Origin: Nocardioides stalactiti
GTDB lineage: Bacteria; Actinomycetota; Actinomycetes; Propionibacteriales; Nocardioidaceae
Assembly: GCF_014180715.1 (NCBI RefSeq)
Contig: NZ_JACEFC010000003.1
Location: 1 to 64,000 of the forward strand
DNA: 64,000 bases
Direction: 5' to 3'
Positions 1 through 64,000 of this stretch are shown in pieces. The position numbers and the translations under genes are program-made. Position 1 is the first letter of the stretch, and each line of letters starts with the position of its first letter. The notes beneath the pieces are model-generated. The model did not search any database. It was not told the origin of the DNA and saw only the letters and a program-made list of their open reading frames with translations.

Positions 1-680
1 CCCACCCCGCCGTCGACGCAGCGCCGGCCGACGTCGTCGGTCGCGCGACCGGGACCCCGTGGTGGCTGTCGGTGCGCGGCGCGGACTGGCGCCACCCGGC
101 TGGTCCACGGTCCAGCATCACCGACCTCCAGAACCACCCGGTCGTGCACGTGTCGTGGCGCGACGCCCGGGCCTACTGCCGCTGGGCCGGCAAGCGCCTG
201 CCCACCGAGGCCGAGTGGGAGCACGCCGCCCGCGGCGGTCTCGACCGAGCCCGCTACCCGTGGGGCGACGAGCTCACCTCGCGCGGCCGGTGGCGCTGCA
301 ACATCTGGCAGGGCTCGTTCCCGGCGACCAACACCCTCGACGACGGCTACCTCACCACCGCGCCGGTCGGTGCGTTCGCGCCCAACGGCTACGGCCTGCA
401 CAACACGGTCGGCAACGTGTGGGAGTGGTGCCAGGACGCCTTCCGCGCCACGGAGTACGCCGACCGGTCAGCCGACGGGGGCGGTGTGATCCCGGACCCG
501 CGGGCCAGCGAGCCGAGCGGCGTCGACGACGCCGCCGTCCGTCGGGTCATGCGCGGTGGGTCCTACCTGTGCCACGACAGCTACTGCAACCGCTACCGGG
601 TCGCGGCGCGCTCGTCGAACACCGCGGAGTCCTCAGCCGGCAACATCGGGTTCCGCTGCGCCAACGACGACGCGGAGTAG
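1..680 (+). CDS. Formylglycine-generating enzyme family protein (SUMF1/FGE), 3' part
   Basis: Reads open from the window edge (frame beginning at base 3), so the N-terminus is missing. The visible part is the FGE-sulfatase fold: [37 protein letters not shown] and a C-terminal [16 protein letters not shown] block. That block holds the two cysteines (codons 570-572 and 585-587) spaced as in bacterial and human FGE, so a copper-dependent oxidase active site looks intact. FGE converts the active-site cysteine of sulfatases to formylglycine. The gene converges on a Cys-type sulfatase 73 bases away, the expected client. The two conserved cysteines argue against a non-catalytic EgtB or PvdO-like member of the fold. 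Confidence 0.9.
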
Positions 681-693
681 CCCCGAGCACGAC

Positions 694-723
694 GGGGCCC
701 GGACGCTGGTGCGTCCGGGCCCC
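694..723. terminator. Bidirectional hairpin terminator between FGE and sulfatase
   Basis: A perfect 13-bp stem (GGGGCCCGGACGC, 694-706, pairing with 711-723) closes a TGGT loop. It sits between two convergent stop codons, so it can end both transcripts. There is no T-run, as is common for actinobacterial terminators. The core GGGCCCGGAC also occurs in the three repeat hairpins at 18.4, 19.45 and 36.25 kb. Confidence 0.8.
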
Positions 724-752
724 GGGTGCGATCAGTCTCGCGTCGACTCCGA

Positions 753-2471
753 TCAGTTCGCCGGCAGGACGAACGGCACTTCCTCGCCCGGCGCGATCGT
801 CAGCGTCTCGCCGTCGCGACGGGTGACCTCGTCGTTCGCGTAGGTGAGCCCGGAGACGTCCTCCAGCACCAGCGCCGGCCGCCCCGCCCGCACCGTCGCG
901 AGCGGGGCATCGGTCTCGTCGAGCCACGCGATCAGCTTGCCGCCGAGGCTGCGCACCAGGCCCGGCTTGGCGGCCGCCAGGTTCTCGGTCTCGCCGACGT
1001 CGGTGCGCAGGTCGTACAGCTCGAAGGTCTGGTCGGCGTACTTGTAGTACAGCTTCCAGCGTCCGTCGCGGATGATCGAACCCGGCCCCTGCACGCCGAC
1101 GTAGCCGGGCAGGTGGTGGAAGTGGGTCCGCTCGACGTGGGTGCCCTTGCTGAACGCCGGCCTCAGGTCGACGCCGTCGAACGGAACGCCGGCCGGGAGC
1201 GTGGCCCCGGCGTACGACGCGAGCGTCGGGTAGAGGTCGGTGCTGTTGACGAGGCTGTCGTTCACGCGCCCACCGCCGCGCACCAGGTCGGGGTTGGCGC
1301 TCCACACGATCCACGGGACCCGGATGCCGCCCTCGTAGAGCTGGCCCTTGTCGGCCCGGAGCGGGCCGTTCCAGGCGCCGGAGTTGATCGGGTCCTCCTC
1401 GCCCCCGTTGTCGGAGGTGAAGATGAGCACCGTGTTCTCGGACAGGGGTCGCCCGTCGTTGCGCGGGTCGGGCGTCGTCTCGAGGTAGTCGACGATCCGC
1501 GCCACCGACTGGTCCACGCCCTCGGTGAGCGCCGCGTACGACGGCTTGGCCGGGTCGGCGCCCGGGGCCTTCGCCTTGTACTTCGCCAGCAGGTCGGGCC
1601 GCGCCTGGGCGTCGTTGACCGGGAAGTGCGGCGCGAACTCGCTGACGAAAGCGAAGAACGGCTCGTCCTTGCTGCGGTCGATGAAGTCGAGCGTGGCGTC
1701 GGTCTGCGCGTCGGTGACGTGCTTGTCGGTGCCGACGAGCGCGTCGAGCTGGGCCTCGCTCACCCCCTGGCTGTAGGGCGCGATGTTCGCGTCGACGTAC
1801 GCCTGGGTGTAGTCGGCACCGAACTGGTCGAGCGAGGGGGCCACCGAGTCGTTGAATTGGTTGTTGGTCGCGAAGTAGTAGGTCGCGTGGGAGTTGGAGC
1901 TGCCGCCCCAGTTCTCGTCGAACCCGTGGGCCTGCGTGATCTCGTCGATCGATCCCGTGACGTGGAACTTGCCGGTGTAACCCGTCGTGTAGCCCGCGTC
2001 CTGGAGGGTCTCGCCGAGCGCCTGGTAGCCGACCGGGATCGCCGTCCGGCCGTCCTCAGCGAGCCGGCCCTGCGTGACGCCGCGCAGCGGAGCCGACGCG
2101 TTGCCGGTGATCGCGCCGACGGCGTAGACGTTGTTGGTGGACCGTACGGCGTACTGACCCGTGTGCAGCGCCGTGCGGGTGGGCGAGCACTGGACCGAGG
2201 CATAGGCCTCGGTGAAGACCTGGCCGTCTGCGGCGAGGCCGTCGATGACCGGCGTCTCGTTGAAGTCGTTGCCGTGTCCGCCGTTCGCGAGGTCGGAGCT
2301 CAGGTCGGCCCAGCCGAGGTCATCGGCCATGACGAAGATCAGGTTCGGCGTCGGGGCGTCCTGCGGCTTGGCCGCCGTGGCGGACTCGGAGGCGGCCAAC
2401 GTCGGGAAGGCGCTGGCGAAGGTCAGGACCGCCGGGACGGCGATGGCACTGACCAGTCTTCGAGAAGGCAT
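753..2471 (-). CDS. Secreted Cys-type sulfatase (arylsulfatase family)
   Basis: A 572-residue type I sulfatase. An N-terminal signal peptide (residues 1-27, AFPTLAA cleavage region) predicts export. The metal-binding DD is at residues 50-51 (MADDLGW). The formylglycine motif C-S-P-T-R starts at Cys95 and is followed by the usual TGQY. Later metal ligands fit TSDNGG. It would hydrolyse a sulfate ester outside the membrane after Cys95 is oxidised by an FGE, whose gene converges on it. An AGGA ribosome site lies just upstream of the ATG. The substrate cannot be told from sequence; a phosphodiesterase-like relative is less likely given the intact CxPxR motif. Confidence 0.93.
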   Translation of the reverse strand: MPSRRLVSAIAVPAVLTFASAFPTLAASESATAAKPQDAPTPNLIFVMADDLGWADLSSDLANGGHGNDFNETPVIDGLAADGQVFTEAYASVQCSPTRTALHTGQYAVRSTNNVYAVGAITGNASAPLRGVTQGRLAEDGRTAIPVGYQALGETLQDAGYTTGYTGKFHVTGSIDEITQAHGFDENWGGSSNSHATYYFATNNQFNDSVAPSLDQFGADYTQAYVDANIAPYSQGVSEAQLDALVGTDKHVTDAQTDATLDFIDRSKDEPFFAFVSEFAPHFPVNDAQARPDLLAKYKAKAPGADPAKPSYAALTEGVDQSVARIVDYLETTPDPRNDGRPLSENTVLIFTSDNGGEEDPINSGAWNGPLRADKGQLYEGGIRVPWIVWSANPDLVRGGGRVNDSLVNSTDLYPTLASYAGATLPAGVPFDGVDLRPAFSKGTHVERTHFHHLPGYVGVQGPGSIIRDGRWKLYYKYADQTFELYDLRTDVGETENLAAAKPGLVRSLGGKLIAWLDETDAPLATVRAGRPALVLEDVSGLTYANDEVTRRDGETLTIAPGEEVPFVLPAN

Positions 2472-2507
2472 GGTGGTCCTTTCGGGAGTGGAGGTTCCCG
2501 CAGGAAT

Positions 2508-2538
2508 CTAGTGTAAATAACTAGACATACGTTTGTAT
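2508..2538. promoter_or_regulatory. AT-rich divergent promoter region with inverted repeats
   Basis: The only AT-rich stretch near the sulfatase start. CTAGT (2508-2512) and ACTAG (2520-2524) form an inverted repeat with a 7-base spacer, followed by ATAC-N4-GTAT. It lies between divergent genes and could hold the sulfatase promoter and an operator. No clear -35/-10 pair is assignable. Confidence 0.35.
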
Positions 2539-2612
2539 CACTTCCCTTCCACGCTGCTTCGCGACCCGTACGATGCTGTCCTCCCCTCCAGGAACCTCAT
2601 CGGAGCTCTCAC

Positions 2613-3092
2613 ATGTGGAAGACCTGGCTGATCCGGATCGGCGCGCTCGCCGTCGTCCTGATCGTCGTGGGCGCCTGGGCGTCCAGCCTCGTCGAGCGCG
2701 GCGACGACGAGCCCGAGCAGACACCGGTCGTCCGGCGCGACGCGCCCGACCGGCCCGACAAGGGCGACCGCGACCGTCGTACGAAGCGGGCTGACGAGCG
2801 CGCCGAGGCCGACCGGCCCTCCGACGACACCACTCGCGACCCGGTCGAGGGCGCCGAGGTCGCCGACCAGGTCGACAGCCCGTCCGACGACCCTGCCGCC
2901 GAACCGGCCCCGAGCACACCGTCGAGCCCCGACTCCCCCGACGGTCCCGACGAGCCCGAGGGCCCCGGCCAGGGCGACCCGCCGGACCAGCCCTCCCCCG
3001 ACCCCAGCGACCCGCCGCCCGCCGCCGACAACTGCGAGGACCTCGGCGACGCCGTCGACTGCATCCTCAACCCGGTCACCAGCGCCCCCTGA
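2613..3092 (+). CDS. Hypothetical membrane-anchored Pro/Asp/Glu-rich protein
   Basis: 159 residues. One transmembrane segment near the N-terminus (about residues 6-24, IRIGALAVVLIVVGAWASS) is followed by a long charged, then Pro/Ser/Asp-rich low-complexity tail. The end carries two cysteines (NCEDLGDAVDCIL) that could form a disulfide if exported. No family recognised. It probably sits as a signal-anchor protein with the disordered part outside the membrane. GC-biased third positions follow the codon frame, which supports real coding. Neighbours give no clue to role. Confidence 0.6.
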   Translation: MWKTWLIRIGALAVVLIVVGAWASSLVERGDDEPEQTPVVRRDAPDRPDKGDRDRRTKRADERAEADRPSDDTTRDPVEGAEVADQVDSPSDDPAAEPAPSTPSSPDSPDGPDEPEGPGQGDPPDQPSPDPSDPPPAADNCEDLGDAVDCILNPVTSAP

Positions 3093-3171
3093 CCCGAGTC
3101 AGAGCGCGACGTCAGCAGCCGTCGGACGCCAGCCCCTTGTCCTCCGGCGACAGGCGCTCGGAGGGTGGACA

Positions 3172-4188
3172 TCAGGAGACGCCCGCGTCCAACCCTGCGC
3201 GCACCTGCCGCGGTGTCTTTCCGAACCATCGGCGGCAGGACCGGTTGAAGGTGCTCTGCTCGGCGTACCCGAGCAACCCCGCGATCTGGCTGAGCCCCAG
3301 GCCGGGCTCGGCGAGGTACCTCCCGGCCTGGTGGCGGCGCTCCCGGTCGATCACGTCCTGGCACCGGATGCCCTCCTCGAGCAGACGACGCTGCAAGGTC
3401 CGCGGATGCAGGTTCAGCTGATCGGCGATGGCGTCCGCGGTGCAGTGCCCCGTCGGCAGCAGCCGGCGGGCGAGCTCGGCCACCCGCTCGGTCAACGTCG
3501 TGGTGTGCGGGAGGAAGTTCGCCTCGAGGTACTTGGTGGCGATCCGCCGCGTCTGCGGGTCGGCGCGGTCGATAGCGCGTTCCGCCAGTCCCAAGGGCAG
3601 CTCGAACCCGCACCAGGCCTGCCCGAAACGCACCTCGCACCCCAGCACCTCGGCATACGCCGCGTCCGAGCCCATCTGCTCGTGCAGGAACGAGATCGCG
3701 CTGGGTCGCGCATCCGGACCACCTAGGAGCCGGGTGATCTGGACGCCGTTGGCCATGCTCAGCTCATAGCCCTGACGGAGCACGTCGAGGCTCAGCTCGG
3801 TCACCTCGTAGGTGAACTTGAGGTCCCTTCCTCGCCCCTGCGGTTCGACCGCCAGGGTCAGTGCCGGCGAGTGGACGTAGAGGTAGCGGGCGACCGATCC
3901 CAGGCCGTCCTGGAGCGTCTGGGCGTTCCTGGCGATGACCGCGATCGGGCCGAGGATGTCCAGTCCCTGCCACTGCGAGAGGCGGAGCCCGAAGTCAGGG
4001 CAGTCCAGCTCCTCGGCGCTGGCTTCCAGCATCCGCACGAACGGCTCGAAGGCGACGAATGCGTCCTCCTCCTGCTCGGCCGCCGGCGCGATGCCGAAGC
4101 GCGACTGCAGTCGCGCCGGATCACCCCCGAGCTCGCGCACCAGCGTGCCGAAACCCCACAGGTTGCTGGCACGGATCAGGGTCGGCAC
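3172..4188 (-). CDS. AraC family transcriptional regulator (OruR/ArgR-like architecture)
   Basis: 338 residues: an N-terminal effector-sensing domain (about 1-210, with LDILGPIAVIARNAQTL) and a C-terminal double helix-turn-helix (about 235-335, LHPRTLQRRLLEEG and LLGYAEQSTFNRSCRRWF). Such regulators usually sense a small metabolite and activate a nearby catabolic operon. It diverges from the Baeyer-Villiger monooxygenase gene at 4277, the likely target. It is clearly paralogous to the regulator at 10644-11660, sharing the start context (LIRAS / VIRASG), length and HTH. Phased TGTC boxes lie upstream of both. Confidence 0.92.
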   Translation of the reverse strand: MPTLIRASNLWGFGTLVRELGGDPARLQSRFGIAPAAEQEEDAFVAFEPFVRMLEASAEELDCPDFGLRLSQWQGLDILGPIAVIARNAQTLQDGLGSVARYLYVHSPALTLAVEPQGRGRDLKFTYEVTELSLDVLRQGYELSMANGVQITRLLGGPDARPSAISFLHEQMGSDAAYAEVLGCEVRFGQAWCGFELPLGLAERAIDRADPQTRRIATKYLEANFLPHTTTLTERVAELARRLLPTGHCTADAIADQLNLHPRTLQRRLLEEGIRCQDVIDRERRHQAGRYLAEPGLGLSQIAGLLGYAEQSTFNRSCRRWFGKTPRQVRAGLDAGVS

Positions 4189-4199
4189 GCGCCCACTCC

Positions 4200-4250
4200 C
4201 TCAACTGTCGGGAAATGACAAAAGTATGTCGCACCCTGTCAATACGCAGG
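4200..4250. promoter_or_regulatory. Candidate AraC operator: helically phased TGTC boxes
   Basis: TGTC occurs at 4206, 4227 and 4237, i.e. spaced 21 and 10 bases. CTCAACTGTC at 4200 and TGTCAATACGCAGG at 4237 recur almost unchanged upstream of the paralogous regulator at 11660. The reverse strand reads TTGACA at 4237-4242, a good -35 for the regulator. Phased half-sites suit an AraC-type double HTH. Confidence 0.5.
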
Positions 4251-4276
4251 GAGCGCCGGGCGCGCAGTCTCGTCTC

Positions 4277-5758
4277 ATGACCACCACCCACTTCGACGTC
4301 CTCGTCATCGGCGCCGGCCTCTCGGGCGTCGGCACCGCCTGCCAGCTCACCGCGGAGTTCCCCGACAAGACCATCGCCATCCTCGAGCGGCGCGAGCGGC
4401 TCGGTGGCACCTGGGACCTCTTCACGTACCCGGGCATCCGCTCGGACTCCGACATGTTCACCTTCGGCTACAAGTTCCGCCCGTGGCACGAGCTCAAGGT
4501 CCTTGCCGACGGCCCGTCGATCCGCAACTACATCGCCGACACCGCGCAGGAGTACGGCGTCGACCAGAAGATCCACTACGGCCTCAAGATCGTCGGCGCG
4601 GACTGGTCGAGCTCCGACGCTCGGTGGACCGTCACCGCAGTGGTCGAGGCGACCGGCGAGCAGCGCACCTACACATGCGGCTTCCTGATCAGCTGCACCG
4701 GCTACTACAACTACGACAAGGGCTTCACGCCGGCCTTCCCTGGTTCGGAGCGGTTCGGTGGCCAGGTGGTGCACCCGCAGCACTGGCCCGAGGACCTCGA
4801 CTACGCCGGCAAGAAGGTCGTGGTGATCGGCAGCGGTGCCACCGCCGTCACCCTGGTGCCCACGATGGCTGGCACGGCCGAGCACGTCACCATGCTGCAG
4901 CGTTCGCCGTCCTACGTCTTCTCGGTGCCTGCCGTCGACAAGATCTCCAGGGTCCTCGGGCGGTTCCTCCCCACCCAGGTCGTCTTCGAGTTCGCCCGGC
5001 GGCGCAACGTCGCCCTCCAGCGCGGCCTGTACCTGGCCTGCAAGCGCTGGCCGAAGGCGATGCGGCGCTACCTGCTCTCCCAGGTCGCCCGGCAGGTCGG
5101 CCCCGACATCGACATGAGCCACTTCACGCCGACGTACATGCCGTGGGACGAGCGCTTGTGCGCCGTCCCCGACGGCGACCTGTTCAAGGCGCTCAGGTCC
5201 GGCGATGCCTCGATGGTCACCGACCACATCGAGACCTTCACCGAGAAGGGCATCCTGCTCCAGTCCGGGGAGGAGCTGGAGGCCGACATCATCGTCACGG
5301 CCACCGGCCTCGATGTCCAGATGCTCGGCGGCCTGAAGCTGTCGGTCGATGGCGAGGCACGTGAGCTCCACGACCAGATGACCTACAAGGCCGTGCTGGT
5401 CGAGGACATCCCCAACCTGGCCTGGATCTTCGGCTACACCAACGCGCCCTGGACCCTGAAGTCCGACCTGGCCGCGACCTACCTGATGCGGCTCCTGCAG
5501 CACATGGACGACCACGGGTACGCCGTCGCCACGCCCCGCGACAGCGCTGACTCCGCCCTGGACATCGGCATGGTCGACAACCTCCAGTCCGGCTATGTCC
5601 AGCGCGCCAAGGACAAGTTCCCCCGCCAGGGTTCGACCTACCCGTGGAAGGTCCTCATGCACTACGGCAAGGACACCCAGATGCTCGTCGAGGACGCCAT
5701 CGACGACACCCTCGTCCAGTTCGGGTCCGCCGCCGCGAAGCTCGAGGACGTCGCATGA
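4277..5758 (+). CDS. Flavin-containing Baeyer-Villiger monooxygenase
   Basis: 493 residues. The FAD-binding GAGLSG is at residues 12-17, followed by the GGTWDLFTYPGIRSDSD region. The Baeyer-Villiger fingerprint FxGxxxHxxxWP reads FGGQVVHPQHWP (160-171), then a second NADPH Rossmann motif GSGATA (185-190). It should insert oxygen next to a ketone carbonyl, giving an ester or lactone, using NADPH and O2. The start chosen is the ATG opening MTTTHFDVLVIGAG; an upstream in-frame extension runs through the divergent promoter and lacks family similarity. An alpha/beta hydrolase that could open the ester follows 76 bases downstream. Paralogue at 32035. Confidence 0.92.
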   Translation: MTTTHFDVLVIGAGLSGVGTACQLTAEFPDKTIAILERRERLGGTWDLFTYPGIRSDSDMFTFGYKFRPWHELKVLADGPSIRNYIADTAQEYGVDQKIHYGLKIVGADWSSSDARWTVTAVVEATGEQRTYTCGFLISCTGYYNYDKGFTPAFPGSERFGGQVVHPQHWPEDLDYAGKKVVVIGSGATAVTLVPTMAGTAEHVTMLQRSPSYVFSVPAVDKISRVLGRFLPTQVVFEFARRRNVALQRGLYLACKRWPKAMRRYLLSQVARQVGPDIDMSHFTPTYMPWDERLCAVPDGDLFKALRSGDASMVTDHIETFTEKGILLQSGEELEADIIVTATGLDVQMLGGLKLSVDGEARELHDQMTYKAVLVEDIPNLAWIFGYTNAPWTLKSDLAATYLMRLLQHMDDHGYAVATPRDSADSALDIGMVDNLQSGYVQRAKDKFPRQGSTYPWKVLMHYGKDTQMLVEDAIDDTLVQFGSAAAKLEDVA

Positions 5759-5834
5759 GGCCCGACGCACCCTCGCCCGCCGTCGTACCTGGTCCGGGGC
5801 TCAACTCGCCGACCACCGGAAGTCCGAGGACGTC

Positions 5835-6842
5835 ATGATCGAAACCACCTTCCTCAGCGGCGGCACGACGTGTGCCGCCTGGCACCTGCCTGGCGCCGGC
5901 GATGCCTTCCTGACCGATGCCGGCCGGCCCTGCGTGGTCATGGCGCACGGCTTCGGCGGCACCCGCGACACCGGGCTCCTCGGGTATGCCGAGGGCTTCG
6001 CAGCCGCCGGTCTCGACGTCCTGCTCTTCGACTACCGCGGCTTCGCCGGCTCCGGCGGCGCACCGCGCCAGCTCGTGTCGTACCGGCGTCAGCGCGCCGA
6101 CTACCGCGCAGCCATCGCGGCTGCCCGCGCACTCGACGGCGTCGACCCGGACCGCATCGCGCTGTGGGGTACGTCGTACTCCGGAGGCCACATCGTCCCG
6201 GTCGGTGTGCGAGACGGGCGGATCGCCGCCGGGCTGTCGCTGACCCCCGCGATGGACGGCCTGTCCGCGCTGCTGGCTCTCGCCCGCCACGGCGGCCCGC
6301 GGCGACTGCTGCCCCTGATCACCAACGGGGTCCGCGATGCCTTGCGTGCCGTGACCCGCCGGAGCCCCCACTACCTCCCGGTCGTCGGTTTGCCCGGCTC
6401 GACGGCCGTGATCACGGCCCCTGGTGCGGTCGAGGACTACCAGGCCCTGGCTGGTCCGACCTGGCGCAACCAGGTCACTGCGCGGACGGCGCTGGTGGTG
6501 GCTTTCAACCGGCCGATCCGGTTCGCGTCCCGGGTCCGGTTCCCGCTCCTCGTCCAGATCGGCGACAACGACGCGGTGGCGCCGCCCGCCGCGGCGCACC
6601 GGGCGGCCGACAAGGCCGGTCGGCATGCGCACGTCCGGACCTACCCCGTTGACCACTTCGACGTCTACGACGGCCCGTGGCAGCAGCGGGCGCTCGCGGA
6701 CCAGATCACGTTCCTCGGCCAGCACCTCGGCGGGACGGTCACCACCACCAGTGCGAAGCAGCACGGTGAGGGGCCCGTTCGACGATCCAGGCGCTTCGCG
6801 ACGCCGACACCGCCCGGCCCCCTGAAGGAGGTCACCCGATGA
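5835..6842 (+). CDS. Alpha/beta hydrolase (dienelactone/X-Pro dipeptidyl-like)
   Basis: 335 residues with the alpha/beta hydrolase order: oxyanion HGFGGTRDTG (about residue 37), nucleophile elbow GTSYSGG, acid in IGDNDAVAPP and histidine in VDHFDVYDG. The GxSxSGG elbow resembles dienelactone hydrolase and acetyl-xylan esterase relatives. Following the Baeyer-Villiger enzyme, it plausibly hydrolyses the ester or lactone formed (inference). The start ATG is the first Met of the conserved region; the upstream in-frame extension overlaps the monooxygenase. Its stop overlaps the next small gene by four bases (ATGA). Confidence 0.87.
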   Translation: MIETTFLSGGTTCAAWHLPGAGDAFLTDAGRPCVVMAHGFGGTRDTGLLGYAEGFAAAGLDVLLFDYRGFAGSGGAPRQLVSYRRQRADYRAAIAAARALDGVDPDRIALWGTSYSGGHIVPVGVRDGRIAAGLSLTPAMDGLSALLALARHGGPRRLLPLITNGVRDALRAVTRRSPHYLPVVGLPGSTAVITAPGAVEDYQALAGPTWRNQVTARTALVVAFNRPIRFASRVRFPLLVQIGDNDAVAPPAAAHRAADKAGRHAHVRTYPVDHFDVYDGPWQQRALADQITFLGQHLGGTVTTTSAKQHGEGPVRRSRRFATPTPPGPLKEVTR

Positions 6843-6946
6843 TCGACCTGGTCCTGGTCTACGGGTTCATGCTCGTCCCGATCTGGATCCCCTTGTTCAC
6901 CGTCTCGGTGGGCGTCGTGGCCGACGCCGTACGACGCGACTCCTGA
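6839..6946 (+). CDS. 35-residue hydrophobic small membrane protein
   Basis: A short reading frame missed by size cut-offs. ATG overlaps the hydrolase stop as ATGA, with a near-perfect ribosome site (GAAGGAGGT, eight bases upstream). The peptide MIDLVLVYGFMLVPIW continues into a valine-rich segment and ends ADAVRRDS, i.e. one transmembrane helix with a positive tail. Translational coupling and the strong Shine-Dalgarno make it likely real. Function unknown; it could stabilise or anchor a partner from the same operon. No homologue recognised. Confidence 0.6.
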   Translation: MIDLVLVYGFMLVPIWIPLFTVSVGVVADAVRRDS

Positions 6947-7191
6947 CTCTCCGACCTGCCGGGGAACCCGAGGACACCCGCCCGCGGTCGTGGTTCCGTG
7001 GTGCGAGTCGAGCAACCGAGCGATCCCGGGCGGAGGTCGCTGCTCGATCGCCGCCGCCGCCGACGTCGAGCGTGAGCGACGCATCCAGGTGGCATGCTGT
7101 CCCTTGGCGCGCGAAGGACGAGAGGGGCTTCCGACGACAACCGCTGCCGGCGCCGGGACACCCTCTGATCCGCCGACGAAAGGAACAACCC

Positions 7192-7533
7192 ATGTCGAAG
7201 TCGATCCCCGCCTCCGACCTGCCGCCGGGAGCCGTCACCGGCGTGGAGCGTCAGGCCGTCGGCAACAACGCCGGCGACTACTTCGCCGTCAGCCGCAAGT
7301 GCCGCCACCTGGGCGCCGATCTCGCCGAGGGCAGCATCGACCCGGACGGGTGCCTCGTGTGCCCGTGGCACCAGGCCAAGTACGACGTCACCACCGGCCG
7401 GATGGTCCGCGGACCGCAGGGCGTCTTCGCGAAGATCCCCGGCCTGGGCGCGATGTTCAAGGGACTCACCCGCGTCGTCCCGCTCAAGGTCGGCAAGGTC
7501 ACGCCGCGCGGCGCTGACCTCGAGATCGACTGA
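7192..7533 (+). CDS. Rieske [2Fe-2S] domain protein
   Basis: 113 residues, a single Rieske domain. The cluster motif CxH...CxxH is visible as CRHLG and CPWH (about residues 37-60). It would carry electrons, as the ferredoxin-like component of an oxygenase, or act as a free-standing redox protein. The ATG after AAGGAACAACCC is chosen; an upstream in-frame extension of 40 residues has no family similarity. It lies 245 bases after the monooxygenase group on the same strand. The C-terminal end overlaps the reading frame of the broken SRPBCC gene on the other strand. No oxygenase alpha subunit is nearby. Confidence 0.85.
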   Translation: MSKSIPASDLPPGAVTGVERQAVGNNAGDYFAVSRKCRHLGADLAEGSIDPDGCLVCPWHQAKYDVTTGRMVRGPQGVFAKIPGLGAMFKGLTRVVPLKVGKVTPRGADLEID

Positions 7534-7852
7534 GTCCCGGCCGGGACACGCCGACGTCGGTCCGTCGCACGGGCCGCTGATCGACCACGGTCCACGGGTC
7601 GAGCTCCACGACTTCGTAGGTGTAGGCCAGCCGACGTCCCAGGAACTGGGCGACGAAGTCCATCCGCGAGCCCACCGTGACCGGCGGTGGGGTCTGCCAG
7701 TCGACGGAGCGGATGTTGGCGTACCACTCCGGTGCGTTGCCGGGATCCGCGGCGTAGGCCGTCACGGCCGCGACCGGCCGGTCGATGATGGTCTGGACCT
7801 CGACGTCGACGCTCACCCTCCCATCGTCTCCGGTTGCCGCGAGGTCCGCCAT
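7499..7852 (-). pseudogene. SRPBCC (polyketide cyclase-like) protein, truncated 3' end
   Basis: The first ~80 residues look like an SRPBCC ligand-binding fold (VEVQTIIDRPVAAVTAYAADP, NAPEWYANIRSVDWQ, FVAQFLGRRLAYTYEVVELDP). The usual remaining half of the roughly 145-residue family is missing. After VVDQRP the frame runs into Arg/Ser-rich antisense of the Rieske gene and stops at 117 residues. Most simply a deletion joined this gene's middle to the Rieske 3' end. A GTG start (VSVDVEVQ) is also possible. Probably non-functional. Confidence 0.55.
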
Positions 7853-8125
7853 CGCCAGGTCGAGCCGATGCTCCGGCTTCGGGCAGGTCGCCCGAATCCT
7901 CGGCTCTGCCGAGCAGGCATCGTTGCCCGGTCCGCGCAGCGATGGTTCGGCACGACGCCCGCACGTTGCCGGCGGTCCCAGGCGCCGTGACCGGCTGCCG
8001 CCTCAACCCTTCAGCCGCACCCGCCACGCGACCCCGGGACGCAGCAGCCGACCGGGGTGGTCCACGCCCGGTCGACGAGCTCCGCTGCCGCGCGGCGGTG
8101 ATCCGTTGGGCGACTCCCACAAGAC

Positions 8126-8153
8126 TTGAAGAAGTTTTCAACTTGTGTAGAGT
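8126..8153 (+). promoter_or_regulatory. ArsR-SulP promoter with overlapping TTGAA-N6-TTCAA operator
   Basis: TTGAAG (8126-8131) and TAGAGT (8148-8153) are a -35/-10 pair with 16-base spacing. TTGAA (8126-8130) and TTCAA (8137-8141) form a perfect inverted repeat covering the -35 and spacer, the usual position and size for an ArsR/SmtB operator. The rest of 7853-8200 shows no gene. Confidence 0.6.
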
Positions 8154-8200
8154 CCTCAGCAGGGTCGCGCCGACGGTGCGGGCCGGATCGGAGGTGGTTC

Positions 8201-8536
8201 ATGAGCGTGCCGCTGTACCAGGCGAAGGCCGAGTTCTTCCGGACGCTCGGTCACCCGGCCCGGATCCGGATCCTCGAGCTGCTCTCGGAGCGGGACCATG
8301 CGGTGCACGAGTTGCTCGAGCACATCAGCATCGAGCCCAGCAACCTCTCCCAGCAGCTGGCGGTCCTCCGTCGTACCTCCCTGGTCGTCGCCCATCGCGA
8401 AGGCGGCGAGGTCACCTACTCGATCAGTGCCCCTGAGGTCCGCGACCTGCTCCTCAGTGCCCGGAGGATCTTGGTCGGACTGATCCACGTGGACGAGGAC
8501 CACGACCTGGCACCGACGACCAAGACGGCCCGGTGA
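8201..8536 (+). CDS. ArsR/SmtB family winged-helix repressor
   Basis: 111 residues. Winged-helix core KAEFFRTLGHPARIRILELLSE, then recognition helix EPSNLSQQLAVLRRTSLV and wing REGGEVTYSIS. No obvious metal-binding cysteine pair, so the signal may be something other than a heavy metal. The ATG with GGAGGT five bases upstream is chosen over an upstream in-frame start inside the promoter. It heads a three-gene operon (SulP transporter, YjdM), with the SulP start overlapping its stop. A palindrome on its promoter suggests autorepression lifted by the transported ion or stress (inference). Confidence 0.9.
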   Translation: MSVPLYQAKAEFFRTLGHPARIRILELLSERDHAVHELLEHISIEPSNLSQQLAVLRRTSLVVAHREGGEVTYSISAPEVRDLLLSARRILVGLIHVDEDHDLAPTTKTAR

Positions 8537-10266
8537 TGGCCGGAGGGGAACGCGAGAACGCCCGATCGTTGCGGGGCGACCTGCTCCAGCTCGGGCGCCG
8601 CGCGCACAGCCTGCGACCCCGGACAACCGATTGGACGCAGTCGCGGCCGCGCCGCGACCTCACCGCCGGCGTGATGGTCGGCCTGGTGGCGCTGCCGCTG
8701 GCCCTGGGGTTCGGCGCGAGCTCGGGGATGGGCGCGACCGCGGGGTTGATCACCGCGATCGTGGCCGGCGCCACCGCGGCGATCTTCGGAGGGAGCCGAG
8801 TGCAGGTCAGCGGACCTACCGGCGCCATGACGGTGGTCCTCGTTCCCATCTTCGCAACCCACGGCCCCGAGGGTGTCCTCGTCGTCGGCGTGCTCGCCGG
8901 GATCATCCTGGTGGGCCTTTCCCTGGGTGGCGCGGGACGCTTCATCCGCTACGTACCCGTTCCGGTCGTCGAGGGGTTCACCCTGGGGATCGCGGGCATC
9001 ATCGCGCTTCAGCAGCTCCCGGCCGCGCTCGGAGTCGAGGTCCGCGGTGAGAACGTCATGGTGCTGGCGGCCGACACCCTCCTCGCATGGGTCGAGAGCC
9101 CCGTGTGGACCCCGGTCGGCATGACCCTCGGCGTCACCGTCGCGATCCTGGTGGTCGCCCGGATCCGGCCGTCCGTGCCGGGCAGCCTGCTGGCGGTGGC
9201 CCTGGCCACCGCCGCAAACTCGGTCCTGCAGCTGGGCGCCGCCACGATCGCTCACATCCCGGTCGGCCTGCCAGCACCTCGGCTGCCGTCGGTCCCCCTG
9301 GGCGACCTGAGCGCACTCGTCCTCCCGGCGATCGCGGTTGCGGCACTCGCCGCGCTGGAGAGCTTGCTGTCGGCGACCGTGGCCGACGCGATGAGCGTCG
9401 GACAGCGCCATGACTCCAACCGGGAGCTGTTCGGCCAGGGGCTCGCGAACCTTGTCGCGCCGCTGTTCGGCGGCGTGCCCGCGACCGCGGCGATCGCCCG
9501 TACGGCGGTCAACGTGCGCGCGGGGGCGACCTCGCGGTTGGCCGCGCTCAGCCACGCCCTCGTCCTCCTCGGGGTGGCGCTCGTCGCCGCGGGCTGGGTC
9601 TCCGAGATCCCGCTGGCAGCACTGGCGGGCGTCCTGGTGGCGACGGCGATCCAGATGGTCCGCTTCTCCAGCCTGCGCGCCGTGGTCCGATCGACGCGCG
9701 GCGACGCCGCCGTCCTGATCATCACGGCCGCCGCCACGGTGCTCTTCGACCTGGTGACCGCCGTCATCCTCGGTCTGGTCGTCGCCGGTTTCATCGCGCT
9801 GCAGCAGACCGCGAGGACCGCACGGATCGACGAGGTGCCGCTGGACGACGCTGACCACATCGATGAAGAGCTGTCGCTGCTGGACGAGCACATCGTCGCC
9901 TTCCGGATCGACGGGCCGTTGTTCTTCGCCGCGGCGCACGACTTCCTCCTCGAGCTGTCCGAGGTCGCCACCGTTCGGGTCGTCATCCTGCGGATGTCAC
10001 GCGTCACCACGATCGACGCCACCGGCGCCCACGTCCTGGCGGACACCATCAGCCGGCTCGAGGGCCGAGGCGTGACCGTCTTGCTCTCCGGGGTGCAGCC
10101 GACCCATGCACGGGTGCTGCGGGAGCTGGGCGTGTACGGGCGGCTGGCCCACGAGCGACACCTCTTCGACGACACCCCCGCGGCCATCGCCCACGGCCGC
10201 CTGCACGCGTCCCGAATCGCCCACGCCGCCGCCACCCACCCCCACGAGGAAGAGGACCTGCCATGA
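8536..10266 (+). CDS. SulP (SLC26A) family anion transporter with STAS domain
   Basis: About 576 residues. The membrane part (about 40-420) opens with RRDLTAGVMVGLVALPLALGF, the SulP signature, then many hydrophobic helices. The C-terminus (about 440-555) is a cytoplasmic STAS domain with TTIDATGAHVL. The family moves sulfate, bicarbonate or other anions, usually with Na+ or H+. Start is ATG at 8536, sharing one base with the ArsR stop; GTG at 8533 is an alternative. Coupling to ArsR and YjdM suggests inducible expression. The substrate is not readable from sequence; carbonic anhydrase is not fused, so bicarbonate is not favoured. Confidence 0.93.
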   Translation: MAGGERENARSLRGDLLQLGRRAHSLRPRTTDWTQSRPRRDLTAGVMVGLVALPLALGFGASSGMGATAGLITAIVAGATAAIFGGSRVQVSGPTGAMTVVLVPIFATHGPEGVLVVGVLAGIILVGLSLGGAGRFIRYVPVPVVEGFTLGIAGIIALQQLPAALGVEVRGENVMVLAADTLLAWVESPVWTPVGMTLGVTVAILVVARIRPSVPGSLLAVALATAANSVLQLGAATIAHIPVGLPAPRLPSVPLGDLSALVLPAIAVAALAALESLLSATVADAMSVGQRHDSNRELFGQGLANLVAPLFGGVPATAAIARTAVNVRAGATSRLAALSHALVLLGVALVAAGWVSEIPLAALAGVLVATAIQMVRFSSLRAVVRSTRGDAAVLIITAAATVLFDLVTAVILGLVVAGFIALQQTARTARIDEVPLDDADHIDEELSLLDEHIVAFRIDGPLFFAAAHDFLLELSEVATVRVVILRMSRVTTIDATGAHVLADTISRLEGRGVTVLLSGVQPTHARVLRELGVYGRLAHERHLFDDTPAAIAHGRLHASRIAHAAATHPHEEEDLP

Positions 10267-10610
10267 CCCACCCGCTCGCTCCGTGTCCGGAGTGCCGCGA
10301 GAACTACACCTACGAGCAGGGCGCGCTGCTGGTCTGCCCGATGTGCGGCCACGAGTGGTCGGCCGATGACGACGCAGACGCCGACGGGGCGCGCCCGATC
10401 ACCGACGCGTTCGGCACCGCCCTCGCCGACGGTGACACCGTGACCGTGATCAAGGACCTGAAGGTCAAGGGTTCCTCGCTGGTGGTGAAGGTCGGCACCA
10501 AGGCCAAGAACATCCGTCTCGCCGACGGATTCGGCGGACACGACATCGACTGCAAGATCGATGGGATCGGCGCGATGCAGCTGAAGTCGGAGTTCGTCCG
10601 CAAGAGCTGA
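10263..10610 (+). CDS. yjdM: YjdM/PhnA family zinc-ribbon protein
   Basis: 115 residues. N-terminal zinc ribbon with CPECRENYTYEQ and CPMCGHEW (four cysteines), then the beta-rich YjdM domain (DGDTVTVIKDLKVKGSS, VGTKAKNIRLADG, CKIDGIGAMQLK). Family members were once called alkylphosphonate uptake protein PhnA, but their true role is unsettled. The start overlaps the SulP stop by four bases (ATGA), so the ArsR-SulP-YjdM set is one operon. Length fits the family. It may sense or buffer metal for the transporter (speculative). Confidence 0.9.
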   Translation: MTHPLAPCPECRENYTYEQGALLVCPMCGHEWSADDDADADGARPITDAFGTALADGDTVTVIKDLKVKGSSLVVKVGTKAKNIRLADGFGGHDIDCKIDGIGAMQLKSEFVRKS

Positions 10611-10643
10611 GTGCGAGCGACCCGCTGCCGTCACGCCGCGGAG

Positions 10644-11660
10644 CTACCCCTCGACGGCCGCCTCGCGCAACCGCAGGCGAAGAGCGGCGGGCCCCACCCC
10701 GAACCACCGCCGGCAGGAGCGGCTGAGCACGCTCTGCTCGGCGTACCCGAGCTCGCGGGCAACGGCGGTGAGCCCGAGCTCGGTGTCGCGCAGGTAGTGC
10801 ACCGCGAGATCGCGGCGCTGCTCCTCGACCACCGCCCCGAACGTGGTCCCTTCCTCGCCGAGCCGACGCTGGAGTGTCTTCGGGTGCAGCGCCAGCTGTC
10901 GCGCCACGAGGTCCATCGTCACTGCGCCGGTGGGGAGAAGCTGGCGCACCAGACGCCTGACCGGCGGCGCCACACCGGGCTCGCTGGTCTCGGTCAGCAC
11001 CTCCAGGTAGCGCAGCAGCACCTGGTTGGCCTGGCTGTCGCCCGCCAGCGGCCGGGCCAGGTCGGTGGTCCGCATCACGAATCCGCTGCGGGGCGCGTCG
11101 AAGCGGGCAGGGCACCCGTAGAACGCGCGGTAGGAGTCCAGGTCGTCCAGAGCCGAGTGGTCGAGGTGCACCTCGAGCGGCGTGTAGTCGTCGCCTCGCA
11201 GGAAGCGGAAGATGTCGAGGGCGATGCCGAGCGACAGCTCCGTCGTGTGGACATGCGCCGGGATGTCGGTGGCGACCACCCGGAACTCGAAGAACACCCG
11301 ATCGGGCCCCGGGTCGGGCGTCAGCGACACCTCGATCGAGGGGCTGTAGGCGGCGAGATAGGTCGTGAAGACCTGCAGCGCCTCCCCCATCGTCGACGCC
11401 GTCCTTGCGGCGACGCCGACGGGGCCGAGGATCTCGATGCCCTGGCGCGTCGCCAGCCGGCGACCGAAGTCCGGCACGCCGGTCGCCCGCGCCCCCGTCT
11501 CGACGGCGAGCACCAGGCTGCGGTAGCTGATGAACGTCTCGTGGTCGCCGGCGTCGCCGGGACGGACCCCGGCGCCGCGCAGCAGCGGGTCCGGGTCGCA
11601 GCCGAGCTCGGTCACCAGGTCGGCGTAGCCGTGCAGCCCTGAGGCGCGGATCACACCCAT
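10644..11660 (-). CDS. AraC family transcriptional regulator, paralogue of the 3172-4188 gene
   Basis: 338 residues, same length and layout as the first AraC gene: sensing domain (about 1-215, IEILGPVGVAARTASTMGEA) and C-terminal HTH pair (LHPKTLQRRLGEEG, ELGYAEQSVLSRSCRRWF). The ATG with GAGGAC just before it is chosen because it matches the paralogue's start; a longer frame to 11732 runs across the promoter. It diverges from the cupin-dehydrogenase operon, which it probably activates. Phased TGTC boxes resembling those of the paralogue sit between the two. Confidence 0.92.
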   Translation of the reverse strand: MGVIRASGLHGYADLVTELGCDPDPLLRGAGVRPGDAGDHETFISYRSLVLAVETGARATGVPDFGRRLATRQGIEILGPVGVAARTASTMGEALQVFTTYLAAYSPSIEVSLTPDPGPDRVFFEFRVVATDIPAHVHTTELSLGIALDIFRFLRGDDYTPLEVHLDHSALDDLDSYRAFYGCPARFDAPRSGFVMRTTDLARPLAGDSQANQVLLRYLEVLTETSEPGVAPPVRRLVRQLLPTGAVTMDLVARQLALHPKTLQRRLGEEGTTFGAVVEEQRRDLAVHYLRDTELGLTAVARELGYAEQSVLSRSCRRWFGVGPAALRLRLREAAVEG

Positions 11661-11663
11661 GTC

Positions 11664-11704
11664 CTCAACTGTCAAATGGTTGTCCTGATGTGTCAAGACG
11701 CAGG
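11664..11704. promoter_or_regulatory. Candidate AraC operator: TGTC boxes at 10-11 base spacing
   Basis: TGTC at 11670, 11681 and 11691, flanked by CTCAACTGTC (11664) and TGTCAAGACGCAGG (11691). The same two end sequences bracket the region before the 4188 regulator, but ten bases farther apart there, which is one helical turn. TTGACA on the minus strand (11691-11696) is a plausible -35. Confidence 0.5.
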
Positions 11705-11830
11705 CGGGCCGCGCGCGTGACGCTGGACACATCGCACCAACGGCCGGTCCCGGCCAGAGCGCGAGGCCCGGCTCCCTCCGGGCACCCGACCACCACCTGC
11801 CCGCGGCAGGCCCTCCCGGAAGGATCCGCC

Positions 11831-12385
11831 ATGTCCACCACCACTCCCGTGCCCGCCACCACGAGCAACGGCACCGCCCTCCCCGTCGTCGCGCTGCCCC
11901 AGGGCGAGCTGCTCACCGTCAACGCGAACGACATGCCGCTGATCGTCGACTCGCTCGGCCCCGGCGTGCACTTCAAGCCGCTGCGACTCGACCTCGAGCT
12001 CGGTGAGTGGGTCGTGCTGGCCACCTTCGCCCCCGGCGTCGAGCTGCCGCTCCACTACCACACCGGCGCCGTCGACGCGTACACGCTGAGCGGCTCCTGG
12101 CACTACGTCGAGTACCCGAAGCAGGTGCAGACCGCCGGTTCGTACCTCTACGAGCCCGGCGCCTCCGTCCACACCTTCAAGGTGCCGGAGGACAACACCG
12201 AGGACACCGTCGTGTGGTTCCGCGTCTGCGGCGCGAACATCAACTTCAACCCGGACGGCACCTTCCACTCGATCCTGGACGCTGCCCTGATCGCCCACCT
12301 CACCAACGTGCTCGGCGAGGCCCAGGGCCACGGCAAGGTCAACTACATCGGTGGCGGCGCGGCCGACTTCACCGCCGACGCCTGA
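11831..12385 (+). CDS. Cupin-domain protein, 2,4'-dihydroxyacetophenone dioxygenase family
   Basis: 184 residues with a single cupin barrel. Metal ligands fit LHYHTGAVDAYTLSG (HxH then Asp/Glu region) and a later His in ASVHTF. The pattern NINFNPDGTFHSILD recalls dihydroxyacetophenone dioxygenase relatives, which cleave C-C bonds in aryl ketones with non-haem iron. That would suit a ketone-degrading operon, but many such proteins are uncharacterised. The ATG after AGGATCCGCC is used because upstream codons lie in the shared promoter. Its stop shares one base with the alcohol dehydrogenase start. Confidence 0.75.
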   Translation: MSTTTPVPATTSNGTALPVVALPQGELLTVNANDMPLIVDSLGPGVHFKPLRLDLELGEWVVLATFAPGVELPLHYHTGAVDAYTLSGSWHYVEYPKQVQTAGSYLYEPGASVHTFKVPEDNTEDTVVWFRVCGANINFNPDGTFHSILDAALIAHLTNVLGEAQGHGKVNYIGGGAADFTADA

Positions 12386-13470
12386 TGCGCGCCGTCGTTC
12401 TCGAGCGCGGCAGCCTCACCGTCCAGGAGGTCCCCGAGCCGGTCCCCGGCCCCGGTGAGGTCCTGGTCGAGGTGCTGGCCGCCGGCATCTGCGGCTCCGA
12501 CAAGAGCTGCGCGAACCACGCGGACGGCTTCAACCGCGCCTCGCAGGCGCTCATGGGGATCGACCTGCTCGACCTCGACAGCCCGATCGTCTTCGGGCAC
12601 GAGTTCGTCGCTCGGGTGGTCTCCTACGGCCCCGACACCCAGCAGGCCATCCCGGTAGGCACCCGCGTGGTGTCGATGCCGATGCTCCTGCGCGAGCAGC
12701 CCGTGCTGCTCGGCTTCGCCGGGGCCGAGGTTCCCGGTGCCTACGCCGAGCGGATGCTGCTCTCCGAGGCGCTGCTGATCCCGGTGCCGGACCACCTGCC
12801 CACCGAGGTCACCGCTCTCACCGAGCCCCTCGCGGTGGCCCTGCGGTCGGTCAACCGGGTCGACACCGGCGCGGACGACGTCCCGCTGGTGCTTGGCTGC
12901 GGCCCGATCGGTCTGGCCGTCATCGCCGTGCTCAAGATGCGGGGCGTCGGGCCGATCGTCGCGGTCGACCTGTCGGCCGAACGTCGCGACTTCGCGAAGC
13001 TGATGGGCGCCGACGTCACCGTCGACCCCACGGTCGAGTCCCCCTACGACACGTGGATGCAGGCCGCTGCGACAGACGACCCGGCGCGGATGGCTGCGCC
13101 GACCGCGGTCTTCGGCCAGCTGCCGTTGCGCCCGACCGTCGGCTTCGAGTGCACTGGCGCGCCTGGGCTGCTGCAGCAGCTGGTCGCGGGCGCCCCGGCG
13201 GGCTCGCGCATCTCGGTGGCCGGGATCAACCTGGATCCCGACACCATCGAACCTGCGCACGGCATCCTCAAGGAGCTGGACATCCGGTTCAGCCTCTACT
13301 ACTCGCCACAGGAGTTCGCCGAGACCGTGGCCCACCTCGCCTCCGGCGAGCTGGACGCCGCCGCGCTGATCACCGGACGCGTCGGCCTCGACGACGTGGC
13401 GGAAGCCTTCGCGCGCCTGGGGAACCACCCCACGGACGCGAAGGTGCTCATCGACCCCTCGCTCGGCTGA
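12385..13470 (+). CDS. Zinc-dependent medium-chain alcohol dehydrogenase
   Basis: 361 residues. GroES-like N-terminal domain with catalytic Zn ligands (ICGSDKSC, FGHEFVARVV), and an NAD(P) Rossmann domain with LGCGPIGLAVIAVLK. No four-cysteine structural zinc lobe is visible, unlike classical horse-type enzymes. It oxidises an alcohol to a ketone or aldehyde, or the reverse. The ATG that shares a base with the cupin stop (TGATG) gives the correct N-terminus. Second gene of the operon controlled from 11.7 kb; the substrate is presumably an intermediate shared with the cupin and epimerase. Confidence 0.9.
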   Translation: MRAVVLERGSLTVQEVPEPVPGPGEVLVEVLAAGICGSDKSCANHADGFNRASQALMGIDLLDLDSPIVFGHEFVARVVSYGPDTQQAIPVGTRVVSMPMLLREQPVLLGFAGAEVPGAYAERMLLSEALLIPVPDHLPTEVTALTEPLAVALRSVNRVDTGADDVPLVLGCGPIGLAVIAVLKMRGVGPIVAVDLSAERRDFAKLMGADVTVDPTVESPYDTWMQAAATDDPARMAAPTAVFGQLPLRPTVGFECTGAPGLLQQLVAGAPAGSRISVAGINLDPDTIEPAHGILKELDIRFSLYYSPQEFAETVAHLASGELDAAALITGRVGLDDVAEAFARLGNHPTDAKVLIDPSLG

Positions 13471-13489
13471 ACGGAACCCTCTTGGGCAA

Positions 13490-13525
13490 CTGCCGCCCGC
13501 GTCTCTGGGGGGATGCGGGCGGCAG
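13490..13525 (+). terminator. Intercistronic hairpin, 11-bp stem
   Basis: CTGCCGCCCGC (13490-13500) pairs perfectly with 13515-13525 around a 14-base G-rich loop. It sits in the only sizeable gap (95 bases) of the operon, so it may partly terminate transcription or protect the upstream mRNA. No T-run. Confidence 0.5.
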
Positions 13526-13565
13526 ACCCACCATCTCTCCCACAAGATCCCGCCAGGAGCTCCCC

Positions 13566-14576
13566 ATGACCAGCACCGCGCCGGGTCGGCCCGCGCCGAC
13601 GCTCGACCAGCGCATCTTCATCACCGGCGCCAACGGCTTCATCGGCCGTGCCATGGCTGCTCGCTTCCGCGAACTCGGTGCCACCGTCACCGGGGTCGAC
13701 CTTTCGGCCGATCCCGAGCACGGCGTGGTCGCCGGCAACACCACCCGCCCCGAGGAGTGGTCCGACGCGCTCGCGGGGGTCGACGTCGTGGTGCACACCG
13801 CCGCCCTGCTCGGGTCGGCGTACTCGCTGGACCAGGCGTGGGAGGTCAACGTCCTCGGCACCAGCCGGGTGCTCCGCGCCGCCATCGACGCCGGCGTGCC
13901 GCGCCTGGTGCACCTCTCCTCGGTCGCCGCCTACGGCTACGACTTCCCCGACGGTGTCGACGAGACCCATCCGGTGCGGGTCGACGACGATGTCTACACC
14001 GACACCAAGGTCAACTCCGAGGCCGTGGTGTTCGCCGCGCACGCGGCCGGTGAGATCGCCGCCACCGTGGTGCGGCCCGGCGACGTGTGGGGCCCTGGCT
14101 CGGTGTGGGTGCGCTCCCCCCTCGCCGAGATGTTGAAGCCCACCGGCTTCCCGCTGCCCGACGGCGGCCGCGGCATCTTCACCCCGACCTACATCGACAA
14201 CTTCGTCGACGGCGTGGTCCTCATCATGTCGAACGACGACGCGATCGGGCATGCGTTCAACATCACCGACGGCATCGGCGTCCCGTGCTCGGACTACTTC
14301 GGTCGGCTCGCCGCGATGTCGGGCGGTCGTGTCGTGCACATCCCGATGCGGGTGGCCTCGCCCCTCGCCGACGTCGTCGGAGGCCTGATGCGCCGGGTCG
14401 GGATCCCCAACGACCTGAGCCGCGGCACCATGCGGCTGCTCAACCGGCCCGGCACGTACTCCATCGACAAGGCGCGCAAGGTGCTCGGCTACGAGCCGCT
14501 GGTGGGCATTGACGAGGGGATGGACGCCGTCCGCGCCTGGGCGATCGACGACGGCCTCATCGAAGGACACCGATGA
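13566..14576 (+). CDS. NAD-dependent epimerase/dehydratase (3-beta-HSD-like extended SDR)
   Basis: 336 residues. The dinucleotide motif GANGFIG (about 21-27) is followed by the VVHTAALLG region, then the catalytic Ser (HLSSVAAYG) and YxxxK as YTDTK. Extended-SDR fold; relatives oxidise hydroxyl groups on steroids or nucleotide sugars. The gene sits between an alcohol dehydrogenase and an alpha/beta hydrolase, so a catabolic oxidation is more likely than sugar epimerisation (inference). The ATG after CAGGAGCTCCCC has a good ribosome site. The ATGA overlap with the next gene shows translational coupling. Confidence 0.85.
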   Translation: MTSTAPGRPAPTLDQRIFITGANGFIGRAMAARFRELGATVTGVDLSADPEHGVVAGNTTRPEEWSDALAGVDVVVHTAALLGSAYSLDQAWEVNVLGTSRVLRAAIDAGVPRLVHLSSVAAYGYDFPDGVDETHPVRVDDDVYTDTKVNSEAVVFAAHAAGEIAATVVRPGDVWGPGSVWVRSPLAEMLKPTGFPLPDGGRGIFTPTYIDNFVDGVVLIMSNDDAIGHAFNITDGIGVPCSDYFGRLAAMSGGRVVHIPMRVASPLADVVGGLMRRVGIPNDLSRGTMRLLNRPGTYSIDKARKVLGYEPLVGIDEGMDAVRAWAIDDGLIEGHR

Positions 14577-15430
14577 GGGCCGAGCCCGCCCCCGGGGCGA
14601 CCACGAACCGCCTCACCGCGATCGAGCGGGACGGCCTGACCTTCGGCGTCATCGATGCCGGTCCGATCGACGGACCGCCGGTGGTGCTGCTGCACGGCTT
14701 CCCGCAACGCGCGACGACGTGGGCCCCCACGACCGCGCTGCTCAACCAGGCCGGTTTCCGCACCTATGCCCTCGACCAGCGCGGATACGCGCCCGGCGCT
14801 CGGCCGCGCGGACGACGTGCCTACCGGATGGCCGAGCTGGTCGACGACGTCGTCGCGCTGATCGACCGGATCGGCGGACCCGTCGTCGTCGTCGGGCACG
14901 ACTGGGGCGCGGGCGTGGCGTGGAACGTCGCGACCCGCCACCCCGACCGGGTGTCCCACCTGGTCGCGGCCTCCGTCCCGCACCCGGCGGCCTTCTTCGC
15001 CTCGATGGTGCGGAGCAACCAGCTGCTGATGTCGGCGTACATGGGCTTCTTCCAGCTCCCCGTCGTCCCGGAGCTGTTCACCCGGTTCGGCTGGATGCGC
15101 TGGTGGCTCCGCCGCTCGGGCATGCCCGCCGACGCGGTGACCCGCTGGGAGCGCGAGTTCGCCGGCCGGGGCTGTCTGCGGGGCGCGCTCGGCTGGTACC
15201 GGGCGCTGCCGTTCCTCGAGCCGCGTCTGGTCGGCACGACGTCGAGCATCCCCACGACCTTCGTATGGAGCACCGAGGACTGGTTCCTGGGCCGCAAGGG
15301 CGCCGAGCTCACCCCGCAGTGGGTGAGCGGGCCCTACCGCTACGTCGAGCTCGACGGGAGCAGCCACTGGCTGATGGACGAGCATCCGGGAGTGCTGGCC
15401 GCCCAGGTGATCGCCGGCCCGCCGCGCTGA
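14573..15430 (+). CDS. Alpha/beta hydrolase (epoxide hydrolase-like)
   Basis: 285 residues. HGFPQRATTW supplies the oxyanion region and GHDWGAGVAWNVA the nucleophile elbow with Asp (HDWG), the sequence typical of epoxide hydrolases and haloalkane dehalogenases rather than Ser esterases. The acid and His are likely in STEDWFLG and SSHWLMDEHP. It overlaps the epimerase stop by four bases and ends the operon before a hairpin. An epoxide or related electrophile is the best guess for substrate. Confidence 0.87.
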   Translation: MRAEPAPGATTNRLTAIERDGLTFGVIDAGPIDGPPVVLLHGFPQRATTWAPTTALLNQAGFRTYALDQRGYAPGARPRGRRAYRMAELVDDVVALIDRIGGPVVVVGHDWGAGVAWNVATRHPDRVSHLVAASVPHPAAFFASMVRSNQLLMSAYMGFFQLPVVPELFTRFGWMRWWLRRSGMPADAVTRWEREFAGRGCLRGALGWYRALPFLEPRLVGTTSSIPTTFVWSTEDWFLGRKGAELTPQWVSGPYRYVELDGSSHWLMDEHPGVLAAQVIAGPPR

Positions 15431-15433
15431 CCT

Positions 15434-15453
15434 GGCCGGGATGCGCCCCGGCC
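15434..15453. terminator. Hairpin terminator between convergent genes
   Basis: GGCCGGG (15434-15440) pairs with CCCGGCC (15447-15453), loop of six. It occupies the 28-base gap between the hydrolase (plus strand) and cyclase (minus strand) stops, so it can serve both. Confidence 0.6.
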
Positions 15454-15458
15454 GGCCG

Positions 15459-16832
15459 TCATCCTCCGGGTGGGGCCGGTGCGGGTGCGTACATCTCGAT
15501 CGGGTAGTGCACACCCTTGACCTGCACCTCACCCCGGGACTCGCACCGGACTTCGTCCTTGATCAAGTGCCAGCTGGTGCTGGAGAGCAGGATCCCTCCG
15601 GGGTCCGCGTGCGACTGGATCCGCGCAGCGACGTTCATCTGGATGCCGATGCCGGTGTAGGTGGCGCGAACAGCCGTCCCGAAGGTGCCCACGGAGACGA
15701 CGCCGGTGTTGATCCCGACCCGAGCGCGCAGTGGTGCGGTGAGTCCGAGCGGATACCAGCGCTCGCTCCACCCGGGCAAGGTGTTCTGGAGCTCGAACGC
15801 GGCGGCGGTCGCAGCGCGGACCTGATCGGCCGGTTCGGTCTCCGCAGGGGCCCCGAAGATGGCCATCAGTCCGTCACCGGCGAACTCGGTCACCGTGCCG
15901 CCGTGCCGCTCGACGAGCTCGGCCAGGTCGCCGACGTAGTCGTTGATCAGCTCGGCCAGCGCCTCGGGGTCGAGCTGGTCGGCCAAGACGGTGAAGCCGA
16001 CGACGTCGGAGGAGAAGACGGTGACCCGGCGGCGCTGGGCGTGACTGACCGTGTCGTCACCCTGCTCGATCAGCGACACCACCGCCGTCGGTGCGTAGCG
16101 GCGGATGAGCTGGCGGCTCTCGACGAGCTGGCTTCGCTGCCGCACGATCACCTGCTCCTGGACGAAGCTGCGCCGACGACTCCCCTCCGCAGCGATGCTC
16201 GCCACGCCGAGGACCAGCGGGGTGCTGGCGACGAAGACCATCGGCACCCAGACCTCCGACCGGGTGAGCTGGTCGTCGGCGTAGTCGAGGAGCAGCATCC
16301 CCGCACCCAGCCCGTTGAACAGCACGCCCAGCAGGAGCGTGCTGCGCCACCCGAGCCGGGAGATCAGCGGGATGAAGGCGTACCAGATAGCGGCGACCAC
16401 CGCCGTCACGGCACCGGCGGGCCCGATCCGATCGGTGAAGCCCGTCCAGCACACGTACATCAGGGCGATGCCGTTGATCGGGAGACCCGCGATCGTGAAC
16501 GGGACCAGCGCCCGACGGAGACGTGGGTGCGTCAGGATCGCCCACAGGGCGGTGATCGGAGCGAGCACGGCCAGCTCGACGACCCAGATGGAGGTTCGCA
16601 TGTCCGGGCCGAGCCACCACGCGGTGTAGAACGGGAGGGCGAGCCAGTGGAAGGTGCCTGGGATGGCGATGCCCCGCACCACCGGCACCATCTTGCCGAC
16701 GTTCCAGGCGCGGTAGTCGGCCTCGGTCGCGGACGGGAAGCGACTCCACCAGTGCGGACGGACCAGGTCGGGATCGAGGCCGGGATCGAGGCCGGGATCG
16801 GCCGGGAGTGCAGCCTCCATGGGGTCCTCCAT
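15459..16832 (-). CDS. Membrane-bound class III adenylate/guanylate cyclase
   Basis: 457 residues. The N-terminal half (about 45-230) has roughly six hydrophobic helices. The C-terminal half is a class III cyclase domain: metal-binding aspartates in FSSDVVGFT and EFAGDGLMAIFG, and transition-state Asn/Arg in MNVAARIQS. It makes cAMP (or cGMP) at the inner face of the membrane in response to an unknown signal. No HAMP linker seen. An in-frame ATG at codon 5 is an alternative start. It starts three bases after the aldehyde dehydrogenase stop, so the two are probably cotranscribed. Confidence 0.9.
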   Translation of the reverse strand: MEDPMEAALPADPGLDPGLDPDLVRPHWWSRFPSATEADYRAWNVGKMVPVVRGIAIPGTFHWLALPFYTAWWLGPDMRTSIWVVELAVLAPITALWAILTHPRLRRALVPFTIAGLPINGIALMYVCWTGFTDRIGPAGAVTAVVAAIWYAFIPLISRLGWRSTLLLGVLFNGLGAGMLLLDYADDQLTRSEVWVPMVFVASTPLVLGVASIAAEGSRRRSFVQEQVIVRQRSQLVESRQLIRRYAPTAVVSLIEQGDDTVSHAQRRRVTVFSSDVVGFTVLADQLDPEALAELINDYVGDLAELVERHGGTVTEFAGDGLMAIFGAPAETEPADQVRAATAAAFELQNTLPGWSERWYPLGLTAPLRARVGINTGVVSVGTFGTAVRATYTGIGIQMNVAARIQSHADPGGILLSSTSWHLIKDEVRCESRGEVQVKGVHYPIEMYAPAPAPPGG

Positions 16833-16835
16833 GGT

Positions 16836-18245
16836 TCAGGCACCCGCTCCGACGTGAACGACGCGCGGGGTGGTGTAGGAGTTCAACCCGTCGAGGACGC
16901 CGACGCCGCTGCTCTTGGCGGGCTCGCACACCATGCCTTCAGCGCCGCCCCACCACTCGTTGACCCAGACCACCGCCGCCGGGATCGTCGCGGCGGCATC
17001 GATGTGATCGGGATCCTTCGACAAGACGGTGGCGGCCAGCCCGAAGCTGGAGTCCCGAGCCAGGTTCAGCGCCTCGTCGAACGACGCGACGACGCGGATC
17101 GGTGCCACCGGACCGAAGGTCTCCTCCCGCATGATCGCCATGTCGTCGGTGACGTCGACAAGGACGGTCGGCGGGTAGAACGATCCCGGGCCGTCGGGGA
17201 CCGTGCCGCCGGTGAGGACCCTCGCTCCCTGGACCACCGCCGCGTCGACCTGGTCCGCGACGATCCGGCGCTGACGCTCGTCGACGAGCGGGCCCAGGTC
17301 GGTTCCCTCCGACTGAGGGTCCCCGACCTGCAGGGCCGCCGCGCGCCCGACGAGGGCCCGGGTGAACTCCTCGGCGACAGTGTCGAGCACGTAGAGGCGC
17401 TCCATCGAGGTGCAGATCTGTCCGGTGTTGTGGAACGCGCCGAGGGCCACCTGCTCGGCCGCCCACACCGGATCGACGGTGTCGTCGACGATCACGGGGT
17501 CCTTCCCGCCGAGCTCGAGGAGCGCCGGGCGCAGGTGAGCGGCGCTGGCCGCAGCCACCGAACGGCCCGCGGCGGTCGAGCCGGTGAGCACGGCGATCCC
17601 CACGTCCGGGTGCTCCATCAGGGGCGCCCCCGCGCGGACGTCACCGAGCACGAGGTTGAGCACCCCGGGGGGCAGGTCGAGCAGCTCGACCAGTCTGACC
17701 GCGGAGAGCGGGCTGCGTTCGGAGGGCTTGAACACCACGGTGTTGCCGGTAGCGAGCAGTCCCCCGAGGGAATCGGCGCCCACCAGCAGCGGGAAGTTCC
17801 AAGGCACCACCAGGGCCCCGACGCCGTACGGGTGCCGCACGATCCGGGTGGAGCTGCCCTCGGCGCCGGCCAGGGCAGTCACCCAGGCATAGGTCCGGGA
17901 GGCCTCGGCCGCGCCGGCGATCGCGTCGAGCGCCGCCACGGTGTAGTCGCGCGCCAGGGCGATGGGCTGACCCATCTCCATGGTCTGCAGCCGCGCCAGC
18001 TCCTCGACGTGCGGACGGACCCGGTCGACCGCGGCGGCGATGCGGTCCGCCCGCTCGCCGACAGCAAGGGCGGCCCACTCCGGTTGAGCCGCCACGGCCG
18101 CGGCGACCGCGGCGGACACGTCCTCAGCGGCACCGGCGGGGATGACCCCGACCACGCCGCCGGTGGCCGGGTTGCGGACGTCGATCGTCGCGCCGTCGCA
18201 CGACTCAACCCATGAACCACCGATGAAAAGTCGTGCCGTCTCCAC
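16836..18245 (-). CDS. Aldehyde dehydrogenase family protein
   Basis: 469 residues from a GTG start. Family motifs: PWNFPLLVGADSLGG, cofactor KPSERSP, TGSTAAGR, catalytic Glu in LELGGKDP and nucleophile Cys in HNTGQICTSMERL. It oxidises an aldehyde to the acid with NAD(P). A longer frame to 18713 exists but crosses the palindromes, the repeat and HepT on the same strand, so GTG at 18245 (VETARLFIGGSW) is chosen. It precedes the cyclase gene with three bases between. It could take aldehydes from the plus-strand operon next door. Confidence 0.92.
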   Translation of the reverse strand: METARLFIGGSWVESCDGATIDVRNPATGGVVGVIPAGAAEDVSAAVAAAVAAQPEWAALAVGERADRIAAAVDRVRPHVEELARLQTMEMGQPIALARDYTVAALDAIAGAAEASRTYAWVTALAGAEGSSTRIVRHPYGVGALVVPWNFPLLVGADSLGGLLATGNTVVFKPSERSPLSAVRLVELLDLPPGVLNLVLGDVRAGAPLMEHPDVGIAVLTGSTAAGRSVAAASAAHLRPALLELGGKDPVIVDDTVDPVWAAEQVALGAFHNTGQICTSMERLYVLDTVAEEFTRALVGRAAALQVGDPQSEGTDLGPLVDERQRRIVADQVDAAVVQGARVLTGGTVPDGPGSFYPPTVLVDVTDDMAIMREETFGPVAPIRVVASFDEALNLARDSSFGLAATVLSKDPDHIDAAATIPAAVVWVNEWWGGAEGMVCEPAKSSGVGVLDGLNSYTTPRVVHVGAGA

Positions 18246-18286
18246 ACATCCCCCGTTTGCCGATCGTTCCCAGCCCCGAGTGTGTG

Positions 18287-18306
18287 GCGACCTCGGTCGC
18301 ACGACC
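18287..18306. promoter_or_regulatory. Overlapping palindromes upstream of the aldehyde dehydrogenase
   Basis: GCGACC-TC-GGTCGC (18287-18300) overlaps GGTCG-CA-CGACC (18295-18306). They lie 40-60 bases upstream of the dehydrogenase GTG, where an operator would sit. No dedicated regulator is adjacent. Confidence 0.35.
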
Positions 18307-18343
18307 GGAAGATTAGTGGACGGGTGGTTGGTTCCGTGAGGCG

Positions 18344-18390
18344 CCACCGCTTCTCGCCGGATGTCGTCGTCCACCTCGGCCTTCAGACCG
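18344..18390 (-). pseudogene. Remnant of a second MntA antitoxin C-terminus
   Basis: About 40 of 47 bases match the 3' end of the antitoxin gene (18918-18964). Translated on the minus strand it reads GLKAEVDDDIRREAV against GLKPKVDDDIRREAV in the intact gene. It directly abuts the first repeat hairpin, so a second copy of the module once lay here and has been lost apart from its end. Confidence 0.75.
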
Positions 18391-18910
18391 ACCTGGATGC
18401 GCACGCACGAAGGGCCCGGACAGAATCTGTCCGGGCCCTTCGATCTTGTAGCGGGGGGGAATGTAGAGGCCTGCGACCAACTGGTGCGTGCTCGGCGATC
18501 CCTCGCTCGGATCGACTGCTGCACAGGCAAGTGCCAGGCCCTCGACATGGTCGCTCCTTCCCGTCGAGCGCGGTCTCGGCCTCGTCGAACAGGACTTGTA
18601 GCGAGCCCTTCCACGCTGGCAGGTCTCTGCAGAGCGTGATCCAGGTGAGCTCGCGGTTGATCTCGTCGTACTGGTGAATGATGAAGTTGCGGTTGGCGAC
18701 AGCGAGTGCCCACTCGACTCCCTCGGAAGCGAGCACTCCGAGTCGCGACAACCGGTTGGCCGCTTCGCCGAGCTTCATCATCAGCGAGTCGCCAGCCTCT
18801 TGGAGCAGGTCGTCAGTGAGGTATGCCTCGCGGCCCCGATCCACGATTTCGTCCACGCGAGACACCCACGTCCTGATGTGGATGAGTTCCTTGGCCGCCT
18901 TGATCTCCAT
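18383..18910 (-). CDS. HepT-like HEPN (DUF86) toxin, C-terminus running into the repeat
   Basis: 175 residues. The first ~115 are a DUF86/HEPN all-helical domain ending in the RNase-type motif RNFIIHQYDEIN (R-x4-H-x-Y). HepT proteins act as toxins, neutralised by AMPylation by the partner MntA. Start ATG shares one base with the antitoxin stop (TGATG). Family members usually end near residue 120. Here the frame continues as Cys/Arg/Ser-rich sequence (ALDGKERPCRGPGTCLCSS...) into the repeat hairpin, so the native stop appears lost. Whether the extended form is active is unknown. Confidence 0.8.
   Translation of the reverse strand: MEIKAAKELIHIRTWVSRVDEIVDRGREAYLTDDLLQEAGDSLMMKLGEAANRLSRLGVLASEGVEWALAVANRNFIIHQYDEINRELTWITLCRDLPAWKGSLQVLFDEAETALDGKERPCRGPGTCLCSSRSERGIAEHAPVGRRPLHSPPLQDRRARTDSVRALRACASRSV
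18401..18458. repeat. Palindromic repeat, copy 1 (tRNA 3'-end/terminator-like)
   Basis: Perfect 16-bp stem CGAAGGGCCCGGACAG (18408-18423 with 18427-18442), loop AAT, followed by ATCTTGTAGCGGGGG. On the minus strand the tail reads CCCCCGCTAC, the 3' acceptor end of the initiator tRNA seen at 36.3 kb. Direct repeat with copy 2, bounding the toxin-antitoxin genes. Confidence 0.85.
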
Positions 18911-19383
18911 CAGAGCAGCACCGCCTCTCGCCGGATGTCATCGTCCACCTTCGGCTTGAGACCGCCGTACTCGATCAAGTCGATCTCGCGTCCCAGCACT
19001 CGCTCGAGCAGCTGCTTGAAGCGGATGAAGTCGAACGTCGAACTCCCCTCGGGCGCTTCGACGACAAGGTCGATGTCGGAGTCCTCCCTCGCCTCGCGAC
19101 GAGCGACCGAACCGAACACCGCGAGCCGTCGGTACCCCGAGTCCTCCGCGAGACGCCGGAGAACCGGCGCAGCAGCCTCGACGAGTCGGTCGGGATGCAC
19201 GCCCGACAGGTCCGAAGCCGACTTCAGTTGCTGACTCACGGCCGGCTGACTGACCCCCAGAGCGTTGGCGATCTCACGTTGACTCATCCCTGTCGCCACC
19301 ATCGAGCGCAGGGCGAGGGCACGACGAAGCCGCGCGACCTCTTCCTGCTGCCGCGCAGCGACGTACTCCGCTACCGCGTTCAT
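18910..19383 (-). CDS. MntA-type nucleotidyltransferase antitoxin with N-terminal HTH
   Basis: 157 residues. An N-terminal helix-turn-helix (about 25-55, GMSQREIANALGVSQPAVSQ) is fused to a minimal nucleotidyltransferase with GSVARREAREDSDIDLVV, matching the GSx10DxD motif. MntA enzymes AMPylate HepT toxins and silence them. The added HTH suggests it also represses its own promoter: a perfect palindrome covers the -10 and start codon. Cotranscribed with HepT. The module sits between direct repeats, consistent with acquisition as a cassette. Confidence 0.87.
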   Translation of the reverse strand: MNAVAEYVAARQQEEVARLRRALALRSMVATGMSQREIANALGVSQPAVSQQLKSASDLSGVHPDRLVEAAAPVLRRLAEDSGYRRLAVFGSVARREAREDSDIDLVVEAPEGSSTFDFIRFKQLLERVLGREIDLIEYGGLKPKVDDDIRREAVLL

Positions 19384-19420
19384 AAGGTGACCTTATCAGC
19401 GGTCGAGACCAGGCTCCCAA
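19382..19420 (-). promoter_or_regulatory. Leaderless toxin-antitoxin promoter and autoregulatory palindrome
   Basis: On the minus strand TTGGGA (19420-19415), a 17-base spacer and GATAAG (19397-19392) form a promoter with the -10 eight bases before the ATG, so the transcript is probably leaderless. ATAAGGT-G-ACCTTAT (19382-19396) is a perfect palindrome covering the -10 and start codon, a likely site for the antitoxin HTH. Confidence 0.6.
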
Positions 19421-19442
19421 ACCGACGTCAGAACCTGGTTGC

Positions 19443-19500
19443 GCATGCACGAAGGGCCCGGACAGTAACTGTCCGGGCCCTTCGATCTTGTAGCGGGGGG
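19443..19500. repeat. Palindromic repeat, copy 2
   Basis: Same 16-bp stem as copy 1 (19450-19465 with 19469-19484), loop TAA, same tail ATCTTGTAGCGGGGGG. Weaker similarity to copy 1 continues about 30 bases further. The gap 19501-19672 shows no gene. Confidence 0.85.
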
Positions 19501-19672
19501 AACGTGGACATCTGCGATCGCCCCGTGCGACGAGTCCGCTTCTGGGCGTCGGTCGGTCCGCGCACGGGCATCTGCCACCCCTTCCTCGCCGGATCTGGGT
19601 GCCCATGTAAACAGAACGCTGCGACCAATCAGCCCCGCCGAGACCGCGCGTGTTCGGCCGCCCGACGAGCGT

Positions 19673-21019
19673 TCAGCCCGTGGGTACGGCACCTCGTCGC
19701 GCGTTGCGCCGGCTGCCGTTGACGAGGTCGTTGAAACGGTCGATCGCCCAGATCGTCCGGAGTCCCGGACGGCCCATCATCATCGGCCGCGGGAACCTCG
19801 GTTTGTCGTGCCACAGGGTCCGCAGGTCCTCGTGCAGCTCCCCGTCGACGATCGCGTCCGCGATGAGCGTTCCCACGTACGGCGCCTGGGCGAGCCCGTG
19901 ACCGTTACAGGCGATCGAGTAGTGGACGTTGTCACCGACCCTCCCGGCGACGGGGAGCCACGACGAGGTGATCGCGATCCACCCACCCCAGGCACGGTCG
20001 ACCGCGACGTCGGCGAGCGACGGGAACCGCGTGGCGAAGGCACCCGCCAGCTCCTCGACCAGGCCGGGGTCGGGCGTCTTCGCCGGGAGCGGGTACGTCG
20101 TGCCGCGCTCGAGCCGGCGGACGCCGAACACGATGGTGTTGCGCGGAGTGAGCCGGTAGTTCTCCATGATCGCGTGCTGGGTGACCAGGCCCATCCCGCT
20201 GGTCCAGCCGAGGGCGGCGATCCGGGCGGGGTCGATCGGTTCCGTCTCCACCTCGATGACGTAGATGGGCACCGACAGGTGCTTCGGAGTGATGTCCCAC
20301 TCGCCGGCGAACGCGTTCGTGGCGAGCACGACATGGTCCGCTCGGACGGTCCCGTGCGCAGTGGTGACGACGACCCGGTCGCCGTCGCGGGCCACGTCGG
20401 CGACCTTGGTCTGCTCGAAGACCCGAGCGGAGGAGTCGAGGAGCACGCGGCGCATCCCGAGGGAGAACTTGCCCGGGTTCATCCGTCCGCCGATCATCTC
20501 GCGCATGCCGCCGACGAATCCGCGCGGGATCCCGAGCTCCGCGGCTGTGCCCACCTCGACATGCCCCCCCGCGCGGGTCACGATCTTCGCGACCCGACGC
20601 ACCCGACCCATCTGTCCGCGCGAGACGGCGGCGAAGGCGTTGCCGGTCGCCTCGTACTCGCACTCGATGTCGTGCTTGGCGATGAAGTCCTCGACGTGGT
20701 GAGCGGCGTGCTCGGCGAGACGCATCATGCCCGGCATCTTCTTGCGCGAGAGCAGGTTGAGGAGCTGGAGGTCACCCCCGGGCGCGCCGGCCAGCTGGCC
20801 AGCGTTGCGGGAGCTCGACCCGTGGCCGCAGAACTCCGCCTCGACGACCACCACGTCCTGCCCGCGCTGCGCGAGCCGCAGCGCGGTCGACATTCCGCCG
20901 ATACCGCCCCCGATGACGGCGACTTGGCAGGTCACGTCGCCGTCGACGCCAGGCCTGAGGTCCGCGGGGGCGTCGACCCAGCCGCTGAAGGACTCGTAGG
21001 CGACGCTGTCGGTCCTCAT
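19673..21019 (-). CDS. FAD-dependent amine/amino acid oxidoreductase (DAO family, PuuB-like)
   Basis: 448 residues. The FAD motif GGGIGGMSTALRLAQRG (about 36-52) and the SSRNAGQLAG segment are typical of the glycine/D-amino acid oxidase family that includes gamma-glutamylputrescine oxidase PuuB. It would oxidise a secondary amine C-N bond. Last gene of the operon MFS - membrane protein - oxidoreductase, overlapping its neighbour by four bases. A glutamine-synthetase-like ligase, glutamine amidotransferase and aldehyde dehydrogenase a few kilobases away complete a Puu-like set, which supports a gamma-glutamyl-amine substrate (inference). Confidence 0.85.
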   Translation of the reverse strand: MRTDSVAYESFSGWVDAPADLRPGVDGDVTCQVAVIGGGIGGMSTALRLAQRGQDVVVVEAEFCGHGSSSRNAGQLAGAPGGDLQLLNLLSRKKMPGMMRLAEHAAHHVEDFIAKHDIECEYEATGNAFAAVSRGQMGRVRRVAKIVTRAGGHVEVGTAAELGIPRGFVGGMREMIGGRMNPGKFSLGMRRVLLDSSARVFEQTKVADVARDGDRVVVTTAHGTVRADHVVLATNAFAGEWDITPKHLSVPIYVIEVETEPIDPARIAALGWTSGMGLVTQHAIMENYRLTPRNTIVFGVRRLERGTTYPLPAKTPDPGLVEELAGAFATRFPSLADVAVDRAWGGWIAITSSWLPVAGRVGDNVHYSIACNGHGLAQAPYVGTLIADAIVDGELHEDLRTLWHDKPRFPRPMMMGRPGLRTIWAIDRFNDLVNGSRRNARRGAVPTG

Positions 21020-21774
21020 GCCCGCACCGCCTTGCGGTGGTCGTCAGCCGGCGCGCTGCCCGTCGCCTTGTTGTGGTCGTCGAGGGCGCGGTAGGCGAAC
21101 AGGTAGGTCAGCATCTGCAGGCCCCACACGGTGAGCGCGAAGGTGTAGAAGAGTGCGCGATCCTCGAGCGGGTCGACCGAGTCGGGCAGCGGGAAGAAGT
21201 CGTAGGTCAGCGCGACGGCCGTGGCCGCGAGGCTGACCGCGAGCGTGGCGACAGCGACCCGGGTAGCTCCGATCTCCCACAACCGCTTCACGAAGTAGAG
21301 GAGGAAGGCCAGCGTCAGCAGGTTGACCACCAGGTAGAACGTGGCCGGGCCCTGGTGCAGGAGGAACTCTCCGTTGTCGTCCACGTGGTCGCGGTACTTC
21401 GGCTGTGCCAGGAAGAGGCCGCAGCCGATCGCCAGGGCGAAGACACCGATCTCGACCGCGAGGCTCGCCTTGTAGCGATGGGTCACCGCCAACAGGCCGA
21501 CCACCAGTAGCAAGGTGATCCCGATGGACCGGGAGAACGCATCGAGGAAGAACGCGAACGCGTACTGCCCGCTGGCCTCACCTCCGTCCGGATCGTCGGC
21601 GAAACGCAGCGCCCAGACCAGGAAGTTCGTGCCGGAGGTCGCGACGATGAACCACTCGATGCCGAGCAGGTAGTTGCGGTGGTGCTTGATGAAGCGCCAT
21701 CCCGCCCAGTAGCCGCACACGATCATGATCAGGTCGGCGACCAGGAAGGTCAGGCCGTAGATGTCTTCTTTCAT
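21016..21774 (-). CDS. Uncharacterised seven-helix membrane protein
   Basis: 252 residues with about seven hydrophobic helices, beginning FLVADLIMIVCGYWAGWRF and ending with a short charged tail (DDHNKATGSAPADDHRKA). No family recognised. The first loop has HRNYLLGIEWF, and a DDPDGGEAS loop lies between helices 2 and 3. It sits between an MFS transporter and the FAD oxidoreductase with a four-base overlap, so it is part of the amine-catabolic operon. It may be an accessory transporter subunit, a sensor, or an electron-transfer partner for the oxidoreductase. Confidence 0.75.
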   Translation of the reverse strand: MKEDIYGLTFLVADLIMIVCGYWAGWRFIKHHRNYLLGIEWFIVATSGTNFLVWALRFADDPDGGEASGQYAFAFFLDAFSRSIGITLLLVVGLLAVTHRYKASLAVEIGVFALAIGCGLFLAQPKYRDHVDDNGEFLLHQGPATFYLVVNLLTLAFLLYFVKRLWEIGATRVAVATLAVSLAATAVALTYDFFPLPDSVDPLEDRALFYTFALTVWGLQMLTYLFAYRALDDHNKATGSAPADDHRKAVRA

Positions 21775-21813
21775 GTCATTTCCTTGGAGTGAGTAGGGCC
21801 GGCCGAGACACCG

Positions 21814-23277
21814 TCAGGCCGCGATGCCGTCGGTACGGCGGGCGCGGGTGGTCGAGACCAGGACGGTCAGCACGACGGCGAGAGCGAGCGCGGCCGCGAG
21901 CCAGTAGCCGACGCCGTACAGGCTCTCGGCCGCGACCTCCAGCGTCGTTCCTGGGACGGGGACGAGGGAGGCGCTCAGGTCGGCGCTGACGAGGGCGGTG
22001 CCGAAGGCGAAGCCGACGGCGAGGAAGGTGCCGGCCACCCCGGTCGCCATCCCCGCCTTCTCCTCGGGCACGGCCAGCTGCACCAGCGTGAAGCCGGCCG
22101 CGTAGCCGATGCTGCAGCCGAGACCGATGATCGCGGCACCGACCAGGTAGTGCCACTTCTGGTCGTGCGCGAGGGCGAGCCAGGTCAGCCCGGCGGCGCT
22201 GATGAGGGCACCGCTCACGAAGACCGGCACCACGCGGCCGTTGTTGACGGGACGGTCGACGATGGCACCGCCCACGACGAACGTCACCGCGAACGGCAGC
22301 ATCAGCCAGCCGGTCTCGAGCGCGCTGAGGCCAAGCCCGTAGGAGTCGACGGGACGCAGCGCCTCGGGGATGATCTGGGCGTAGGTGCTGACGAGGAGCA
22401 GGAACGCCGAGTTGACGGCGGCGAACAGTGCAATGCAGATGCACGAGGCCGTGACCAGCGGGGCCTTCATCAGCGCGACGTCGAAGACGGCCGTCGACGA
22501 CCTGCGCTCCACCCGGACCCACGCGATGCCGCCCACCACGCCGAGCACCAACGGGATCAGCGCGGCGTTGCCCCACACGAGACCCTGGGTCAGCGTCAGC
22601 AGGATCGCCGCGACCCACGCGATCATCCACACGGTGCCGACGACACCGATGCTGCCGGTCCGGACAACGGGCGGGGCGTGCGGGATCAGCAGGTACGACG
22701 CGAGCGTGGTCACCGCGCCGATGGCGGTGAGGACCACGAAGAAGCTCTGCAGCGACAGGCTCTGGACGATCAGCCCGCCGCCGATCATGCCGGCGACGAT
22801 GCCGACACCCGTGCCGATGACCAGGACCGCGACCGCGACGGTGATGCCACCCTCCCCGAGACCGCGGCGCAGGAATCCGAGCGGGAGCACCTGGGCGGCC
22901 CCGCCGAAGCCCATCAGGGCGCAGCCGACGAGCAACGTCGGGTAGGAGTCCCCGACCGCCGGCACGAGCGCACCGGCCGTCAGGAACGTCGCGGCGGCGA
23001 CGTTGGCGTTCCGGTCGCCGTACAGGTCGGCCAGCCGGGGCAGGAGGATGAAGCCCGCTCCCCCGCCGAGGGTGAGGACCGTGTAGAGCCACGTCGTCTC
23101 CGCGACCGTGGCGAGGCCGTACTGCGCCTGGATGACCGGCAGCAGCGGCGGGAGGATGAAGATCACCGCGTTGGTCAGCACGACCAGCAGTGAGCCGATG
23201 CCGACGAGCGTCCCCTTGCCGGGCGTTCGTCCTGCCGTCGCACGGCGGTCGCTTCCAGCCTCGTGGGTCTGGGTCAT
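21814..23277 (-). CDS. MFS transporter (QacA/drug:H+ antiporter-like layout)
   Basis: 487 residues, about 14 hydrophobic helices; motif A-like segment RLADLYGDRNANV between helices 2 and 3. It probably moves the amine or acid handled by the surrounding enzymes, though the layout is shared by drug exporters. The ATG at 23277 with GGAGACC just upstream is chosen; a frame extending to 23361 passes through the operator region. First gene of the leftward operon. TTAGTCA-type half-sites lie 55-100 bases upstream, pointing to control by the divergent TetR gene. Confidence 0.9.
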   Translation of the reverse strand: MTQTHEAGSDRRATAGRTPGKGTLVGIGSLLVVLTNAVIFILPPLLPVIQAQYGLATVAETTWLYTVLTLGGGAGFILLPRLADLYGDRNANVAAATFLTAGALVPAVGDSYPTLLVGCALMGFGGAAQVLPLGFLRRGLGEGGITVAVAVLVIGTGVGIVAGMIGGGLIVQSLSLQSFFVVLTAIGAVTTLASYLLIPHAPPVVRTGSIGVVGTVWMIAWVAAILLTLTQGLVWGNAALIPLVLGVVGGIAWVRVERRSSTAVFDVALMKAPLVTASCICIALFAAVNSAFLLLVSTYAQIIPEALRPVDSYGLGLSALETGWLMLPFAVTFVVGGAIVDRPVNNGRVVPVFVSGALISAAGLTWLALAHDQKWHYLVGAAIIGLGCSIGYAAGFTLVQLAVPEEKAGMATGVAGTFLAVGFAFGTALVSADLSASLVPVPGTTLEVAAESLYGVGYWLAAALALAVVLTVLVSTTRARRTDGIAA

Positions 23278-23331
23278 GAGTGGTCTCCGATTCGGGCGAA
23301 CGATGTGATCCGACTCATACGGTAGGCCTAA

Positions 23332-23375
23332 CTTAGTCATACGATCAAGATGTATGACCAAGTTGTTTGACTAAG
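23332..23375. promoter_or_regulatory. TetR operator cluster with TTAGTCA/TGACTAA half-sites
   Basis: TTAGTCATAC (23333-23342) and GTATGACCAA (23352-23361) are inverted, and CTTAGTCA (23332-23339) also mirrors TGACTAAG (23368-23375). Related sequences lie at 23312-23320 and 23419-23430. They fill the gap between MFS (minus) and TetR (plus). The same half-site recurs at 31.85 and 32.01 kb. Confidence 0.6.
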
Positions 23376-23470
23376 GTTTTCTAGACGCCCTCAGCAGGGA
23401 GCCCTGCTAGGCTCGTCTTTGACTTAGACAAGCGCCCAACTTTGTGGCGCCCAGGCACCCGGAGGCCCAG

Positions 23471-24106
23471 ATGGCACGGATCCCCGTCGCCCAGCGACGT
23501 CGCGACTTCATCGATGCGGCCGTCGAGGTGATCGCCAGCAACGGGATCGACGGCGCCACCACGCGCCGGATCGCCGAGCAGGCCCAGGCGAATGTGGCGA
23601 TGCTGCACTACTGCTACGACTCGAAGGAGGACCTCTTCGCCGACGTCTACGAGTTCGTCGCGAGCCGGTTCCGCCAGGTCATCGAGGAGAGCGACCCGCA
23701 CTCGACGGTGCTCGAGACCGCGCAGGCGATCATGCGGGGCGTGATGGAGTGCTACTACGACTCCCCCAGCTTCGGCGCCACCACGCTCGAGCTGATCAAC
23801 TGGGCCCGGCGCCAGCACGGCGACCGCGGCATCGCCGTCTACGACCAGGCCATGCAGGTCGGGCTCGAGGTGCTGCGCCGCGTCGCCGCCGAGGAGGGCG
23901 TCAGCGCCGACGTCGTCGACGAGATCCCCTATGTCATCGGCGCGCTCTCCGACGGCTTCGCGATCAACTTCCTCACGTACGGCGATCGCGCGGCCGCCAA
24001 GGCCCAGATGGACGTCACCGCGTCGGTGCTGGACAGCTGGCTGTCTGCACGGCTCGCGGCCGGTCCCGCCAAGCCGGAGCGACGCAAGCGCGCGGCCAGC
24101 GCCTGA
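23471..24106 (+). CDS. TetR family transcriptional regulator
   Basis: 211 residues. N-terminal HTH (TTRRIAEQAQANVAMLHYCYDSKEDL, about 33-58) and an all-helical ligand-binding domain. A GGAGG ribosome site before the ATG at 23471 is preferred to an in-frame start nine codons upstream. It diverges from the MFS operon and converges on the aldehyde dehydrogenase that ends the long catabolic operon. TTAGTCA half-sites at its own promoter and at the two operons near 31.8-32.0 kb suggest it is the block's master repressor, released by a pathway metabolite (inference). The Lys/Arg-rich tail is unusual but short. Confidence 0.9.
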   Translation: MARIPVAQRRRDFIDAAVEVIASNGIDGATTRRIAEQAQANVAMLHYCYDSKEDLFADVYEFVASRFRQVIEESDPHSTVLETAQAIMRGVMECYYDSPSFGATTLELINWARRQHGDRGIAVYDQAMQVGLEVLRRVAAEEGVSADVVDEIPYVIGALSDGFAINFLTYGDRAAAKAQMDVTASVLDSWLSARLAAGPAKPERRKRAASA

Positions 24107-24127
24107 CGCGCTGACCGCGCGCCGCGA

Positions 24128-25582
24128 TCAGATCGGGAGGTCGGGCGAGTCGACGCCCACGACCCGGTCGCCGCAGAACACCCGGACGGACTCGGCCGGT
24201 CCGTGGCCACCGATGCCGGAGGGTCCCCAGAAGCTCTGGGCAGAGTCGTCGCCGAGGTCCGCGACCTTGGCGCCGTTGACCCGAACCTCCCCCGCGACGA
24301 TACGAGTGCCGACCTCGATCGCGCGGTCGGTATCGGCACCGAACACGTAGGCGTCCAGCCCTGACGGGTTCGCGTTCGCGATCCGCAGTGCCTCCTCGGC
24401 GGAGTCCACGGCGTGCAGCGAGACGACCGGCCCGAACAGCTCAGCGGTCGCCTGCGCGGGATCGGCACCCACGGCGACGGTCGGCGAGAGGAAGAACCCG
24501 CCGAGGTCGGGCAGGGTCGCCGGCTGGTGGATCTGCGCCCCCAGGCCACGCAGTCCCTCGATCCGCGACTGCAGGGTCTGGAAGTGCGGGGCGTTGGAGA
24601 TCGGACCGACCTGGCTGTCGTCGTCGAGCGAGTGGCCCACGACGAGCTTGGAGATCCGCTCGGTCAGCGCCTCGACCAGCGGCCCGACGAGCGCGGGTGG
24701 GGCGAGCACCTTGCCCGGGCCCTCGCACCACTGCCCGTTGAGCTTGGTCATCCCCTCGAGGATGCCGTCAGCGGTGACGTCCACGTCCGCGTCATCGAGC
24801 ACGACGACCGGGTTGTTGCCGCCCAGCTCGAGCTGCAGCACCTTGAAGTCCTCGGCAGCGACGCGGGCGATGGCGCGACCGGCACCGGGACCGCCCGTGA
24901 AGGAGACGACCTTGATCCGCGGGTCGGCTGTCAACTGCGCGCCGACGTCGCCAGCGCCGTGCACGAGCTGCAGGGCTCCCGAGGGCAGGCCGGCCCCGAC
25001 GAAGCACTCGACCACGACCTGGGCGCTACCTGACGCATGTTCGGAGGGCTTGAGGATCACCGGGCAGCCGGCCGCGATCGCGCTGACGACCTTCGCCGCC
25101 GGGATGAAGCTGGGCCCGTTCCACGGGGTGAGGATCGCCGCAGGGCCCCACGGCACCTTGTGGAGACGTACGTCGCGGCCGCCGGCCTCGAGGGCGCTCA
25201 CGCGCGGGATGGCGCGCAGGTCGGCCGCCGTTGCGCGGATCCGGTGGGGCAGGAAGGCCGCCACCAGGCGGGTGGTCGCGATCGGCGTACCGCTGGTCAG
25301 AGCGTCGGTCCGTGCGATGTCCTCGATCCGCGTCTCGACCAGGTCGGCGACGCGTTCGAGGATCGCCGCCCGCTCGTGGCGCGCTTCCTCGTCCCAGGGA
25401 CGGGCGTCGTACGCCTGCTCGGCGTGGCGCAGCGCTGTCTCGACGTCGTCGGGCGAGGTGGTGACGAGCCGGTGGACGGGCTCGCGGGTGTTGGGGTCGA
25501 GGTTCCAGGCCTCGCCCGTCGTGCCCTCGCTCCACTCGTCGGCGACGTAGTTGACGGGCTGCGGGATGGTGATCTGGTTCAT
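24128..25582 (-). CDS. Aldehyde dehydrogenase family protein
   Basis: 484 residues. Motifs: TPWNGPSFIPAAKV, KPSEHASGSAQ, catalytic Glu in LELGGNNP, nucleophile Cys in GQWCEGPGKV. An NAD(P)-dependent oxidation of an aldehyde to its acid is expected. It is the last gene of a seven-gene operon, 13 bases after the alcohol dehydrogenase. In a Puu-like scheme it would take the gamma-glutamyl-aminoaldehyde made by the FAD oxidoreductase. Equally it could take the aldehyde made by the adjacent alcohol dehydrogenase. Confidence 0.92.
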   Translation of the reverse strand: MNQITIPQPVNYVADEWSEGTTGEAWNLDPNTREPVHRLVTTSPDDVETALRHAEQAYDARPWDEEARHERAAILERVADLVETRIEDIARTDALTSGTPIATTRLVAAFLPHRIRATAADLRAIPRVSALEAGGRDVRLHKVPWGPAAILTPWNGPSFIPAAKVVSAIAAGCPVILKPSEHASGSAQVVVECFVGAGLPSGALQLVHGAGDVGAQLTADPRIKVVSFTGGPGAGRAIARVAAEDFKVLQLELGGNNPVVVLDDADVDVTADGILEGMTKLNGQWCEGPGKVLAPPALVGPLVEALTERISKLVVGHSLDDDSQVGPISNAPHFQTLQSRIEGLRGLGAQIHQPATLPDLGGFFLSPTVAVGADPAQATAELFGPVVSLHAVDSAEEALRIANANPSGLDAYVFGADTDRAIEVGTRIVAGEVRVNGAKVADLGDDSAQSFWGPSGIGGHGPAESVRVFCGDRVVGVDSPDLPI

Positions 25583-25595
25583 GGTGCGTCTCCTG

Positions 25596-26693
25596 TCAGG
25601 CCTGGAGGTCGACGACGATGCGGGTGACGTCGCCGGACAACATCAGCTCGAAGCCGTCGTTGATCGCGGCGAAGGGAATGACGCGGGTGACCATCTCGTC
25701 GAGCATCAGCCGACCCTGCTGGTAGAGCCGGGCGAACTGGGCGATGTCCTCACGGGCCTGGCCCGAGCCCATGTAGGAACCGATGAGTCGCTTCTCCTGG
25801 AAGAAGAAGTCCAGTGCGGGGACCCTCAGCTCGGTACCCATCGGCGCGATCCCGACGAGGCACGCGGTGCCGGTCGGCCGGAGCAGGGCGAGTGCCGTCT
25901 CGGCCGTGCGGGCTGAGCCAACGGCCTCGAACGCGTAGTCGACGCCGTCGCCGAGCTCGCGGTGCAGCTCCGCCACCGGGTCGACGTCAGCACCGTTGAT
26001 GGTGTGCGTGGCGCCGTAACCGCGGGCGGCCTTGAGCCGGTCGTCGTCGAGATCGATCGCCACGACGGCCGAGGCGCCGGCCAGCCGCGCGCCCTGGACG
26101 ATCGCGGAGCCGACGCCGCCGCAGCCGATGACCGCGACCGTGCTGCCCGGCCGCACCTGCGCACCGCGGAAGACCGCGCCCACGCCGGTGACGATGCAGC
26201 ACGACAGCAGGCAGCCGACGTGGAGCGGCACGTCGTCGGGCAGCCGGACGAGCGCGTTCTCCCGCAGCAGGATGTGCTGCGAGAACGCACCGATGGCGGC
26301 GAGGCGCTCGATCGGGCGACCGTCCACGGTCTCGAACGCGGGTCGCTGCCGCAGGCGCACCTCCTCCAACCGGGTGCACTGGGTCGAGTGCCCGGCCTCG
26401 CAATTGGCGCACCGTCCGCACGACGGTGTCAGTGCGCCCGTGACGCGGTCGCCCGGGCTCAGCGAGGTAACGGCGGAGCCGACGGCCTCGACCACCCCGG
26501 CGACCTCGTGCCCGACGACCACCGGAAGGTCCGTCGGCACGGTGCCGGTCATGTAGTGCAGGTCGCTGTGGCACAGCCCCACATGGGTCACCGCGACGCG
26601 CACCTCGTGCGACTCGGGGTCGTCGACCCGGATGTCGGTCAGCTCCAGTGGTGCCCCGATCTCGTTGAGGACGGCGGCTCGGGTGGTGATCAT
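25596..26693 (-). CDS. Zinc-dependent alcohol dehydrogenase (class III/aryl-alcohol type)
   Basis: 365 residues. Catalytic zinc ligands in VGLCHSDLHYMTG and GHEVAGVVE; the structural zinc lobe CGRCANCEAGHSTQC has four cysteines. The Rossmann motif VIGCGGVGSAIVQG follows. The fold matches the long-chain zinc enzymes often called Zn-dependent aryl- or formaldehyde-type dehydrogenases. ATG overlaps the enoyl-CoA hydratase stop (ATGA). It likely oxidises an alcohol released by the esterase encoded in the neighbouring operon (inference) and hands the aldehyde to the adjacent dehydrogenase. Confidence 0.92.
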   Translation of the reverse strand: MITTRAAVLNEIGAPLELTDIRVDDPESHEVRVAVTHVGLCHSDLHYMTGTVPTDLPVVVGHEVAGVVEAVGSAVTSLSPGDRVTGALTPSCGRCANCEAGHSTQCTRLEEVRLRQRPAFETVDGRPIERLAAIGAFSQHILLRENALVRLPDDVPLHVGCLLSCCIVTGVGAVFRGAQVRPGSTVAVIGCGGVGSAIVQGARLAGASAVVAIDLDDDRLKAARGYGATHTINGADVDPVAELHRELGDGVDYAFEAVGSARTAETALALLRPTGTACLVGIAPMGTELRVPALDFFFQEKRLIGSYMGSGQAREDIAQFARLYQQGRLMLDEMVTRVIPFAAINDGFELMLSGDVTRIVVDLQA

Positions 26694-27463
26694 GCGGAGG
26701 TCTCCTTCGTGTTCCAGAAGCCGGCGACGCCGGCGGTGAGCAGGCCGCTCGTCCACGCCTCGCGGGCGGCGACGTCCTCGCGCGCGAAGGCCGCCTCCAC
26801 CTCCGCGAGCAGGGGCCGCAGCAACGCGAGGTGCAGCGCCGTCGTTCCGCCGTCCGGGGTCCAGGCGTGGACGGTCTCGACGGCGTGGTCGACCAAGGCG
26901 TCGGGGTCGACGACCTCGTCCAGCAGGCCGATCCGCAGCGCCTCGTCGGCGGGCACACGCGGCGAGGCGAGCACCATGCGCATCGCGTGGTTGCCGACCA
27001 GCCGCCGCAGCAGCAGGCTCGTCGCATTCGAGATGGTCAGCCCGCGCGCGTTCTCCGGCTGGAAGTACGACGTCGCAGGCGTCCCGATCCGGGCGTCGCA
27101 GCACAGCGTGATCTCGGAGGCTCCGCCGACGGCGAGGCCGTTGACGGCCGCGACCACAGGGACCCGGGTCTCGAGGATCGCGCGGGTGACGTCGTGGAAG
27201 CTCTCGAACGCCCGGTCGACCTCCTCGTCGGTGGTCGGTGCCTGCTGCAGGTCCTCGCCGGCGGAGAAGGCGCGGCCGCGGCCGGTGAGGACGATGCCGC
27301 GGACGGCGTCGCCCGTGCCGAGCTCGCGCACCAGGGCGGCGAGCCGCAGCCGCATGGCGACCGTGAGGGCGTTGAGCTTCTCGGATCGGTCGAGCGTGAG
27401 CACGGCGACATCGCGGACGATGTCGACGGCAATCTGCTCCTCGGTGACGGACGGGACGGTCAT
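26690..27463 (-). CDS. Enoyl-CoA hydratase/isomerase family protein
   Basis: 257 residues of crotonase fold. The oxyanion and active-site segments are GRAFSAGEDLQQA and VNGLAVGGASEITLCCDARIGT, with the ENARGLTIS substrate region. The usual second glutamate is not obvious, so isomerase or hydrolase activity is also possible. It sits two bases after the acyl-CoA ligase stop and overlaps the alcohol dehydrogenase. It would act on the CoA ester formed by that ligase, as a step of beta-oxidation or ring cleavage. Confidence 0.88.
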   Translation of the reverse strand: MTVPSVTEEQIAVDIVRDVAVLTLDRSEKLNALTVAMRLRLAALVRELGTGDAVRGIVLTGRGRAFSAGEDLQQAPTTDEEVDRAFESFHDVTRAILETRVPVVAAVNGLAVGGASEITLCCDARIGTPATSYFQPENARGLTISNATSLLLRRLVGNHAMRMVLASPRVPADEALRIGLLDEVVDPDALVDHAVETVHAWTPDGGTTALHLALLRPLLAEVEAAFAREDVAAREAWTSGLLTAGVAGFWNTKETSA

Positions 27464-27465
27464 GG

Positions 27466-29073
27466 TCAGCTCCTCGGTCGGGCGAAGTCGTGGGTGATAC
27501 CCGGCTGGTCGGCAGCTCGGGCCTTGAGGGCGGCCTTCGAGACCCGCTCGGACGGGGTCCGGGGGAAGTCGGCGACGAACTCGACGTAGCGCGGCACCTT
27601 GAAGCGAGCGAGCTGCGCGCGCGCTACCTCGAGGACCTGCTGCGCGGTGACGCGGTCGGCCGCCACGCCGTCCCTAAGCTGGACGAACGCCTTGACCTCC
27701 TCGCCCAGCACGTCGTCCGGTACGGCGACGACGGCTGCCGCGACGACCCGGTCGTCACGCTCGAGAACGGCCTCGACCTCGGCACAGGCGACGTTCTCGC
27801 CGCCGCGCCGGACCATGTCCTTGATCCGGCCGACCAGCTGGAGGCCGCCGTCGGGACGGCGGACGACCAGGTCGCCGGTGTGCAGCCACCCCTCCCGCAG
27901 CACGTTGGCGGTGGCGTCGGGTCGGTTCCAGTAGCCGCCCATCATCGGCGCGCCCGAGATGACCAGCTCCCCCGGCTCACCGAGCGCGACCTCGACAGCG
28001 GGATCGGCGGGGTCGACGACCCGGACCTTCTTGGTCGGCACCGGGCGGCCCAGGCTCCCGCTGCCCACGGCCGCGGTGTCGTCGAACGGGCAGAGCAGGT
28101 CGACGCCCGACTCGGTCATCCCGTAGATCTCGCGCCACGGTGCCCCCCACCGCTCCTCCAGCGCGGCGTGCAGGGCCACCGGGATGCCCGAGCAGAACAC
28201 CATGCGGAGGTCGTTGTCACGGTCGTCGGGAGACGGCGGCTGCTTGAACAGCAGCGTCGGCATCGAGCCGAGGACGTAGAAGAAGGTCGCCCGGTGCCGG
28301 CGTACGTCCGCCATGAACGTCGACGCCGAGAACCGCGGCAGCACGACCAGGGGCGCACCGACGGTCAGCGCGAGCGCGGTGTTCCACTGCGGATCCATGT
28401 AGGAGAAGGGCTGCGACGTCAGCAGCACGTCGTCGCTGCCAAGGCCCGTGGCCGCGGCGCAGACCCAGCCCAGCCGCACCCAGTAGCCGTGGGAGAGCTG
28501 GCACGCCTTGGGAAATCCGGTCGTGCCGGAGGTGTACTGGAGGTTGGCCAGGGTCCCGGCGTCGACCGGCAGCCCGGGCGCCGTGTCCGGGAAGTGCTCG
28601 GACCCGTCGTCGGCGACGTCGACCACTCGGACGCCGGACAGCCCGTCCTCGCTGTCGATCACGTCGTGGACCAGACCGGACCGATCGGCATCGGTGAAGA
28701 CGATCCGCGCCCCCGAGTCACCAAGGACGAACGCGAGGTCCGACCGCTGGTAGCTGCAGTTGACCGGTACGACGACCGCTCCCGCCTTGAGCGCTGCCAG
28801 CCACACGACGGGCCAGTGCACGACGTTCGGCAGCATCAAGGCGACCCGGTCGCCGGGCTCGATGCCGTCCACCTCGATCATCCGGTGGGCCAGTCGGGAG
28901 GTCCAGGCGTCGATCTCGGCGAAGGTCCAGGTCCACTCCCCGAAGCGCAGGAACTCGCGCTCACCGGCATCCTGCGCCCGGTGAGCGAGCAGACCGGTCA
29001 GCGTTGGCACGACGGGCTCGTGGCCCATCCGCTCGGCCGCGACGGCGGGCTGGTGGCTCAGGTCCGTGGTCAC
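27466..29073 (-). CDS. AMP-binding acyl-CoA synthetase
   Basis: 535 residues of the ANL superfamily. The P-loop YTSGTTGFPKA, the A5 motif IYGMTESG, the hinge TGDLVVRRPDGGL and the C-terminal Lys region (SERVSKAALKAR) are all visible. It activates a carboxylic acid to its CoA ester via an acyl-AMP. A GTG start overlaps the amidotransferase stop (GTGA). It works with the enoyl-CoA hydratase next to it. The acid is probably a product of the aldehyde dehydrogenase or of the esterase in the divergent operon. A second ligase, 34646-36211, is a distant relative. Confidence 0.92.
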   Translation of the reverse strand: MTTDLSHQPAVAAERMGHEPVVPTLTGLLAHRAQDAGEREFLRFGEWTWTFAEIDAWTSRLAHRMIEVDGIEPGDRVALMLPNVVHWPVVWLAALKAGAVVVPVNCSYQRSDLAFVLGDSGARIVFTDADRSGLVHDVIDSEDGLSGVRVVDVADDGSEHFPDTAPGLPVDAGTLANLQYTSGTTGFPKACQLSHGYWVRLGWVCAAATGLGSDDVLLTSQPFSYMDPQWNTALALTVGAPLVVLPRFSASTFMADVRRHRATFFYVLGSMPTLLFKQPPSPDDRDNDLRMVFCSGIPVALHAALEERWGAPWREIYGMTESGVDLLCPFDDTAAVGSGSLGRPVPTKKVRVVDPADPAVEVALGEPGELVISGAPMMGGYWNRPDATANVLREGWLHTGDLVVRRPDGGLQLVGRIKDMVRRGGENVACAEVEAVLERDDRVVAAAVVAVPDDVLGEEVKAFVQLRDGVAADRVTAQQVLEVARAQLARFKVPRYVEFVADFPRTPSERVSKAALKARAADQPGITHDFARPRS

Positions 29074-29840
29074 GACTCACTCCTCCGCTCGAGCAGCCGG
29101 GTCGCCTGGCGGACGACCCAGGTCAGTGTCGGGTCGGCGCTCTTCATCCACTCCGGGTGCCACTGGACGCCGAGGACGGGGTGACCGGGCACCTCGATCG
29201 CCTCGACGACGCCGTCCGCGGTGCGGCCGGTGACGACGACGCCGACGCCGCAGCGGTCGACGGCCTGGTGGTGCCAGGAGTTGGTGACGACATCGCCGTC
29301 GAAGAGGCCGGCGGCGATGGATCCCGGCTCGAAGGAGACGAGATGGTCCACGGTCCCATCGGTGGGCGCGCACTCCTCGGACAGGTGGCTCACCGGTCCG
29401 GCGGGCAGGTCCGGGACGAGAGTGCCGCCGAGCGCGACGTTGAGCACCTGCAACCCGCGGCACACACCGAGGACCGGAATCCCGCGGTCGAGGGCCGCGC
29501 GGACGACGGCCACCTCGTAGTCGTCGCGCTCGCGGTCGTGGACCATCGGGTCGGTGCGTGGGTCGATGCCGCTGACCACCGACGGGTCTCCGCCCCAGCA
29601 GGTGGGATGCATGTCCTGGCCGCCGGTGATGACGACTCCCGCCAGCCAGTCACACACGGCGTCGGGGTCGGTGTCGTAGGAAAGGTGCACCGGGAGCCCA
29701 CCGGCCTCAGCGACGCGCGTCGCGAAGTCCGACATCGCGGTGTCGACGCACCGGTCGCCGTACCTCTCGTCCGAACCCTCGATGAGGGAGAGCCGGAAAC
29801 GTCGTCCGGTGATGCCGACGAGCGGCCTCCGCGCGCTCAC
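29070..29840 (-). CDS. Class I glutamine amidotransferase/gamma-glutamyl hydrolase (PuuD-like)
   Basis: 256 residues from a GTG start that overlaps the glutamine-synthetase-like stop (GTGA). The triad is plain: nucleophile Cys in VLGVCRGLQVLN, His and Glu in GVQWHPEW. The fold and length match gamma-glutamyl-gamma-aminobutyrate hydrolase (PuuD), which removes the glutamyl group after oxidation. Its place directly after the ligase that adds the group is the key context. A frame to 30251 extends far upstream but lies inside the ligase gene. Confidence 0.9.
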   Translation of the reverse strand: MSARRPLVGITGRRFRLSLIEGSDERYGDRCVDTAMSDFATRVAEAGGLPVHLSYDTDPDAVCDWLAGVVITGGQDMHPTCWGGDPSVVSGIDPRTDPMVHDRERDDYEVAVVRAALDRGIPVLGVCRGLQVLNVALGGTLVPDLPAGPVSHLSEECAPTDGTVDHLVSFEPGSIAAGLFDGDVVTNSWHHQAVDRCGVGVVVTGRTADGVVEAIEVPGHPVLGVQWHPEWMKSADPTLTWVVRQATRLLERRSES

Positions 29841-31180
29841 GGGAACTCGAAGTAGCGCTGGGACTCCCACGCGGAGAGCTCGGCGAACGGGTCGCCGCCC
29901 TTGGTGTGGAACTCCATCCACTCCCAACGGCGCGATGCGACCCAGAAGTCGACGAACTCGTCGCCGAGGTAGGCCCGCAGCAGCGGGTCGGCGGCGAGCG
30001 CAGCACCGGCCTTCGACATCGTGTCGGGGATGCGTTCGACTCCGATGTCGTCGGGCAGGCACCAGGCCATGTCCGTGACCTCGGCGGGCGGCTCGATCTG
30101 CCGCTCGATGCCGGCGAGCACCCCCGCCAGCACGCCCGCGAGGGCGAGGTAGGGATTCACGTCGGCGCCGGGCAGCCGGTACTCGAGGCGGCTGTACTTC
30201 GGGTGGCCGGTGATCGCGCGGACTGCCGCGGTCTTGTTGTTGACGCCCCAACTGATGGTCGTCGGGGGCCCGGTCAGGTCGACCAGGCGGCGGTAGGACG
30301 TGATCTGGGGCAGCGCGATCGCGGTGTTGCCCGCCATCGTGGCGAGCAGGCCGCCGACCGCGTGTCGCATCAGGTCGGACGGGCCGTCCTCGTCGAAGAA
30401 CCGGTTCACCCCGTCGCTCTGCAGCGAGATGTTGATGTGCGCGCCCTGGCCGAAGCCGGCCGTGGGCTTGGCCATGAACGACACGGTGTGGCCGAGCTCG
30501 AAGGCGACCTCTCGCATGACCTGTCGGGTCCGGGCCCAGCCATCCGCGAGCCGCACGGGGTCGGTCGGCGCGAGGTTGAGCTCGGTCTGCCCGGGAGCGG
30601 CCTCGTCGGTCCAGGCCTCCCAGGTGATGCCGACCCGGTCGAGCCGTTCGACGACCGCCTCCATATAGGCGATCCAGTCGCTGGAGCGGGCCAGGTGGTA
30701 CGTCGACCCGGTGCTGCCGCCGAGGGGTGTGAGGTCGCGGTACCCGCGTGCCCGGGCCTCGTGCACGGACTCCTCGAACAGCGTGGCCTCGATCTCGACG
30801 GCCACGGTGGCGTCGTACCCGAGGTCGGCGAGGCAGGCCACGAGCTTCCTGACGAGGTTGCGCGGACAGATCGGGACAGGAGTCCCGTCCTTGAGCCAGT
30901 AGTCACCGATCACCGCGTCCAGGCCGGGCTTCCACTCCACGAGCGTCGCCAGGTCCGGGATCATCTGGATGTCGTAGAGGTTGCCGCGCCACTCTGGGAA
31001 GGCGTCACCGAGCACGATCTCGTTGTTGAGGTCGATCGCGAACAGGATGTCGGCGAACGCGAAGCCGGCCTCCTTGCCGGCCTCGAACTTCGCCGGGGAC
31101 ACGTTCTTGCCGAGGAAGCTGCCCTCGTGGTTCGTCGCCTCGAGGCGGACGGCCCGCCGGGCGATGGTGGTCTCAGACAT
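29837..31180 (-). CDS. Glutamine synthetase family ligase (gamma-glutamyl-amine synthetase type)
   Basis: 447 residues. GS catalytic motifs: metal-binding EIEATLFEE, GQTELNLAP, ATP/ammonia region GQGAHINISLQ, and NPYLALAGVLAG. Sequence around the N-terminus (ADILFAIDLNNEIV) and lack of a regulatory adenylylation tyrosine resemble PuuA/IpuC-type ligases, which attach glutamate to an amine instead of ammonia. It starts eight bases inside the preceding gene and is followed by the PuuD-like hydrolase. So an exogenous amine is probably glutamylated first (inference). A nitrogen-assimilating GS is less likely in this setting. Confidence 0.9.
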   Translation of the reverse strand: MSETTIARRAVRLEATNHEGSFLGKNVSPAKFEAGKEAGFAFADILFAIDLNNEIVLGDAFPEWRGNLYDIQMIPDLATLVEWKPGLDAVIGDYWLKDGTPVPICPRNLVRKLVACLADLGYDATVAVEIEATLFEESVHEARARGYRDLTPLGGSTGSTYHLARSSDWIAYMEAVVERLDRVGITWEAWTDEAAPGQTELNLAPTDPVRLADGWARTRQVMREVAFELGHTVSFMAKPTAGFGQGAHINISLQSDGVNRFFDEDGPSDLMRHAVGGLLATMAGNTAIALPQITSYRRLVDLTGPPTTISWGVNNKTAAVRAITGHPKYSRLEYRLPGADVNPYLALAGVLAGVLAGIERQIEPPAEVTDMAWCLPDDIGVERIPDTMSKAGAALAADPLLRAYLGDEFVDFWVASRRWEWMEFHTKGGDPFAELSAWESQRYFEFP

Positions 31181-31826
31181 CGAAGCGGACCTTCCAGGAG
31201 GCAGCGGTCATGACCGACAGCTGCGAGAGGGTGCCCTGCACCTGCAGGCCGGCACTCAGGGAGACGAGGAAGTCGTCGGCGCCGCTGAAGACGCCGGCGA
31301 GGAGGTCGGCGGGACCGGTGATGCCGTACGACGTGGCGCCCTCGCCGAACCGAGCCCGCTCAACCCCATCCGGGACGACAGCGTGCACGTCGAGGACATC
31401 CGGGATGCCGGGAATCTGACGCGTCGCCTCCCAGAACCGGGCGGCGGCATCGCGCCAGTGCGGCACTGTCGGCGTCAGCGACAGAAGCACATCTGCGGCC
31501 AGGGCCGCGTCTCCCCGTGGCTCCTGGGTCGCCGCGAAGCGGGCGTTGAGGTCGACCACGACCGTGGCGTCGGGCTCGGCCGGCGCGCCGGCGACCACCT
31601 CGACGGTGCCGCCGACGAAGGTGATGGTCGCCGTCTGCGGGGTGTCGTGGGAACGGACCGCCACCGTGCCGCTGGCCCGGTCCAGCACCTCCACGGCGTT
31701 GCCGGCGATCGCCGCGTCGCGCAGGGTGCGACCCACCAGCCGGACCATCGGGGTCGCGTCGTCCTCGATCGCGATGTTCGGGACGGCCTGCCGCATCGGT
31801 GCGGCGATCGTCGTGGTTGCAGCCAT
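31173..31826 (-). CDS. Uncharacterised protein, possibly SCP2-like
   Basis: 217 residues. A TITFVGGTVEVVAG strand and a DATVVVDLNARF stretch vaguely resemble the sterol carrier protein 2 fold, and the C-terminus LSAGLQVQGTLSQLSVMTA fits the family's final helix. This is pattern similarity only. It is the first gene of the long operon and overlaps the ligase by eight bases. The ATG MAATTT is chosen over an upstream in-frame start that covers the operator. A ligand or acyl carrier role fits an operon with CoA ligases. Confidence 0.6.
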   Translation of the reverse strand: MAATTTIAAPMRQAVPNIAIEDDATPMVRLVGRTLRDAAIAGNAVEVLDRASGTVAVRSHDTPQTATITFVGGTVEVVAGAPAEPDATVVVDLNARFAATQEPRGDAALAADVLLSLTPTVPHWRDAAARFWEATRQIPGIPDVLDVHAVVPDGVERARFGEGATSYGITGPADLLAGVFSGADDFLVSLSAGLQVQGTLSQLSVMTAASWKVRFDV

Positions 31827-31851
31827 CTCTCGGCCCTTTCTCGACTGGTTG

Positions 31852-31867
31852 TTAGTCATTTGACTAT
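31852..31867. promoter_or_regulatory. TetR-type palindromic operator
   Basis: TAGTCA-TT-TGACTA (31853-31866) is a perfect palindrome sitting 26 bases upstream of the first gene of the leftward operon. Its half-sites match those at the TetR promoter (23.33 kb) and at 32.0 kb. Confidence 0.6.
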
Positions 31868-32002
31868 AACGTGTGACCATGATGGTGCGTGCTTCAGGTC
31901 ACGTTGTCAACCACCGAGCCGGACGAGATCGCGACCAGCTCCCGAATTCGCGAGAGCCCCTTGACGAGAGGTGACCCTTGCCACACACTTGGCCAACAGA
32001 CT

Positions 32003-32018
32003 CAATCAAATGACTAAC
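32003..32018. promoter_or_regulatory. Second half of the divergent operator pair
   Basis: ATCAAATGACTAAC lies 17 bases before the monooxygenase ATG; 12 of 14 positions match the 31853-31866 palindrome read on the other strand. Repressor bound here would block the rightward operon, as the other site blocks the leftward one. Confidence 0.5.
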
Positions 32019-32034
32019 TCGCGGAGGCGCTGAG

Positions 32035-33558
32035 ATGAATCACCACCACACGACGGAGACGGCCGACATCGTCGTCATCGGCGCCGGCCTGTCCGGCATC
32101 GGTGCGGCGACGTACCTGACCGCCGACTTCCCCGACAAGAAGGTCCTCCTGCTCGAGGGCCGCGACGCAATCGGTGGGACCTGGGACCTGTTCCGCTACC
32201 CGGGGATTCGGTCCGACGACGCCGTGCACCACTACGGCTACGCGTTCAAGCCGTGGATGCACGACGACGCGATCGCCGAGGGCGCGCTGATCCGGAGCTA
32301 CATGGCCGAGACCGTCACCGAGTTCGGGCTCGACAAGATCCTGCGCCTGCGCCACCGCGTCACCGCGGCCGACTGGTCCAGCGACGAAGCGCAGTGGACG
32401 CTCGAGGTCACCGCGACCGACGAGGCGGGCACCGAGACGAGGAAGACCATCAAGGCCGGCTTCGTCTTCAGCGGCACCGGCTACTACCGCTACGACCAGG
32501 GCTTCGAGCCCCACTTCGAAGGTCGCGAGGACTTCCGCGGCGACATCCTCCACCCACAGCACTGGCCCGAGGACTACGACCACAGCGGCAAGCGCGTGGT
32601 CATCATCGGCAGCGGCGCCACCGCCGTGACGATGCTCCCCGCGATGCTGAAGGGCGAGGGCGCGGCCGCCCACGTCACCATGCTCCAGCGCACCCCGAGC
32701 TACGTCGCCTCGATCCCCCGGGTGGACAAGATCGCCCTCCTCCTCATGAAGATCTTCGGCGCCCGACGCGGCTACGCACTGACCCGGATCAAGAACATCC
32801 GGCGCGACCACTTCCTCGTGACCGTGATGTCCCGCTTCCCCAACTTCGGACGCAAGCTCCTGCGCAGCATGACGGCCAAGGAACTGCCGCCGGGCTTCGA
32901 CGTCGACACCCATTTCGCGCCGCCCTACAACCCCTGGGACCAGCGCCTGTGCGCCACCCCGGACGGCGACTTCTTCGAGGTGATCCGCGAGGGCAAGGCT
33001 GCAGTAGTGACGGACCATATCGAGCGGTTCACCCCCGAGGGCATCCTGCTGAAGTCGGGCCAGACGCTCGAGGCCGACGTCATCGTCACCGCGACCGGGC
33101 TCGTCATGCAGATGCTCGGCGGCATCAAGCCGACAGTCGACGGCACCCCCGTCGACGTCGCCGACACCGTGCTCTACCACGGCGCTCTCATGTCCGGCGT
33201 CCCCAACTGGGCGATGATGCTCGGCTTTACCAAGGCGACCTGGACGCTGCGCATCCGCAACGTGACCCGGCTCGTCGCCGACGTGATCCGCGAGATGGAC
33301 CGCAAGGGCTACGACACCGCGCTGCCCGTCGCGCCGGAGGGCATGGCCACCCAGAGCCTCTTCGACCTCTCGGCCGGCTACATGCAGCGCGCCCAGGCAG
33401 AGCTTCCGCGCCAGGGCGCGGACAAGCCATGGCGGATGCACACGACCTTCGTGCGGGACAACCGACTCTTCAAAGGCCGCCTGATCCACCGCGACCTCCA
33501 GCTCTCGAAGCGAGCCGTCGAGGCGCCGCACCTGGTCAGCGTCGAGGCCACGTCATGA
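32035..33558 (+). CDS. Flavin-containing Baeyer-Villiger monooxygenase, second copy
   Basis: 507 residues. FAD motif GAGLSG (16-21), GGTWDLFRYPGIRSDD, then the fingerprint FRGDILHPQHWP (167-178) and a second Rossmann motif GSGATA. Paralogous to 4277-5758 with the same motif order. It should convert a ketone to an ester or lactone with NADPH and O2. The ATG with GGAGGCGCTGAG before it follows a TetR-type operator. First gene of a three-gene operon, overlapping an esterase and then a CoA ligase, an order that mirrors ketone to ester to acid to acyl-CoA. Confidence 0.93.
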   Translation: MNHHHTTETADIVVIGAGLSGIGAATYLTADFPDKKVLLLEGRDAIGGTWDLFRYPGIRSDDAVHHYGYAFKPWMHDDAIAEGALIRSYMAETVTEFGLDKILRLRHRVTAADWSSDEAQWTLEVTATDEAGTETRKTIKAGFVFSGTGYYRYDQGFEPHFEGREDFRGDILHPQHWPEDYDHSGKRVVIIGSGATAVTMLPAMLKGEGAAAHVTMLQRTPSYVASIPRVDKIALLLMKIFGARRGYALTRIKNIRRDHFLVTVMSRFPNFGRKLLRSMTAKELPPGFDVDTHFAPPYNPWDQRLCATPDGDFFEVIREGKAAVVTDHIERFTPEGILLKSGQTLEADVIVTATGLVMQMLGGIKPTVDGTPVDVADTVLYHGALMSGVPNWAMMLGFTKATWTLRIRNVTRLVADVIREMDRKGYDTALPVAPEGMATQSLFDLSAGYMQRAQAELPRQGADKPWRMHTTFVRDNRLFKGRLIHRDLQLSKRAVEAPHLVSVEATS

Positions 33559-34649
33559 GCACGCAGCACTTCACCCTGGGCCAGCGTCTCCAGCGGCTTC
33601 TCCTCGTCGCGCTCAGCCACTTGCCGGCCCCGCTCCAGCGGGTGCTGGCGCGTCCGCCAGTCAACAGCGCCGGTGACCGGATGGCCCCCGACGTGGCACT
33701 CCTGATGAAGCTCAGCGAATCCGCCGAGGACTTCAGCGACCTGTCCGCCACTGAGGCGCGGCAGGTCACCGAGCGGGACCTCGCGCTGTTCGGCGACCGC
33801 ATTTCACCATGTGCCCTCGAGGAGGAGGTCGAGATCCGCGACGGGCTGTGGGCCACCCGCTACCGGTCCGGGCAATCGGCCCGCGACCTGATCCTGTTCT
33901 TCCACGGCGGCGGCTTCGCGCTCGGCAGCCGAGCGAGCTACACCGCTCCGGCCCGCATGCTCGCTCACGGGACCGGGGCCGACGTCCTCTCCGTGGAGTA
34001 CCGCCTCGCACCGGAGCACCCCTTCCCTGCGGCCCACGATGACGCGCTTGCCGCCTGGCACCACGTCGTCACTCACGCCGCGGACTGGGGCATCGACCCG
34101 CGTCGGGTCGTGGTGGCCGGCGAGAGCGCCGGCGGCAACATCGCCGCGGTCCTCTGCCAGCAGGTGCGCGGCCAGGACGTCCAGCCCGTCCTCCAGGTGC
34201 TGATCCAGCCGGTGACCGACGTCTCGGTCCATCGCTCCTCCCAGGACGAGTTCGCCGACTCCCCCGCGCTGACCGCCCAGCAGGTCGCGTGGTTCATGGG
34301 GCACTACCTGCCCGAAGGGACCGACGTCGCCGATCCGCGCGTCTCCCCGCTCCGTGCGGCGAGCCTCGAAGGCCTCCCGCGCGCCATCGTCACCCTCGGC
34401 GGGTTCGACCCGCTGCACGACGACGGCCACGCCTACGCCACGGCACTGCTGGAGAACGGCGTGCCGACGACGGTGATCCGCGAAGCCGGCAACGTGCACG
34501 GCTACCTCTCCTTCACGGCCCTCAGCCCGAGCAGCAAGGCCGCGACCGAGCGACTCGTCGCTGCGATCCGCACGACCCTGGACGAGCGGTCGGGACGGAC
34601 CGCCGACCTCACGGTCACCGAGGCAGCCCTCGCCAGGGACACAAGATGA
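33555..34649 (+). CDS. Alpha/beta hydrolase, HSL/acetyl esterase family
   Basis: 364 residues. The HGGGF oxyanion motif (117-121), nucleophile elbow GESAGG with Ser191, then acid and histidine in FDPLHDDG and NVHGYLSF define the hormone-sensitive-lipase group. It should hydrolyse the ester made by the monooxygenase gene it overlaps (ATGA). The frame extends upstream to 32253 antisense-like within the monooxygenase, but ATG at 33555 is the true start. It shares the next four bases with the acyl-CoA ligase. Confidence 0.92.
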   Translation: MSTQHFTLGQRLQRLLLVALSHLPAPLQRVLARPPVNSAGDRMAPDVALLMKLSESAEDFSDLSATEARQVTERDLALFGDRISPCALEEEVEIRDGLWATRYRSGQSARDLILFFHGGGFALGSRASYTAPARMLAHGTGADVLSVEYRLAPEHPFPAAHDDALAAWHHVVTHAADWGIDPRRVVVAGESAGGNIAAVLCQQVRGQDVQPVLQVLIQPVTDVSVHRSSQDEFADSPALTAQQVAWFMGHYLPEGTDVADPRVSPLRAASLEGLPRAIVTLGGFDPLHDDGHAYATALLENGVPTTVIREAGNVHGYLSFTALSPSSKAATERLVAAIRTTLDERSGRTADLTVTEAALARDTR

Positions 34650-36211
34650 GCGCGCTGAACCTGGCCTCCCTCCTGGAGGACTCGGCCCGCCTGCACCCCG
34701 ACCGCGAGGCCGTCGTCTCGGGGCCCACCCGCCTGACCTACCGCCAGGTGGACACCGCTGCGAACCAGGTCGCGAACCTCCTGATCGAGCGCGGGATCGC
34801 GCCCGGCGACCGGGTCGCCCTCATGTGTCCGAACGTGCCGGCCTTCCCGATCGTGTACTACGGCATCCTCAAGGCGGGTGCGGTGGTCGTACCCCTGAAC
34901 GTGCTGCTCAAGGGTCGCGAAGTCGCCTACCACCTCGACGACTCCGAGGCGAAGGCCCTCTTCGCGTTCGAGGGCACGGACACGCTGCCCATCGGCGCGG
35001 AGGCAGGCGCCGGCTTCGACCAGGCCGACACCTGCAGGCACTTGTTCGTCGTCACCTCCGACCCGAGCGCCTCGCCTTCGATCCCCGATGCTGAGGCTTT
35101 CGGGCAGGCCGTGGCAGCGCAGCCGCACACCTTTGCGTCCGTCGCGACCGACGAAGACGACACCGCCGTCATCCTCTACACGTCGGGGACCACCGGCCAA
35201 CCGAAGGGCGCCGAGCTGCGCCACCGCAACATGCGGGACAACGCGCTGGCGGGCAAGGACCTGTTCGGCTGCGACGACGACGAGCCGGACACCTACCTGT
35301 GCGTCCTACCGCTGTTCCACTCCTTCGGCCAGACCACCATCCAGAACGGCGCCTTCGCCTTCGGCGGGACCATCGTGATGCTCCCCCGTTTCGAGCCGGG
35401 ACCTGTGCTCGAGACGATGGAGCGGGAGTCGGTCACGGTCTTCGCCGGCGTACCGACGATGTACTGGGGTCTGCTGGGTGCGCTCGACGAACGCACCGAT
35501 GTGGGCACCATCGCCAAGAGTCTCCGCTTGGCGATCTCCGGCGGATCGGCCCTCCCCGTCGAGATCCACCGGCAGGTCGCCACACAGCTGGGCGTCACGA
35601 TCGCCGAGGGCTACGGACTGTCCGAGACCTCCCCGGTGACGTCGTTCGCGCCCCGCGACGAACCGCCGCGCCCGGGCTCGATCGGCACACCGATCCCCGG
35701 CGTCGAGATGAAGCTGATCGAACCGGACTCCTGGAACCCGATCGAGTGGACCCCCGACGCGGTCGGCGAGATCGCGGTCAGGGGGCACAACGTCATGAAG
35801 GGGTACTTCCGACGACCCGACGCGACAGCCGCCGTCATCGACCCCGACGGCTGGTTCCGGACCGGAGACCTCGCACGACGCGACGAAGACGGCTACTACT
35901 ACATCGTCGACCGGTCCAAGGACCTCATCATCCGCGGCGGGTTCAATGTCTACCCCCGCGAGATCGAGGAAGTACTGGTTCTGCACCCGGACGTCAGCCT
36001 GGCCGCGGTCATAGGTGTGCCCCACGAGAGCCACGGCGAGGAGATCAAGGCGTTCGTGATCCTCCAACCCGGCTCGGCGCTGACCTCGGGCGAGCTCGTG
36101 GCCTGGGCCAAGCAGGAGATGGCGTCGTACAAGTACCCGCGCATCATCGAGCTCGTGACTGGCCTCCCGATGACGGCGACGGGAAAGATCCTCAAGCGTG
36201 AGCTGACCTGA
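34646..36211 (+). CDS. Long/medium-chain fatty acid-CoA ligase (AMP-binding)
   Basis: 521 residues. P-loop YTSGTTGQPKGAE, A5 EGYGLSETSPV, hinge GDLARRDEDGYYYIVDRSKDL and catalytic Lys in TATGKILKREL at the end. Typical ANL fatty-acid ligase. Start ATG overlaps the esterase stop (ATGA). It would activate the acid released by the esterase for beta-oxidation. The gene ends 35 bases before the tRNA-derived terminator, the predicted left boundary of the integrated element. Confidence 0.93.
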   Translation: MSALNLASLLEDSARLHPDREAVVSGPTRLTYRQVDTAANQVANLLIERGIAPGDRVALMCPNVPAFPIVYYGILKAGAVVVPLNVLLKGREVAYHLDDSEAKALFAFEGTDTLPIGAEAGAGFDQADTCRHLFVVTSDPSASPSIPDAEAFGQAVAAQPHTFASVATDEDDTAVILYTSGTTGQPKGAELRHRNMRDNALAGKDLFGCDDDEPDTYLCVLPLFHSFGQTTIQNGAFAFGGTIVMLPRFEPGPVLETMERESVTVFAGVPTMYWGLLGALDERTDVGTIAKSLRLAISGGSALPVEIHRQVATQLGVTIAEGYGLSETSPVTSFAPRDEPPRPGSIGTPIPGVEMKLIEPDSWNPIEWTPDAVGEIAVRGHNVMKGYFRRPDATAAVIDPDGWFRTGDLARRDEDGYYYIVDRSKDLIIRGGFNVYPREIEEVLVLHPDVSLAAVIGVPHESHGEEIKAFVILQPGSALTSGELVAWAKQEMASYKYPRIIELVTGLPMTATGKILKRELT

Positions 36212-36246
36212 GCACCAGCTCGCGGCGCGCCACAGGTGTGCACGCA

Positions 36247-36281
36247 CGAAGGGCCCGGACAGAATCTGTCCGGGCCCTTCG
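36247..36281. repeat. Palindromic repeat, copy 3: terminator of tRNA-fMet
   Basis: CGAAGGGCCCGGACAG (36247-36262) pairs with 36266-36281 around AAT, the same stem as copies 1 and 2. It lies directly downstream (minus strand) of the tRNA 3' end, the place of a natural tRNA terminator, and can also end the CoA-ligase transcript. Confidence 0.85.
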
Positions 36282-36285
36282 ATTT

Positions 36286-36330
36286 TGGTAGCGGGGGCAG
36301 GATTTGAACCTGCGACCTCTGGGTTATGAG
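36286..36330 (-). tRNA. 3' half of initiator tRNA-fMet(CAT), attachment-site remnant
   Basis: On the minus strand the 45 bases read from the anticodon loop CTCATAA through CCC of a three-GC anticodon stem (a hallmark of initiator tRNA), the T-arm GGTTCAAATCC, and acceptor CCCCCGCTACC with encoded CCA. The D-arm and the 5' acceptor strand are absent: sequence right of 36330 does not fit. A tyrosine integrase follows, so this is most likely the att core left at one end of an integrated element. Confidence 0.8.
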
Positions 36331-36452
36331 AGACCCTCCGACCACCAACCGACAGGTGCGCTGAGTGTGGAATCAAGGTAAAGTCGCAGGTCAGAGGGCA
36401 GTTTGCGTTCCGCTGACGTCCGAGATCGTCCAGCCAGATCCGGGCATGGTCT

Positions 36453-36470
36453 GCTCACAAATGGCTCACA
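36453..36470. promoter_or_regulatory. Directly repeated GCTCACA, possible integrase arm sites
   Basis: GCTCACA at 36453-36459 and 36464-36470, 11 bases apart, sits between the tRNA fragment and integrase ATG, where arm-type binding sites are expected. The rest of 36331-36489 shows no gene. Confidence 0.3.
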
Positions 36471-36489
36471 TGCGACTCGGGGAGACTTC

Positions 36490-37599
36490 ATGGCATGGGT
36501 AGTGGAACGACACGGCGCTAAGGGCACTCGTTACCGCGGCGGCTACCGCGACCCCGACGGGCGCCTCCGCTCCGCAGGCACCTTCTCCACCCGCCGCGAC
36601 GCCCTGCGCGCGGCGAACCGGGAGGAACAGAAGGTCCTCGCCGGCGCGTGGCACGACACCACCCTCGGCGAGGTCACCTTCACCGACTACGTGAAGGGCG
36701 AGTGGCTCCCGAACAAGCACGTCGAAGCGTCCACCCGGGCGGCCTACATCTCGTATTTGAACAAGCACTTCTACCCCTACCTCGGCGACCGCAAGTTGAA
36801 CCGCATCTCCCCGTCCCTGGTCCAGGACTGGGTCACCCAAGCCAACGCGGACGGGCTGTCGCCTCGGTCGATCCGCAAGTACCACGTGATGCTGTCCTCG
36901 ATCTTCGCCCGCGCCGTCAAAGACCGGATCCTGGTCCACAACCCCTGCGACCACACCGAGCTACCTAAGGTCATCACCCGCAAGGCCCGTACCCTCACCC
37001 CCGACGAATTCACCCGTCTGCTCGCCGCGATCCCCGACCAGCACCGACTCATGGTCGAGACCCTGATCGAGGCCGGACTGCGGTGGGGCGAGCTCGTCGC
37101 GCTCAAGCCCCGCCACATCGACTTCCTCCGCCGATCACTGACCGTTGAGGAGACCATCGTCGAGGTCTCCAAGACCCACTCCCCCACCGGCCAGCGCTAC
37201 CTGACCAAGCCCTACCCCAAGGACAACGAGCCCCGCACCTTTGGCGTCCGCCAGGCCTGGCTCGACAACATCGCCCAGCACATCCAGGCCAACGGCATCG
37301 GGCACGATGACCTGCTCTTCCCGACGAAGGCCGGCACGCCGATCTCCCGCAACACCTTCCGCACCCGGATCTGGCTGCCCGCCGTCAAAGCCTCCGGAGT
37401 CGACTTCCCTGTCCGGGTCCACGACCTGCGCCACGCCCACGCCTCCTGGCTGCTGGCCGGTGGCGCGGACCTGAAGTCCGTGATGGAGCGCATGGGCCAC
37501 TCCCAAATCCAAACCACCCAGAAGTACCTCCACACCCTGCCCGACACCGACCAACGCAACCTCGACGCGCTCACCCGCATCCAGAACCGCCAGCCCTGA
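36490..37599 (+). CDS. Tyrosine recombinase/phage-type integrase
   Basis: 369 residues. N-terminal AP2-like arm-binding region and SAM-like core-binding domain (about 65-155), then the catalytic domain. The full residue set is present: Arg198 (EAGLRWGEL), His311 and Arg314 (HDLRHAH), His337 (GHSQIQ) and nucleophile Tyr346 (QKYLH). It should integrate and excise the element at the tRNA-fMet core 160 bases upstream. The ATG follows CGGGGAGACTTC. No excisionase gene is visible beside it. A decayed second copy of its 3' end lies at 38030. Confidence 0.95.
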   Translation: MAWVVERHGAKGTRYRGGYRDPDGRLRSAGTFSTRRDALRAANREEQKVLAGAWHDTTLGEVTFTDYVKGEWLPNKHVEASTRAAYISYLNKHFYPYLGDRKLNRISPSLVQDWVTQANADGLSPRSIRKYHVMLSSIFARAVKDRILVHNPCDHTELPKVITRKARTLTPDEFTRLLAAIPDQHRLMVETLIEAGLRWGELVALKPRHIDFLRRSLTVEETIVEVSKTHSPTGQRYLTKPYPKDNEPRTFGVRQAWLDNIAQHIQANGIGHDDLLFPTKAGTPISRNTFRTRIWLPAVKASGVDFPVRVHDLRHAHASWLLAGGADLKSVMERMGHSQIQTTQKYLHTLPDTDQRNLDALTRIQNRQP

Positions 37600-38029
37600 G
37601 ACGCGCCGTCAACCGGGCCGGTCGCCGGTACCACAACGGACCCCATCCGGGGCACCTCTGCCAAAGCTAGAAAGTGCAGTTTCTCTAGATGAATCTAGAT
37701 CGACCCGCTCGCGCGCCCACTCTCCGAGCCACTCCACGAACACGGTTGACATTCGAACCCAAGCGTCGACGCTTGGTGTAAACCGCTCGGATCCAAGTAG
37801 CAGAGTTCGGCCCCGCCAGCGACTGGCTGAACCAGCGGGGCCTACCAATCTTCGTCGCCCGGGCGATGAAGGTCAGCTTCATGGGATTTACCCCAGCGGC
37901 GCTCGCGCATTCAGACGGTGCGAACCCGCCACCGCGTGGCACCAGAGGCTCCTGCCAGCTACGACCGAGCCGCGGCAGTCCGGGATCAAGCTTGGTCCGA
38001 ACATGACATCTGAATCGCCCTGGGTTTCT
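37600..38029. other. Gap after the integrase: no recognised gene
   Basis: 430 bases. A minus-strand reading frame at 37685-37942 (ARATKIGRPRWF, KRRRLGSNVNRV) is unrecognised and lacks a ribosome site. Locally lower GC than its surroundings, consistent with decayed mobile DNA. Confidence 0.5.
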
Positions 38030-38195
38030 TGGAGACTCTGCTACTAGCCGGTGGCGCCGACCTCAAATCCATGATGGACCGCATTGGGCCACTCCCAAAT
38101 CCAAACCACGCAGAAATTCCTGCACACCCTTGCCCGACACGACCGACCAACGCAACCTCGACGCCCTCACCCGCATCCAGACGAAAGGCCCCGTG
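38030..38195 (+). pseudogene. Remnant of a second integrase C-terminus, two frameshifts
   Basis: Three frames pieced together read LLAGGADLKSMMDRIG, GHSQIQTTQKFLHTL and PDTTDQRNLDALTRIQ, nearly the last 50 residues of the intact integrase. Frame changes occur near 38088 and 38130. The nucleophile Tyr is Phe here. It marks an earlier or tandem integration event that has been inactivated. Confidence 0.85.
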
Positions 38196-38238
38196 GCTCA
38201 GGTATGCACACCCGCGGAACCGCAAGCATCCGGTGGTC

Positions 38239-39720
38239 TCAGTGTTGTTGTCCAGGCGGAGCCCCCGTCAGGGGCTGGAACTGCACGGGAAGGCCGTCCG
38301 CGGGCACCGGGAGCGAGGTGTTATCCCAGCGGACCCGATAGTTGTCGGGCACCGTCCAACGATAGTTCAACAGCATCTCGTGCAGGATCGCCTTGACCTC
38401 CAGGGTCCCGAAGTGCAGTCCGATGCATTTGTGAACGCCGCCGCCGAAGGGGATCCAGGCGTTTCGATGGGACTTGTCCTCCTGGCGCGCGGGGCCGAAC
38501 CTGTTCGGGTCGAACGTGTCTGGCTGGGTCCAGCAGGTGTGGTCGAAGTGGTTTACTGCAGCGGCGACAGCGACCAGCGTGCCCGCAGGGACGTGGTGTC
38601 CTTGGACCTCAGTGTCTTTCACTGTCTTGCGCATCACCAACGGCACGGGGGCCACTAGGCGCAGCGTCTCCCTGATCACCAGGTCGAGGGTGGTCAGTCC
38701 TTCGAGGGCGTCGATGTCGACGGCCTTTCCGAGGGCGAGTGACTCGCGCCGGGCGGCTTCTTGCCACTGGGGGTGTTTGGCCAGGAAGTAGGCGGCCGCG
38801 GCGGTGGTGATGGTGGAGGTGTCGTGCGCGGCCATCATGAGGAAGATCATGTGATTGATGATGTCCTCGTCGCTGAAGCTCTCGCCGTCGGCGGTGGTCG
38901 CCTGGCATAGACCAGCGAACAGGTCGTCGCCTCCTCCAGCCCGCGTCGCGGGGAGGTGCTTGTGGAAGTAGTCCTCGAGCACCCTGCGGCCCTTGACGCC
39001 GGCCCGGAAACGGGTGCCGGGAATTGGCAGACGGACGATGGAGCTGGCCGCGCGGACGGTTGCGACGAAGGCCTCGTTGATGGCTCTCGTGTCCCCGCCG
39101 CCGCGGCCTCCCATGAACACCTCGGTGGCGATGTCCAATGTGAGGTCCTTCAGCAGCGGGTAGAGCCGCACGGGGCCGTCGCTCGACCAGGAAGCAACGC
39201 CCTCCCGTGCCTGCGGCGCGACCTGGTTCACGTAACCAGCGAGCCGGTCCCGGGTGAAGGCTTCCTGCATGATCCGGCGGTGCATGAGGTGCTCATCGAA
39301 GCTCATCAGCATCAGGCCGCGATGGAAGAACTTGTCGATCAGGAAGGTCCATCCGTCCTGGGAGAAGGCCTTGTCGGAGTTCGCGAGCACCGACTGAGTC
39401 GCCGAAGGTCCGGCCACGACCACCATTCGTGTGCCGAACGCGCCCATCCAGGAGACCGGACCGAGGCGAGCGTACCGGTCCCGACCCAACTGGGCGCCGA
39501 ATCGGATGTAGTCCACCGTGTGACCCAGGAGCGGCCACCCCTTGTCGCCCTCGACCGGTCGCAGCCCGCTGCCCCGTGGTGGTTCGGCCAAGGGTCGGGT
39601 GGGCCATCGGTGCGTGAGGTCCAGTAGCACCTCATCCACCTTCCGAGGCGCCGGGAGCATCAGGATGGAGGAGCAGCGGTCGCGCAGCGCCTTCCGGGGC
39701 CTGAGGAGAAGCGGGCTCAC
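38239..39720 (-). CDS. Cytochrome P450 (long E-class-like, 493 aa)
   Basis: 493 residues from a GTG start. The I-helix MAAHDTST, ExxR (ETLR) and haem motif FGGGVHKCIGLHFG with the thiolate Cys are all present. Its length and a basic, Pro-rich N-terminus make it larger than the usual 400-residue actinobacterial P450s, closer to CYP136/CYP51-type proteins. A monooxygenase acting on a lipid or sterol is the best guess. AAGGAAGATCCC gives the ribosome site. It overlaps the damaged SDR gene by four bases and is cotranscribed with it and with a second P450. Confidence 0.93.
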   Translation of the reverse strand: MSPLLLRPRKALRDRCSSILMLPAPRKVDEVLLDLTHRWPTRPLAEPPRGSGLRPVEGDKGWPLLGHTVDYIRFGAQLGRDRYARLGPVSWMGAFGTRMVVVAGPSATQSVLANSDKAFSQDGWTFLIDKFFHRGLMLMSFDEHLMHRRIMQEAFTRDRLAGYVNQVAPQAREGVASWSSDGPVRLYPLLKDLTLDIATEVFMGGRGGGDTRAINEAFVATVRAASSIVRLPIPGTRFRAGVKGRRVLEDYFHKHLPATRAGGGDDLFAGLCQATTADGESFSDEDIINHMIFLMMAAHDTSTITTAAAAYFLAKHPQWQEAARRESLALGKAVDIDALEGLTTLDLVIRETLRLVAPVPLVMRKTVKDTEVQGHHVPAGTLVAVAAAVNHFDHTCWTQPDTFDPNRFGPARQEDKSHRNAWIPFGGGVHKCIGLHFGTLEVKAILHEMLLNYRWTVPDNYRVRWDNTSLPVPADGLPVQFQPLTGAPPGQQH

Positions 39721-40505
39721 GGGATCTTCCTTTGTGATCGGGTTGCTCTCAGGACTTCCGGGCGCGGTTTTCGTAGGCCATGCGCTCGGCTTGGTCGGCG
39801 GAGACCAGATGTTCCTGACCGAGACCCGGTGGGGTAGGCACGGGGTCGCGGTCTCTGCAGGAGCGAGGCGATTGCGTCGGCGACCTCTTCGGGCTCGGCG
39901 TTGCGCAGACCTCTCGGTCCGGCGATTCCGGTGACCAGCTTCGATGGTGGTGACGGGGGTAGCACCAACGAGACCTCGACGCCGCTGGTGCGGTGCTCGA
40001 GGCGGACCGCTTCGGTGAAGCCGATCACCGCCGCCTTGGTCGCGCAGTAGGTGGCGGCTCCGGGAACGAACGTTTCGCCGGCCATCGACGCAACGTTGAT
40101 GATGTGGCCGCCATGTCGCGGCAACATCGACTCCAATGCGAGCTTCGTGCCCGTGATGACACCGTGAACGTTAATGTCGACCATGCGGCGAGCCACGTCG
40201 TCGGGTTCCTCCAGGGTTGGTCCGACGGGCATGATCGCGGCGTTGTTGATCAGCGCGTACGGCGTTCCGAGCCGGTCGGTCACCGTCGCGTAGAACGCAC
40301 GGAACGACGCCGGGTCCGTCACGTCCAACCTGGCGGCGACCTCAATCCCGAGCTCGTCGGCCGCTGTGAGCACCCGCGACTCGTCGATGTCGCCGATGCC
40401 CACCTTGGCGCCGAGCGCGGTGAGTCTCTTGGCGGTGGCGTATCCGATGCCCCGTCCGCCGCCGGTGATGATGACAACCCGGTCGCGAAGTGATGTGGCT
40501 GTCAC
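39717..40505 (-). CDS. Short-chain dehydrogenase/reductase with damaged C-terminus
   Basis: 263 residues from a GTG that overlaps the P450 stop (GTGA). NAD motif TGGGRGIGYA, NNAA, active-site Ser (ASMAGE) and YCATK are intact. After QRPRPRAYPT the frame shifts: the natural family ending LGQEHLVSADQAERMAYE..RKS is found in another frame, with its own stop at 39749-39751, and roughly 35 residues appear deleted. The fold core survives, so activity is possible, but the cofactor-side C-terminal helices are lost. A ketoreductase paired with P450 hydroxylation is the natural role. Confidence 0.8.
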   Translation of the reverse strand: MTATSLRDRVVIITGGGRGIGYATAKRLTALGAKVGIGDIDESRVLTAADELGIEVAARLDVTDPASFRAFYATVTDRLGTPYALINNAAIMPVGPTLEEPDDVARRMVDINVHGVITGTKLALESMLPRHGGHIINVASMAGETFVPGAATYCATKAAVIGFTEAVRLEHRTSGVEVSLVLPPSPPSKLVTGIAGPRGLRNAEPEEVADAIASLLQRPRPRAYPTGSRSGTSGLRRPSRAHGLRKPRPEVLRATRSQRKIP

Positions 40506-41713
40506 CGATTTCCTCTCGCGGACGCATCGACGGGAGTCCTGGTCCAAGTGATGGGGAGTGAGGCGTAGCCGCGGACCGGCCCCGAGCGGAGCCGGGTCGC
40601 GGCAGCGAGGTCGACGTCCCAGTCAGGCCATCGACGCAGAATGGTGGCGAGCGCGGCCGCGGCTTCCATGCGGGCAAGGGCTGCGCCTAGGCAGAAGTGG
40701 ATCCCACGACCGAAGGCGACCTGGTGGTCCGGCTTGCGGTCGATGTCGAACACGTCGGCTGAGGGGAAGGCGCGTTCGTCGCGGTTGGCCGAGCCAAACA
40801 GCAGAAGCACGGTCGCTCCTTCGATCATGGTCTGCCCGTGCAGCCTCACCTCGCGGGTGAGGGTTCGGGAAAGGCCCTGGACGGGAGAGTCGTAGCGCAG
40901 CAGCTCCTCGACCGCCGGAGCGATGAGGGTTGCGTCCTCGGCCATCCTGCGACGGGCCTCGGGATGCTCTGCGAGGACGACAGCACTGTTGCCCAGCAGG
41001 TTGGTGGTCGTCTCATGACCGGCCACCAGCAAGAGCAGGCAGAAGCCGAGGAGCTCCTCTTCAGTGAGCCGCTCGCCGTTGACCTCGGCCTGAACAAGCG
41101 CAGAGATCAAGTCCTCACGTGGCCTCGTGCGTCGATCGGTCAGGAACTCGGCGAAGTAGTCATACAGCGCAGCGGCGGCCGCGAGCCCCGGGCCGGCCAT
41201 GTCGAGCAACGGGTTGGCCTGGACCAGCGTGCTGGACCAGATCCGGAACTGGTCGCGGTCGGATCGCGGCACGCCGAGGAGATCGGCGATCACCATGGCC
41301 GGCAGCGGCCCGGCGAAGTCCTGGACGAAGTCGCACCCTGCCAGGTCCTCGAACGGCTCCACCAGCTCGTCGGCGGCCTCGTGAACCGTTGCGGCCAGGC
41401 CGGCGATCCGGCGGGCGGTGAAGACTCTGCTGACCAGCGACCGCATCTCAGTGTGCCGGGGCGGGTCCATCATGATCATCATCGGCAAGAACAACTCGGT
41501 CATGTCCACCGCCGAGCGCGTGGGGAAGATCCCGCGGGCCGATGAGTAGGTCCCCACATCGAGCAGGGCTGCCTCGACGTCGCTGTACCTGCTCAACACC
41601 CACGTGTTGCTGTTCTCCGCCCGGTAGAGCGGGCACCGCTCTCTCAACACCTCGTACACCGGGTACGGGTCCTGATGCACGGCTGGATCGAACGGGTCGT
41701 AGAGCTCCACCAT
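40502..41713 (-). CDS. Cytochrome P450 (bacterial class I, 403 aa)
   Basis: 403 residues. I-helix AGHETTTNLLGN, ExxR in ELLRYDSP, haem motif FGRGIHFCLGAALARME. Typical soluble bacterial P450; needs ferredoxin and a reductase, neither encoded nearby. It is the first gene of a leftward SDR-P450 operon and diverges from a TetR regulator across a palindrome. The pair of P450s and an SDR suggests successive oxidation of one lipophilic substrate. Confidence 0.95.
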   Translation of the reverse strand: MVELYDPFDPAVHQDPYPVYEVLRERCPLYRAENSNTWVLSRYSDVEAALLDVGTYSSARGIFPTRSAVDMTELFLPMMIMMDPPRHTEMRSLVSRVFTARRIAGLAATVHEAADELVEPFEDLAGCDFVQDFAGPLPAMVIADLLGVPRSDRDQFRIWSSTLVQANPLLDMAGPGLAAAAALYDYFAEFLTDRRTRPREDLISALVQAEVNGERLTEEELLGFCLLLLVAGHETTTNLLGNSAVVLAEHPEARRRMAEDATLIAPAVEELLRYDSPVQGLSRTLTREVRLHGQTMIEGATVLLLFGSANRDERAFPSADVFDIDRKPDHQVAFGRGIHFCLGAALARMEAAAALATILRRWPDWDVDLAAATRLRSGPVRGYASLPITWTRTPVDASARGNR

Positions 41714-41759
41714 GGCTGGGCCCCTTCCGCGAGCACCGGATGGTATTGGACCACGGAGT

Positions 41760-41806
41760 TAGACTGTTAGTCTAGACTCGTAGGTTATAGCCTCACGGGT
41801 TATAGC
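41760..41806. promoter_or_regulatory. Palindrome and direct repeats between P450 and TetR
   Basis: TAGACT-GTT-AGTCTA (41760-41774) is a perfect inverted repeat. GGTTATAGC then occurs twice (41783-41791 and 41798-41806), 15 bases apart, with TATAGC suitable as a -10. The divergent gap probably holds the TetR operator controlling both the P450 operon and the TetR-MmpL genes. Confidence 0.5.
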
Positions 41807-41820
41807 GACAGGAGACCGCC

Positions 41821-42423
41821 ATGCGCCGTGTTCCGGCCCAGATCGCTGCTCGACTGCCGGGCGCTGCCGAACTGTTCGCAGATCGCGGCCTTGAGGACAC
41901 CAAGGTTGAGGACATTGCCTCCGCAACCGGAGTGCCGAAGGCGACGCTCTACTACTACTTCGCGGGCAAGGAAGAGATCTTGGCGTTCCTTTTCCAAGAC
42001 GCGCTTCAACAGATGGCCGACGAGGTCACCATGGCAGTGCAGGCCGCGGACTCGGCGGCGACCCGGTTGACCGCGGTCGTCCAAGCGCAGTTGCGGGTGA
42101 TGGCTGATCAGCCGGCTGTGTGCCGAGCCCTCGTGGGAAACCTCGGTCGGGCGGGTCGCATCCCCGAGATCGCAACCGCCATCACCGAGGCCTACTACAC
42201 ACCGGTGCAACATCTTCTCGAGGAGGGCGTACGCGACGGGTCGCTCCGAGCGACCGAGGATCCTGCCACGACCGCGATGGTCTTGTTCGGCGCCGTCACC
42301 ATGAGTGCACTGTCATACCTAGCCACGGACCGGCCACTCAGCGCCGAGAGTTTGAGCCCCTCCATCCTCACCGTGGTCCTAGAAGGGCTGCTACCCCCTG
42401 ATTCGGCCCCACAAGAGTCCTGA
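41821..42423 (+). CDS. TetR family transcriptional regulator
   Basis: 200 residues; HTH TKVEDIASATGVPKATLYYYFAGKEEIL (about 27-54), then helical ligand domain. Divergent from the P450-SDR-P450 operon and overlapping the MmpL start (TGATG), so it is cotranscribed with the transporter. It probably represses both directions through the palindrome at 41760. Typical length and composition. Confidence 0.93.
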   Translation: MRRVPAQIAARLPGAAELFADRGLEDTKVEDIASATGVPKATLYYYFAGKEEILAFLFQDALQQMADEVTMAVQAADSAATRLTAVVQAQLRVMADQPAVCRALVGNLGRAGRIPEIATAITEAYYTPVQHLLEEGVRDGSLRATEDPATTAMVLFGAVTMSALSYLATDRPLSAESLSPSILTVVLEGLLPPDSAPQES

Positions 42424-45400
42424 TGAGATCGCAACGCGGTTCAAGCCAACGCAAGACCTGGACAGCCGCCGCACCGGGCCGCCTGGCCCGACTCTGCTCA
42501 GCCGGAATTCGCTTCCCGCGGCTGGTGGTCCTCGGCTGGCTGATCGCGGCTGTCGCAGTAACGGTTGCGGTGCCATCGCTTCCATCGGTGGTGGAGCGAA
42601 GCAGTTCGGCGTTTCTGCCGGAGGACGCCCCCACGTTGAACACGTTGCATCGGATGGATGAGGCGTTCGGTTCGGGGCGCACCGAGTCCTTCGTCTACGT
42701 CGTGTTCAGCAATAGCGACGGTCTGCGCGCGGCGGATGTCCGGGCCTACCGCAAGCTGGTGCGGGCGCTGCAGGCAGACGAGGTGCGGGTCTCTGACGTG
42801 CAGCACTTCGTCGGCAACAAGGACGCTCGGCGCCAATTGGTCAGCGACGACGGCGAGGCCGCGTACATGGTGGTCGGGTTGACCAGTGGCGTGGGATCAC
42901 CGGGCTCGGAGCGAGACGTGCACTGGCTTCGGGACGAGGTCGCCCAGGTGCCAGTGCCGCCTGGCACCACTACACACGTGACCGGTGACGCGGCGATGAT
43001 CACGGACCTGACGACGGAGGTCAATGCCGCGTCGGTGAGGATCACGGTGATCTCGGCTCTGCTGCTGATCATGATCCTGCTGATCATCTACCGCCGGCTC
43101 ACCACCGTGGTGATCACCGTGGTGACGATCGGGGTGGCGCTGGCCTGCGCTCGCGGGGTGCTCGCCTGGGCGGGTGAGCAGGGCTTGGCGCTGTCGACCT
43201 ACACCGATGCGTTCGTCACCGCGATCGTGCTGGGCGCCGGCACCGACTATTGCGTGTTTCTGATCAGCCGGTTCCGGGAGGCCTACGGACGAAGCGACGA
43301 CCCGATGGCGGCGGTTCGGGAGTCCGCGACCAGGGTGGGCCCAGCGTTGCTGGCCTCGGCCGGCACCGTTATCGTGGCTGCCTCGTGCCTTGGCTTCACC
43401 AAGCTGGCGATCTTCTCCACCACCGGTCCGCCGATGGCGATCTGTGTCGCGGTGACCGTCGCGGTGAGCCTGACCTTCACGCCTGCGTTGATGGTCTGGT
43501 TCGGGCCGCGGATCGGTCCCGCCCGGGCCCCGGCGCCGACCTCTGCGTGGTCGCGGGTCGGCCAGCTGGTGGCGCGGCGACCCGCTCGCGTGCTTCTGGT
43601 CGGCGCTGCTGTGCTGGTGGCGCTGGCCGCGTTCTTGCCCACCATGGTGATCTCCTATGACCAGCGCAACTCCCAGCCCGAGGGCACGCCGAGCAACCAG
43701 GGGCTGGAGGTGTTGGAGGAGCATTACCCCCGCAACGAGACCCTGCCTGACTACCTGCTGGTGGAATCGCCCCGGGACATGCGCAACCCCAAGGATCTGG
43801 CCGTGCTCAACGAGCTCAGTCGCGAGGTAGCCAAGGTGGACGGGGTCACCGGCGTGCGCAGCATCACCCAGCCGGCCGGAAAGCCGCTCAAGCCGGCTTC
43901 GATCGCCCGGCAGCTCAAGAGACTCGCCGAGGGGTTCGGCCGAGCCAGCGATGGCCTGGAGGAAGGACAACCCGGGCTGGAACGCCTCTCCTCGGGCAGC
44001 ACCCAGCTTGCCGATGCGATCGATCAAGTCGCCGGGGGCGCCGATCGTGCTCGCGACGGTGTCAACAGGCTGGTGGATGGCACCACCGACCTCGCCGGGG
44101 GACTCGGCCGCGCCGCGGAGAACACGGAGAGCGCGGCACAGGGCGCACGCCGACTCCAACGGGGCGCCGCGACCTTGGCGACAGGGCTCCAGACCGCCCA
44201 CGACCAAGTCAGTGTCGCCGTGGACGGGATAGGCATGATCGTGCAAGCGCTCAACCGTGACCTGCTCTGCACCGCCGACCCGGTCTGTCACCGAGCGCGC
44301 GAAGGGCTAACTGAGATCCACCGCGGCCTGAAGAACGAACTGCTTCCCGGCTTGCAGAAGGCAGCGGACGGCGCAGCACGCATCGCGAGCGGTCAAGGAC
44401 GGCTGGCCGAAGGCCTCGACCGTCTCGCCGCCGGGTTGGACCAGGCCCAGCGCGGTGCCGACCGGATCGCCGGCGGGCAGCGGCTCCTGCGCACCAGGCT
44501 GGGACAGATGGCAGACGGCACCTCGCAGATCGCCGACAACGCCGACGCCTTCGCGCCCGGCATCGAAGAGCTCATCGACCAGACCAGCCGGCTCACCGAG
44601 AACCTGCGACGCTCGGAGTCCTACCTGAACAGAGTGAATCGCCAGGCCGACAGCCCCGAGGCCGGAGGCTTCTACCTGCCCGCGAGCGCCTTGCGAGACG
44701 AACGGTTCGCCTACGCGCGTGAAGTGTTCCTGAGCCCCGACGGCCGCGTGGCACGAATCCAGGTCACCGGCGACACGGATCCCTTGAGCCCGGACGGGCT
44801 ACGCCGCTTCGAGGAAGTGCAGGAGACGGCCGAAACCGCGCTAGACCAGACGCGTCTTGCCGATGCCACCGTCAGCGGCACCGGCGCCGCCGGTCTCGGC
44901 GCCGACCTGAACCGCTACCTGCTCGACGACGCCAAACTCGTCCTCATGGCAGTGCTCCTGGTCGTCCTCCTCGTCCTCATCATCACCCTGAGGTCACTCG
45001 CCGCCCCCTTGTACCTGCTCGTCTCGGTGGCTCTGTCCTGCGCGGCAGCACTCGGCCTAACCACCCTGGTCTTCCAGAGCCTCCTCGGCCACGACATCCA
45101 GTTCGCCGTACCCGTGATCACCTTCGTGCTACTCGTAGCCGTCGGCGCCGACTACAACATCTTGCTGATGAGCCGCATGCGCGAGAACGGCACCACCCTG
45201 ACCCGCGCCAAAGTTGCCGAAGCCGTCACCCTCACCGGCCCAGTGATCACCTCCGCAGGCATCATCTTCGCCAGCACCTTCATCGCCATCCTCACCTCAC
45301 CAGTCATCACTCTCGCCCAGACCGGCTTCGCCGTCGCCACCGGACTGCTGCTCGACACCTTCGTGGTCCGCAGCCTCATCGTCCCCGCCTGCGCCGCACT

Positions 45401-45485
45401 ACTCGAGAACCACAACTGGTGGCCGGCCTCCGCGACCCGGCGCCGCGGATCAACCACGACGGCACCATCCCCTGCAGCGTCCTGA
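42423..45485 (+). CDS. MmpL-type RND lipid transporter
   Basis: 1020 residues with the MMPL layout: helix 1, a periplasmic domain (about 50-190), helices 2-6 including the GAGTDYCVFLISRFRE hallmark, a long coiled second periplasmic domain (about 440-800), and helices 7-12 with GADYNILLMSRMRE. The second domain is rich in heptad-like GAxRLxxG repeats around residues 500-720 (LAEGLDRLAAGLDQAQ). MmpL proteins export lipids or siderophores powered by protons. Its partner is cotranscribed TetR. No MmpS is nearby. Confidence 0.95.
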   Translation: MRSQRGSSQRKTWTAAAPGRLARLCSAGIRFPRLVVLGWLIAAVAVTVAVPSLPSVVERSSSAFLPEDAPTLNTLHRMDEAFGSGRTESFVYVVFSNSDGLRAADVRAYRKLVRALQADEVRVSDVQHFVGNKDARRQLVSDDGEAAYMVVGLTSGVGSPGSERDVHWLRDEVAQVPVPPGTTTHVTGDAAMITDLTTEVNAASVRITVISALLLIMILLIIYRRLTTVVITVVTIGVALACARGVLAWAGEQGLALSTYTDAFVTAIVLGAGTDYCVFLISRFREAYGRSDDPMAAVRESATRVGPALLASAGTVIVAASCLGFTKLAIFSTTGPPMAICVAVTVAVSLTFTPALMVWFGPRIGPARAPAPTSAWSRVGQLVARRPARVLLVGAAVLVALAAFLPTMVISYDQRNSQPEGTPSNQGLEVLEEHYPRNETLPDYLLVESPRDMRNPKDLAVLNELSREVAKVDGVTGVRSITQPAGKPLKPASIARQLKRLAEGFGRASDGLEEGQPGLERLSSGSTQLADAIDQVAGGADRARDGVNRLVDGTTDLAGGLGRAAENTESAAQGARRLQRGAATLATGLQTAHDQVSVAVDGIGMIVQALNRDLLCTADPVCHRAREGLTEIHRGLKNELLPGLQKAADGAARIASGQGRLAEGLDRLAAGLDQAQRGADRIAGGQRLLRTRLGQMADGTSQIADNADAFAPGIEELIDQTSRLTENLRRSESYLNRVNRQADSPEAGGFYLPASALRDERFAYAREVFLSPDGRVARIQVTGDTDPLSPDGLRRFEEVQETAETALDQTRLADATVSGTGAAGLGADLNRYLLDDAKLVLMAVLLVVLLVLIITLRSLAAPLYLLVSVALSCAAALGLTTLVFQSLLGHDIQFAVPVITFVLLVAVGADYNILLMSRMRENGTTLTRAKVAEAVTLTGPVITSAGIIFASTFIAILTSPVITLAQTGFAVATGLLLDTFVVRSLIVPACAALLENHNWWPASATRRRGSTTTAPSPAAS

Positions 45486-45898
45486 CCCCGGCCCGAAGCC
45501 CGAGCCCGGCACTTCCGGGTAGTCGAGCACGACTGCGACAAGAGAGGTTCTCCAACCTGATCGGGATGAGACGTCGTCGCCGGCTCCAGCCCGGGTGGAA
45601 CACCAGAACGAGGAGGTCCCATCGCGAGGCGGACCTGTCATGAGCCACAGCGAGGGGCGCAGTCCCCGCGGTGGGCATGCTTCTGATCAAGCCATTGCTG
45701 TGGGCCAGGGTCGGCGCCGGCATCCACCCGGCATCCGCTGGACAGGTCCGGGCCTTGACACCCCGAGGGATCAGGCGATTCAGGAGTCACAACGAGCGCC
45801 GAGTAGCCGGCGCAAACCCTGCCAGCCAGCGCCAGGCCAGCCACGTTGAAGACCTACATGCGGTTCAGTGGCTGACATAGACAATCTTGTCGAGATTT
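45486..45898. other. Convergent intergenic region, no recognised gene
   Basis: 413 bases between the MmpL stop (plus) and a TetR stop (minus). Reading frames at 45595-45849 have no ribosome site or family similarity. A weak hairpin (CCCGG-CACTT-CCGGG, 45505-45519) may terminate MmpL. Confidence 0.5.
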
Positions 45899-46501
45899 CT
45901 ACGACCTGAGTCCGAGGTACCTCAGCGCCACTTCAGTGATCTGGCGGCCCGTGGTGTTCATGTCGGCGTTCGGGAGGGCAAGGTGGCTCACGGTGAGCCG
46001 AACCAGCGCATCGGCAGCGTCATCGACGTCCGTCCGGTCGAGCTCGGGAAAGCTCTCCATGAACCACCCGACGAGCACCTCCGTGGATCGTTCGAGCAGC
46101 GTGAACGAGGTAGTCAGGAGGGGCAGGACGCCGAGCGGTTGATCCGTCGCGTCACGATGTGAGATCAAGACCGCCTTCAGCAGGGGGCTTCGCTCAGCCT
46201 CGCTGAGCGTGAACTGGACAGCGGCGGAGATGCCGGCGGCCGCGTCGGATCTGTGGCGTTCCAGTTCGAGGTGGATCCCTGCCAGAAATCTGTCGGCCTC
46301 GCGCAGCAACAGTGCGTCGCCCAGACTGGCCTTGTCACCGAAAACCTTGTAGAGCAGCGCCCTCGACGCGCCGGCGCGCTCGGCGATCTCGCTCATCCGG
46401 ACCTTGTCCCAGCCCTTGGCGACTGCGAGCTCATACGCCGATTCGAGGATCAAGCCGCGGACGTGCCGTCGATAGGACTCTCGGACGCTCGGACGATCCA
46501 C
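45899..46501 (-). CDS. TetR family transcriptional regulator
   Basis: 200 residues from a GTG. HTH VRMSEIAERAGASRALLYKVFGDKASL (about 34-60), then ligand domain. It diverges from the BtrH-like/transglutaminase-like pair, the likely target. In the shared gap (46502-46700), TGAC-GTGT-GTCA (46533-46544) and AATG-N10-CATT (46513-46530) are candidate operators. GC content here is lower than to the left. Confidence 0.92.
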   Translation of the reverse strand: MDRPSVRESYRRHVRGLILESAYELAVAKGWDKVRMSEIAERAGASRALLYKVFGDKASLGDALLLREADRFLAGIHLELERHRSDAAAGISAAVQFTLSEAERSPLLKAVLISHRDATDQPLGVLPLLTTSFTLLERSTEVLVGWFMESFPELDRTDVDDAADALVRLTVSHLALPNADMNTTGRQITEVALRYLGLRS

Positions 46502-46700
46502 CCGGACAGCGTAATGGATCCTGTTTCATTCATGACGTGTGTCACGGACGGAGTCGCTGGCCACGATCGCGAATCAACGGGGGCGCACGGGCACGCAACG
46601 TCGAGGGGGTACAGAATTCCGATGTCGTCTACAATGAAGGCACTGAGCACCGTATTGTTGCGGTGCGTTGCCAACTCGGTTGACAGCATGGGGGAACGAG

Positions 46701-47783
46701 ATGACGTCCGCACGTGGCTCGATCATCACGCCCTATCCGCATCGGATGGGCGGTCACTGCGGGTCAGGTGCCTTGCGTGACTTGATGCACTGGGCTGGAT
46801 TGGGGTGGGGCGAACCTCCAAGCGAGGGCATGGTCTTCGCGCTGGGAGGGGCGCTCGACATCGCCTATGCACGTACCGGCGAGATGGTGCCACCGATCTA
46901 TCTCGTCGGCCGAGGAGGCGATCTCGAGGTCGATCTGCCGAAGCGGCTTGGAGCAACGGTCTCGATGCATTCCACAGATGATGCCGACCTCGGCTGGACC
47001 TGGGTGCGCGACCGCATCGACGACGGCCAGCCGGTCATGGCGTGGGGGGACATCGGCGAACTCCCCTACCTCCGCGTCCGCCTGCAGATGAGCCGTCACG
47101 ACATCGTGATCATCGGGTACGACAACGACCGCCGGATCGCGTTCGTCGTGGACAACGACCGCGAGGAAGTCCAAGAGGTCCCCTACGACGCATTGGCACG
47201 CGCACGTGCATCGACGTCCTTCCCCGTGCCGACCAGGCACACCCTCTACGACATCGCCTGGCCCGCCGCCGTGCCTCCGCTCCAAGAGGTCGCTGGAGAC
47301 GCCTTCGCTCAGGCAGCCGCGACCATGCGCGGCTCGTCCGGCTCCGTCATCGCAGCTGTCGACACTGGCATGGTGGGGGCCAGGGGTCTCGAAGCGGCGC
47401 AACTGTTCGCCTCTGACATCCTGACCTGGCGCCAGCTTTTCGCCAACGACGAGCTCCATGTCGTGCTGCTCGGACTGGGAGCCTTCATCGAGAAGGCCGG
47501 CACCGGAGGGGGCCTGTTCCGGCGGCTCCTGGCGAGCGGTTCCGCGGAGATCGCCGAGCACCTAGGTAATCGCGACGTGAACCACCTGGCGACGGCAGCC
47601 AGGAACTGCGCGCGGGCATGGACCGAGGTGGCGCACCTGGCCTGGAGCAAGGATTGCTCCGTCGATGAGCGGTGGAGGGACGCCGGCTCTGCGGCCCAGG
47701 TGTTGCCGGGCTTGGAGTCAGCGTTGGCGGAGGCGTTGGACGCCGCCGCGCTCTCGTTGCAACGGGCGAGGTTGTCGCGGTGA
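46701..47783 (+). CDS. BtrH N-terminal domain/DUF4872-like protein
   Basis: 360 residues. N-terminal motif GGHCGSGALRDLMHW with a conserved Cys, then RHDIVIIGYD with the His, fits the papain-like BtrH N-terminal fold; the C-terminal helical part (about 190-355) resembles DUF4872. BtrH itself transfers acyl groups in butirosin synthesis, while most relatives are of unknown role. The ATG after GGGGGAACGAG is chosen over an upstream in-frame start. It overlaps the next gene by four bases (GTGA), a second papain-like protein. Confidence 0.75.
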   Translation: MTSARGSIITPYPHRMGGHCGSGALRDLMHWAGLGWGEPPSEGMVFALGGALDIAYARTGEMVPPIYLVGRGGDLEVDLPKRLGATVSMHSTDDADLGWTWVRDRIDDGQPVMAWGDIGELPYLRVRLQMSRHDIVIIGYDNDRRIAFVVDNDREEVQEVPYDALARARASTSFPVPTRHTLYDIAWPAAVPPLQEVAGDAFAQAAATMRGSSGSVIAAVDTGMVGARGLEAAQLFASDILTWRQLFANDELHVVLLGLGAFIEKAGTGGGLFRRLLASGSAEIAEHLGNRDVNHLATAARNCARAWTEVAHLAWSKDCSVDERWRDAGSAAQVLPGLESALAEALDAAALSLQRARLSR

Positions 47784-48439
47784 CCCTTCCGCCACCTGAA
47801 AGCATCCAGCCAAGCGCGTACGTCGACAGCGATCATCCGGCGGTCGTCGATTTCGCCCGCTCGGTGACCTCGGGCGCGTCCGATGACCGCGAACGCGCAA
47901 GTCGGCTGTTCGCAGCCGTGCGGGACCGCCTCCGCTACGACCCGTATAGCCTCTCGGCAGATCCCGAGCAGTACCGCGCGAGCGCCATCCTGACCTCAGA
48001 GTCGGCGTGGTGCGTCCCGAAGGCCGTCGCATTGGCGGCGGCGGCGCGCGCGGTCGAGATCCCTGCGATGTTGGGCTTCTCCGATGTTCGCAACCACCTT
48101 TCCAGTCCCAAGCTCCTCACGTTGATGGGCACGGACTTGTTCGTCTATCACGGCTGGGTGCAGATGTACGTCGGGGGTCAGTGGCGCAAGGCCTCACCGG
48201 CGTTCAACGGCGAGCTGTGCCAACGGTTCGGCGTCGCACCACTCGAGTTCGACGGCACGAAGGACGCCCTCCTGCACCAGTACGACGGCGCGGGCCGCAG
48301 GCACATGGAGTACGTGCGAGAGCGAGGCGTCTTCGCCGACCTCCCCTTCACCGAAGTCATGGAAGCCCTTCGGGCGACGTATGGGGGCATGCTCTACCCG
48401 AGGGGCGAGGATGACACCTTCTCGCCCGTCGAAGGCTGA
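47780..48439 (+). CDS. Transglutaminase-like domain protein
   Basis: 219 residues from a GTG overlapping the BtrH-like stop. Transglutaminase core: nucleophile Cys in SAWCVPKAVALAAAARAVEIPA, His in YHGWVQMYVGGQWRKASPAFN, where the usual Asp of the triad reads Ser-Pro-Ala. Such proteins act as peptidases or amide transferases. The missing Asp may reduce or alter activity. Coupling to the BtrH-like protein suggests the pair work on the same substrate. Confidence 0.8.
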   Translation: MTLPPPESIQPSAYVDSDHPAVVDFARSVTSGASDDRERASRLFAAVRDRLRYDPYSLSADPEQYRASAILTSESAWCVPKAVALAAAARAVEIPAMLGFSDVRNHLSSPKLLTLMGTDLFVYHGWVQMYVGGQWRKASPAFNGELCQRFGVAPLEFDGTKDALLHQYDGAGRRHMEYVRERGVFADLPFTEVMEALRATYGGMLYPRGEDDTFSPVEG

Positions 48440-48465
48440 CACCACGCCCCCGCGGAGGTTGCGTT

Positions 48466-49284
48466 CTACACCTCCGGCGGCGATGGTTCGCTGGGTTCTG
48501 CGGGCCTCAACCGAACGGGCGGACCCTCGCCGCGCACCCGCTCCAACATGCCCACGATTGCCTCGAAGAGTCGGCGCGTGCCCTCACTGGCCGCCTCGTG
48601 CACTGAGCCACCCCCGCGAAGATCATCCAGGTCGACCGGCGGGCCGATCTCGATCAGCACTCGCGGACGGCGCAAGGGGTGCGGACGCTTGCTGTAGGCC
48701 GGCAGCAGTTCCTGCGCTCCCCACTGAGCCACCGGGAGAAGCGGCGCGCCCGACTCCAAGGCCAAACGCGCTGCGCCGTTCTTCATAGCCATGGGCCATC
48801 CATCGTCGGCCTTCGTAATCGACCCCTCGGGATAGACCAGGACCACTCGGCCGCTGCGGACGGCGGCGAGTGCAGCGTCGTACCCCTGACGACCTTCCTC
48901 TCGATCGACCGCGATATGACCAGCCGACCGGAACCACCAGCCAACTAGCCGACGATCGAAGAGGGCCGACTTGGCGAGAAACGCCGGGACACGGCGCTGG
49001 GCCAGGACCATCTCACTCAGCAACAGCGGGTCGACGTGCGAGACGTGATTAGCAGCAAGGATCACGCCGCCGGACCCGGGTAGCAGCTCCGTACCTCTCC
49101 AATCTCGTCGCCGCACCACCACGAGTATTGGCTTGATCACGGTGATCGCCACCCACCACGGCACGCCACGACGTTCCTTGTCATGCCCATGGGGACCATG
49201 CGCAGCCACGGCCTTCCGGGACCGAACGGAATCACCATGGACCGGCATGAGCAGATCATAGACATACTCCGATGTAATGTTCAC
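48466..49284 (-). CDS. 1-acyl-glycerol-3-phosphate acyltransferase-like (PlsC family)
   Basis: 272 residues. Acyltransferase motif NHVSHVD (HX4D) near residue 80, FPEGS-equivalent as VYPEGSITK, and the hydrophobic AITVIKPILVVV segment near residue 47. It would acylate lysophospholipid or a related acceptor at the membrane. The start is uncertain: GTG at 49284 gives the longest form, ATG at 49248 a shorter one, neither with a strong ribosome site. It converges on the transglutaminase-like gene. Confidence 0.87.
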   Translation of the reverse strand: MNITSEYVYDLLMPVHGDSVRSRKAVAAHGPHGHDKERRGVPWWVAITVIKPILVVVRRRDWRGTELLPGSGGVILAANHVSHVDPLLLSEMVLAQRRVPAFLAKSALFDRRLVGWWFRSAGHIAVDREEGRQGYDAALAAVRSGRVVLVYPEGSITKADDGWPMAMKNGAARLALESGAPLLPVAQWGAQELLPAYSKRPHPLRRPRVLIEIGPPVDLDDLRGGGSVHEAASEGTRRLFEAIVGMLERVRGEGPPVRLRPAEPSEPSPPEV

Positions 49285-49474
49285 CTCGTTGACAAACCTG
49301 ACCCTTCTGTTTCACATTGGCCCTGTCCGCTCGCCCCCTGGTCCGACGTGCTCTGGAGCAGGATCGACGTGCCGGATCGGGTGATGAGGATGCGTCCGCT
49401 GGTTCTTACCGGACCACGTTCGACGGGCGGTCTTCTGCCTCGCTCGCAACCACTACCGACGAGGATGACAACCA

Positions 49475-50014
49475 GTGCCTGACCTTCCCCAGCAGCAGTG
49501 CCTCCTCCCAGGCTCGACAAGTGCGAACGGCACGGACCTCGACAGCTGGGTTCGCCTCATGAAGGACACCTCGCCGGCAGCCGAAGGCGAGCTCCTCCCT
49601 CCGCACTCCGCTACATGCGCCGGGTGCGGACCCGACAACCCTGCTGGCCTAGGTCTTCGCGTCGAAAACTCGGCAGCCGGTGTCCGCGCGGTCCACCGCT
49701 TCGACGATCGCCAGACTGGCGCACCCGGGATCGCGCACGGAGGCTTGGTCGCGGCGGCGTTCGACGACCTGTTCGGATTCTTGCTCTACAGCGTGGGACA
49801 ACTTGCCGTCACCCGGTCCCTCACCGTGGAATACCTCCGACCAGTCCGGCTCCACCAGGACTACGTGTTCACGGCTTCGATCAACGATCGATCTGGGCGA
49901 CGACTCCACGTCGCCGCACAAGTGGATGCACCGGACGGCACCGTTCACGGAACAGCCAAGGCAACCTTCGTGACCGTCGATCGCTCGCACTTCTCGCCCC
50001 CGCCGGCCCCATGA
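49475..50014 (+). CDS. PaaI/hotdog-fold thioesterase-like protein
   Basis: 179 residues from a GTG. An N-terminal extension with a CAGCG pair precedes a hotdog domain: GIAHGGLVAAAFDDLFG (the HGG motif and helix), then VTRSLTVEYLRPVRLHQDYVF. It should hydrolyse acyl-CoA or aryl-CoA thioesters. Overlaps the P450 start (ATGA), so the two are coupled. The N-terminal 45 residues are not part of the family core. Confidence 0.82.
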   Translation: MPDLPQQQCLLPGSTSANGTDLDSWVRLMKDTSPAAEGELLPPHSATCAGCGPDNPAGLGLRVENSAAGVRAVHRFDDRQTGAPGIAHGGLVAAAFDDLFGFLLYSVGQLAVTRSLTVEYLRPVRLHQDYVFTASINDRSGRRLHVAAQVDAPDGTVHGTAKATFVTVDRSHFSPPPAP

Positions 50015-51216
50015 GCGAGACCGACCAGCTGCTTGCATCCGTGCTTCTGGACGACCACGGCGCTGCCGGTCCTTACCTGGGTTACGACAGGATCCGTACC
50101 ACGGCCCCCGTCCTCATCGCTTCCAGCGGAACCGTGGTCCTCTCCAGTTGGCGCGCCTGCACTCAGGCACTTCGCGACCCGCGCCTCGGCAAAGCCGACG
50201 AGTCACTCGGGTTTCAACTCAACCCCGTGCCGCCAGAGCTCCAACAGACCACGCTGTCCCGCCTGCGTCGCACCATGCTCTTCCAGAACCCGCCCCACCA
50301 CACGCGCCTCCGCCGACTCGTCTCGGACGTCTTCACGCCGCGGCACGTAGCGGATCTGGAGGCGCGGGTCGCGTCCACGACAGACACGCTGCTCGACCAG
50401 ATCGAGGAGAGGCAGGGCTGTGACATCGTGGCAGACCTTGCCCTGCCGCTGCCGGTAGCGGTGATCGGGGACCTGCTCGGAGTTCCCTCAGCCGACCGAC
50501 TTGTCGCCGCACCTCTGGTTCGTCATCTCCTCATCCCTCTCGAGCCTGCTGCGGACGTCGCCGGCATGCAAGCCGCCGCACGTGCAGAGGCGCAACTAGC
50601 GGACTACTTCGGCGACCTACTGAACGAGAAGCGCAGGCGTCCGACAAACGACCTCCTGTCGCGCTTGGCCACGAATCGTGACACAGGCGCACTCGACCAA
50701 GAGGAATGCGTCGGCACCGCGATGCTGCTCTTCGCCGCAGGGTTCGAGACGACGACCAACCTCATCGCCAACGGAACCGCAGCGCTCCTTGACCATCCCG
50801 ACCAGGCTGACCGCTGGCGGCGCAACCCTGATCTCTCGCTCACGGCGATCGATGAGCTGCTCCGATTCGATGCGCCCATCCAGACCGATGGCCGAACCGC
50901 GATGGAGGCAACCGACCTTGACGGTGTCCCCATCGCACCCGGAACTATGGTGCTGCTCCTCATCGGCGCCGCCAACCGTGACCCCGCACGGTTCGAAGAT
51001 CCCCACCGACTCGATCTAGGCCGACCCGACAGCGGATCGCTCGCGTTCGGTGCCGGGATCCACTACTGCCTGGGCGCTCCTCTCGCACGGCTCGAGGGCC
51101 GATTGCTCTTCCCGCGCTTGCTCGCCCGCTTCCCCGCCCTGCGGGCGAGCGCGCCGGCACGATGGCGCCCCGGCCTCACCTTCCGCGGGCTGCTGGAGCT
51201 GCCCGTCGCGACGTGA
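50011..51216 (+). CDS. Cytochrome P450 (401 aa)
   Basis: 401 residues. I-helix AAGFETTTNL, ExxR as ELLRFDAP, haem motif FGAGIHYCLGAPLARLE. ATG at 50011 overlaps the thioesterase-like stop; an upstream in-frame extension to 49498 lies wholly inside that gene. Third P450 of the window, like 40502-41713 in class. It ends just before a pseudogene tract. Confidence 0.95.
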   Translation: MSETDQLLASVLLDDHGAAGPYLGYDRIRTTAPVLIASSGTVVLSSWRACTQALRDPRLGKADESLGFQLNPVPPELQQTTLSRLRRTMLFQNPPHHTRLRRLVSDVFTPRHVADLEARVASTTDTLLDQIEERQGCDIVADLALPLPVAVIGDLLGVPSADRLVAAPLVRHLLIPLEPAADVAGMQAAARAEAQLADYFGDLLNEKRRRPTNDLLSRLATNRDTGALDQEECVGTAMLLFAAGFETTTNLIANGTAALLDHPDQADRWRRNPDLSLTAIDELLRFDAPIQTDGRTAMEATDLDGVPIAPGTMVLLLIGAANRDPARFEDPHRLDLGRPDSGSLAFGAGIHYCLGAPLARLEGRLLFPRLLARFPALRASAPARWRPGLTFRGLLELPVAT

Positions 51217-51227
51217 TCACTTGACGG

Positions 51228-51868
51228 CCCCAAAGGACCAGCGGCCTGGAGGCGAGTGCCCGAAGATCATCAGAGAGCTCGGGGAGTCCGACAACCGAAC
51301 CACTCGGGCTCTGACGCCGGGACGCCTGCACGCGCGCACGGTCGGGGTGTTCTCCGGGGCGGTGGAGGCGGCGATGACGAGGATCCAGGCGGCCAGCTGG
51401 ACCGAGCAGCAGTCGATGCGCCCTGCTCAGCAGCCGTATCGCCGTCCCCAGGAACGCGCCCCGCGAGCTCGAGGGTCCGCGGCCGGCCGCATCGCTCGAC
51501 CAGAAGAGCAGAGCTTGCTCGACCGAGCCCTCGACCAGCGCACCGGCGGCGGTCAGAGCGAGCTCTTCCACCGGCTGATCGACGACCAGCGCGTCCCCGA
51601 CGAGGCGCGGATCATCAACGCCCTCTCCGACGTCTCCGCCTCACCTCTGGTGACGGTCCGCGACCGGTCCGCGACCCGGGGCCCCGGGAAGGTCCAGCTC
51701 GATAACGCCGCGTTGGTTGGCCCGACCGCCAACCTCGCGCTACCGGCGATGGAACCGGCCACCTACGTGTCGCATCTGCTCTCGCTGGGCCTGGTCGAGC
51801 AGGGACCGGAGCACGCCTCGATGAAGCAGGACTACGAGATCGTGATGGCCGAGACCAACGTCCTCTAG
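51228..51868 (+). pseudogene. N-terminally truncated Abi-alpha-like remnant
   Basis: A single frame reads DNRTTRALTPGRLHARTVGVFSGAVEAAMTRIQAA through LIDDQRVPDEARIINALSD to YVSHLLSLGLVEQGPE and ends TAG at 51868. The pattern recalls DUF4393 (Abi-alpha), recalled from memory with low certainty. There is no good start codon or ribosome site; the front of the gene is missing. It may be the upstream partner of the DUF445 remnant that follows in the same frame. Confidence 0.5.
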
Positions 51869-51874
51869 CAGCTG

Positions 51875-52723
51875 CGCTAGCCGCTGGTCCAGGCGATCGC
51901 ACCTATCACGCCCGAGCTCGCCGAGCAGATCCGCCCCGGTCTGTGGGACTCGCTGCCCGAGGCCGGCCGCCGCGCGATCCAGGCACGCGTGCTCAGCCAG
52001 GCGCCGAAGGTGGGCGAACGCCTGATGAAGGACATTCGCAGCGACCTCAGCCGCTACGTCGACGTCCAGTTCCTCGCGGTCACGACGCAGATTCGCAACG
52101 AGGACAAGCTCAACGACCTGCTGCGGTCGCTCAGCACCGACGCGACGGCGTTCGTGCGCCGCAGCGGCATCTGCTTCGGGTTCGGCATCGGCCTGGTCGA
52201 GATGGTCCCGCGTTGGGCGTCTTCCACTAGCCGTGGATCATGCCGGCGATCGGCTTCGGCGTCGTCAGCGACAACATCGCGCTCAACATGCCCTTCCGGC
52301 CGCTCGAACCCACACGCTACCTCGGCTGTTCACCTTCCAGGGGAGCAGTGGCGACAAACTCGACTCCCCGATCGCTAAGGAGGTGAGCTCGGTGATCGAT
52401 GCCCAGACGGGCCTCGCCACCCCACTGGTGTCGCTCGTGATCGGCAGCACCCGCTACCGCGAGATGAAGGAGACCGCTGCGCAGCTGGGGATCGACCGGC
52501 TGCCCGACACCCCGGCGACCCACAGAACTACACCATGAGAGCGTCATCGATCTCGAGGGCACAATCGTGGAGAAGGTGGGCCAGCTCGACAACGTCGAGT
52601 ACGACTCGATCCTGCCGATGATCTCCGTCGGCGCCGTCCTCGGGGCCGGTCTTCAAGGAAGACGAGCAGTGGCGGCATCGTCGGCGGATCCAGGTCCAGG
52701 TCATTGAGCACTTCGGCCACTGA
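51875..52723 (+). pseudogene. DUF445-family membrane protein remnant
   Basis: In-frame PELAEQIRPGLWDSLPEAG and ICFGFGIGLVEMVPRW, then after a stop and frameshift near 52215, IMPAIGFGVVSDNIALN, FRPLEPTRYLG, and later IDLEGTIVEKVGQLDNVEYDSIL and QVQVIEHFGH. These are DUF445 hallmarks (RPLEPxRYLG; EYDSIL). At least four frame changes and two stops (51866, 51881 region) make it non-functional. The natural protein is probably over 400 residues. Confidence 0.75.
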
Positions 52724-52758
52724 GGTGTCCTACCTGTGCTCCGACCCTGGCAGTGGCC

Positions 52759-53289
52759 TCACACAGGCTTGAGGCCAGCGATCTTCCAGCCGTCGTCCTC
52801 CGGAGCCATGGTGACTTCGACCCGACTGCCTGAAACAGACTGCCTGCCGCGGGTCGTGGTGGTCTGGGTCAAGAACACCAGTACGACGACCCGGTCGCGG
52901 TCACCGCGCACGACTCCGGCAGCGGTGACTTCGGCCAAGGTGCTGATCTTCCGAGCTCGGGCCTCTGGTCTCACCACGTCCTCGAGAATGGTGCCGTAAT
53001 CTTCGGCGAAGTCCCCGGTGGTCTGGGCCAACGCGTGCTCAAGGTCGTCGTCGAGCGTCGAGCTCTCGTAGCTCAGCAGCTCAGGAACCCGCTCTTCGGC
53101 CGAGCTGAGGGCTTCGCTTCGAGCGTCGGCGTCTGCCTCGGCCCGATGCGCTTGCATCCCCAGGAATGCGGCACCGCCCATCGATGCGACGAGCAAGCCA
53201 GCGGCCACGAACCGTCGTTTGCCAACCCATCGCGGCACCGCGGAGGCGGCGCCTCCGGGCATGTTCTCCTCGTCCGTGGCGTCGCTCAT
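52759..53289 (-). CDS. Mce-associated membrane protein
   Basis: 176 residues. A single transmembrane helix (about 25-46, FVAAGLLVASMGGAAFLG) precedes a periplasmic alpha/beta domain ending VTMAPEDDGWKIAGLKPV, the typical Mce-associated (MAS/VirB8-like) fold. ATG overlaps its neighbour's stop (ATGA); an upstream in-frame start lies inside that gene. Last gene of the leftward Mce operon. MAS proteins stabilise Mce complexes. Confidence 0.85.
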   Translation of the reverse strand: MSDATDEENMPGGAASAVPRWVGKRRFVAAGLLVASMGGAAFLGMQAHRAEADADARSEALSSAEERVPELLSYESSTLDDDLEHALAQTTGDFAEDYGTILEDVVRPEARARKISTLAEVTAAGVVRGDRDRVVVLVFLTQTTTTRGRQSVSGSRVEVTMAPEDDGWKIAGLKPV

Positions 53290-53777
53290 GCCACGAACTC
53301 CAATCCGGAAATCAGCCATCGACCGTCCATCTTCACGAGGTCCACCTTGAGCCGGTAGTTCCGAGGTTCGGCCTTGTCGGTGTCTTTGTTCTGCACCGTG
53401 CCAGAAGCAGCGACGATGACCGACGCCTTGTCGTCGGTCAGGGTGACAACACCGGTCGAGACTGCCTCCCCGGTTGCCTTGACCTTGCTGTCGGCGAGGA
53501 CCTGCTGCAATCGCTTGATCTGACTCTCCAGTTCGGCATGGAAGTCACCGGTGGCGCCGTCGAGAAGTCGTTCGATGTCCTCGACGGCGGTCGAGCCGCT
53601 GATTCCGACGAGTTGCTCTACCTGGGTAACGGCAGCTGCCGAGGCCGCGCGCTCGTCTGCCTCATTGCTGCGCACTTCTCGCCATGACATCCCCCCCTCC
53701 ACCGAGAAGGCCAGCAGCCCCAAGACGACCAAGCCGACGGCGATCGTTGTCCATGACGGGCGAACCGGCCGCTTCAT
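53286..53777 (-). CDS. Mce-associated membrane protein
   Basis: 163 residues. Transmembrane helix at about 12-30 (AVGLVVLGLLAFSVEGG), then a domain ending LVKMDGRWLISGLEFVA, matching the downstream MAS gene at the C-terminus (DGRWLISGL / DGWKIAGL). ATG is four bases inside the mceF stop. Both MAS genes follow mceF directly, as in many actinobacterial mce operons. Confidence 0.87.
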   Translation of the reverse strand: MKRPVRPSWTTIAVGLVVLGLLAFSVEGGMSWREVRSNEADERAASAAAVTQVEQLVGISGSTAVEDIERLLDGATGDFHAELESQIKRLQQVLADSKVKATGEAVSTGVVTLTDDKASVIVAASGTVQNKDTDKAEPRNYRLKVDLVKMDGRWLISGLEFVA

Positions 53778-55126
53778 CGCGCCGCCAGTGGCGCTAGGAC
53801 CAGGATTTTCCACAGATCGCCCTCGTCATAGTCGCTGGCGTCAGCAGAAGGGTCCACGGATCCGTCCTCGTTGCCCACGGCTAGGTCGTAGGCCACCGTC
53901 CCACTGGAATCGGGCCACACTCCCCCACGGAAGCTGAGACCGCACGAGCTCGGCAGCGGGCCGCGAGCCGGCGACTGCGGGCACGGCAGGTTGCGCGCCC
54001 CGCGCACCGCCGTCGAGTCCGCCGGCGCGATCTCGCAGTGCGCCAACCTATTGACGTCGCGGGTCGTGGCGACGGACGGGCTGCGGCGCTGCTCGGGAGA
54101 CAAGTATCCGCTCTGGCAGGTCGGCGGATCGTTCAGAGCCGCGCGAAGGTCGAGCTGAACGTCACCCAAGCCGGCTCGCGGGTTGACCGCTGACTGCAGT
54201 CGTGCGACGAGCGAGGGATAGAGCACCAGGATCTGCCGGACGTTTGGTAGATAGGCGTTCAAGACCTGTGCGTTGGTCGTGAGGTTGGCCAGCATCATCG
54301 GCAGCACCGGCTGCAGGTCAGCGACCGTTGCCGTCGCCGCGTCGAGTCCGCCCGGAGCGTTTCGCAGGAACTCCCTCAAGTCCGCGCTGTCGCTCGCGGA
54401 GAGCGTGGCGGTGACGTCGTTGAGGGAGTCGGCATAGGACCTGGTCCGCGGGCCGACCGCCACCTGTGTGTTGAGGACGGGTTGGAGGGAGGCGATTAGC
54501 GACGTCGTCGCATCGATCTGGGTCTGCGCCTCCGTTAACAGCTTCCCCGACGAGTCGATCAACTCCCGGAGCTCGGGGCCGCTCCCCCCAAGCCCCTCGT
54601 TGACCTGGTCGAGGACGGCCTTCGTCTCCTTGCGAGGAACCGACTCAAGCAGCCGGTTGACCGAGTCGAGGACCGGTGTGATCTGCGGCATCGCGATCGC
54701 CCGCTCCTGCGGGATCGCCGCTCCGTCCGAAAGTAGGCCGCCACCGTCGGCGGCGCCGCCGTCGCCGGCAGGGACGCTCTCGGAATCGACGAGGTCGACG
54801 TACTGCTCACCGATGGCCGAGGTGCTGTGCAACTCGGCCGACACGTCTGCCGGAATGTCTGTCCCGTTGTCGATCCGGAGAGTGGCGACAGCACCCTCGG
54901 CGGTGACGTCGAGGTTGGACACGACACCTACCTCGACCCCGCGGTACGTCACGGCAGCTCGAGGATAGAGACCGCTGGCGTCCTTGAAGTCGACGGTCAC
55001 GTCGTAGACACCGATGCCGACCATCGCTGGCACACGTGCGTAGTGGATGAAGGCAAGCCCGAGTGCCGCCACGGAAACAACGGCGAAGATTCTCAGCTGG
55101 CGCTTGATCAGAGGAGTGAGCAACAT
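53774..55126 (-). CDS. mceF: Mce family protein MceF
   Basis: 450 residues. Signal-anchor helix (about 10-30, IFAVVSVAALGLAFIHYARV) then an MCE domain beginning YDVTVDFKDASGLYPRAAVTYRGVEVGVV, and a long helical tail with Pro-rich end. Start ATG (MLLTPLIKRQL) is preferred to an upstream frame. Sixth Mce subunit; the six subunits assemble into a periplasmic tunnel for lipid import. Gap of ten bases from mceE. Confidence 0.9.
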   Translation of the reverse strand: MLLTPLIKRQLRIFAVVSVAALGLAFIHYARVPAMVGIGVYDVTVDFKDASGLYPRAAVTYRGVEVGVVSNLDVTAEGAVATLRIDNGTDIPADVSAELHSTSAIGEQYVDLVDSESVPAGDGGAADGGGLLSDGAAIPQERAIAMPQITPVLDSVNRLLESVPRKETKAVLDQVNEGLGGSGPELRELIDSSGKLLTEAQTQIDATTSLIASLQPVLNTQVAVGPRTRSYADSLNDVTATLSASDSADLREFLRNAPGGLDAATATVADLQPVLPMMLANLTTNAQVLNAYLPNVRQILVLYPSLVARLQSAVNPRAGLGDVQLDLRAALNDPPTCQSGYLSPEQRRSPSVATTRDVNRLAHCEIAPADSTAVRGARNLPCPQSPARGPLPSSCGLSFRGGVWPDSSGTVAYDLAVGNEDGSVDPSADASDYDEGDLWKILVLAPLAAR

Positions 55127-55136
55127 CCGGGTAGTC

Positions 55137-56327
55137 CTAACAGAGTCCGAGGAGCTGGAGCATGCACGCGTCGTCCGGCTCGTCGGGCGCGGGAGCAGTG
55201 GGGTCTTCGCCACCGGTGTCGTCACCCCGCCCAGTCGGCTGATCCTCCGGATCGACCACCAACGGATCCTCGAGCGGATCCCCTGCCTGCAAGGCGGGTG
55301 GGATACCTCCTAGCCAGACGTCTGCGAGACCCGTGGCGCCGAGGTCCAGGGTGGCGAAGAGGTTCGCGTAGTCACCGCGGAGGATTTCCGTGGTCGTCAT
55401 GGCCGGGAATGGAATGGTGATCGCGATCTTCAGGGCCTCCGGCAGAGATTCGCTCACCTTTCCGATGTTGGTCAGGATCGGCCCGAGCGAGTCGAGGTTG
55501 GCAAGCAATGCAGGCTCGCTCGCCTGGATCACCCGCACGGCGCGATCCCCAGCGAGGCCGGCGCGCGTCAGCGCTTCCACCAACCGCGCTCTCTCGTCCT
55601 CCAGCACCTTCAGACCTGGGGCGATCCGATCGATGGCGGTGGCGATCGAATGCCGATCGTCGCGCAGGCCCGCGCTCAGGTCGTTGAGGGACTCCAGCGC
55701 CGACACGATCTCGCCGCGATTGGCGTCGAGCACCGCGAGAAGGTCGTTCGCCCCCCGGATGAGGCCCCTGGTGTCGGGAACCTTGTCGCGCAGCGCGGTG
55801 GACAGCTCTCCTGTGATGGTGCTGATCTGTGAGAGCCCACCATTGTTCAGCAGGAGGGCGACCGCGCCCAGGACCTGCTCCGTGGCGGGATACGTCCCCG
55901 TCTGCTCCACTCCGATCACGTCGCCATCGGACAGCGCTTCCCGGTTGGCGAAGGCGCGCGACTCCGCCGCCGACGATACTTCGACGTACTGGGCGCCGAG
56001 CAGGGTCTTCTGTCCGATGGAGAACACTGCGTCGACGGGCAGGCGAACACTGTCGAGCAGGTGGAGGTGGACGACCGCCTCCCATCCGTCGACCTCGATC
56101 GCGCCGACAGTGCCGATCACCACGTTGTCCTTCTGCACCGTGGAGTTGGGGACCAGGTTCTCGATCTGGTCGAAGTGCACCTCGATCGTGTAGCCGTCGT
56201 CCCCGACAGCCACCTGGCCCGGGAGCGTGTTGTCGTTCGGCTGGATCGCGCATGCAGATCCGAGGACGGTCACCATGGACCACACGGCGATCCAGCGGCA
56301 TCCCTTCATCACCAGATCCGTCCTCAT
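55137..56327 (-). CDS. mceE: Mce family lipoprotein MceE
   Basis: 396 residues. A short N-terminus ends at a lipobox-like LGSAC, where Cys would be lipidated. MCE domain YTIEVHFDQIENLVPNSTVQKDNVVIGTVG then helical region. ATG shares one base with the mceD stop (TGATG). Typical MceE lipoprotein position between MceD and MceF. Confidence 0.9.
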   Translation of the reverse strand: MRTDLVMKGCRWIAVWSMVTVLGSACAIQPNDNTLPGQVAVGDDGYTIEVHFDQIENLVPNSTVQKDNVVIGTVGAIEVDGWEAVVHLHLLDSVRLPVDAVFSIGQKTLLGAQYVEVSSAAESRAFANREALSDGDVIGVEQTGTYPATEQVLGAVALLLNNGGLSQISTITGELSTALRDKVPDTRGLIRGANDLLAVLDANRGEIVSALESLNDLSAGLRDDRHSIATAIDRIAPGLKVLEDERARLVEALTRAGLAGDRAVRVIQASEPALLANLDSLGPILTNIGKVSESLPEALKIAITIPFPAMTTTEILRGDYANLFATLDLGATGLADVWLGGIPPALQAGDPLEDPLVVDPEDQPTGRGDDTGGEDPTAPAPDEPDDACMLQLLGLC

Positions 56328-57412
56328 CACGAGGTTCCCCCGACTCCAGTGACACCGAGCAGGCCGAGCAGCGGCTGCAGCGCGGTGGTGCACTGCTCAC
56401 TGGTTCCGCCCGCCCCGAGGATCGCGCCGCAGACCAGCTCTGCGACGTTGTCTAGGCCGGACAACGTCGCACGGCCGGTGATGGCCTGGTCCTGGACGGT
56501 GTTGCTCAGCCCGATGATGGGGAAGGGCGCGACGTGAAGGATCCCCGCGAGTTCGTTGGACCGATCGGCCAAGGTTGCGGCGAGCACGTTGAGGTCGGTG
56601 ACCGCGTTCCGGATCCGCCCGCGATGCCGATCGAAGTAGTCTTCGACGACATTCAGGACCGACGCGAGGTCTCGTAGAGCGCCGCCGAGATCGGAGCGGT
56701 TGGCGGCCAGGACACCGCTGACGTCGTCGAGCTCGGACGTGAAGCCACGCAAGGCCGCATCGTTCAGCGCGAGGTTCTTCGTGAAGCTGTTCAGATTCTC
56801 GATCGTGCTGAACAGGTCGGATCGACCGTCTGAAAGGGCAGTTGCGGCGTCTTGGAGCTCGGTGATGGCTCGGCGCAGGTCGATGGACCTGCCGTTGTCC
56901 AGCCCTCGCTGGATCGCGACGATGGCGTCGGCGAGCGGGCCCCGCCTCGCGCCCCGCTGCGGCCCGAGTGTCGTTGCGAGATCGGTCAGCTGTTGTTTCA
57001 CGTCATCGAAGGTCACCGGCACTGCGGTCCTGCCGAGCTCGATGGTGGCGCCGTCCTTCAGCTTCGGCCCACCGGTGTAGACAGGCTCGAACTGCACGAA
57101 CCGACCACTCACCAGGCTCGGCGAGACGATGGCGGCGCGCGCGTCTGCCGGGAGCGGTTGGTCGGAGTCGACCGTCATCGTCACGTAGACGCCCTCGGAC
57201 TTGTTCTCGATAGCGGTGATCTCACCGACGCTGACCCCCAGCACCTTCACCTCGTCACCGACGTTCAGGCCTTCGGCACTGGAGAAGTAGGCGTGAACCG
57301 TGGTTGCACTCGCATCCCGATTCCACGCGAGGGCGCCGAGGATCACCGCGGCAACGACCACCAGGGTGACGACGCGGCGCACGCTCAGGAACTGACCTCG
57401 GAAGAAGTTCAT
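56327..57412 (-). CDS. mceD: Mce family protein MceD
   Basis: 361 residues. Anchor helix (about 12-30, VVTLVVVAAVILGALAW), MCE domain HAYFSSAEGLNVGDEVKVLGVSVGEIT, and long coiled region with DLFSTIENLNSFTKNLAL. Overlaps mceC by four bases (ATGA). The C-terminus is shorter than its neighbours. Confidence 0.9.
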   Translation of the reverse strand: MNFFRGQFLSVRRVVTLVVVAAVILGALAWNRDASATTVHAYFSSAEGLNVGDEVKVLGVSVGEITAIENKSEGVYVTMTVDSDQPLPADARAAIVSPSLVSGRFVQFEPVYTGGPKLKDGATIELGRTAVPVTFDDVKQQLTDLATTLGPQRGARRGPLADAIVAIQRGLDNGRSIDLRRAITELQDAATALSDGRSDLFSTIENLNSFTKNLALNDAALRGFTSELDDVSGVLAANRSDLGGALRDLASVLNVVEDYFDRHRGRIRNAVTDLNVLAATLADRSNELAGILHVAPFPIIGLSNTVQDQAITGRATLSGLDNVAELVCGAILGAGGTSEQCTTALQPLLGLLGVTGVGGTS

Positions 57413-58401
57413 CGCATGACCCCGGACAGGATGGGTGCCAATGTGGTCGGCGACGTGAGGTTCTGGATATAGGCATCAAACCATGGTCCGGTTGCGACGG
57501 CCTCGTTGAATCCGGTGGCGTAGCCCAGCAGGCCGGTGATGGTCGCTTTGAGGTTCACCCGGTTGCGATTGAGAGTCGCGACCACTCCATCCAGCTCGTC
57601 GAGCGCCGGACCCAGCACGTCGTCGGTGTCCTCGAGCAGAACGCGAAGCTGCTGCGACAGCTCGCGAGCGCCAGCAAGAAGACTGATCACGACCTGTTGG
57701 CGCCGGTCGAGCTCGGCGAGCAGCGAGCGACCGGCCCCGAGCAGCGCTGCAATCTGTCGGTCACGACTGGCGAGGACTGCTGTGACATCGCTCGCGCGAG
57801 CAACCAGTGAACGCAGCTCTTCGTCATTCGACGAGACCGCCTGCGACAACGAGCTGATGCCGTCCAGCGCAGGGCCAAGGTCCGGGCTGGCAGCTCTGAG
57901 GCTGTTCGACGCCTGCTCGAGCGCGGCCGCAAGTTGTTGCTTGTCGATCTCGGCGGTGGTCTCTGTGAGCTGGTTGAGGGCGCTGGTGAGGTTGTACGGC
58001 GCGGACGTGCGATCCACGGGGATGGTGTCGCCGGCTTCCAGGACGCCTGAACCGCGCGACTCGAGTTCCACCGCAGCTCGGCCGAGCAGGGTGACGGTGA
58101 TGATCTGCGCTTCGGTGCGCTCGCCGAGCTTGATGGAGTCGTCGGTGATGACCAGGTCGGCGACAACGTGATCGACTTCGATGGCAACGTTGCGCACCTT
58201 GCCTACCTCGGCGCCGGAGATCAGCACCGAGTCGCCTTCCTTCAAGCCCCCGGCCTCGGCGAACTCCACGCTGATGACACCTCGATTTCCAACGAGCGGC
58301 AGGGAGTTGAAGTTCATCGCCGCAAGGACGACCAGCACCAGCGCCAAGGTGCCGACGAGGCCGCGCAGCGCAAGGCGATCAGGACTCAGATTCCGGCTCA
58401 T
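57409..58401 (-). CDS. mceC: Mce family protein MceC
   Basis: 330 residues. Anchor helix about 13-32, then ISVEFAEAGGLKEGDSVLISGAEVGKV (MCE domain) and a helical region ending in a conserved Phe/Tyr-rich tail (GPWFDAYIQNLTSP). ATG overlaps the mceB stop (ATGA). An upstream in-frame start lies within mceB. Confidence 0.9.
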   Translation of the reverse strand: MSRNLSPDRLALRGLVGTLALVLVVLAAMNFNSLPLVGNRGVISVEFAEAGGLKEGDSVLISGAEVGKVRNVAIEVDHVVADLVITDDSIKLGERTEAQIITVTLLGRAAVELESRGSGVLEAGDTIPVDRTSAPYNLTSALNQLTETTAEIDKQQLAAALEQASNSLRAASPDLGPALDGISSLSQAVSSNDEELRSLVARASDVTAVLASRDRQIAALLGAGRSLLAELDRRQQVVISLLAGARELSQQLRVLLEDTDDVLGPALDELDGVVATLNRNRVNLKATITGLLGYATGFNEAVATGPWFDAYIQNLTSPTTLAPILSGVMR

Positions 58402-59444
58402 CGCTTGCACCTCGGCGCGTCGGAATAGATCCACGGGGTAAGTAGTGCCTGGTTGTCCGTGATCCCGGTCTCGACGCGGACGCCGCAGAGGAAGAAGTTG
58501 AAGAAGTTGCCATAAGAGGCGGTGTTCTGGAGTTTGCGGTAGTGGACGGGGAGCTTCTTCAGCACGGTCTCGAGGGTTGAGGAGTTGAGGTTGATGCCTC
58601 GCGCGGTCGTCCGCAAGGCTTGGAGATCGGACCGTAGGTCGCCCCGCACGCGAGCGACGAGGGTCGAGGTCCGATCGGCGAAGCCGGTGAGCCGGGCTGC
58701 GGCGTCGAGGATCTGAGTGTCCTGCTTGTCGAGACCTGCGAGAAGCGCAGCGAGCCTGTCGATCAACAGTCCCACTGTGTCCTTTCGTGCGTCGAGCGTG
58801 CCAAGGACACTGTTGAGGTTGCCGATCACCTGCCCGATCAACACCTCCCGGTCACCGATGGCGGTGGTGAAGGAAGCGACGTGGTCCACGAGGTTTGCGA
58901 CCGAAGACTCCTGGCCCTGGAGCACCTGGACGAGCTGACCGGACAGCTCGTTGACCTGGCTGGGGTTGAGCCCGGCGAAGAGTGGCTTGAAGCCGTTGAG
59001 CAGGGTGTCGAGGTCGAGCGCCGACTCCGTGTGCTCGGCCGGAATGGTGCCGCCAACCGGTAACGACTCACTCCTGGACGATGGGTCGTCGCTGCTGCGG
59101 GAAAGCTGGAGAATGCGGTCGCCGATAAGGTTCCGGTACTGGATTGTCGCATTGGTGTCGGTCGTGAGCTGGTGGCTGCTGCCGACTTCAAAGGTCACCA
59201 TGACGGTGTTATCCGACCGGACATCGATTTCGGTGACCTTGCCGACGTCGACTCCTGCGATGCGGACTTCGTCTCCCACGGTCAGCCCGGAGACATCGTT
59301 GAACACCGCCCGATAGGTGTCGCGTTCGCCGGGACGTATTTCCCCTGTCACTAGCGCGACCCACACAGTGAACAGAGTGGCGACCGTGAGGAACACCCCG
59401 AACTTGACGAGGTCTCGACGCTCTTGATGCTTTTGCCTGCTCAT
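58398..59444 (-). CDS. mceB: Mce family protein MceB
   Basis: 348 residues. Anchor helix about 14-33, MCE domain TYRAVFNDVSGLTVGDEVRIAGVDVGKVT, helical middle, and C-terminus with NFFNFFLCGVRV typical of MceB/C. The four-base overlap with mceA (ATGA) places it second of six. Confidence 0.92.
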   Translation of the reverse strand: MSRQKHQERRDLVKFGVFLTVATLFTVWVALVTGEIRPGERDTYRAVFNDVSGLTVGDEVRIAGVDVGKVTEIDVRSDNTVMVTFEVGSSHQLTTDTNATIQYRNLIGDRILQLSRSSDDPSSRSESLPVGGTIPAEHTESALDLDTLLNGFKPLFAGLNPSQVNELSGQLVQVLQGQESSVANLVDHVASFTTAIGDREVLIGQVIGNLNSVLGTLDARKDTVGLLIDRLAALLAGLDKQDTQILDAAARLTGFADRTSTLVARVRGDLRSDLQALRTTARGINLNSSTLETVLKKLPVHYRKLQNTASYGNFFNFFLCGVRVETGITDNQALLTPWIYSDAPRCKR

Positions 59445-60631
59445 TGCAGCTGAGTTCCTCCTCTGATCAGGCCGAGCAGGGTGTCCAGGACTGCCTGGTC
59501 CGGCGTGGGCTGAGGACCGACGTACGGGTTCGCGCCTGCCTGGAAGGCTGGCGGTGGCTGTTGCGCTTCAGTCTCGGTGACGTACGGAAGCCCGTAGCAC
59601 GCCGGCCCGCGGTCGTCGCCCACCTCGGGCAGGTTCTCGGTGTACGTGTAGGGATCGCGTCCCGGGACGACGCGCGTGATGGTGGTGATGCCAGGATGTG
59701 TGCCGCCCACCGCATCTTCGGCGAGCTTGTTCGCCGAGGCCAGGCCGAGGACGATGCACGGCAGCTCCGGCGAGTAGCGGTCAAGGACGCGCGTGACCGG
59801 TGCGAGCAACCGCAGGCTGGTGACCAGTCCCTTCTCCGAGTTGCGTAGCAGGGTGTCGGCCTCGTCGCTGAAGCCCACCAGGCTCCGCTCGAGCGCCCGG
59901 AGGGAGGCCTGTTGTCGCACGAGCGTGAGGGACACGGTGCCTGCCTGGCTCAGCGTGGCAACCAGGTCCGGCCGCGCCAAAGCGTAGACGTCAGCGACGT
60001 CGTCGGCGACCTGGAGGTCGGCACTCAGCGTCCGGAGGGACGGGTTGAAGGACCGCAGGTATGCGTCGGTCTGAGAGATCAGGTCGCCGATGAGCTGACC
60101 ACGCTCATCGATCGCGACCGCGACGGCGGTGAGTGCAGCGTTCACCTCTGCTGGCCTGGCCACGTCGAGAACCTTCGTCAGGTTCGTGAAGGCTTCATCC
60201 ACTTCCACCGTCACCCGGTCCGCCGTGATGACGGCGCCGGGTTCGATGCTCTCTGCCCCCTCGGCGGTCTCCGACGGTGTCAGCTGGACGTACTTCGCAC
60301 CGAAGGCGGTCGGTGGCACAATCTGCGCGGTCACGTCGGCCGGCACCAGCTCGAGCTCGTCTGGATCGATCTCCAGGGTGACCATCACTCGGTCGCCGTC
60401 GATGTCGACCGCCCCGACCGAACCGATCTCGACGCCGTGCAACTTGACCGGTGACCCCGAAGCGAGCGTGAGACCTGCCCGGTCGGACTCGACCGTCAGC
60501 TCCACTGAGTCCTTGAAGTCACCCCGGTACTTCGCGATCGTCCCGACGATGAGAAGTGCGATGAGCACCAGGAAGACCATTCCGTAGCTGACCTTGCGAT
60601 CGATCCCGAGCCGTGTCGATGTCGTCCTCAT
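59441..60631 (-). CDS. mceA: Mce family protein MceA
   Basis: 396 residues. Anchor helix about 17-34 (YGMVFLVLIALLIVGTIA), MCE domain SVELTVESDRAGLTLASGSPVKLHGVEIG, helical region and a Pro-rich C-terminus. First Mce subunit, seven bases after yrbEB. An upstream in-frame start lies in the permease gene. Confidence 0.93.
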   Translation of the reverse strand: MRTTSTRLGIDRKVSYGMVFLVLIALLIVGTIAKYRGDFKDSVELTVESDRAGLTLASGSPVKLHGVEIGSVGAVDIDGDRVMVTLEIDPDELELVPADVTAQIVPPTAFGAKYVQLTPSETAEGAESIEPGAVITADRVTVEVDEAFTNLTKVLDVARPAEVNAALTAVAVAIDERGQLIGDLISQTDAYLRSFNPSLRTLSADLQVADDVADVYALARPDLVATLSQAGTVSLTLVRQQASLRALERSLVGFSDEADTLLRNSEKGLVTSLRLLAPVTRVLDRYSPELPCIVLGLASANKLAEDAVGGTHPGITTITRVVPGRDPYTYTENLPEVGDDRGPACYGLPYVTETEAQQPPPAFQAGANPYVGPQPTPDQAVLDTLLGLIRGGTQLQ

Positions 60632-60638
60632 GCTGTCT

Positions 60639-61463
60639 TCACCCCGCGATGTGGACAGACGGGCCACCCCAGACGGCGATGGCGAAGATCAGGTCGATGA
60701 ACATGGTGCAGATCAGGGCAGAGCGCACCGCCTTGCCGACGGCCTGGCCAACTCCTGCTGGCCCACCCGAGGCGCGAAATCCGTGGTAGCAGCAGATCGA
60801 CACGATGGCCAAAGCCATCAGGACCACCTTGACCATCGCCAGAAAGAGGTCCCCGGGGATGAGGAAGGTGTCGAAGTAGTGCATGTAGGTTCCGGGAGCC
60901 TGGTCGTAGCCGACGGTGACCACCAGGTATGTCGCGAGCCAGCACATCATCAGTGCGATCGCGAAAAGGGGGACGACGGCGATCAGCCCAGCGATGATGC
61001 GCGTGGTGACGAGGTAGGGAACCGGGTGCACCGCCATCACCTCGAGGGCATCGATCTCCTCGCTGACGCGCATTGCGCCGATCTGCGCGGTGAATCCAGC
61101 TCCGACGGTTGCCGTGAGCGCAATGCCAGCGATGATGGGCGCTACCTCGCGAGTGTTGAAGTAGGCCGAGAAGAAGCCGGAGAGCGTGGAGACGCCGATA
61201 TTGTCGAAGGACGTGTAGGCCTGCAGGCCCACCTCGATGCCCGACGCCGCCGTCAGAAAGCCGATCACGAGAACGGTTCCGCCGATGAGGGCCAAGGCAC
61301 CCGAACCGAGCGAGACTTCAGCCAGCAGCCGGACGACTTCCTTGGGGTAGTGCTTGAGCACCCGGGGGATGTGTGCATACGCGGCGCCGTGGAAGCTGAG
61401 CTGGTCGCCGAGATTGCGAAGCGAGGTCGTCGGCTTGGCCAGGTACTGGGTGATCTGGGACAT
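60639..61463 (-). CDS. yrbEB: YrbE/MlaE-family permease B
   Basis: 274 residues, five to six helices, with the EIDALEVMAVHPVPYLVTTRI loop (conserved E-x-D in the cytoplasmic coupling segment). Pairs with the permease upstream to form the inner-membrane channel of an Mce importer driven by an MceG ATPase, not encoded here. One base after yrbEA. Confidence 0.93.
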   Translation of the reverse strand: MSQITQYLAKPTTSLRNLGDQLSFHGAAYAHIPRVLKHYPKEVVRLLAEVSLGSGALALIGGTVLVIGFLTAASGIEVGLQAYTSFDNIGVSTLSGFFSAYFNTREVAPIIAGIALTATVGAGFTAQIGAMRVSEEIDALEVMAVHPVPYLVTTRIIAGLIAVVPLFAIALMMCWLATYLVVTVGYDQAPGTYMHYFDTFLIPGDLFLAMVKVVLMALAIVSICCYHGFRASGGPAGVGQAVGKAVRSALICTMFIDLIFAIAVWGGPSVHIAG

Positions 61464-61464
61464 C

Positions 61465-62325
61465 TCAAGCTCCCAGCTTGATCTGGAGGAACAGGGCGCT
61501 GATCACGCTGTTGGCTGCGAACAGGAGCATGAAGGCGAAGACAACGGTCTGGTTCACGGCCTCGCCGACCCCCTTGGGTCCGCCTTTGGCGTTGAGTCCG
61601 AGGTAGCACGCCGTTAGGCCTGCGAGTAGGCCGAAAACGGCGGCCTTTGCCTCAGAGGCGAGAAAGTCGGCGAGGCCGACGAGCAGTGTGAGGTCGGACA
61701 GGAAGAGCCCGGGAGTCGCTCCCTGCAGCACGACGGAGAAGAAGTAGCCGCCGACGAGTCCGACCACGGTCACGATTCCGTTCAGGGCAACGCCAACGAG
61801 GGTGGAGGCCACGACGCGGGGAACCACGAGACGCTCGATCGGATCGATGCCGAGCGTCACCATTGCGTCGATCTCCTCACGGATCTTGCGGGAGCCGAGG
61901 TCAGCGCAAATCGCTGTAGCACCCGCGCCTGCGACGACCAGCACGCTCACGATCGGTCCGATCTCGCGCACGACGGCAACCGCCGCCCCTGCTCCGGCGA
62001 GATCCACCGCGCCGATCTGGATCAGTAGCTGGTTCACCTGGAAGATGATCACGACGCAGAACGGGATCGCCACCAGGAGGGCCGGACCCAGCGAGACAGT
62101 GGTGACGAACCAGGCCTGGGAGATGAACTCGCTGAACCTGAAGCGGGTGGTGAACATGGTGCGGAAGACCTTGCCGACGAACGAGTAGAAGTCGCCGAAG
62201 GTGGACAACGCCTTGAAGGGCAGTGTGCCGCGCAGAGCTTCCGCGGCCATTTGCCGAGAGCCCTCTGACATTCCAGCCGGCCCGGGCCGTCGCGGTGCTG
62301 CTGATCGCTCGGGAGCCAGCGTCAT
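61465..62325 (-). CDS. yrbEA: YrbE/MlaE-family permease A
   Basis: 286 residues. Coupling loop EIDAMVTLGIDPIERLVVPRVV, helices as above. ATG overlaps the GMC oxidoreductase stop (ATGA) with GAGGAGG upstream, so the oxidoreductase and importer are one transcript. The first permease of the pair. Confidence 0.93.
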   Translation of the reverse strand: MTLAPERSAAPRRPGPAGMSEGSRQMAAEALRGTLPFKALSTFGDFYSFVGKVFRTMFTTRFRFSEFISQAWFVTTVSLGPALLVAIPFCVVIIFQVNQLLIQIGAVDLAGAGAAVAVVREIGPIVSVLVVAGAGATAICADLGSRKIREEIDAMVTLGIDPIERLVVPRVVASTLVGVALNGIVTVVGLVGGYFFSVVLQGATPGLFLSDLTLLVGLADFLASEAKAAVFGLLAGLTACYLGLNAKGGPKGVGEAVNQTVVFAFMLLFAANSVISALFLQIKLGA

Positions 62326-64000
62326 CGAAAGACCTCCTCGGGATCCTTTGGGCCGCGGCTCCGCACTACATGGAGTGGAAGCCGCAGCGCGGCGGGTGCG
62401 GTCGGGGGGACCACGGGGTGGGCTGGAGGGACAGCTCGGAGCCGGACGTAGGCCCCTCCGGGCTCCGGGCGGTGGTCCCGTTCCCCCTTGTTGGGCCAGG
62501 CTGCCATCGCTCGTTCGGCCTGCGCTGTGATGGTGAGGCTGGGGTTTACGCCGAGGTTGGCGGAAATGGCGGAGCCGTCGACGACGTGGAGCCCACGGTG
62601 ACCGTGGACTCGGTGGTAGGGGTCGATGACGCCAGTTTGTGGCGACTCGCTGATCGCACATCCCCCCAGAAAGTGCGCGGTCATGGGGATGTTGAAGATC
62701 TCGCCGACCGTGCCGTAACTGCCCCCGCCGATCCGCCGACTGATCGAGCGGACCACCTCGTTGCCCATGGGGATCCACGTCGGGTTCGGCTCTCCATGCC
62801 CCTGCCGAGATGTGAGGCGGACGCGCTTGCGACGCCACAGCCAGCCTCGCTTTGGAAAGACCGTGATCGAGTTGTCGCGGGTCTGCATGACCAGCGCGAT
62901 GATCGTGCGCTGCGGCCAACTGCCGAGCCCGAACCAGGTCGACAGTAGGAGGCCGGGGTGGCGCGCTGCTTGCCCCAGCCAGCGCAGCCACCTCGGCACT
63001 CTTCCGCCCCCGTCGGTCATCAGCGTCAGCAGAAGGCCCATCAGGCCCGACCCTTCGCCGTAGCGGACGGGTTCGACGTGCGTGACCTCGTCGGGGTGGA
63101 TCGAGGACGTGATCGCAACGCCGTGGTGGAAGTCATAGGCGGGCCTGTTGCGCAGCGTGGCGCTCGACGCGCACAGCGCCTCGGAGTTGGTCCGCGTCAA
63201 GTAGCCCAGCCGCTCGGACAGACCAGGCAGGGCACCGTTGCGCTTCATGCCGTGCAGCAGCTCCTGCGTACCCCAGGTTCCAGCCGCCAGAACGACCTGC
63301 GCGGCCGACACCGACGTCCGTCTCCGACGACTGCTGCCCGTTGCGTGGAGCTCTACCTCGTAACCACCCCCCGGACGGGGCGCTACACCGGTGACCGTCG
63401 TCAGCGAGCGCACCTCGGCGCCAGCTCGTTCGGCGAGGTAGAGATAGTTCTTCAAAAGAGTGTTCTTCGCGTTGTGGCGACAACCCGTCATGCACTCGCC
63501 ACACTCCAGGCAGCCCCTTCGCTCCGGTCCGACGCCTCCGAAGTACGGGTCAGGCACCGGTCGACCCGGCTCCTTGTGGCCCTCGGCGCCGAAGCAGACA
63601 CCGATCGGCGTTGGCCGGTAGGTATCGCCGCACCCCAGCTCGTCGGCGACCTCCTTGAGCACCTCGTCCGACGCGGTGAGGGTGGGGTTGTCGACAACTC
63701 CCAGCATCCGCTTCGCCTGGTCGTAGTGCGGAGCGAGCTCTGCCTTCCAGTCCGTGATCTGTGCCCACTGCGGGTCGTTGTAGAACGCGTCGGAGGCGGG
63801 CTCGTAGAGGGTGTTGGCGTAGACGAGCGATCCGCCCCCGACTCCAGCCCCGGCCAGTACGACCACGTCGCGCAGCAGCCGGATCCGCTGAATGCCTAAG
63901 CACCCGAGCCGAGGCGCGAACAGGAACTTCCGCACGTCCCAAGAGGTCTTGGCGAACTGGTGGTCTTCGAACCGTCGGCCCGCCTCGAGCACGAGGACGC
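62322..64000 (-). CDS. GMC-family oxidoreductase (cholesterol-oxidase-like), 5' end outside window
   Basis: 558 residues visible, running off the right edge (last bases read VLVLEAGR, the N-terminal FAD segment). A cysteine cluster GCLECGECMTGCRHN follows the FAD loop, and the C-terminus has HFLGGCAISESPQTGVIDPY and GVNPSLTITAQAERA with the GMC_oxred_C pattern. Relatives include cholesterol oxidase ChoD. It is cotranscribed with the Mce importer, suggesting oxidation of an imported sterol or related alcohol (inference). Partial at the edge. Confidence 0.88.
   Translation of the reverse strand, partial: VLVLEAGRRFEDHQFAKTSWDVRKFLFAPRLGCLGIQRIRLLRDVVVLAGAGVGGGSLVYANTLYEPASDAFYNDPQWAQITDWKAELAPHYDQAKRMLGVVDNPTLTASDEVLKEVADELGCGDTYRPTPIGVCFGAEGHKEPGRPVPDPYFGGVGPERRGCLECGECMTGCRHNAKNTLLKNYLYLAERAGAEVRSLTTVTGVAPRPGGGYEVELHATGSSRRRRTSVSAAQVVLAAGTWGTQELLHGMKRNGALPGLSERLGYLTRTNSEALCASSATLRNRPAYDFHHGVAITSSIHPDEVTHVEPVRYGEGSGLMGLLLTLMTDGGGRVPRWLRWLGQAARHPGLLLSTWFGLGSWPQRTIIALVMQTRDNSITVFPKRGWLWRRKRVRLTSRQGHGEPNPTWIPMGNEVVRSISRRIGGGSYGTVGEIFNIPMTAHFLGGCAISESPQTGVIDPYHRVHGHRGLHVVDGSAISANLGVNPSLTITAQAERAMAAWPNKGERDHRPEPGGAYVRLRAVPPAHPVVPPTAPAALRLPLHVVRSRGPKDPEEVFR

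Follow-up and report, generated by a model that had tools for sequence, protein, structure and literature searches.

A toxin-antitoxin pair between two tRNA-end repeats

The window, by which we mean the whole stretch of 64,000 nucleotides of Nocardioides stalactiti DNA analysed here, harbours a toxin-antitoxin (TA) pair that lies between two direct copies of a repeat carrying the acceptor end of tRNA-fMet. A third copy of this repeat is found next to a tyrosine integrase gene. The features relevant to this arrangement are the following (positions are those of the window):

18345..18390, minus strand: remnant of a second mntA (C-terminus, last codons), direct repeat D3, abutting repeat copy 1 directly
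18383..18910, minus strand: hepT open frame, 175 aa, HepT-like (PF01934, E 1.4e-9)
18391..18458, minus strand: copy 1 of the repeat, comprising the acceptor end of tRNA-fMet, a palindrome resembling a terminator (18408-18442) and a tail of about 20 nt; a candidate for a decayed scar on the attR side
18910..19383, minus strand: mntA, minimal nucleotidyltransferase of 157 aa with GSX10DXD and an HTH-like N-terminal part (PF01909, E 8e-13, above cut-off)
19382..19396, no strand assigned: palindrome ATAAGGTGACCTTAT, which overlaps the start codon of mntA; putative operator or promoter
19433..19500, minus strand: copy 2 of the repeat, with acceptor end, a palindrome at 19450-19484 and tail; a candidate for a decayed scar on the attL side
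19673..36211, no strand assigned: block between copies 2 and 3, from an FAD oxidoreductase gene (19673-21019) to an AMP-ligase-like gene ending at 36211
36237..36330, minus strand: repeat copy 3, palindrome (36247-36281) and a perfect tRNA-fMet 3' half (tRNA positions 33-76, at 36287-36330); read as attR of a rightward island
36490..37599, plus strand: tyrosine integrase gene next to copy 3 (Phage_integrase PF00589, E 1e-26)

The Pfam matches bear out the first-pass annotation of this DNA, which had named a HepT/MntA pair of about 1 kb between the repeats. The pair has the make-up of class I HepT/MntA systems, namely adjacent PF01934 and PF01909 genes and both signature motifs: RX4HXY is present in HepT (RNFIIHQY, residues 74-81), and GSX10DXD in MntA (G91 S92 ... 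D103 I D105) is invariant across 17 aligned sequences. Matches of the N-terminal part of MntA to HTH families (E 8e-5 to 7e-4) each lie under their Pfam cut-off. In an alignment with nine homologues, the homologous part of HepT comprises about the first 119-125 aa (18536-18910), and intact homologues stop at about 119-130 aa. The window frame is unbroken across this part and extends to 175 aa; because its normal stop has been lost, hepT reads through the scar with 50-odd extra codons. PADLOC has no model for HepT and assigns MntA to the candidate system PDC-S09. Apart from mntA and hepT, the frames between copies 1 and 2 are antisense or overlapping, and no recombinase gene lies between 18391 and 19500, nor do any integrase or transfer genes lie inside the unit.

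Class I HepT proteins are RNases with the RX4HXY motif, which MntA silences by transferring AMP to a tyrosine, and the pair of Shewanella oneidensis autorepresses its promoter and increases plasmid stability in E. coli, according to two reports (PMC7641770, PMC4621449). As described there, the Shewanella pair shares with the window both Pfam domains, both motifs, the antitoxin gene in first position and a promoter palindrome. In contrast to the window MntA with its sub-threshold HTH-like part, the Shewanella protein has no predicted DNA-binding domain in these descriptions; the window HepT further differs in having lost its normal stop. By analogy, the window MntA would inactivate its partner RNase by AMPylating the tyrosine within the RX4HXY motif. 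A motif related to the palindrome, TGATAAGRTNNCCTTATG, overlaps the start codon with small changes in 19/19 mntA genes compared (the window and 18 homologues), and one might guess that its TAAGGT-like part is the -10 element of a leaderless transcript.

The direct repeat D1 spans 68 nt (18391-18458 versus 19433-19500) with 94% identity, its two starts lying 1042 bp apart. A repeat with the tRNA-fMet acceptor end and a terminator on both sides of the pair had thus been described correctly before, except that its length is 68 rather than 58 bases. Searching the whole 4.55-Mb genome with D1 recovered three copies, every one inside the window (18391-18458, 19433-19500 and 36237-36297), the third matching query positions 8-67 at 95% identity; all other matches are the palindrome on the opposite strand or short pieces with E 0.27 and worse. 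The repeat is therefore not, in its own genome, a common terminator spread over loci without cargo. A perfect 17-bp palindrome with a 1-nt loop is present in every copy, in agreement with the shared stem noted earlier at 18.4, 19.45 and 36.25 kb, although copy 3 extends further, to 36330, when its tRNA half is counted. The 68-nt stretches fold far better than shuffled sequences (z -6.3, -6.1 and -6.1), and GTAGCGGGGG, adjoining the palindrome, gives the 3' end of tRNA-fMet when read on the opposite strand.

As such, all three copies look like tRNA-fMet ends plus terminator. Copies 1 and 2 retain the palindrome, the tail and 10-11 acceptor-end bases; past the acceptor end their likeness to tRNA-fMet is weak (best 24-nt match P 0.043 and 0.126, respectively), and a T-arm appears barely recognisable. 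TCGCAG is common to both at the correct offset with P of about 0.0015 each, for a word picked post hoc. ARAGORN reports no tRNA gene in the window, and Rfam nothing above its gathering scores. That two ordinary strong terminators merely happen to stand around an ordinary TA pair is very improbable: strong hairpins behind tRNA-fMet are common in Nocardioides, but here the repeats are 68 nt long and 94% identical, a genome of 4.55 Mb has just three copies of them, each inside this window, and the linkage of the module to tRNA-fMet described below is far over expectation.

The D3 remnant on the far side of copy 1 adds a further element. Its 46 nt agree with 18919-18964, within mntA, at 40/46 bases, the similarity ends on both sides, and its position suggests that the unit was once repeated. 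Together with the weak T-arm, this leaves room for plain duplication at copies 1 and 2, that is, a purely local tandem duplication of the fMet terminator, a few tRNA bases and mntA-hepT, with no site-specific integration at these two copies and with the repeat acting as a two-way terminator for hepT. Such an event would also account for the palindrome and the part of the tail that copies 1, 2 and 3 share, which simple accretion leaves unexplained. We nevertheless regard it as unlikely, given the genus-wide linkage to tRNA-fMet and the same layout at other tRNAs, and duplication alone does not explain why an fMet terminator from 17 kb away flanks this very module.

The third repeat copy and its integrase

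In copy 3, the match to tRNA-fMet runs through the complete 3' half and stops in the anticodon loop, and the tyrosine integrase gene starts 160 bp beyond. A tRNA 3' half with an integrase nearby is the classic layout of islands in tRNA genes, so copy 3 is read as the attachment site left by an island; a match to a site-specific recombinase, which the first-pass annotation had wanted looked for, is thereby in hand. The same combination occurs twice in one related genome (G179), where integrases 86% and 72% identical to that of the window adjoin 44-nt fMet fragments. In another (G247), an fMet fragment of equal length (44 nt) has no such integrase within the 10 kb read. Behind the integrase gene, at 38035-38192, lie pieces that resemble its end part with 72-88% identity over short stretches in changing frames, and that probably represent the remnant of a second integrase gene.

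The intact tRNA-fMet of the genome itself is located on another contig (C226), followed by a terminator that differs from that of copy 3; G025, G179 and G247 have, by eye, a terminator of the C226 type after tRNA-fMet or a fragment of it. A contig end interrupts the rightward island, leaving its attL on C226 physically separate. Near 36.3 kb, the G+C content drops from about 0.70 to about 0.66. In two (G119, G139) of six relatives inspected, the block between copies 2 and 3 lies within about 2-8 kb of an intact tRNA-fMet; the six constitute half of the 12 other genomes with at least 11 kb of this block. Given this neighbourhood, we take everything in the window to the left of 36.3 kb to lie downstream of tRNA-fMet, and the island to extend rightward. 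At the far end of the block, none of the six relatives has an fMet scar. Within the same genome, 7.6 kb of the block have a second copy, 74% identical, at G000:C253:42467-50158.

No empty site was found for the TA unit of the window in these six relatives, as the DAO gene has another far neighbour in each of them. The region from 10.6 to 18.34 kb was considered as a shared chromosomal flank and rejected, since only 4/208 genomes besides its own match it, and these in short pieces.

The module at tRNA ends in Nocardioides and beyond

MntA is present in 28/215 Nocardioides genomes, this one included. Linkage was assessed for 31 of 32 MntA places (the second half of a broken gene in G212 was omitted) against 75 fMet ends among the matches listed, each with E of about 1e-8 or better and containing tRNA sequence; matches to other tRNAs, matches confined to the palindrome and weaker fragments (E of 8e-8 and worse) were set aside. 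Within 1, 10 and 50 kb of such an end on the same contig lie 7, 12 and 18 of the 31 MntA genes, where random placement predicts 0.05, 0.37 and 1.82, and the observed counts were reached in 0/200,000 simulations; these are not counts of independent events, as draft contigs conceal some links and close relationship inflates others. The strand agrees with that of the nearest tRNA end in 18/18 MntA genes linked within 50 kb, and the linkage persists when the window locus is taken out (6, 11 and 17 of 30). The remaining 13/31 are not within 50 kb of any fMet end among the matches listed. Hence the check in relatives that had been proposed for the window comes out strongly in favour of a bond between the module and tRNA-fMet.

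Several of these loci resemble the window at close range. In four genomes (G240, G013, G225 and G193), an fMet fragment follows mntA at a near-constant distance of 535-569 bp; in G129, a tRNA-Pro(GGG) fragment follows hepT; and in G179, an fMet fragment with hairpin precedes mntA while a bare hairpin follows hepT. G193 has an fMet fragment on both sides of the pair, the left one on a contig with, by eye, an overlapping end. Part of the 450 bp before mntA in G193 had by eye been taken for a recombinase remnant, a candidate that was dropped because Pfam found no family there. At five loci (L100-L104), about 230 bp of non-coding DNA between hepT and the fMet fragment are, by eye, conserved and contain recurring words like GGTCACAT to CCAGCAAG. 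As a guess from these words, the stretch might be an arm-binding region for the integrase; it is missing between hepT and the site in the window copy.

The layout is not confined to Nocardioides. A scan of named genomes yielded at least 78 MntA loci, 52 of which (L144-L195) were used, the partial or distant ones (L196-L221) being omitted. Knoellia remsis has an intact tRNA-Lys with mntA-hepT behind it and, further on, a 38-nt tRNA-Lys 3' fragment (95%), and two Aeromicrobium metagenome-assembled genomes (MAGs) with identical MntA carry mntA-hepT after an fMet end and before an fMet fragment. Single TA pairs between tRNA ends, as envisaged by the first-pass annotation for other copies, thus exist elsewhere. 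These TA-only units measure about 1.0-1.1 kb, and no integrase was seen inside them. At the 7 loci of the module where it was measured, the distance from tRNA end to mntA is 106-235 bp.

A test for repeats around the pair that needs no tRNA library was applied to 60 loci among the matches listed. The window scored 56, Knoellia 32, the Aeromicrobium pair 22 and 22, L188 (an exact 17-mer) 17, L186 14 and the rest at most 12, whereas randomly paired flanks gave a mean of 10.2 with 95% at 12 and a tail up to 46, which we put down to the pairing of fMet-bearing flanks of different loci. Accordingly, 54/60 loci among the matches listed have no flanking direct repeat above a score of 12, and only 4/60 have a clear repeat on both sides, two of these being the MAGs with identical MntA. 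The TA-only unit between tRNA ends is therefore real, yet a minority state.

An empty site for the Knoellia unit was likewise not found: in the flanks of eight other Knoellia genomes, tRNA-Lys is not beside the same upstream gene, and the downstream glycosyltransferase turned up in 1/10 genomes searched, that one from another genus. Phage records contain no MntA, viral contigs have four weak matches over a short stretch, and the 18 plasmid records with a match all show less than 60% identity and none covers 80%. The collections searched thus gave no carrier among phages or plasmids.

Probable island decay and the persistence of the pair

The first-pass annotation had proposed that the module is a small cassette that moves between such sites. 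In its strongest form, this would be a self-contained 1-kb MntA-HepT cassette with tRNA ends as att sites, moved between tRNA genes in trans by the integrases of resident islands and kept by addiction. The TA-only units of about 1.0-1.1 kb at fMet and Lys in three genera, the closeness of mntA to the tRNA end and the fMet-type integrase resident in the genome speak for it. The MntA tree, however, does not unite these units. In 63 rows (L163 is the same genome as L244, so that the INT group includes one genome twice), the 6 TA-only rows need 5 changes, at least 3 of which are forced by well supported branches; shuffled labels need 5.4 on average and as few as observed in 238/500 cases. For a 157-aa protein with many weak forks this is a moderate argument, but scattered TA-only MntA that form no single clade argue against a single self-moving cassette. 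Two further points tell in the same direction, namely the scarcity of loci with a clear repeat on both sides and the absence from the window of the stretch of about 230 bp that, judged by eye, could be the integrase arm region. A mobile cassette is thus distinctly unlikely, and the idea that it moves by itself was not upheld. The scattered tree, the lack of an integrase in the units and the existence of integrase-bearing relatives of the module together make repeated decay of larger islands the better reading.

One pair of loci may capture such a step. G228 and Nocardioides sp. Root682 each have an island at tRNA-Ala(CGC); the tRNA of G228 is intact, with mntA beginning 235 bp after it. The two loci can be aligned through the tRNA and about 80 nt beyond. 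The alignment resumes 15 nt before mntA and runs through hepT and also the next gene. Between these parts, xis-int is present in Root682 only, where the intervening stretch is about 1.96 kb, against 0.14 kb in G228. The tree alone does not give the direction of this change; because G228 branches beside the integrase-bearing group (100/95), the simplest reading is that G228 lost xis-int and kept the pair. Its HepT is frameshifted.

The state of the toxin genes is informative in its own right. All 13 full-length or nearly full-length Nocardioides HepT (12 full, G193 to residue 100) have an adjacent MntA, in a tally that omits three remote matches (29-35%; G204, G243 and G014) and HepT pieces, two of which (G191, G033) have no MntA match. 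Conversely, HepT is broken or undetected beside 8 of the 21 full-length MntA (G179 (C1), G011, G129, G197, G039, G228, G051 and G230), counting 20 full-length MntA at 67% identity or more plus G184 and leaving out partial or 39-41% matches. Across 61 loci among the matches listed, which were found through MntA, that gene is intact in 59 and HepT in 38. An intact toxin was thus not seen without its antitoxin, as expected of an addiction pair: the toxin dies first, as addiction predicts. In line with this order of loss, many copies lack a whole toxin; among the TA-only units, those of G179 and L150 (an Aeromicrobium MAG) have a truncated or frameshifted hepT.

With a probability of about 0.66, we regard the unit at 18.39-19.50 kb as the CIME-like remnant of a tRNA-fMet island in a tandem array, decayed to its addiction module. 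Specifically, an island would have inserted into the 3' end of tRNA-fMet, and some such Nocardioides islands carry MntA-HepT near one attachment end, where the pair would punish loss after excision. Downstream of tRNA-fMet, islands may then have accumulated in tandem: the youngest would run from 36.33 kb on and include the integrase gene, and copies 2 and 1 would be the scars of older ones, provided that these two copies were once real attachment sites. Subsequently, the island between copies 2 and 1 would have lost everything except MntA-HepT, as deletions that spare the pair survive, most likely because loss of the antitoxin while the toxin works costs the cell. The window would then show an end point of decay, itself still decaying, as the missing hepT stop suggests. 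Both this order of events and addiction as the reason for the survival of the pair are what we infer from the pattern as a whole.

Several observations do not fit easily. Simple accretion leaves a single chromosomal terminator, yet the window has three that are nearly alike; beyond the acceptor end, copies 1 and 2 resemble tRNA-fMet weakly; and the block lies beside tRNA-fMet in only two of the six relatives. Moreover, 13 of the 31 MntA are not within 50 kb of an fMet end, 54 of the 60 loci have no direct repeat above a score of 12 around the pair (both among the matches listed), Knoellia offers no empty site, and the toxin is not always kept, as G179 and L150 exemplify.

CIMEs are decayed elements with att scars in tandem ICE/IME arrays, as set out in PMC5704250. 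By that description, the window unit resembles them in having no integration or transfer genes, in its putative att-site remnants and in sharing an array at one tRNA with an element that bears an integrase; copy 3, with its fMet 3' half and integrase, has the same orientation as the TA unit 17 kb off. It departs from the CIMEs described there in that its content is a single TA pair of about 1 kb and its putative att cores are heavily decayed. The candidate att flanks consist of the fMet acceptor end and terminator with a weak T-arm in the window, and are clear in the Knoellia and Aeromicrobium units. A TA pair that maintains a composite island in a tRNA gene is known from Shewanella putrefaciens, where HipAB stabilises the composite genomic island CGI48 at tRNA-Trp (PMC8978831). 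In contrast to the window, the pair there is HipAB, and the island is complete at 48 kb and has integrases, so it is no TA-only remnant.

CIMEs in arrays and TA-stabilised tRNA islands are hence already known (PMC5704250, PMC8978831). CIME-like units of about 1 kb that hold only a TA pair and recur at different tRNAs did not appear among the literature matches listed; in titles and the beginnings of abstracts, with most subscription journals outside this set, neither TA-only tRNA cassettes nor HepT/MntA at Nocardioides tRNA-fMet islands were found. If the cassette reading were true, the unit would rank among the smallest integrative units, about 1 kb without a recombinase, across several actinobacterial genera and tRNA genes. 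Under the decay reading, such units would be natural end points, reached more than once and at different tRNAs, at which the addiction module outlives its carrier and the toxin breaks before the antitoxin. In turn, the long-held idea that TA pairs persist because they are unsafe to lose would become open to a phylogenetic count, and the tRNA-fMet of Nocardioides would be a site at which the order of stacked islands can be followed.

Many Nocardioides genomes contain two to five fMet 3' ends (for example G003, G009, G013, G026, G034, G044, G053 and G179), mostly in one orientation, kilobases to over 100 kb apart and with recurring terminator types behind them. From this pattern, tRNA-fMet appears to be a general integration hot spot with stacked islands in this genus. 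At one locus (L113 in G217, 2221-7629), MntA-HepT stands directly before a DUF3375 gene (PF11855); the genes that follow look by eye like a Wadjet-type defence set, in which DUF3375 is the gene tested with Pfam. At three other loci (L151, L157 and L069), two intact tRNA-fMet genes lie in tandem, about 0.15-2.4 kb apart, and mntA with a broken hepT follows 0.1-6 kb downstream.
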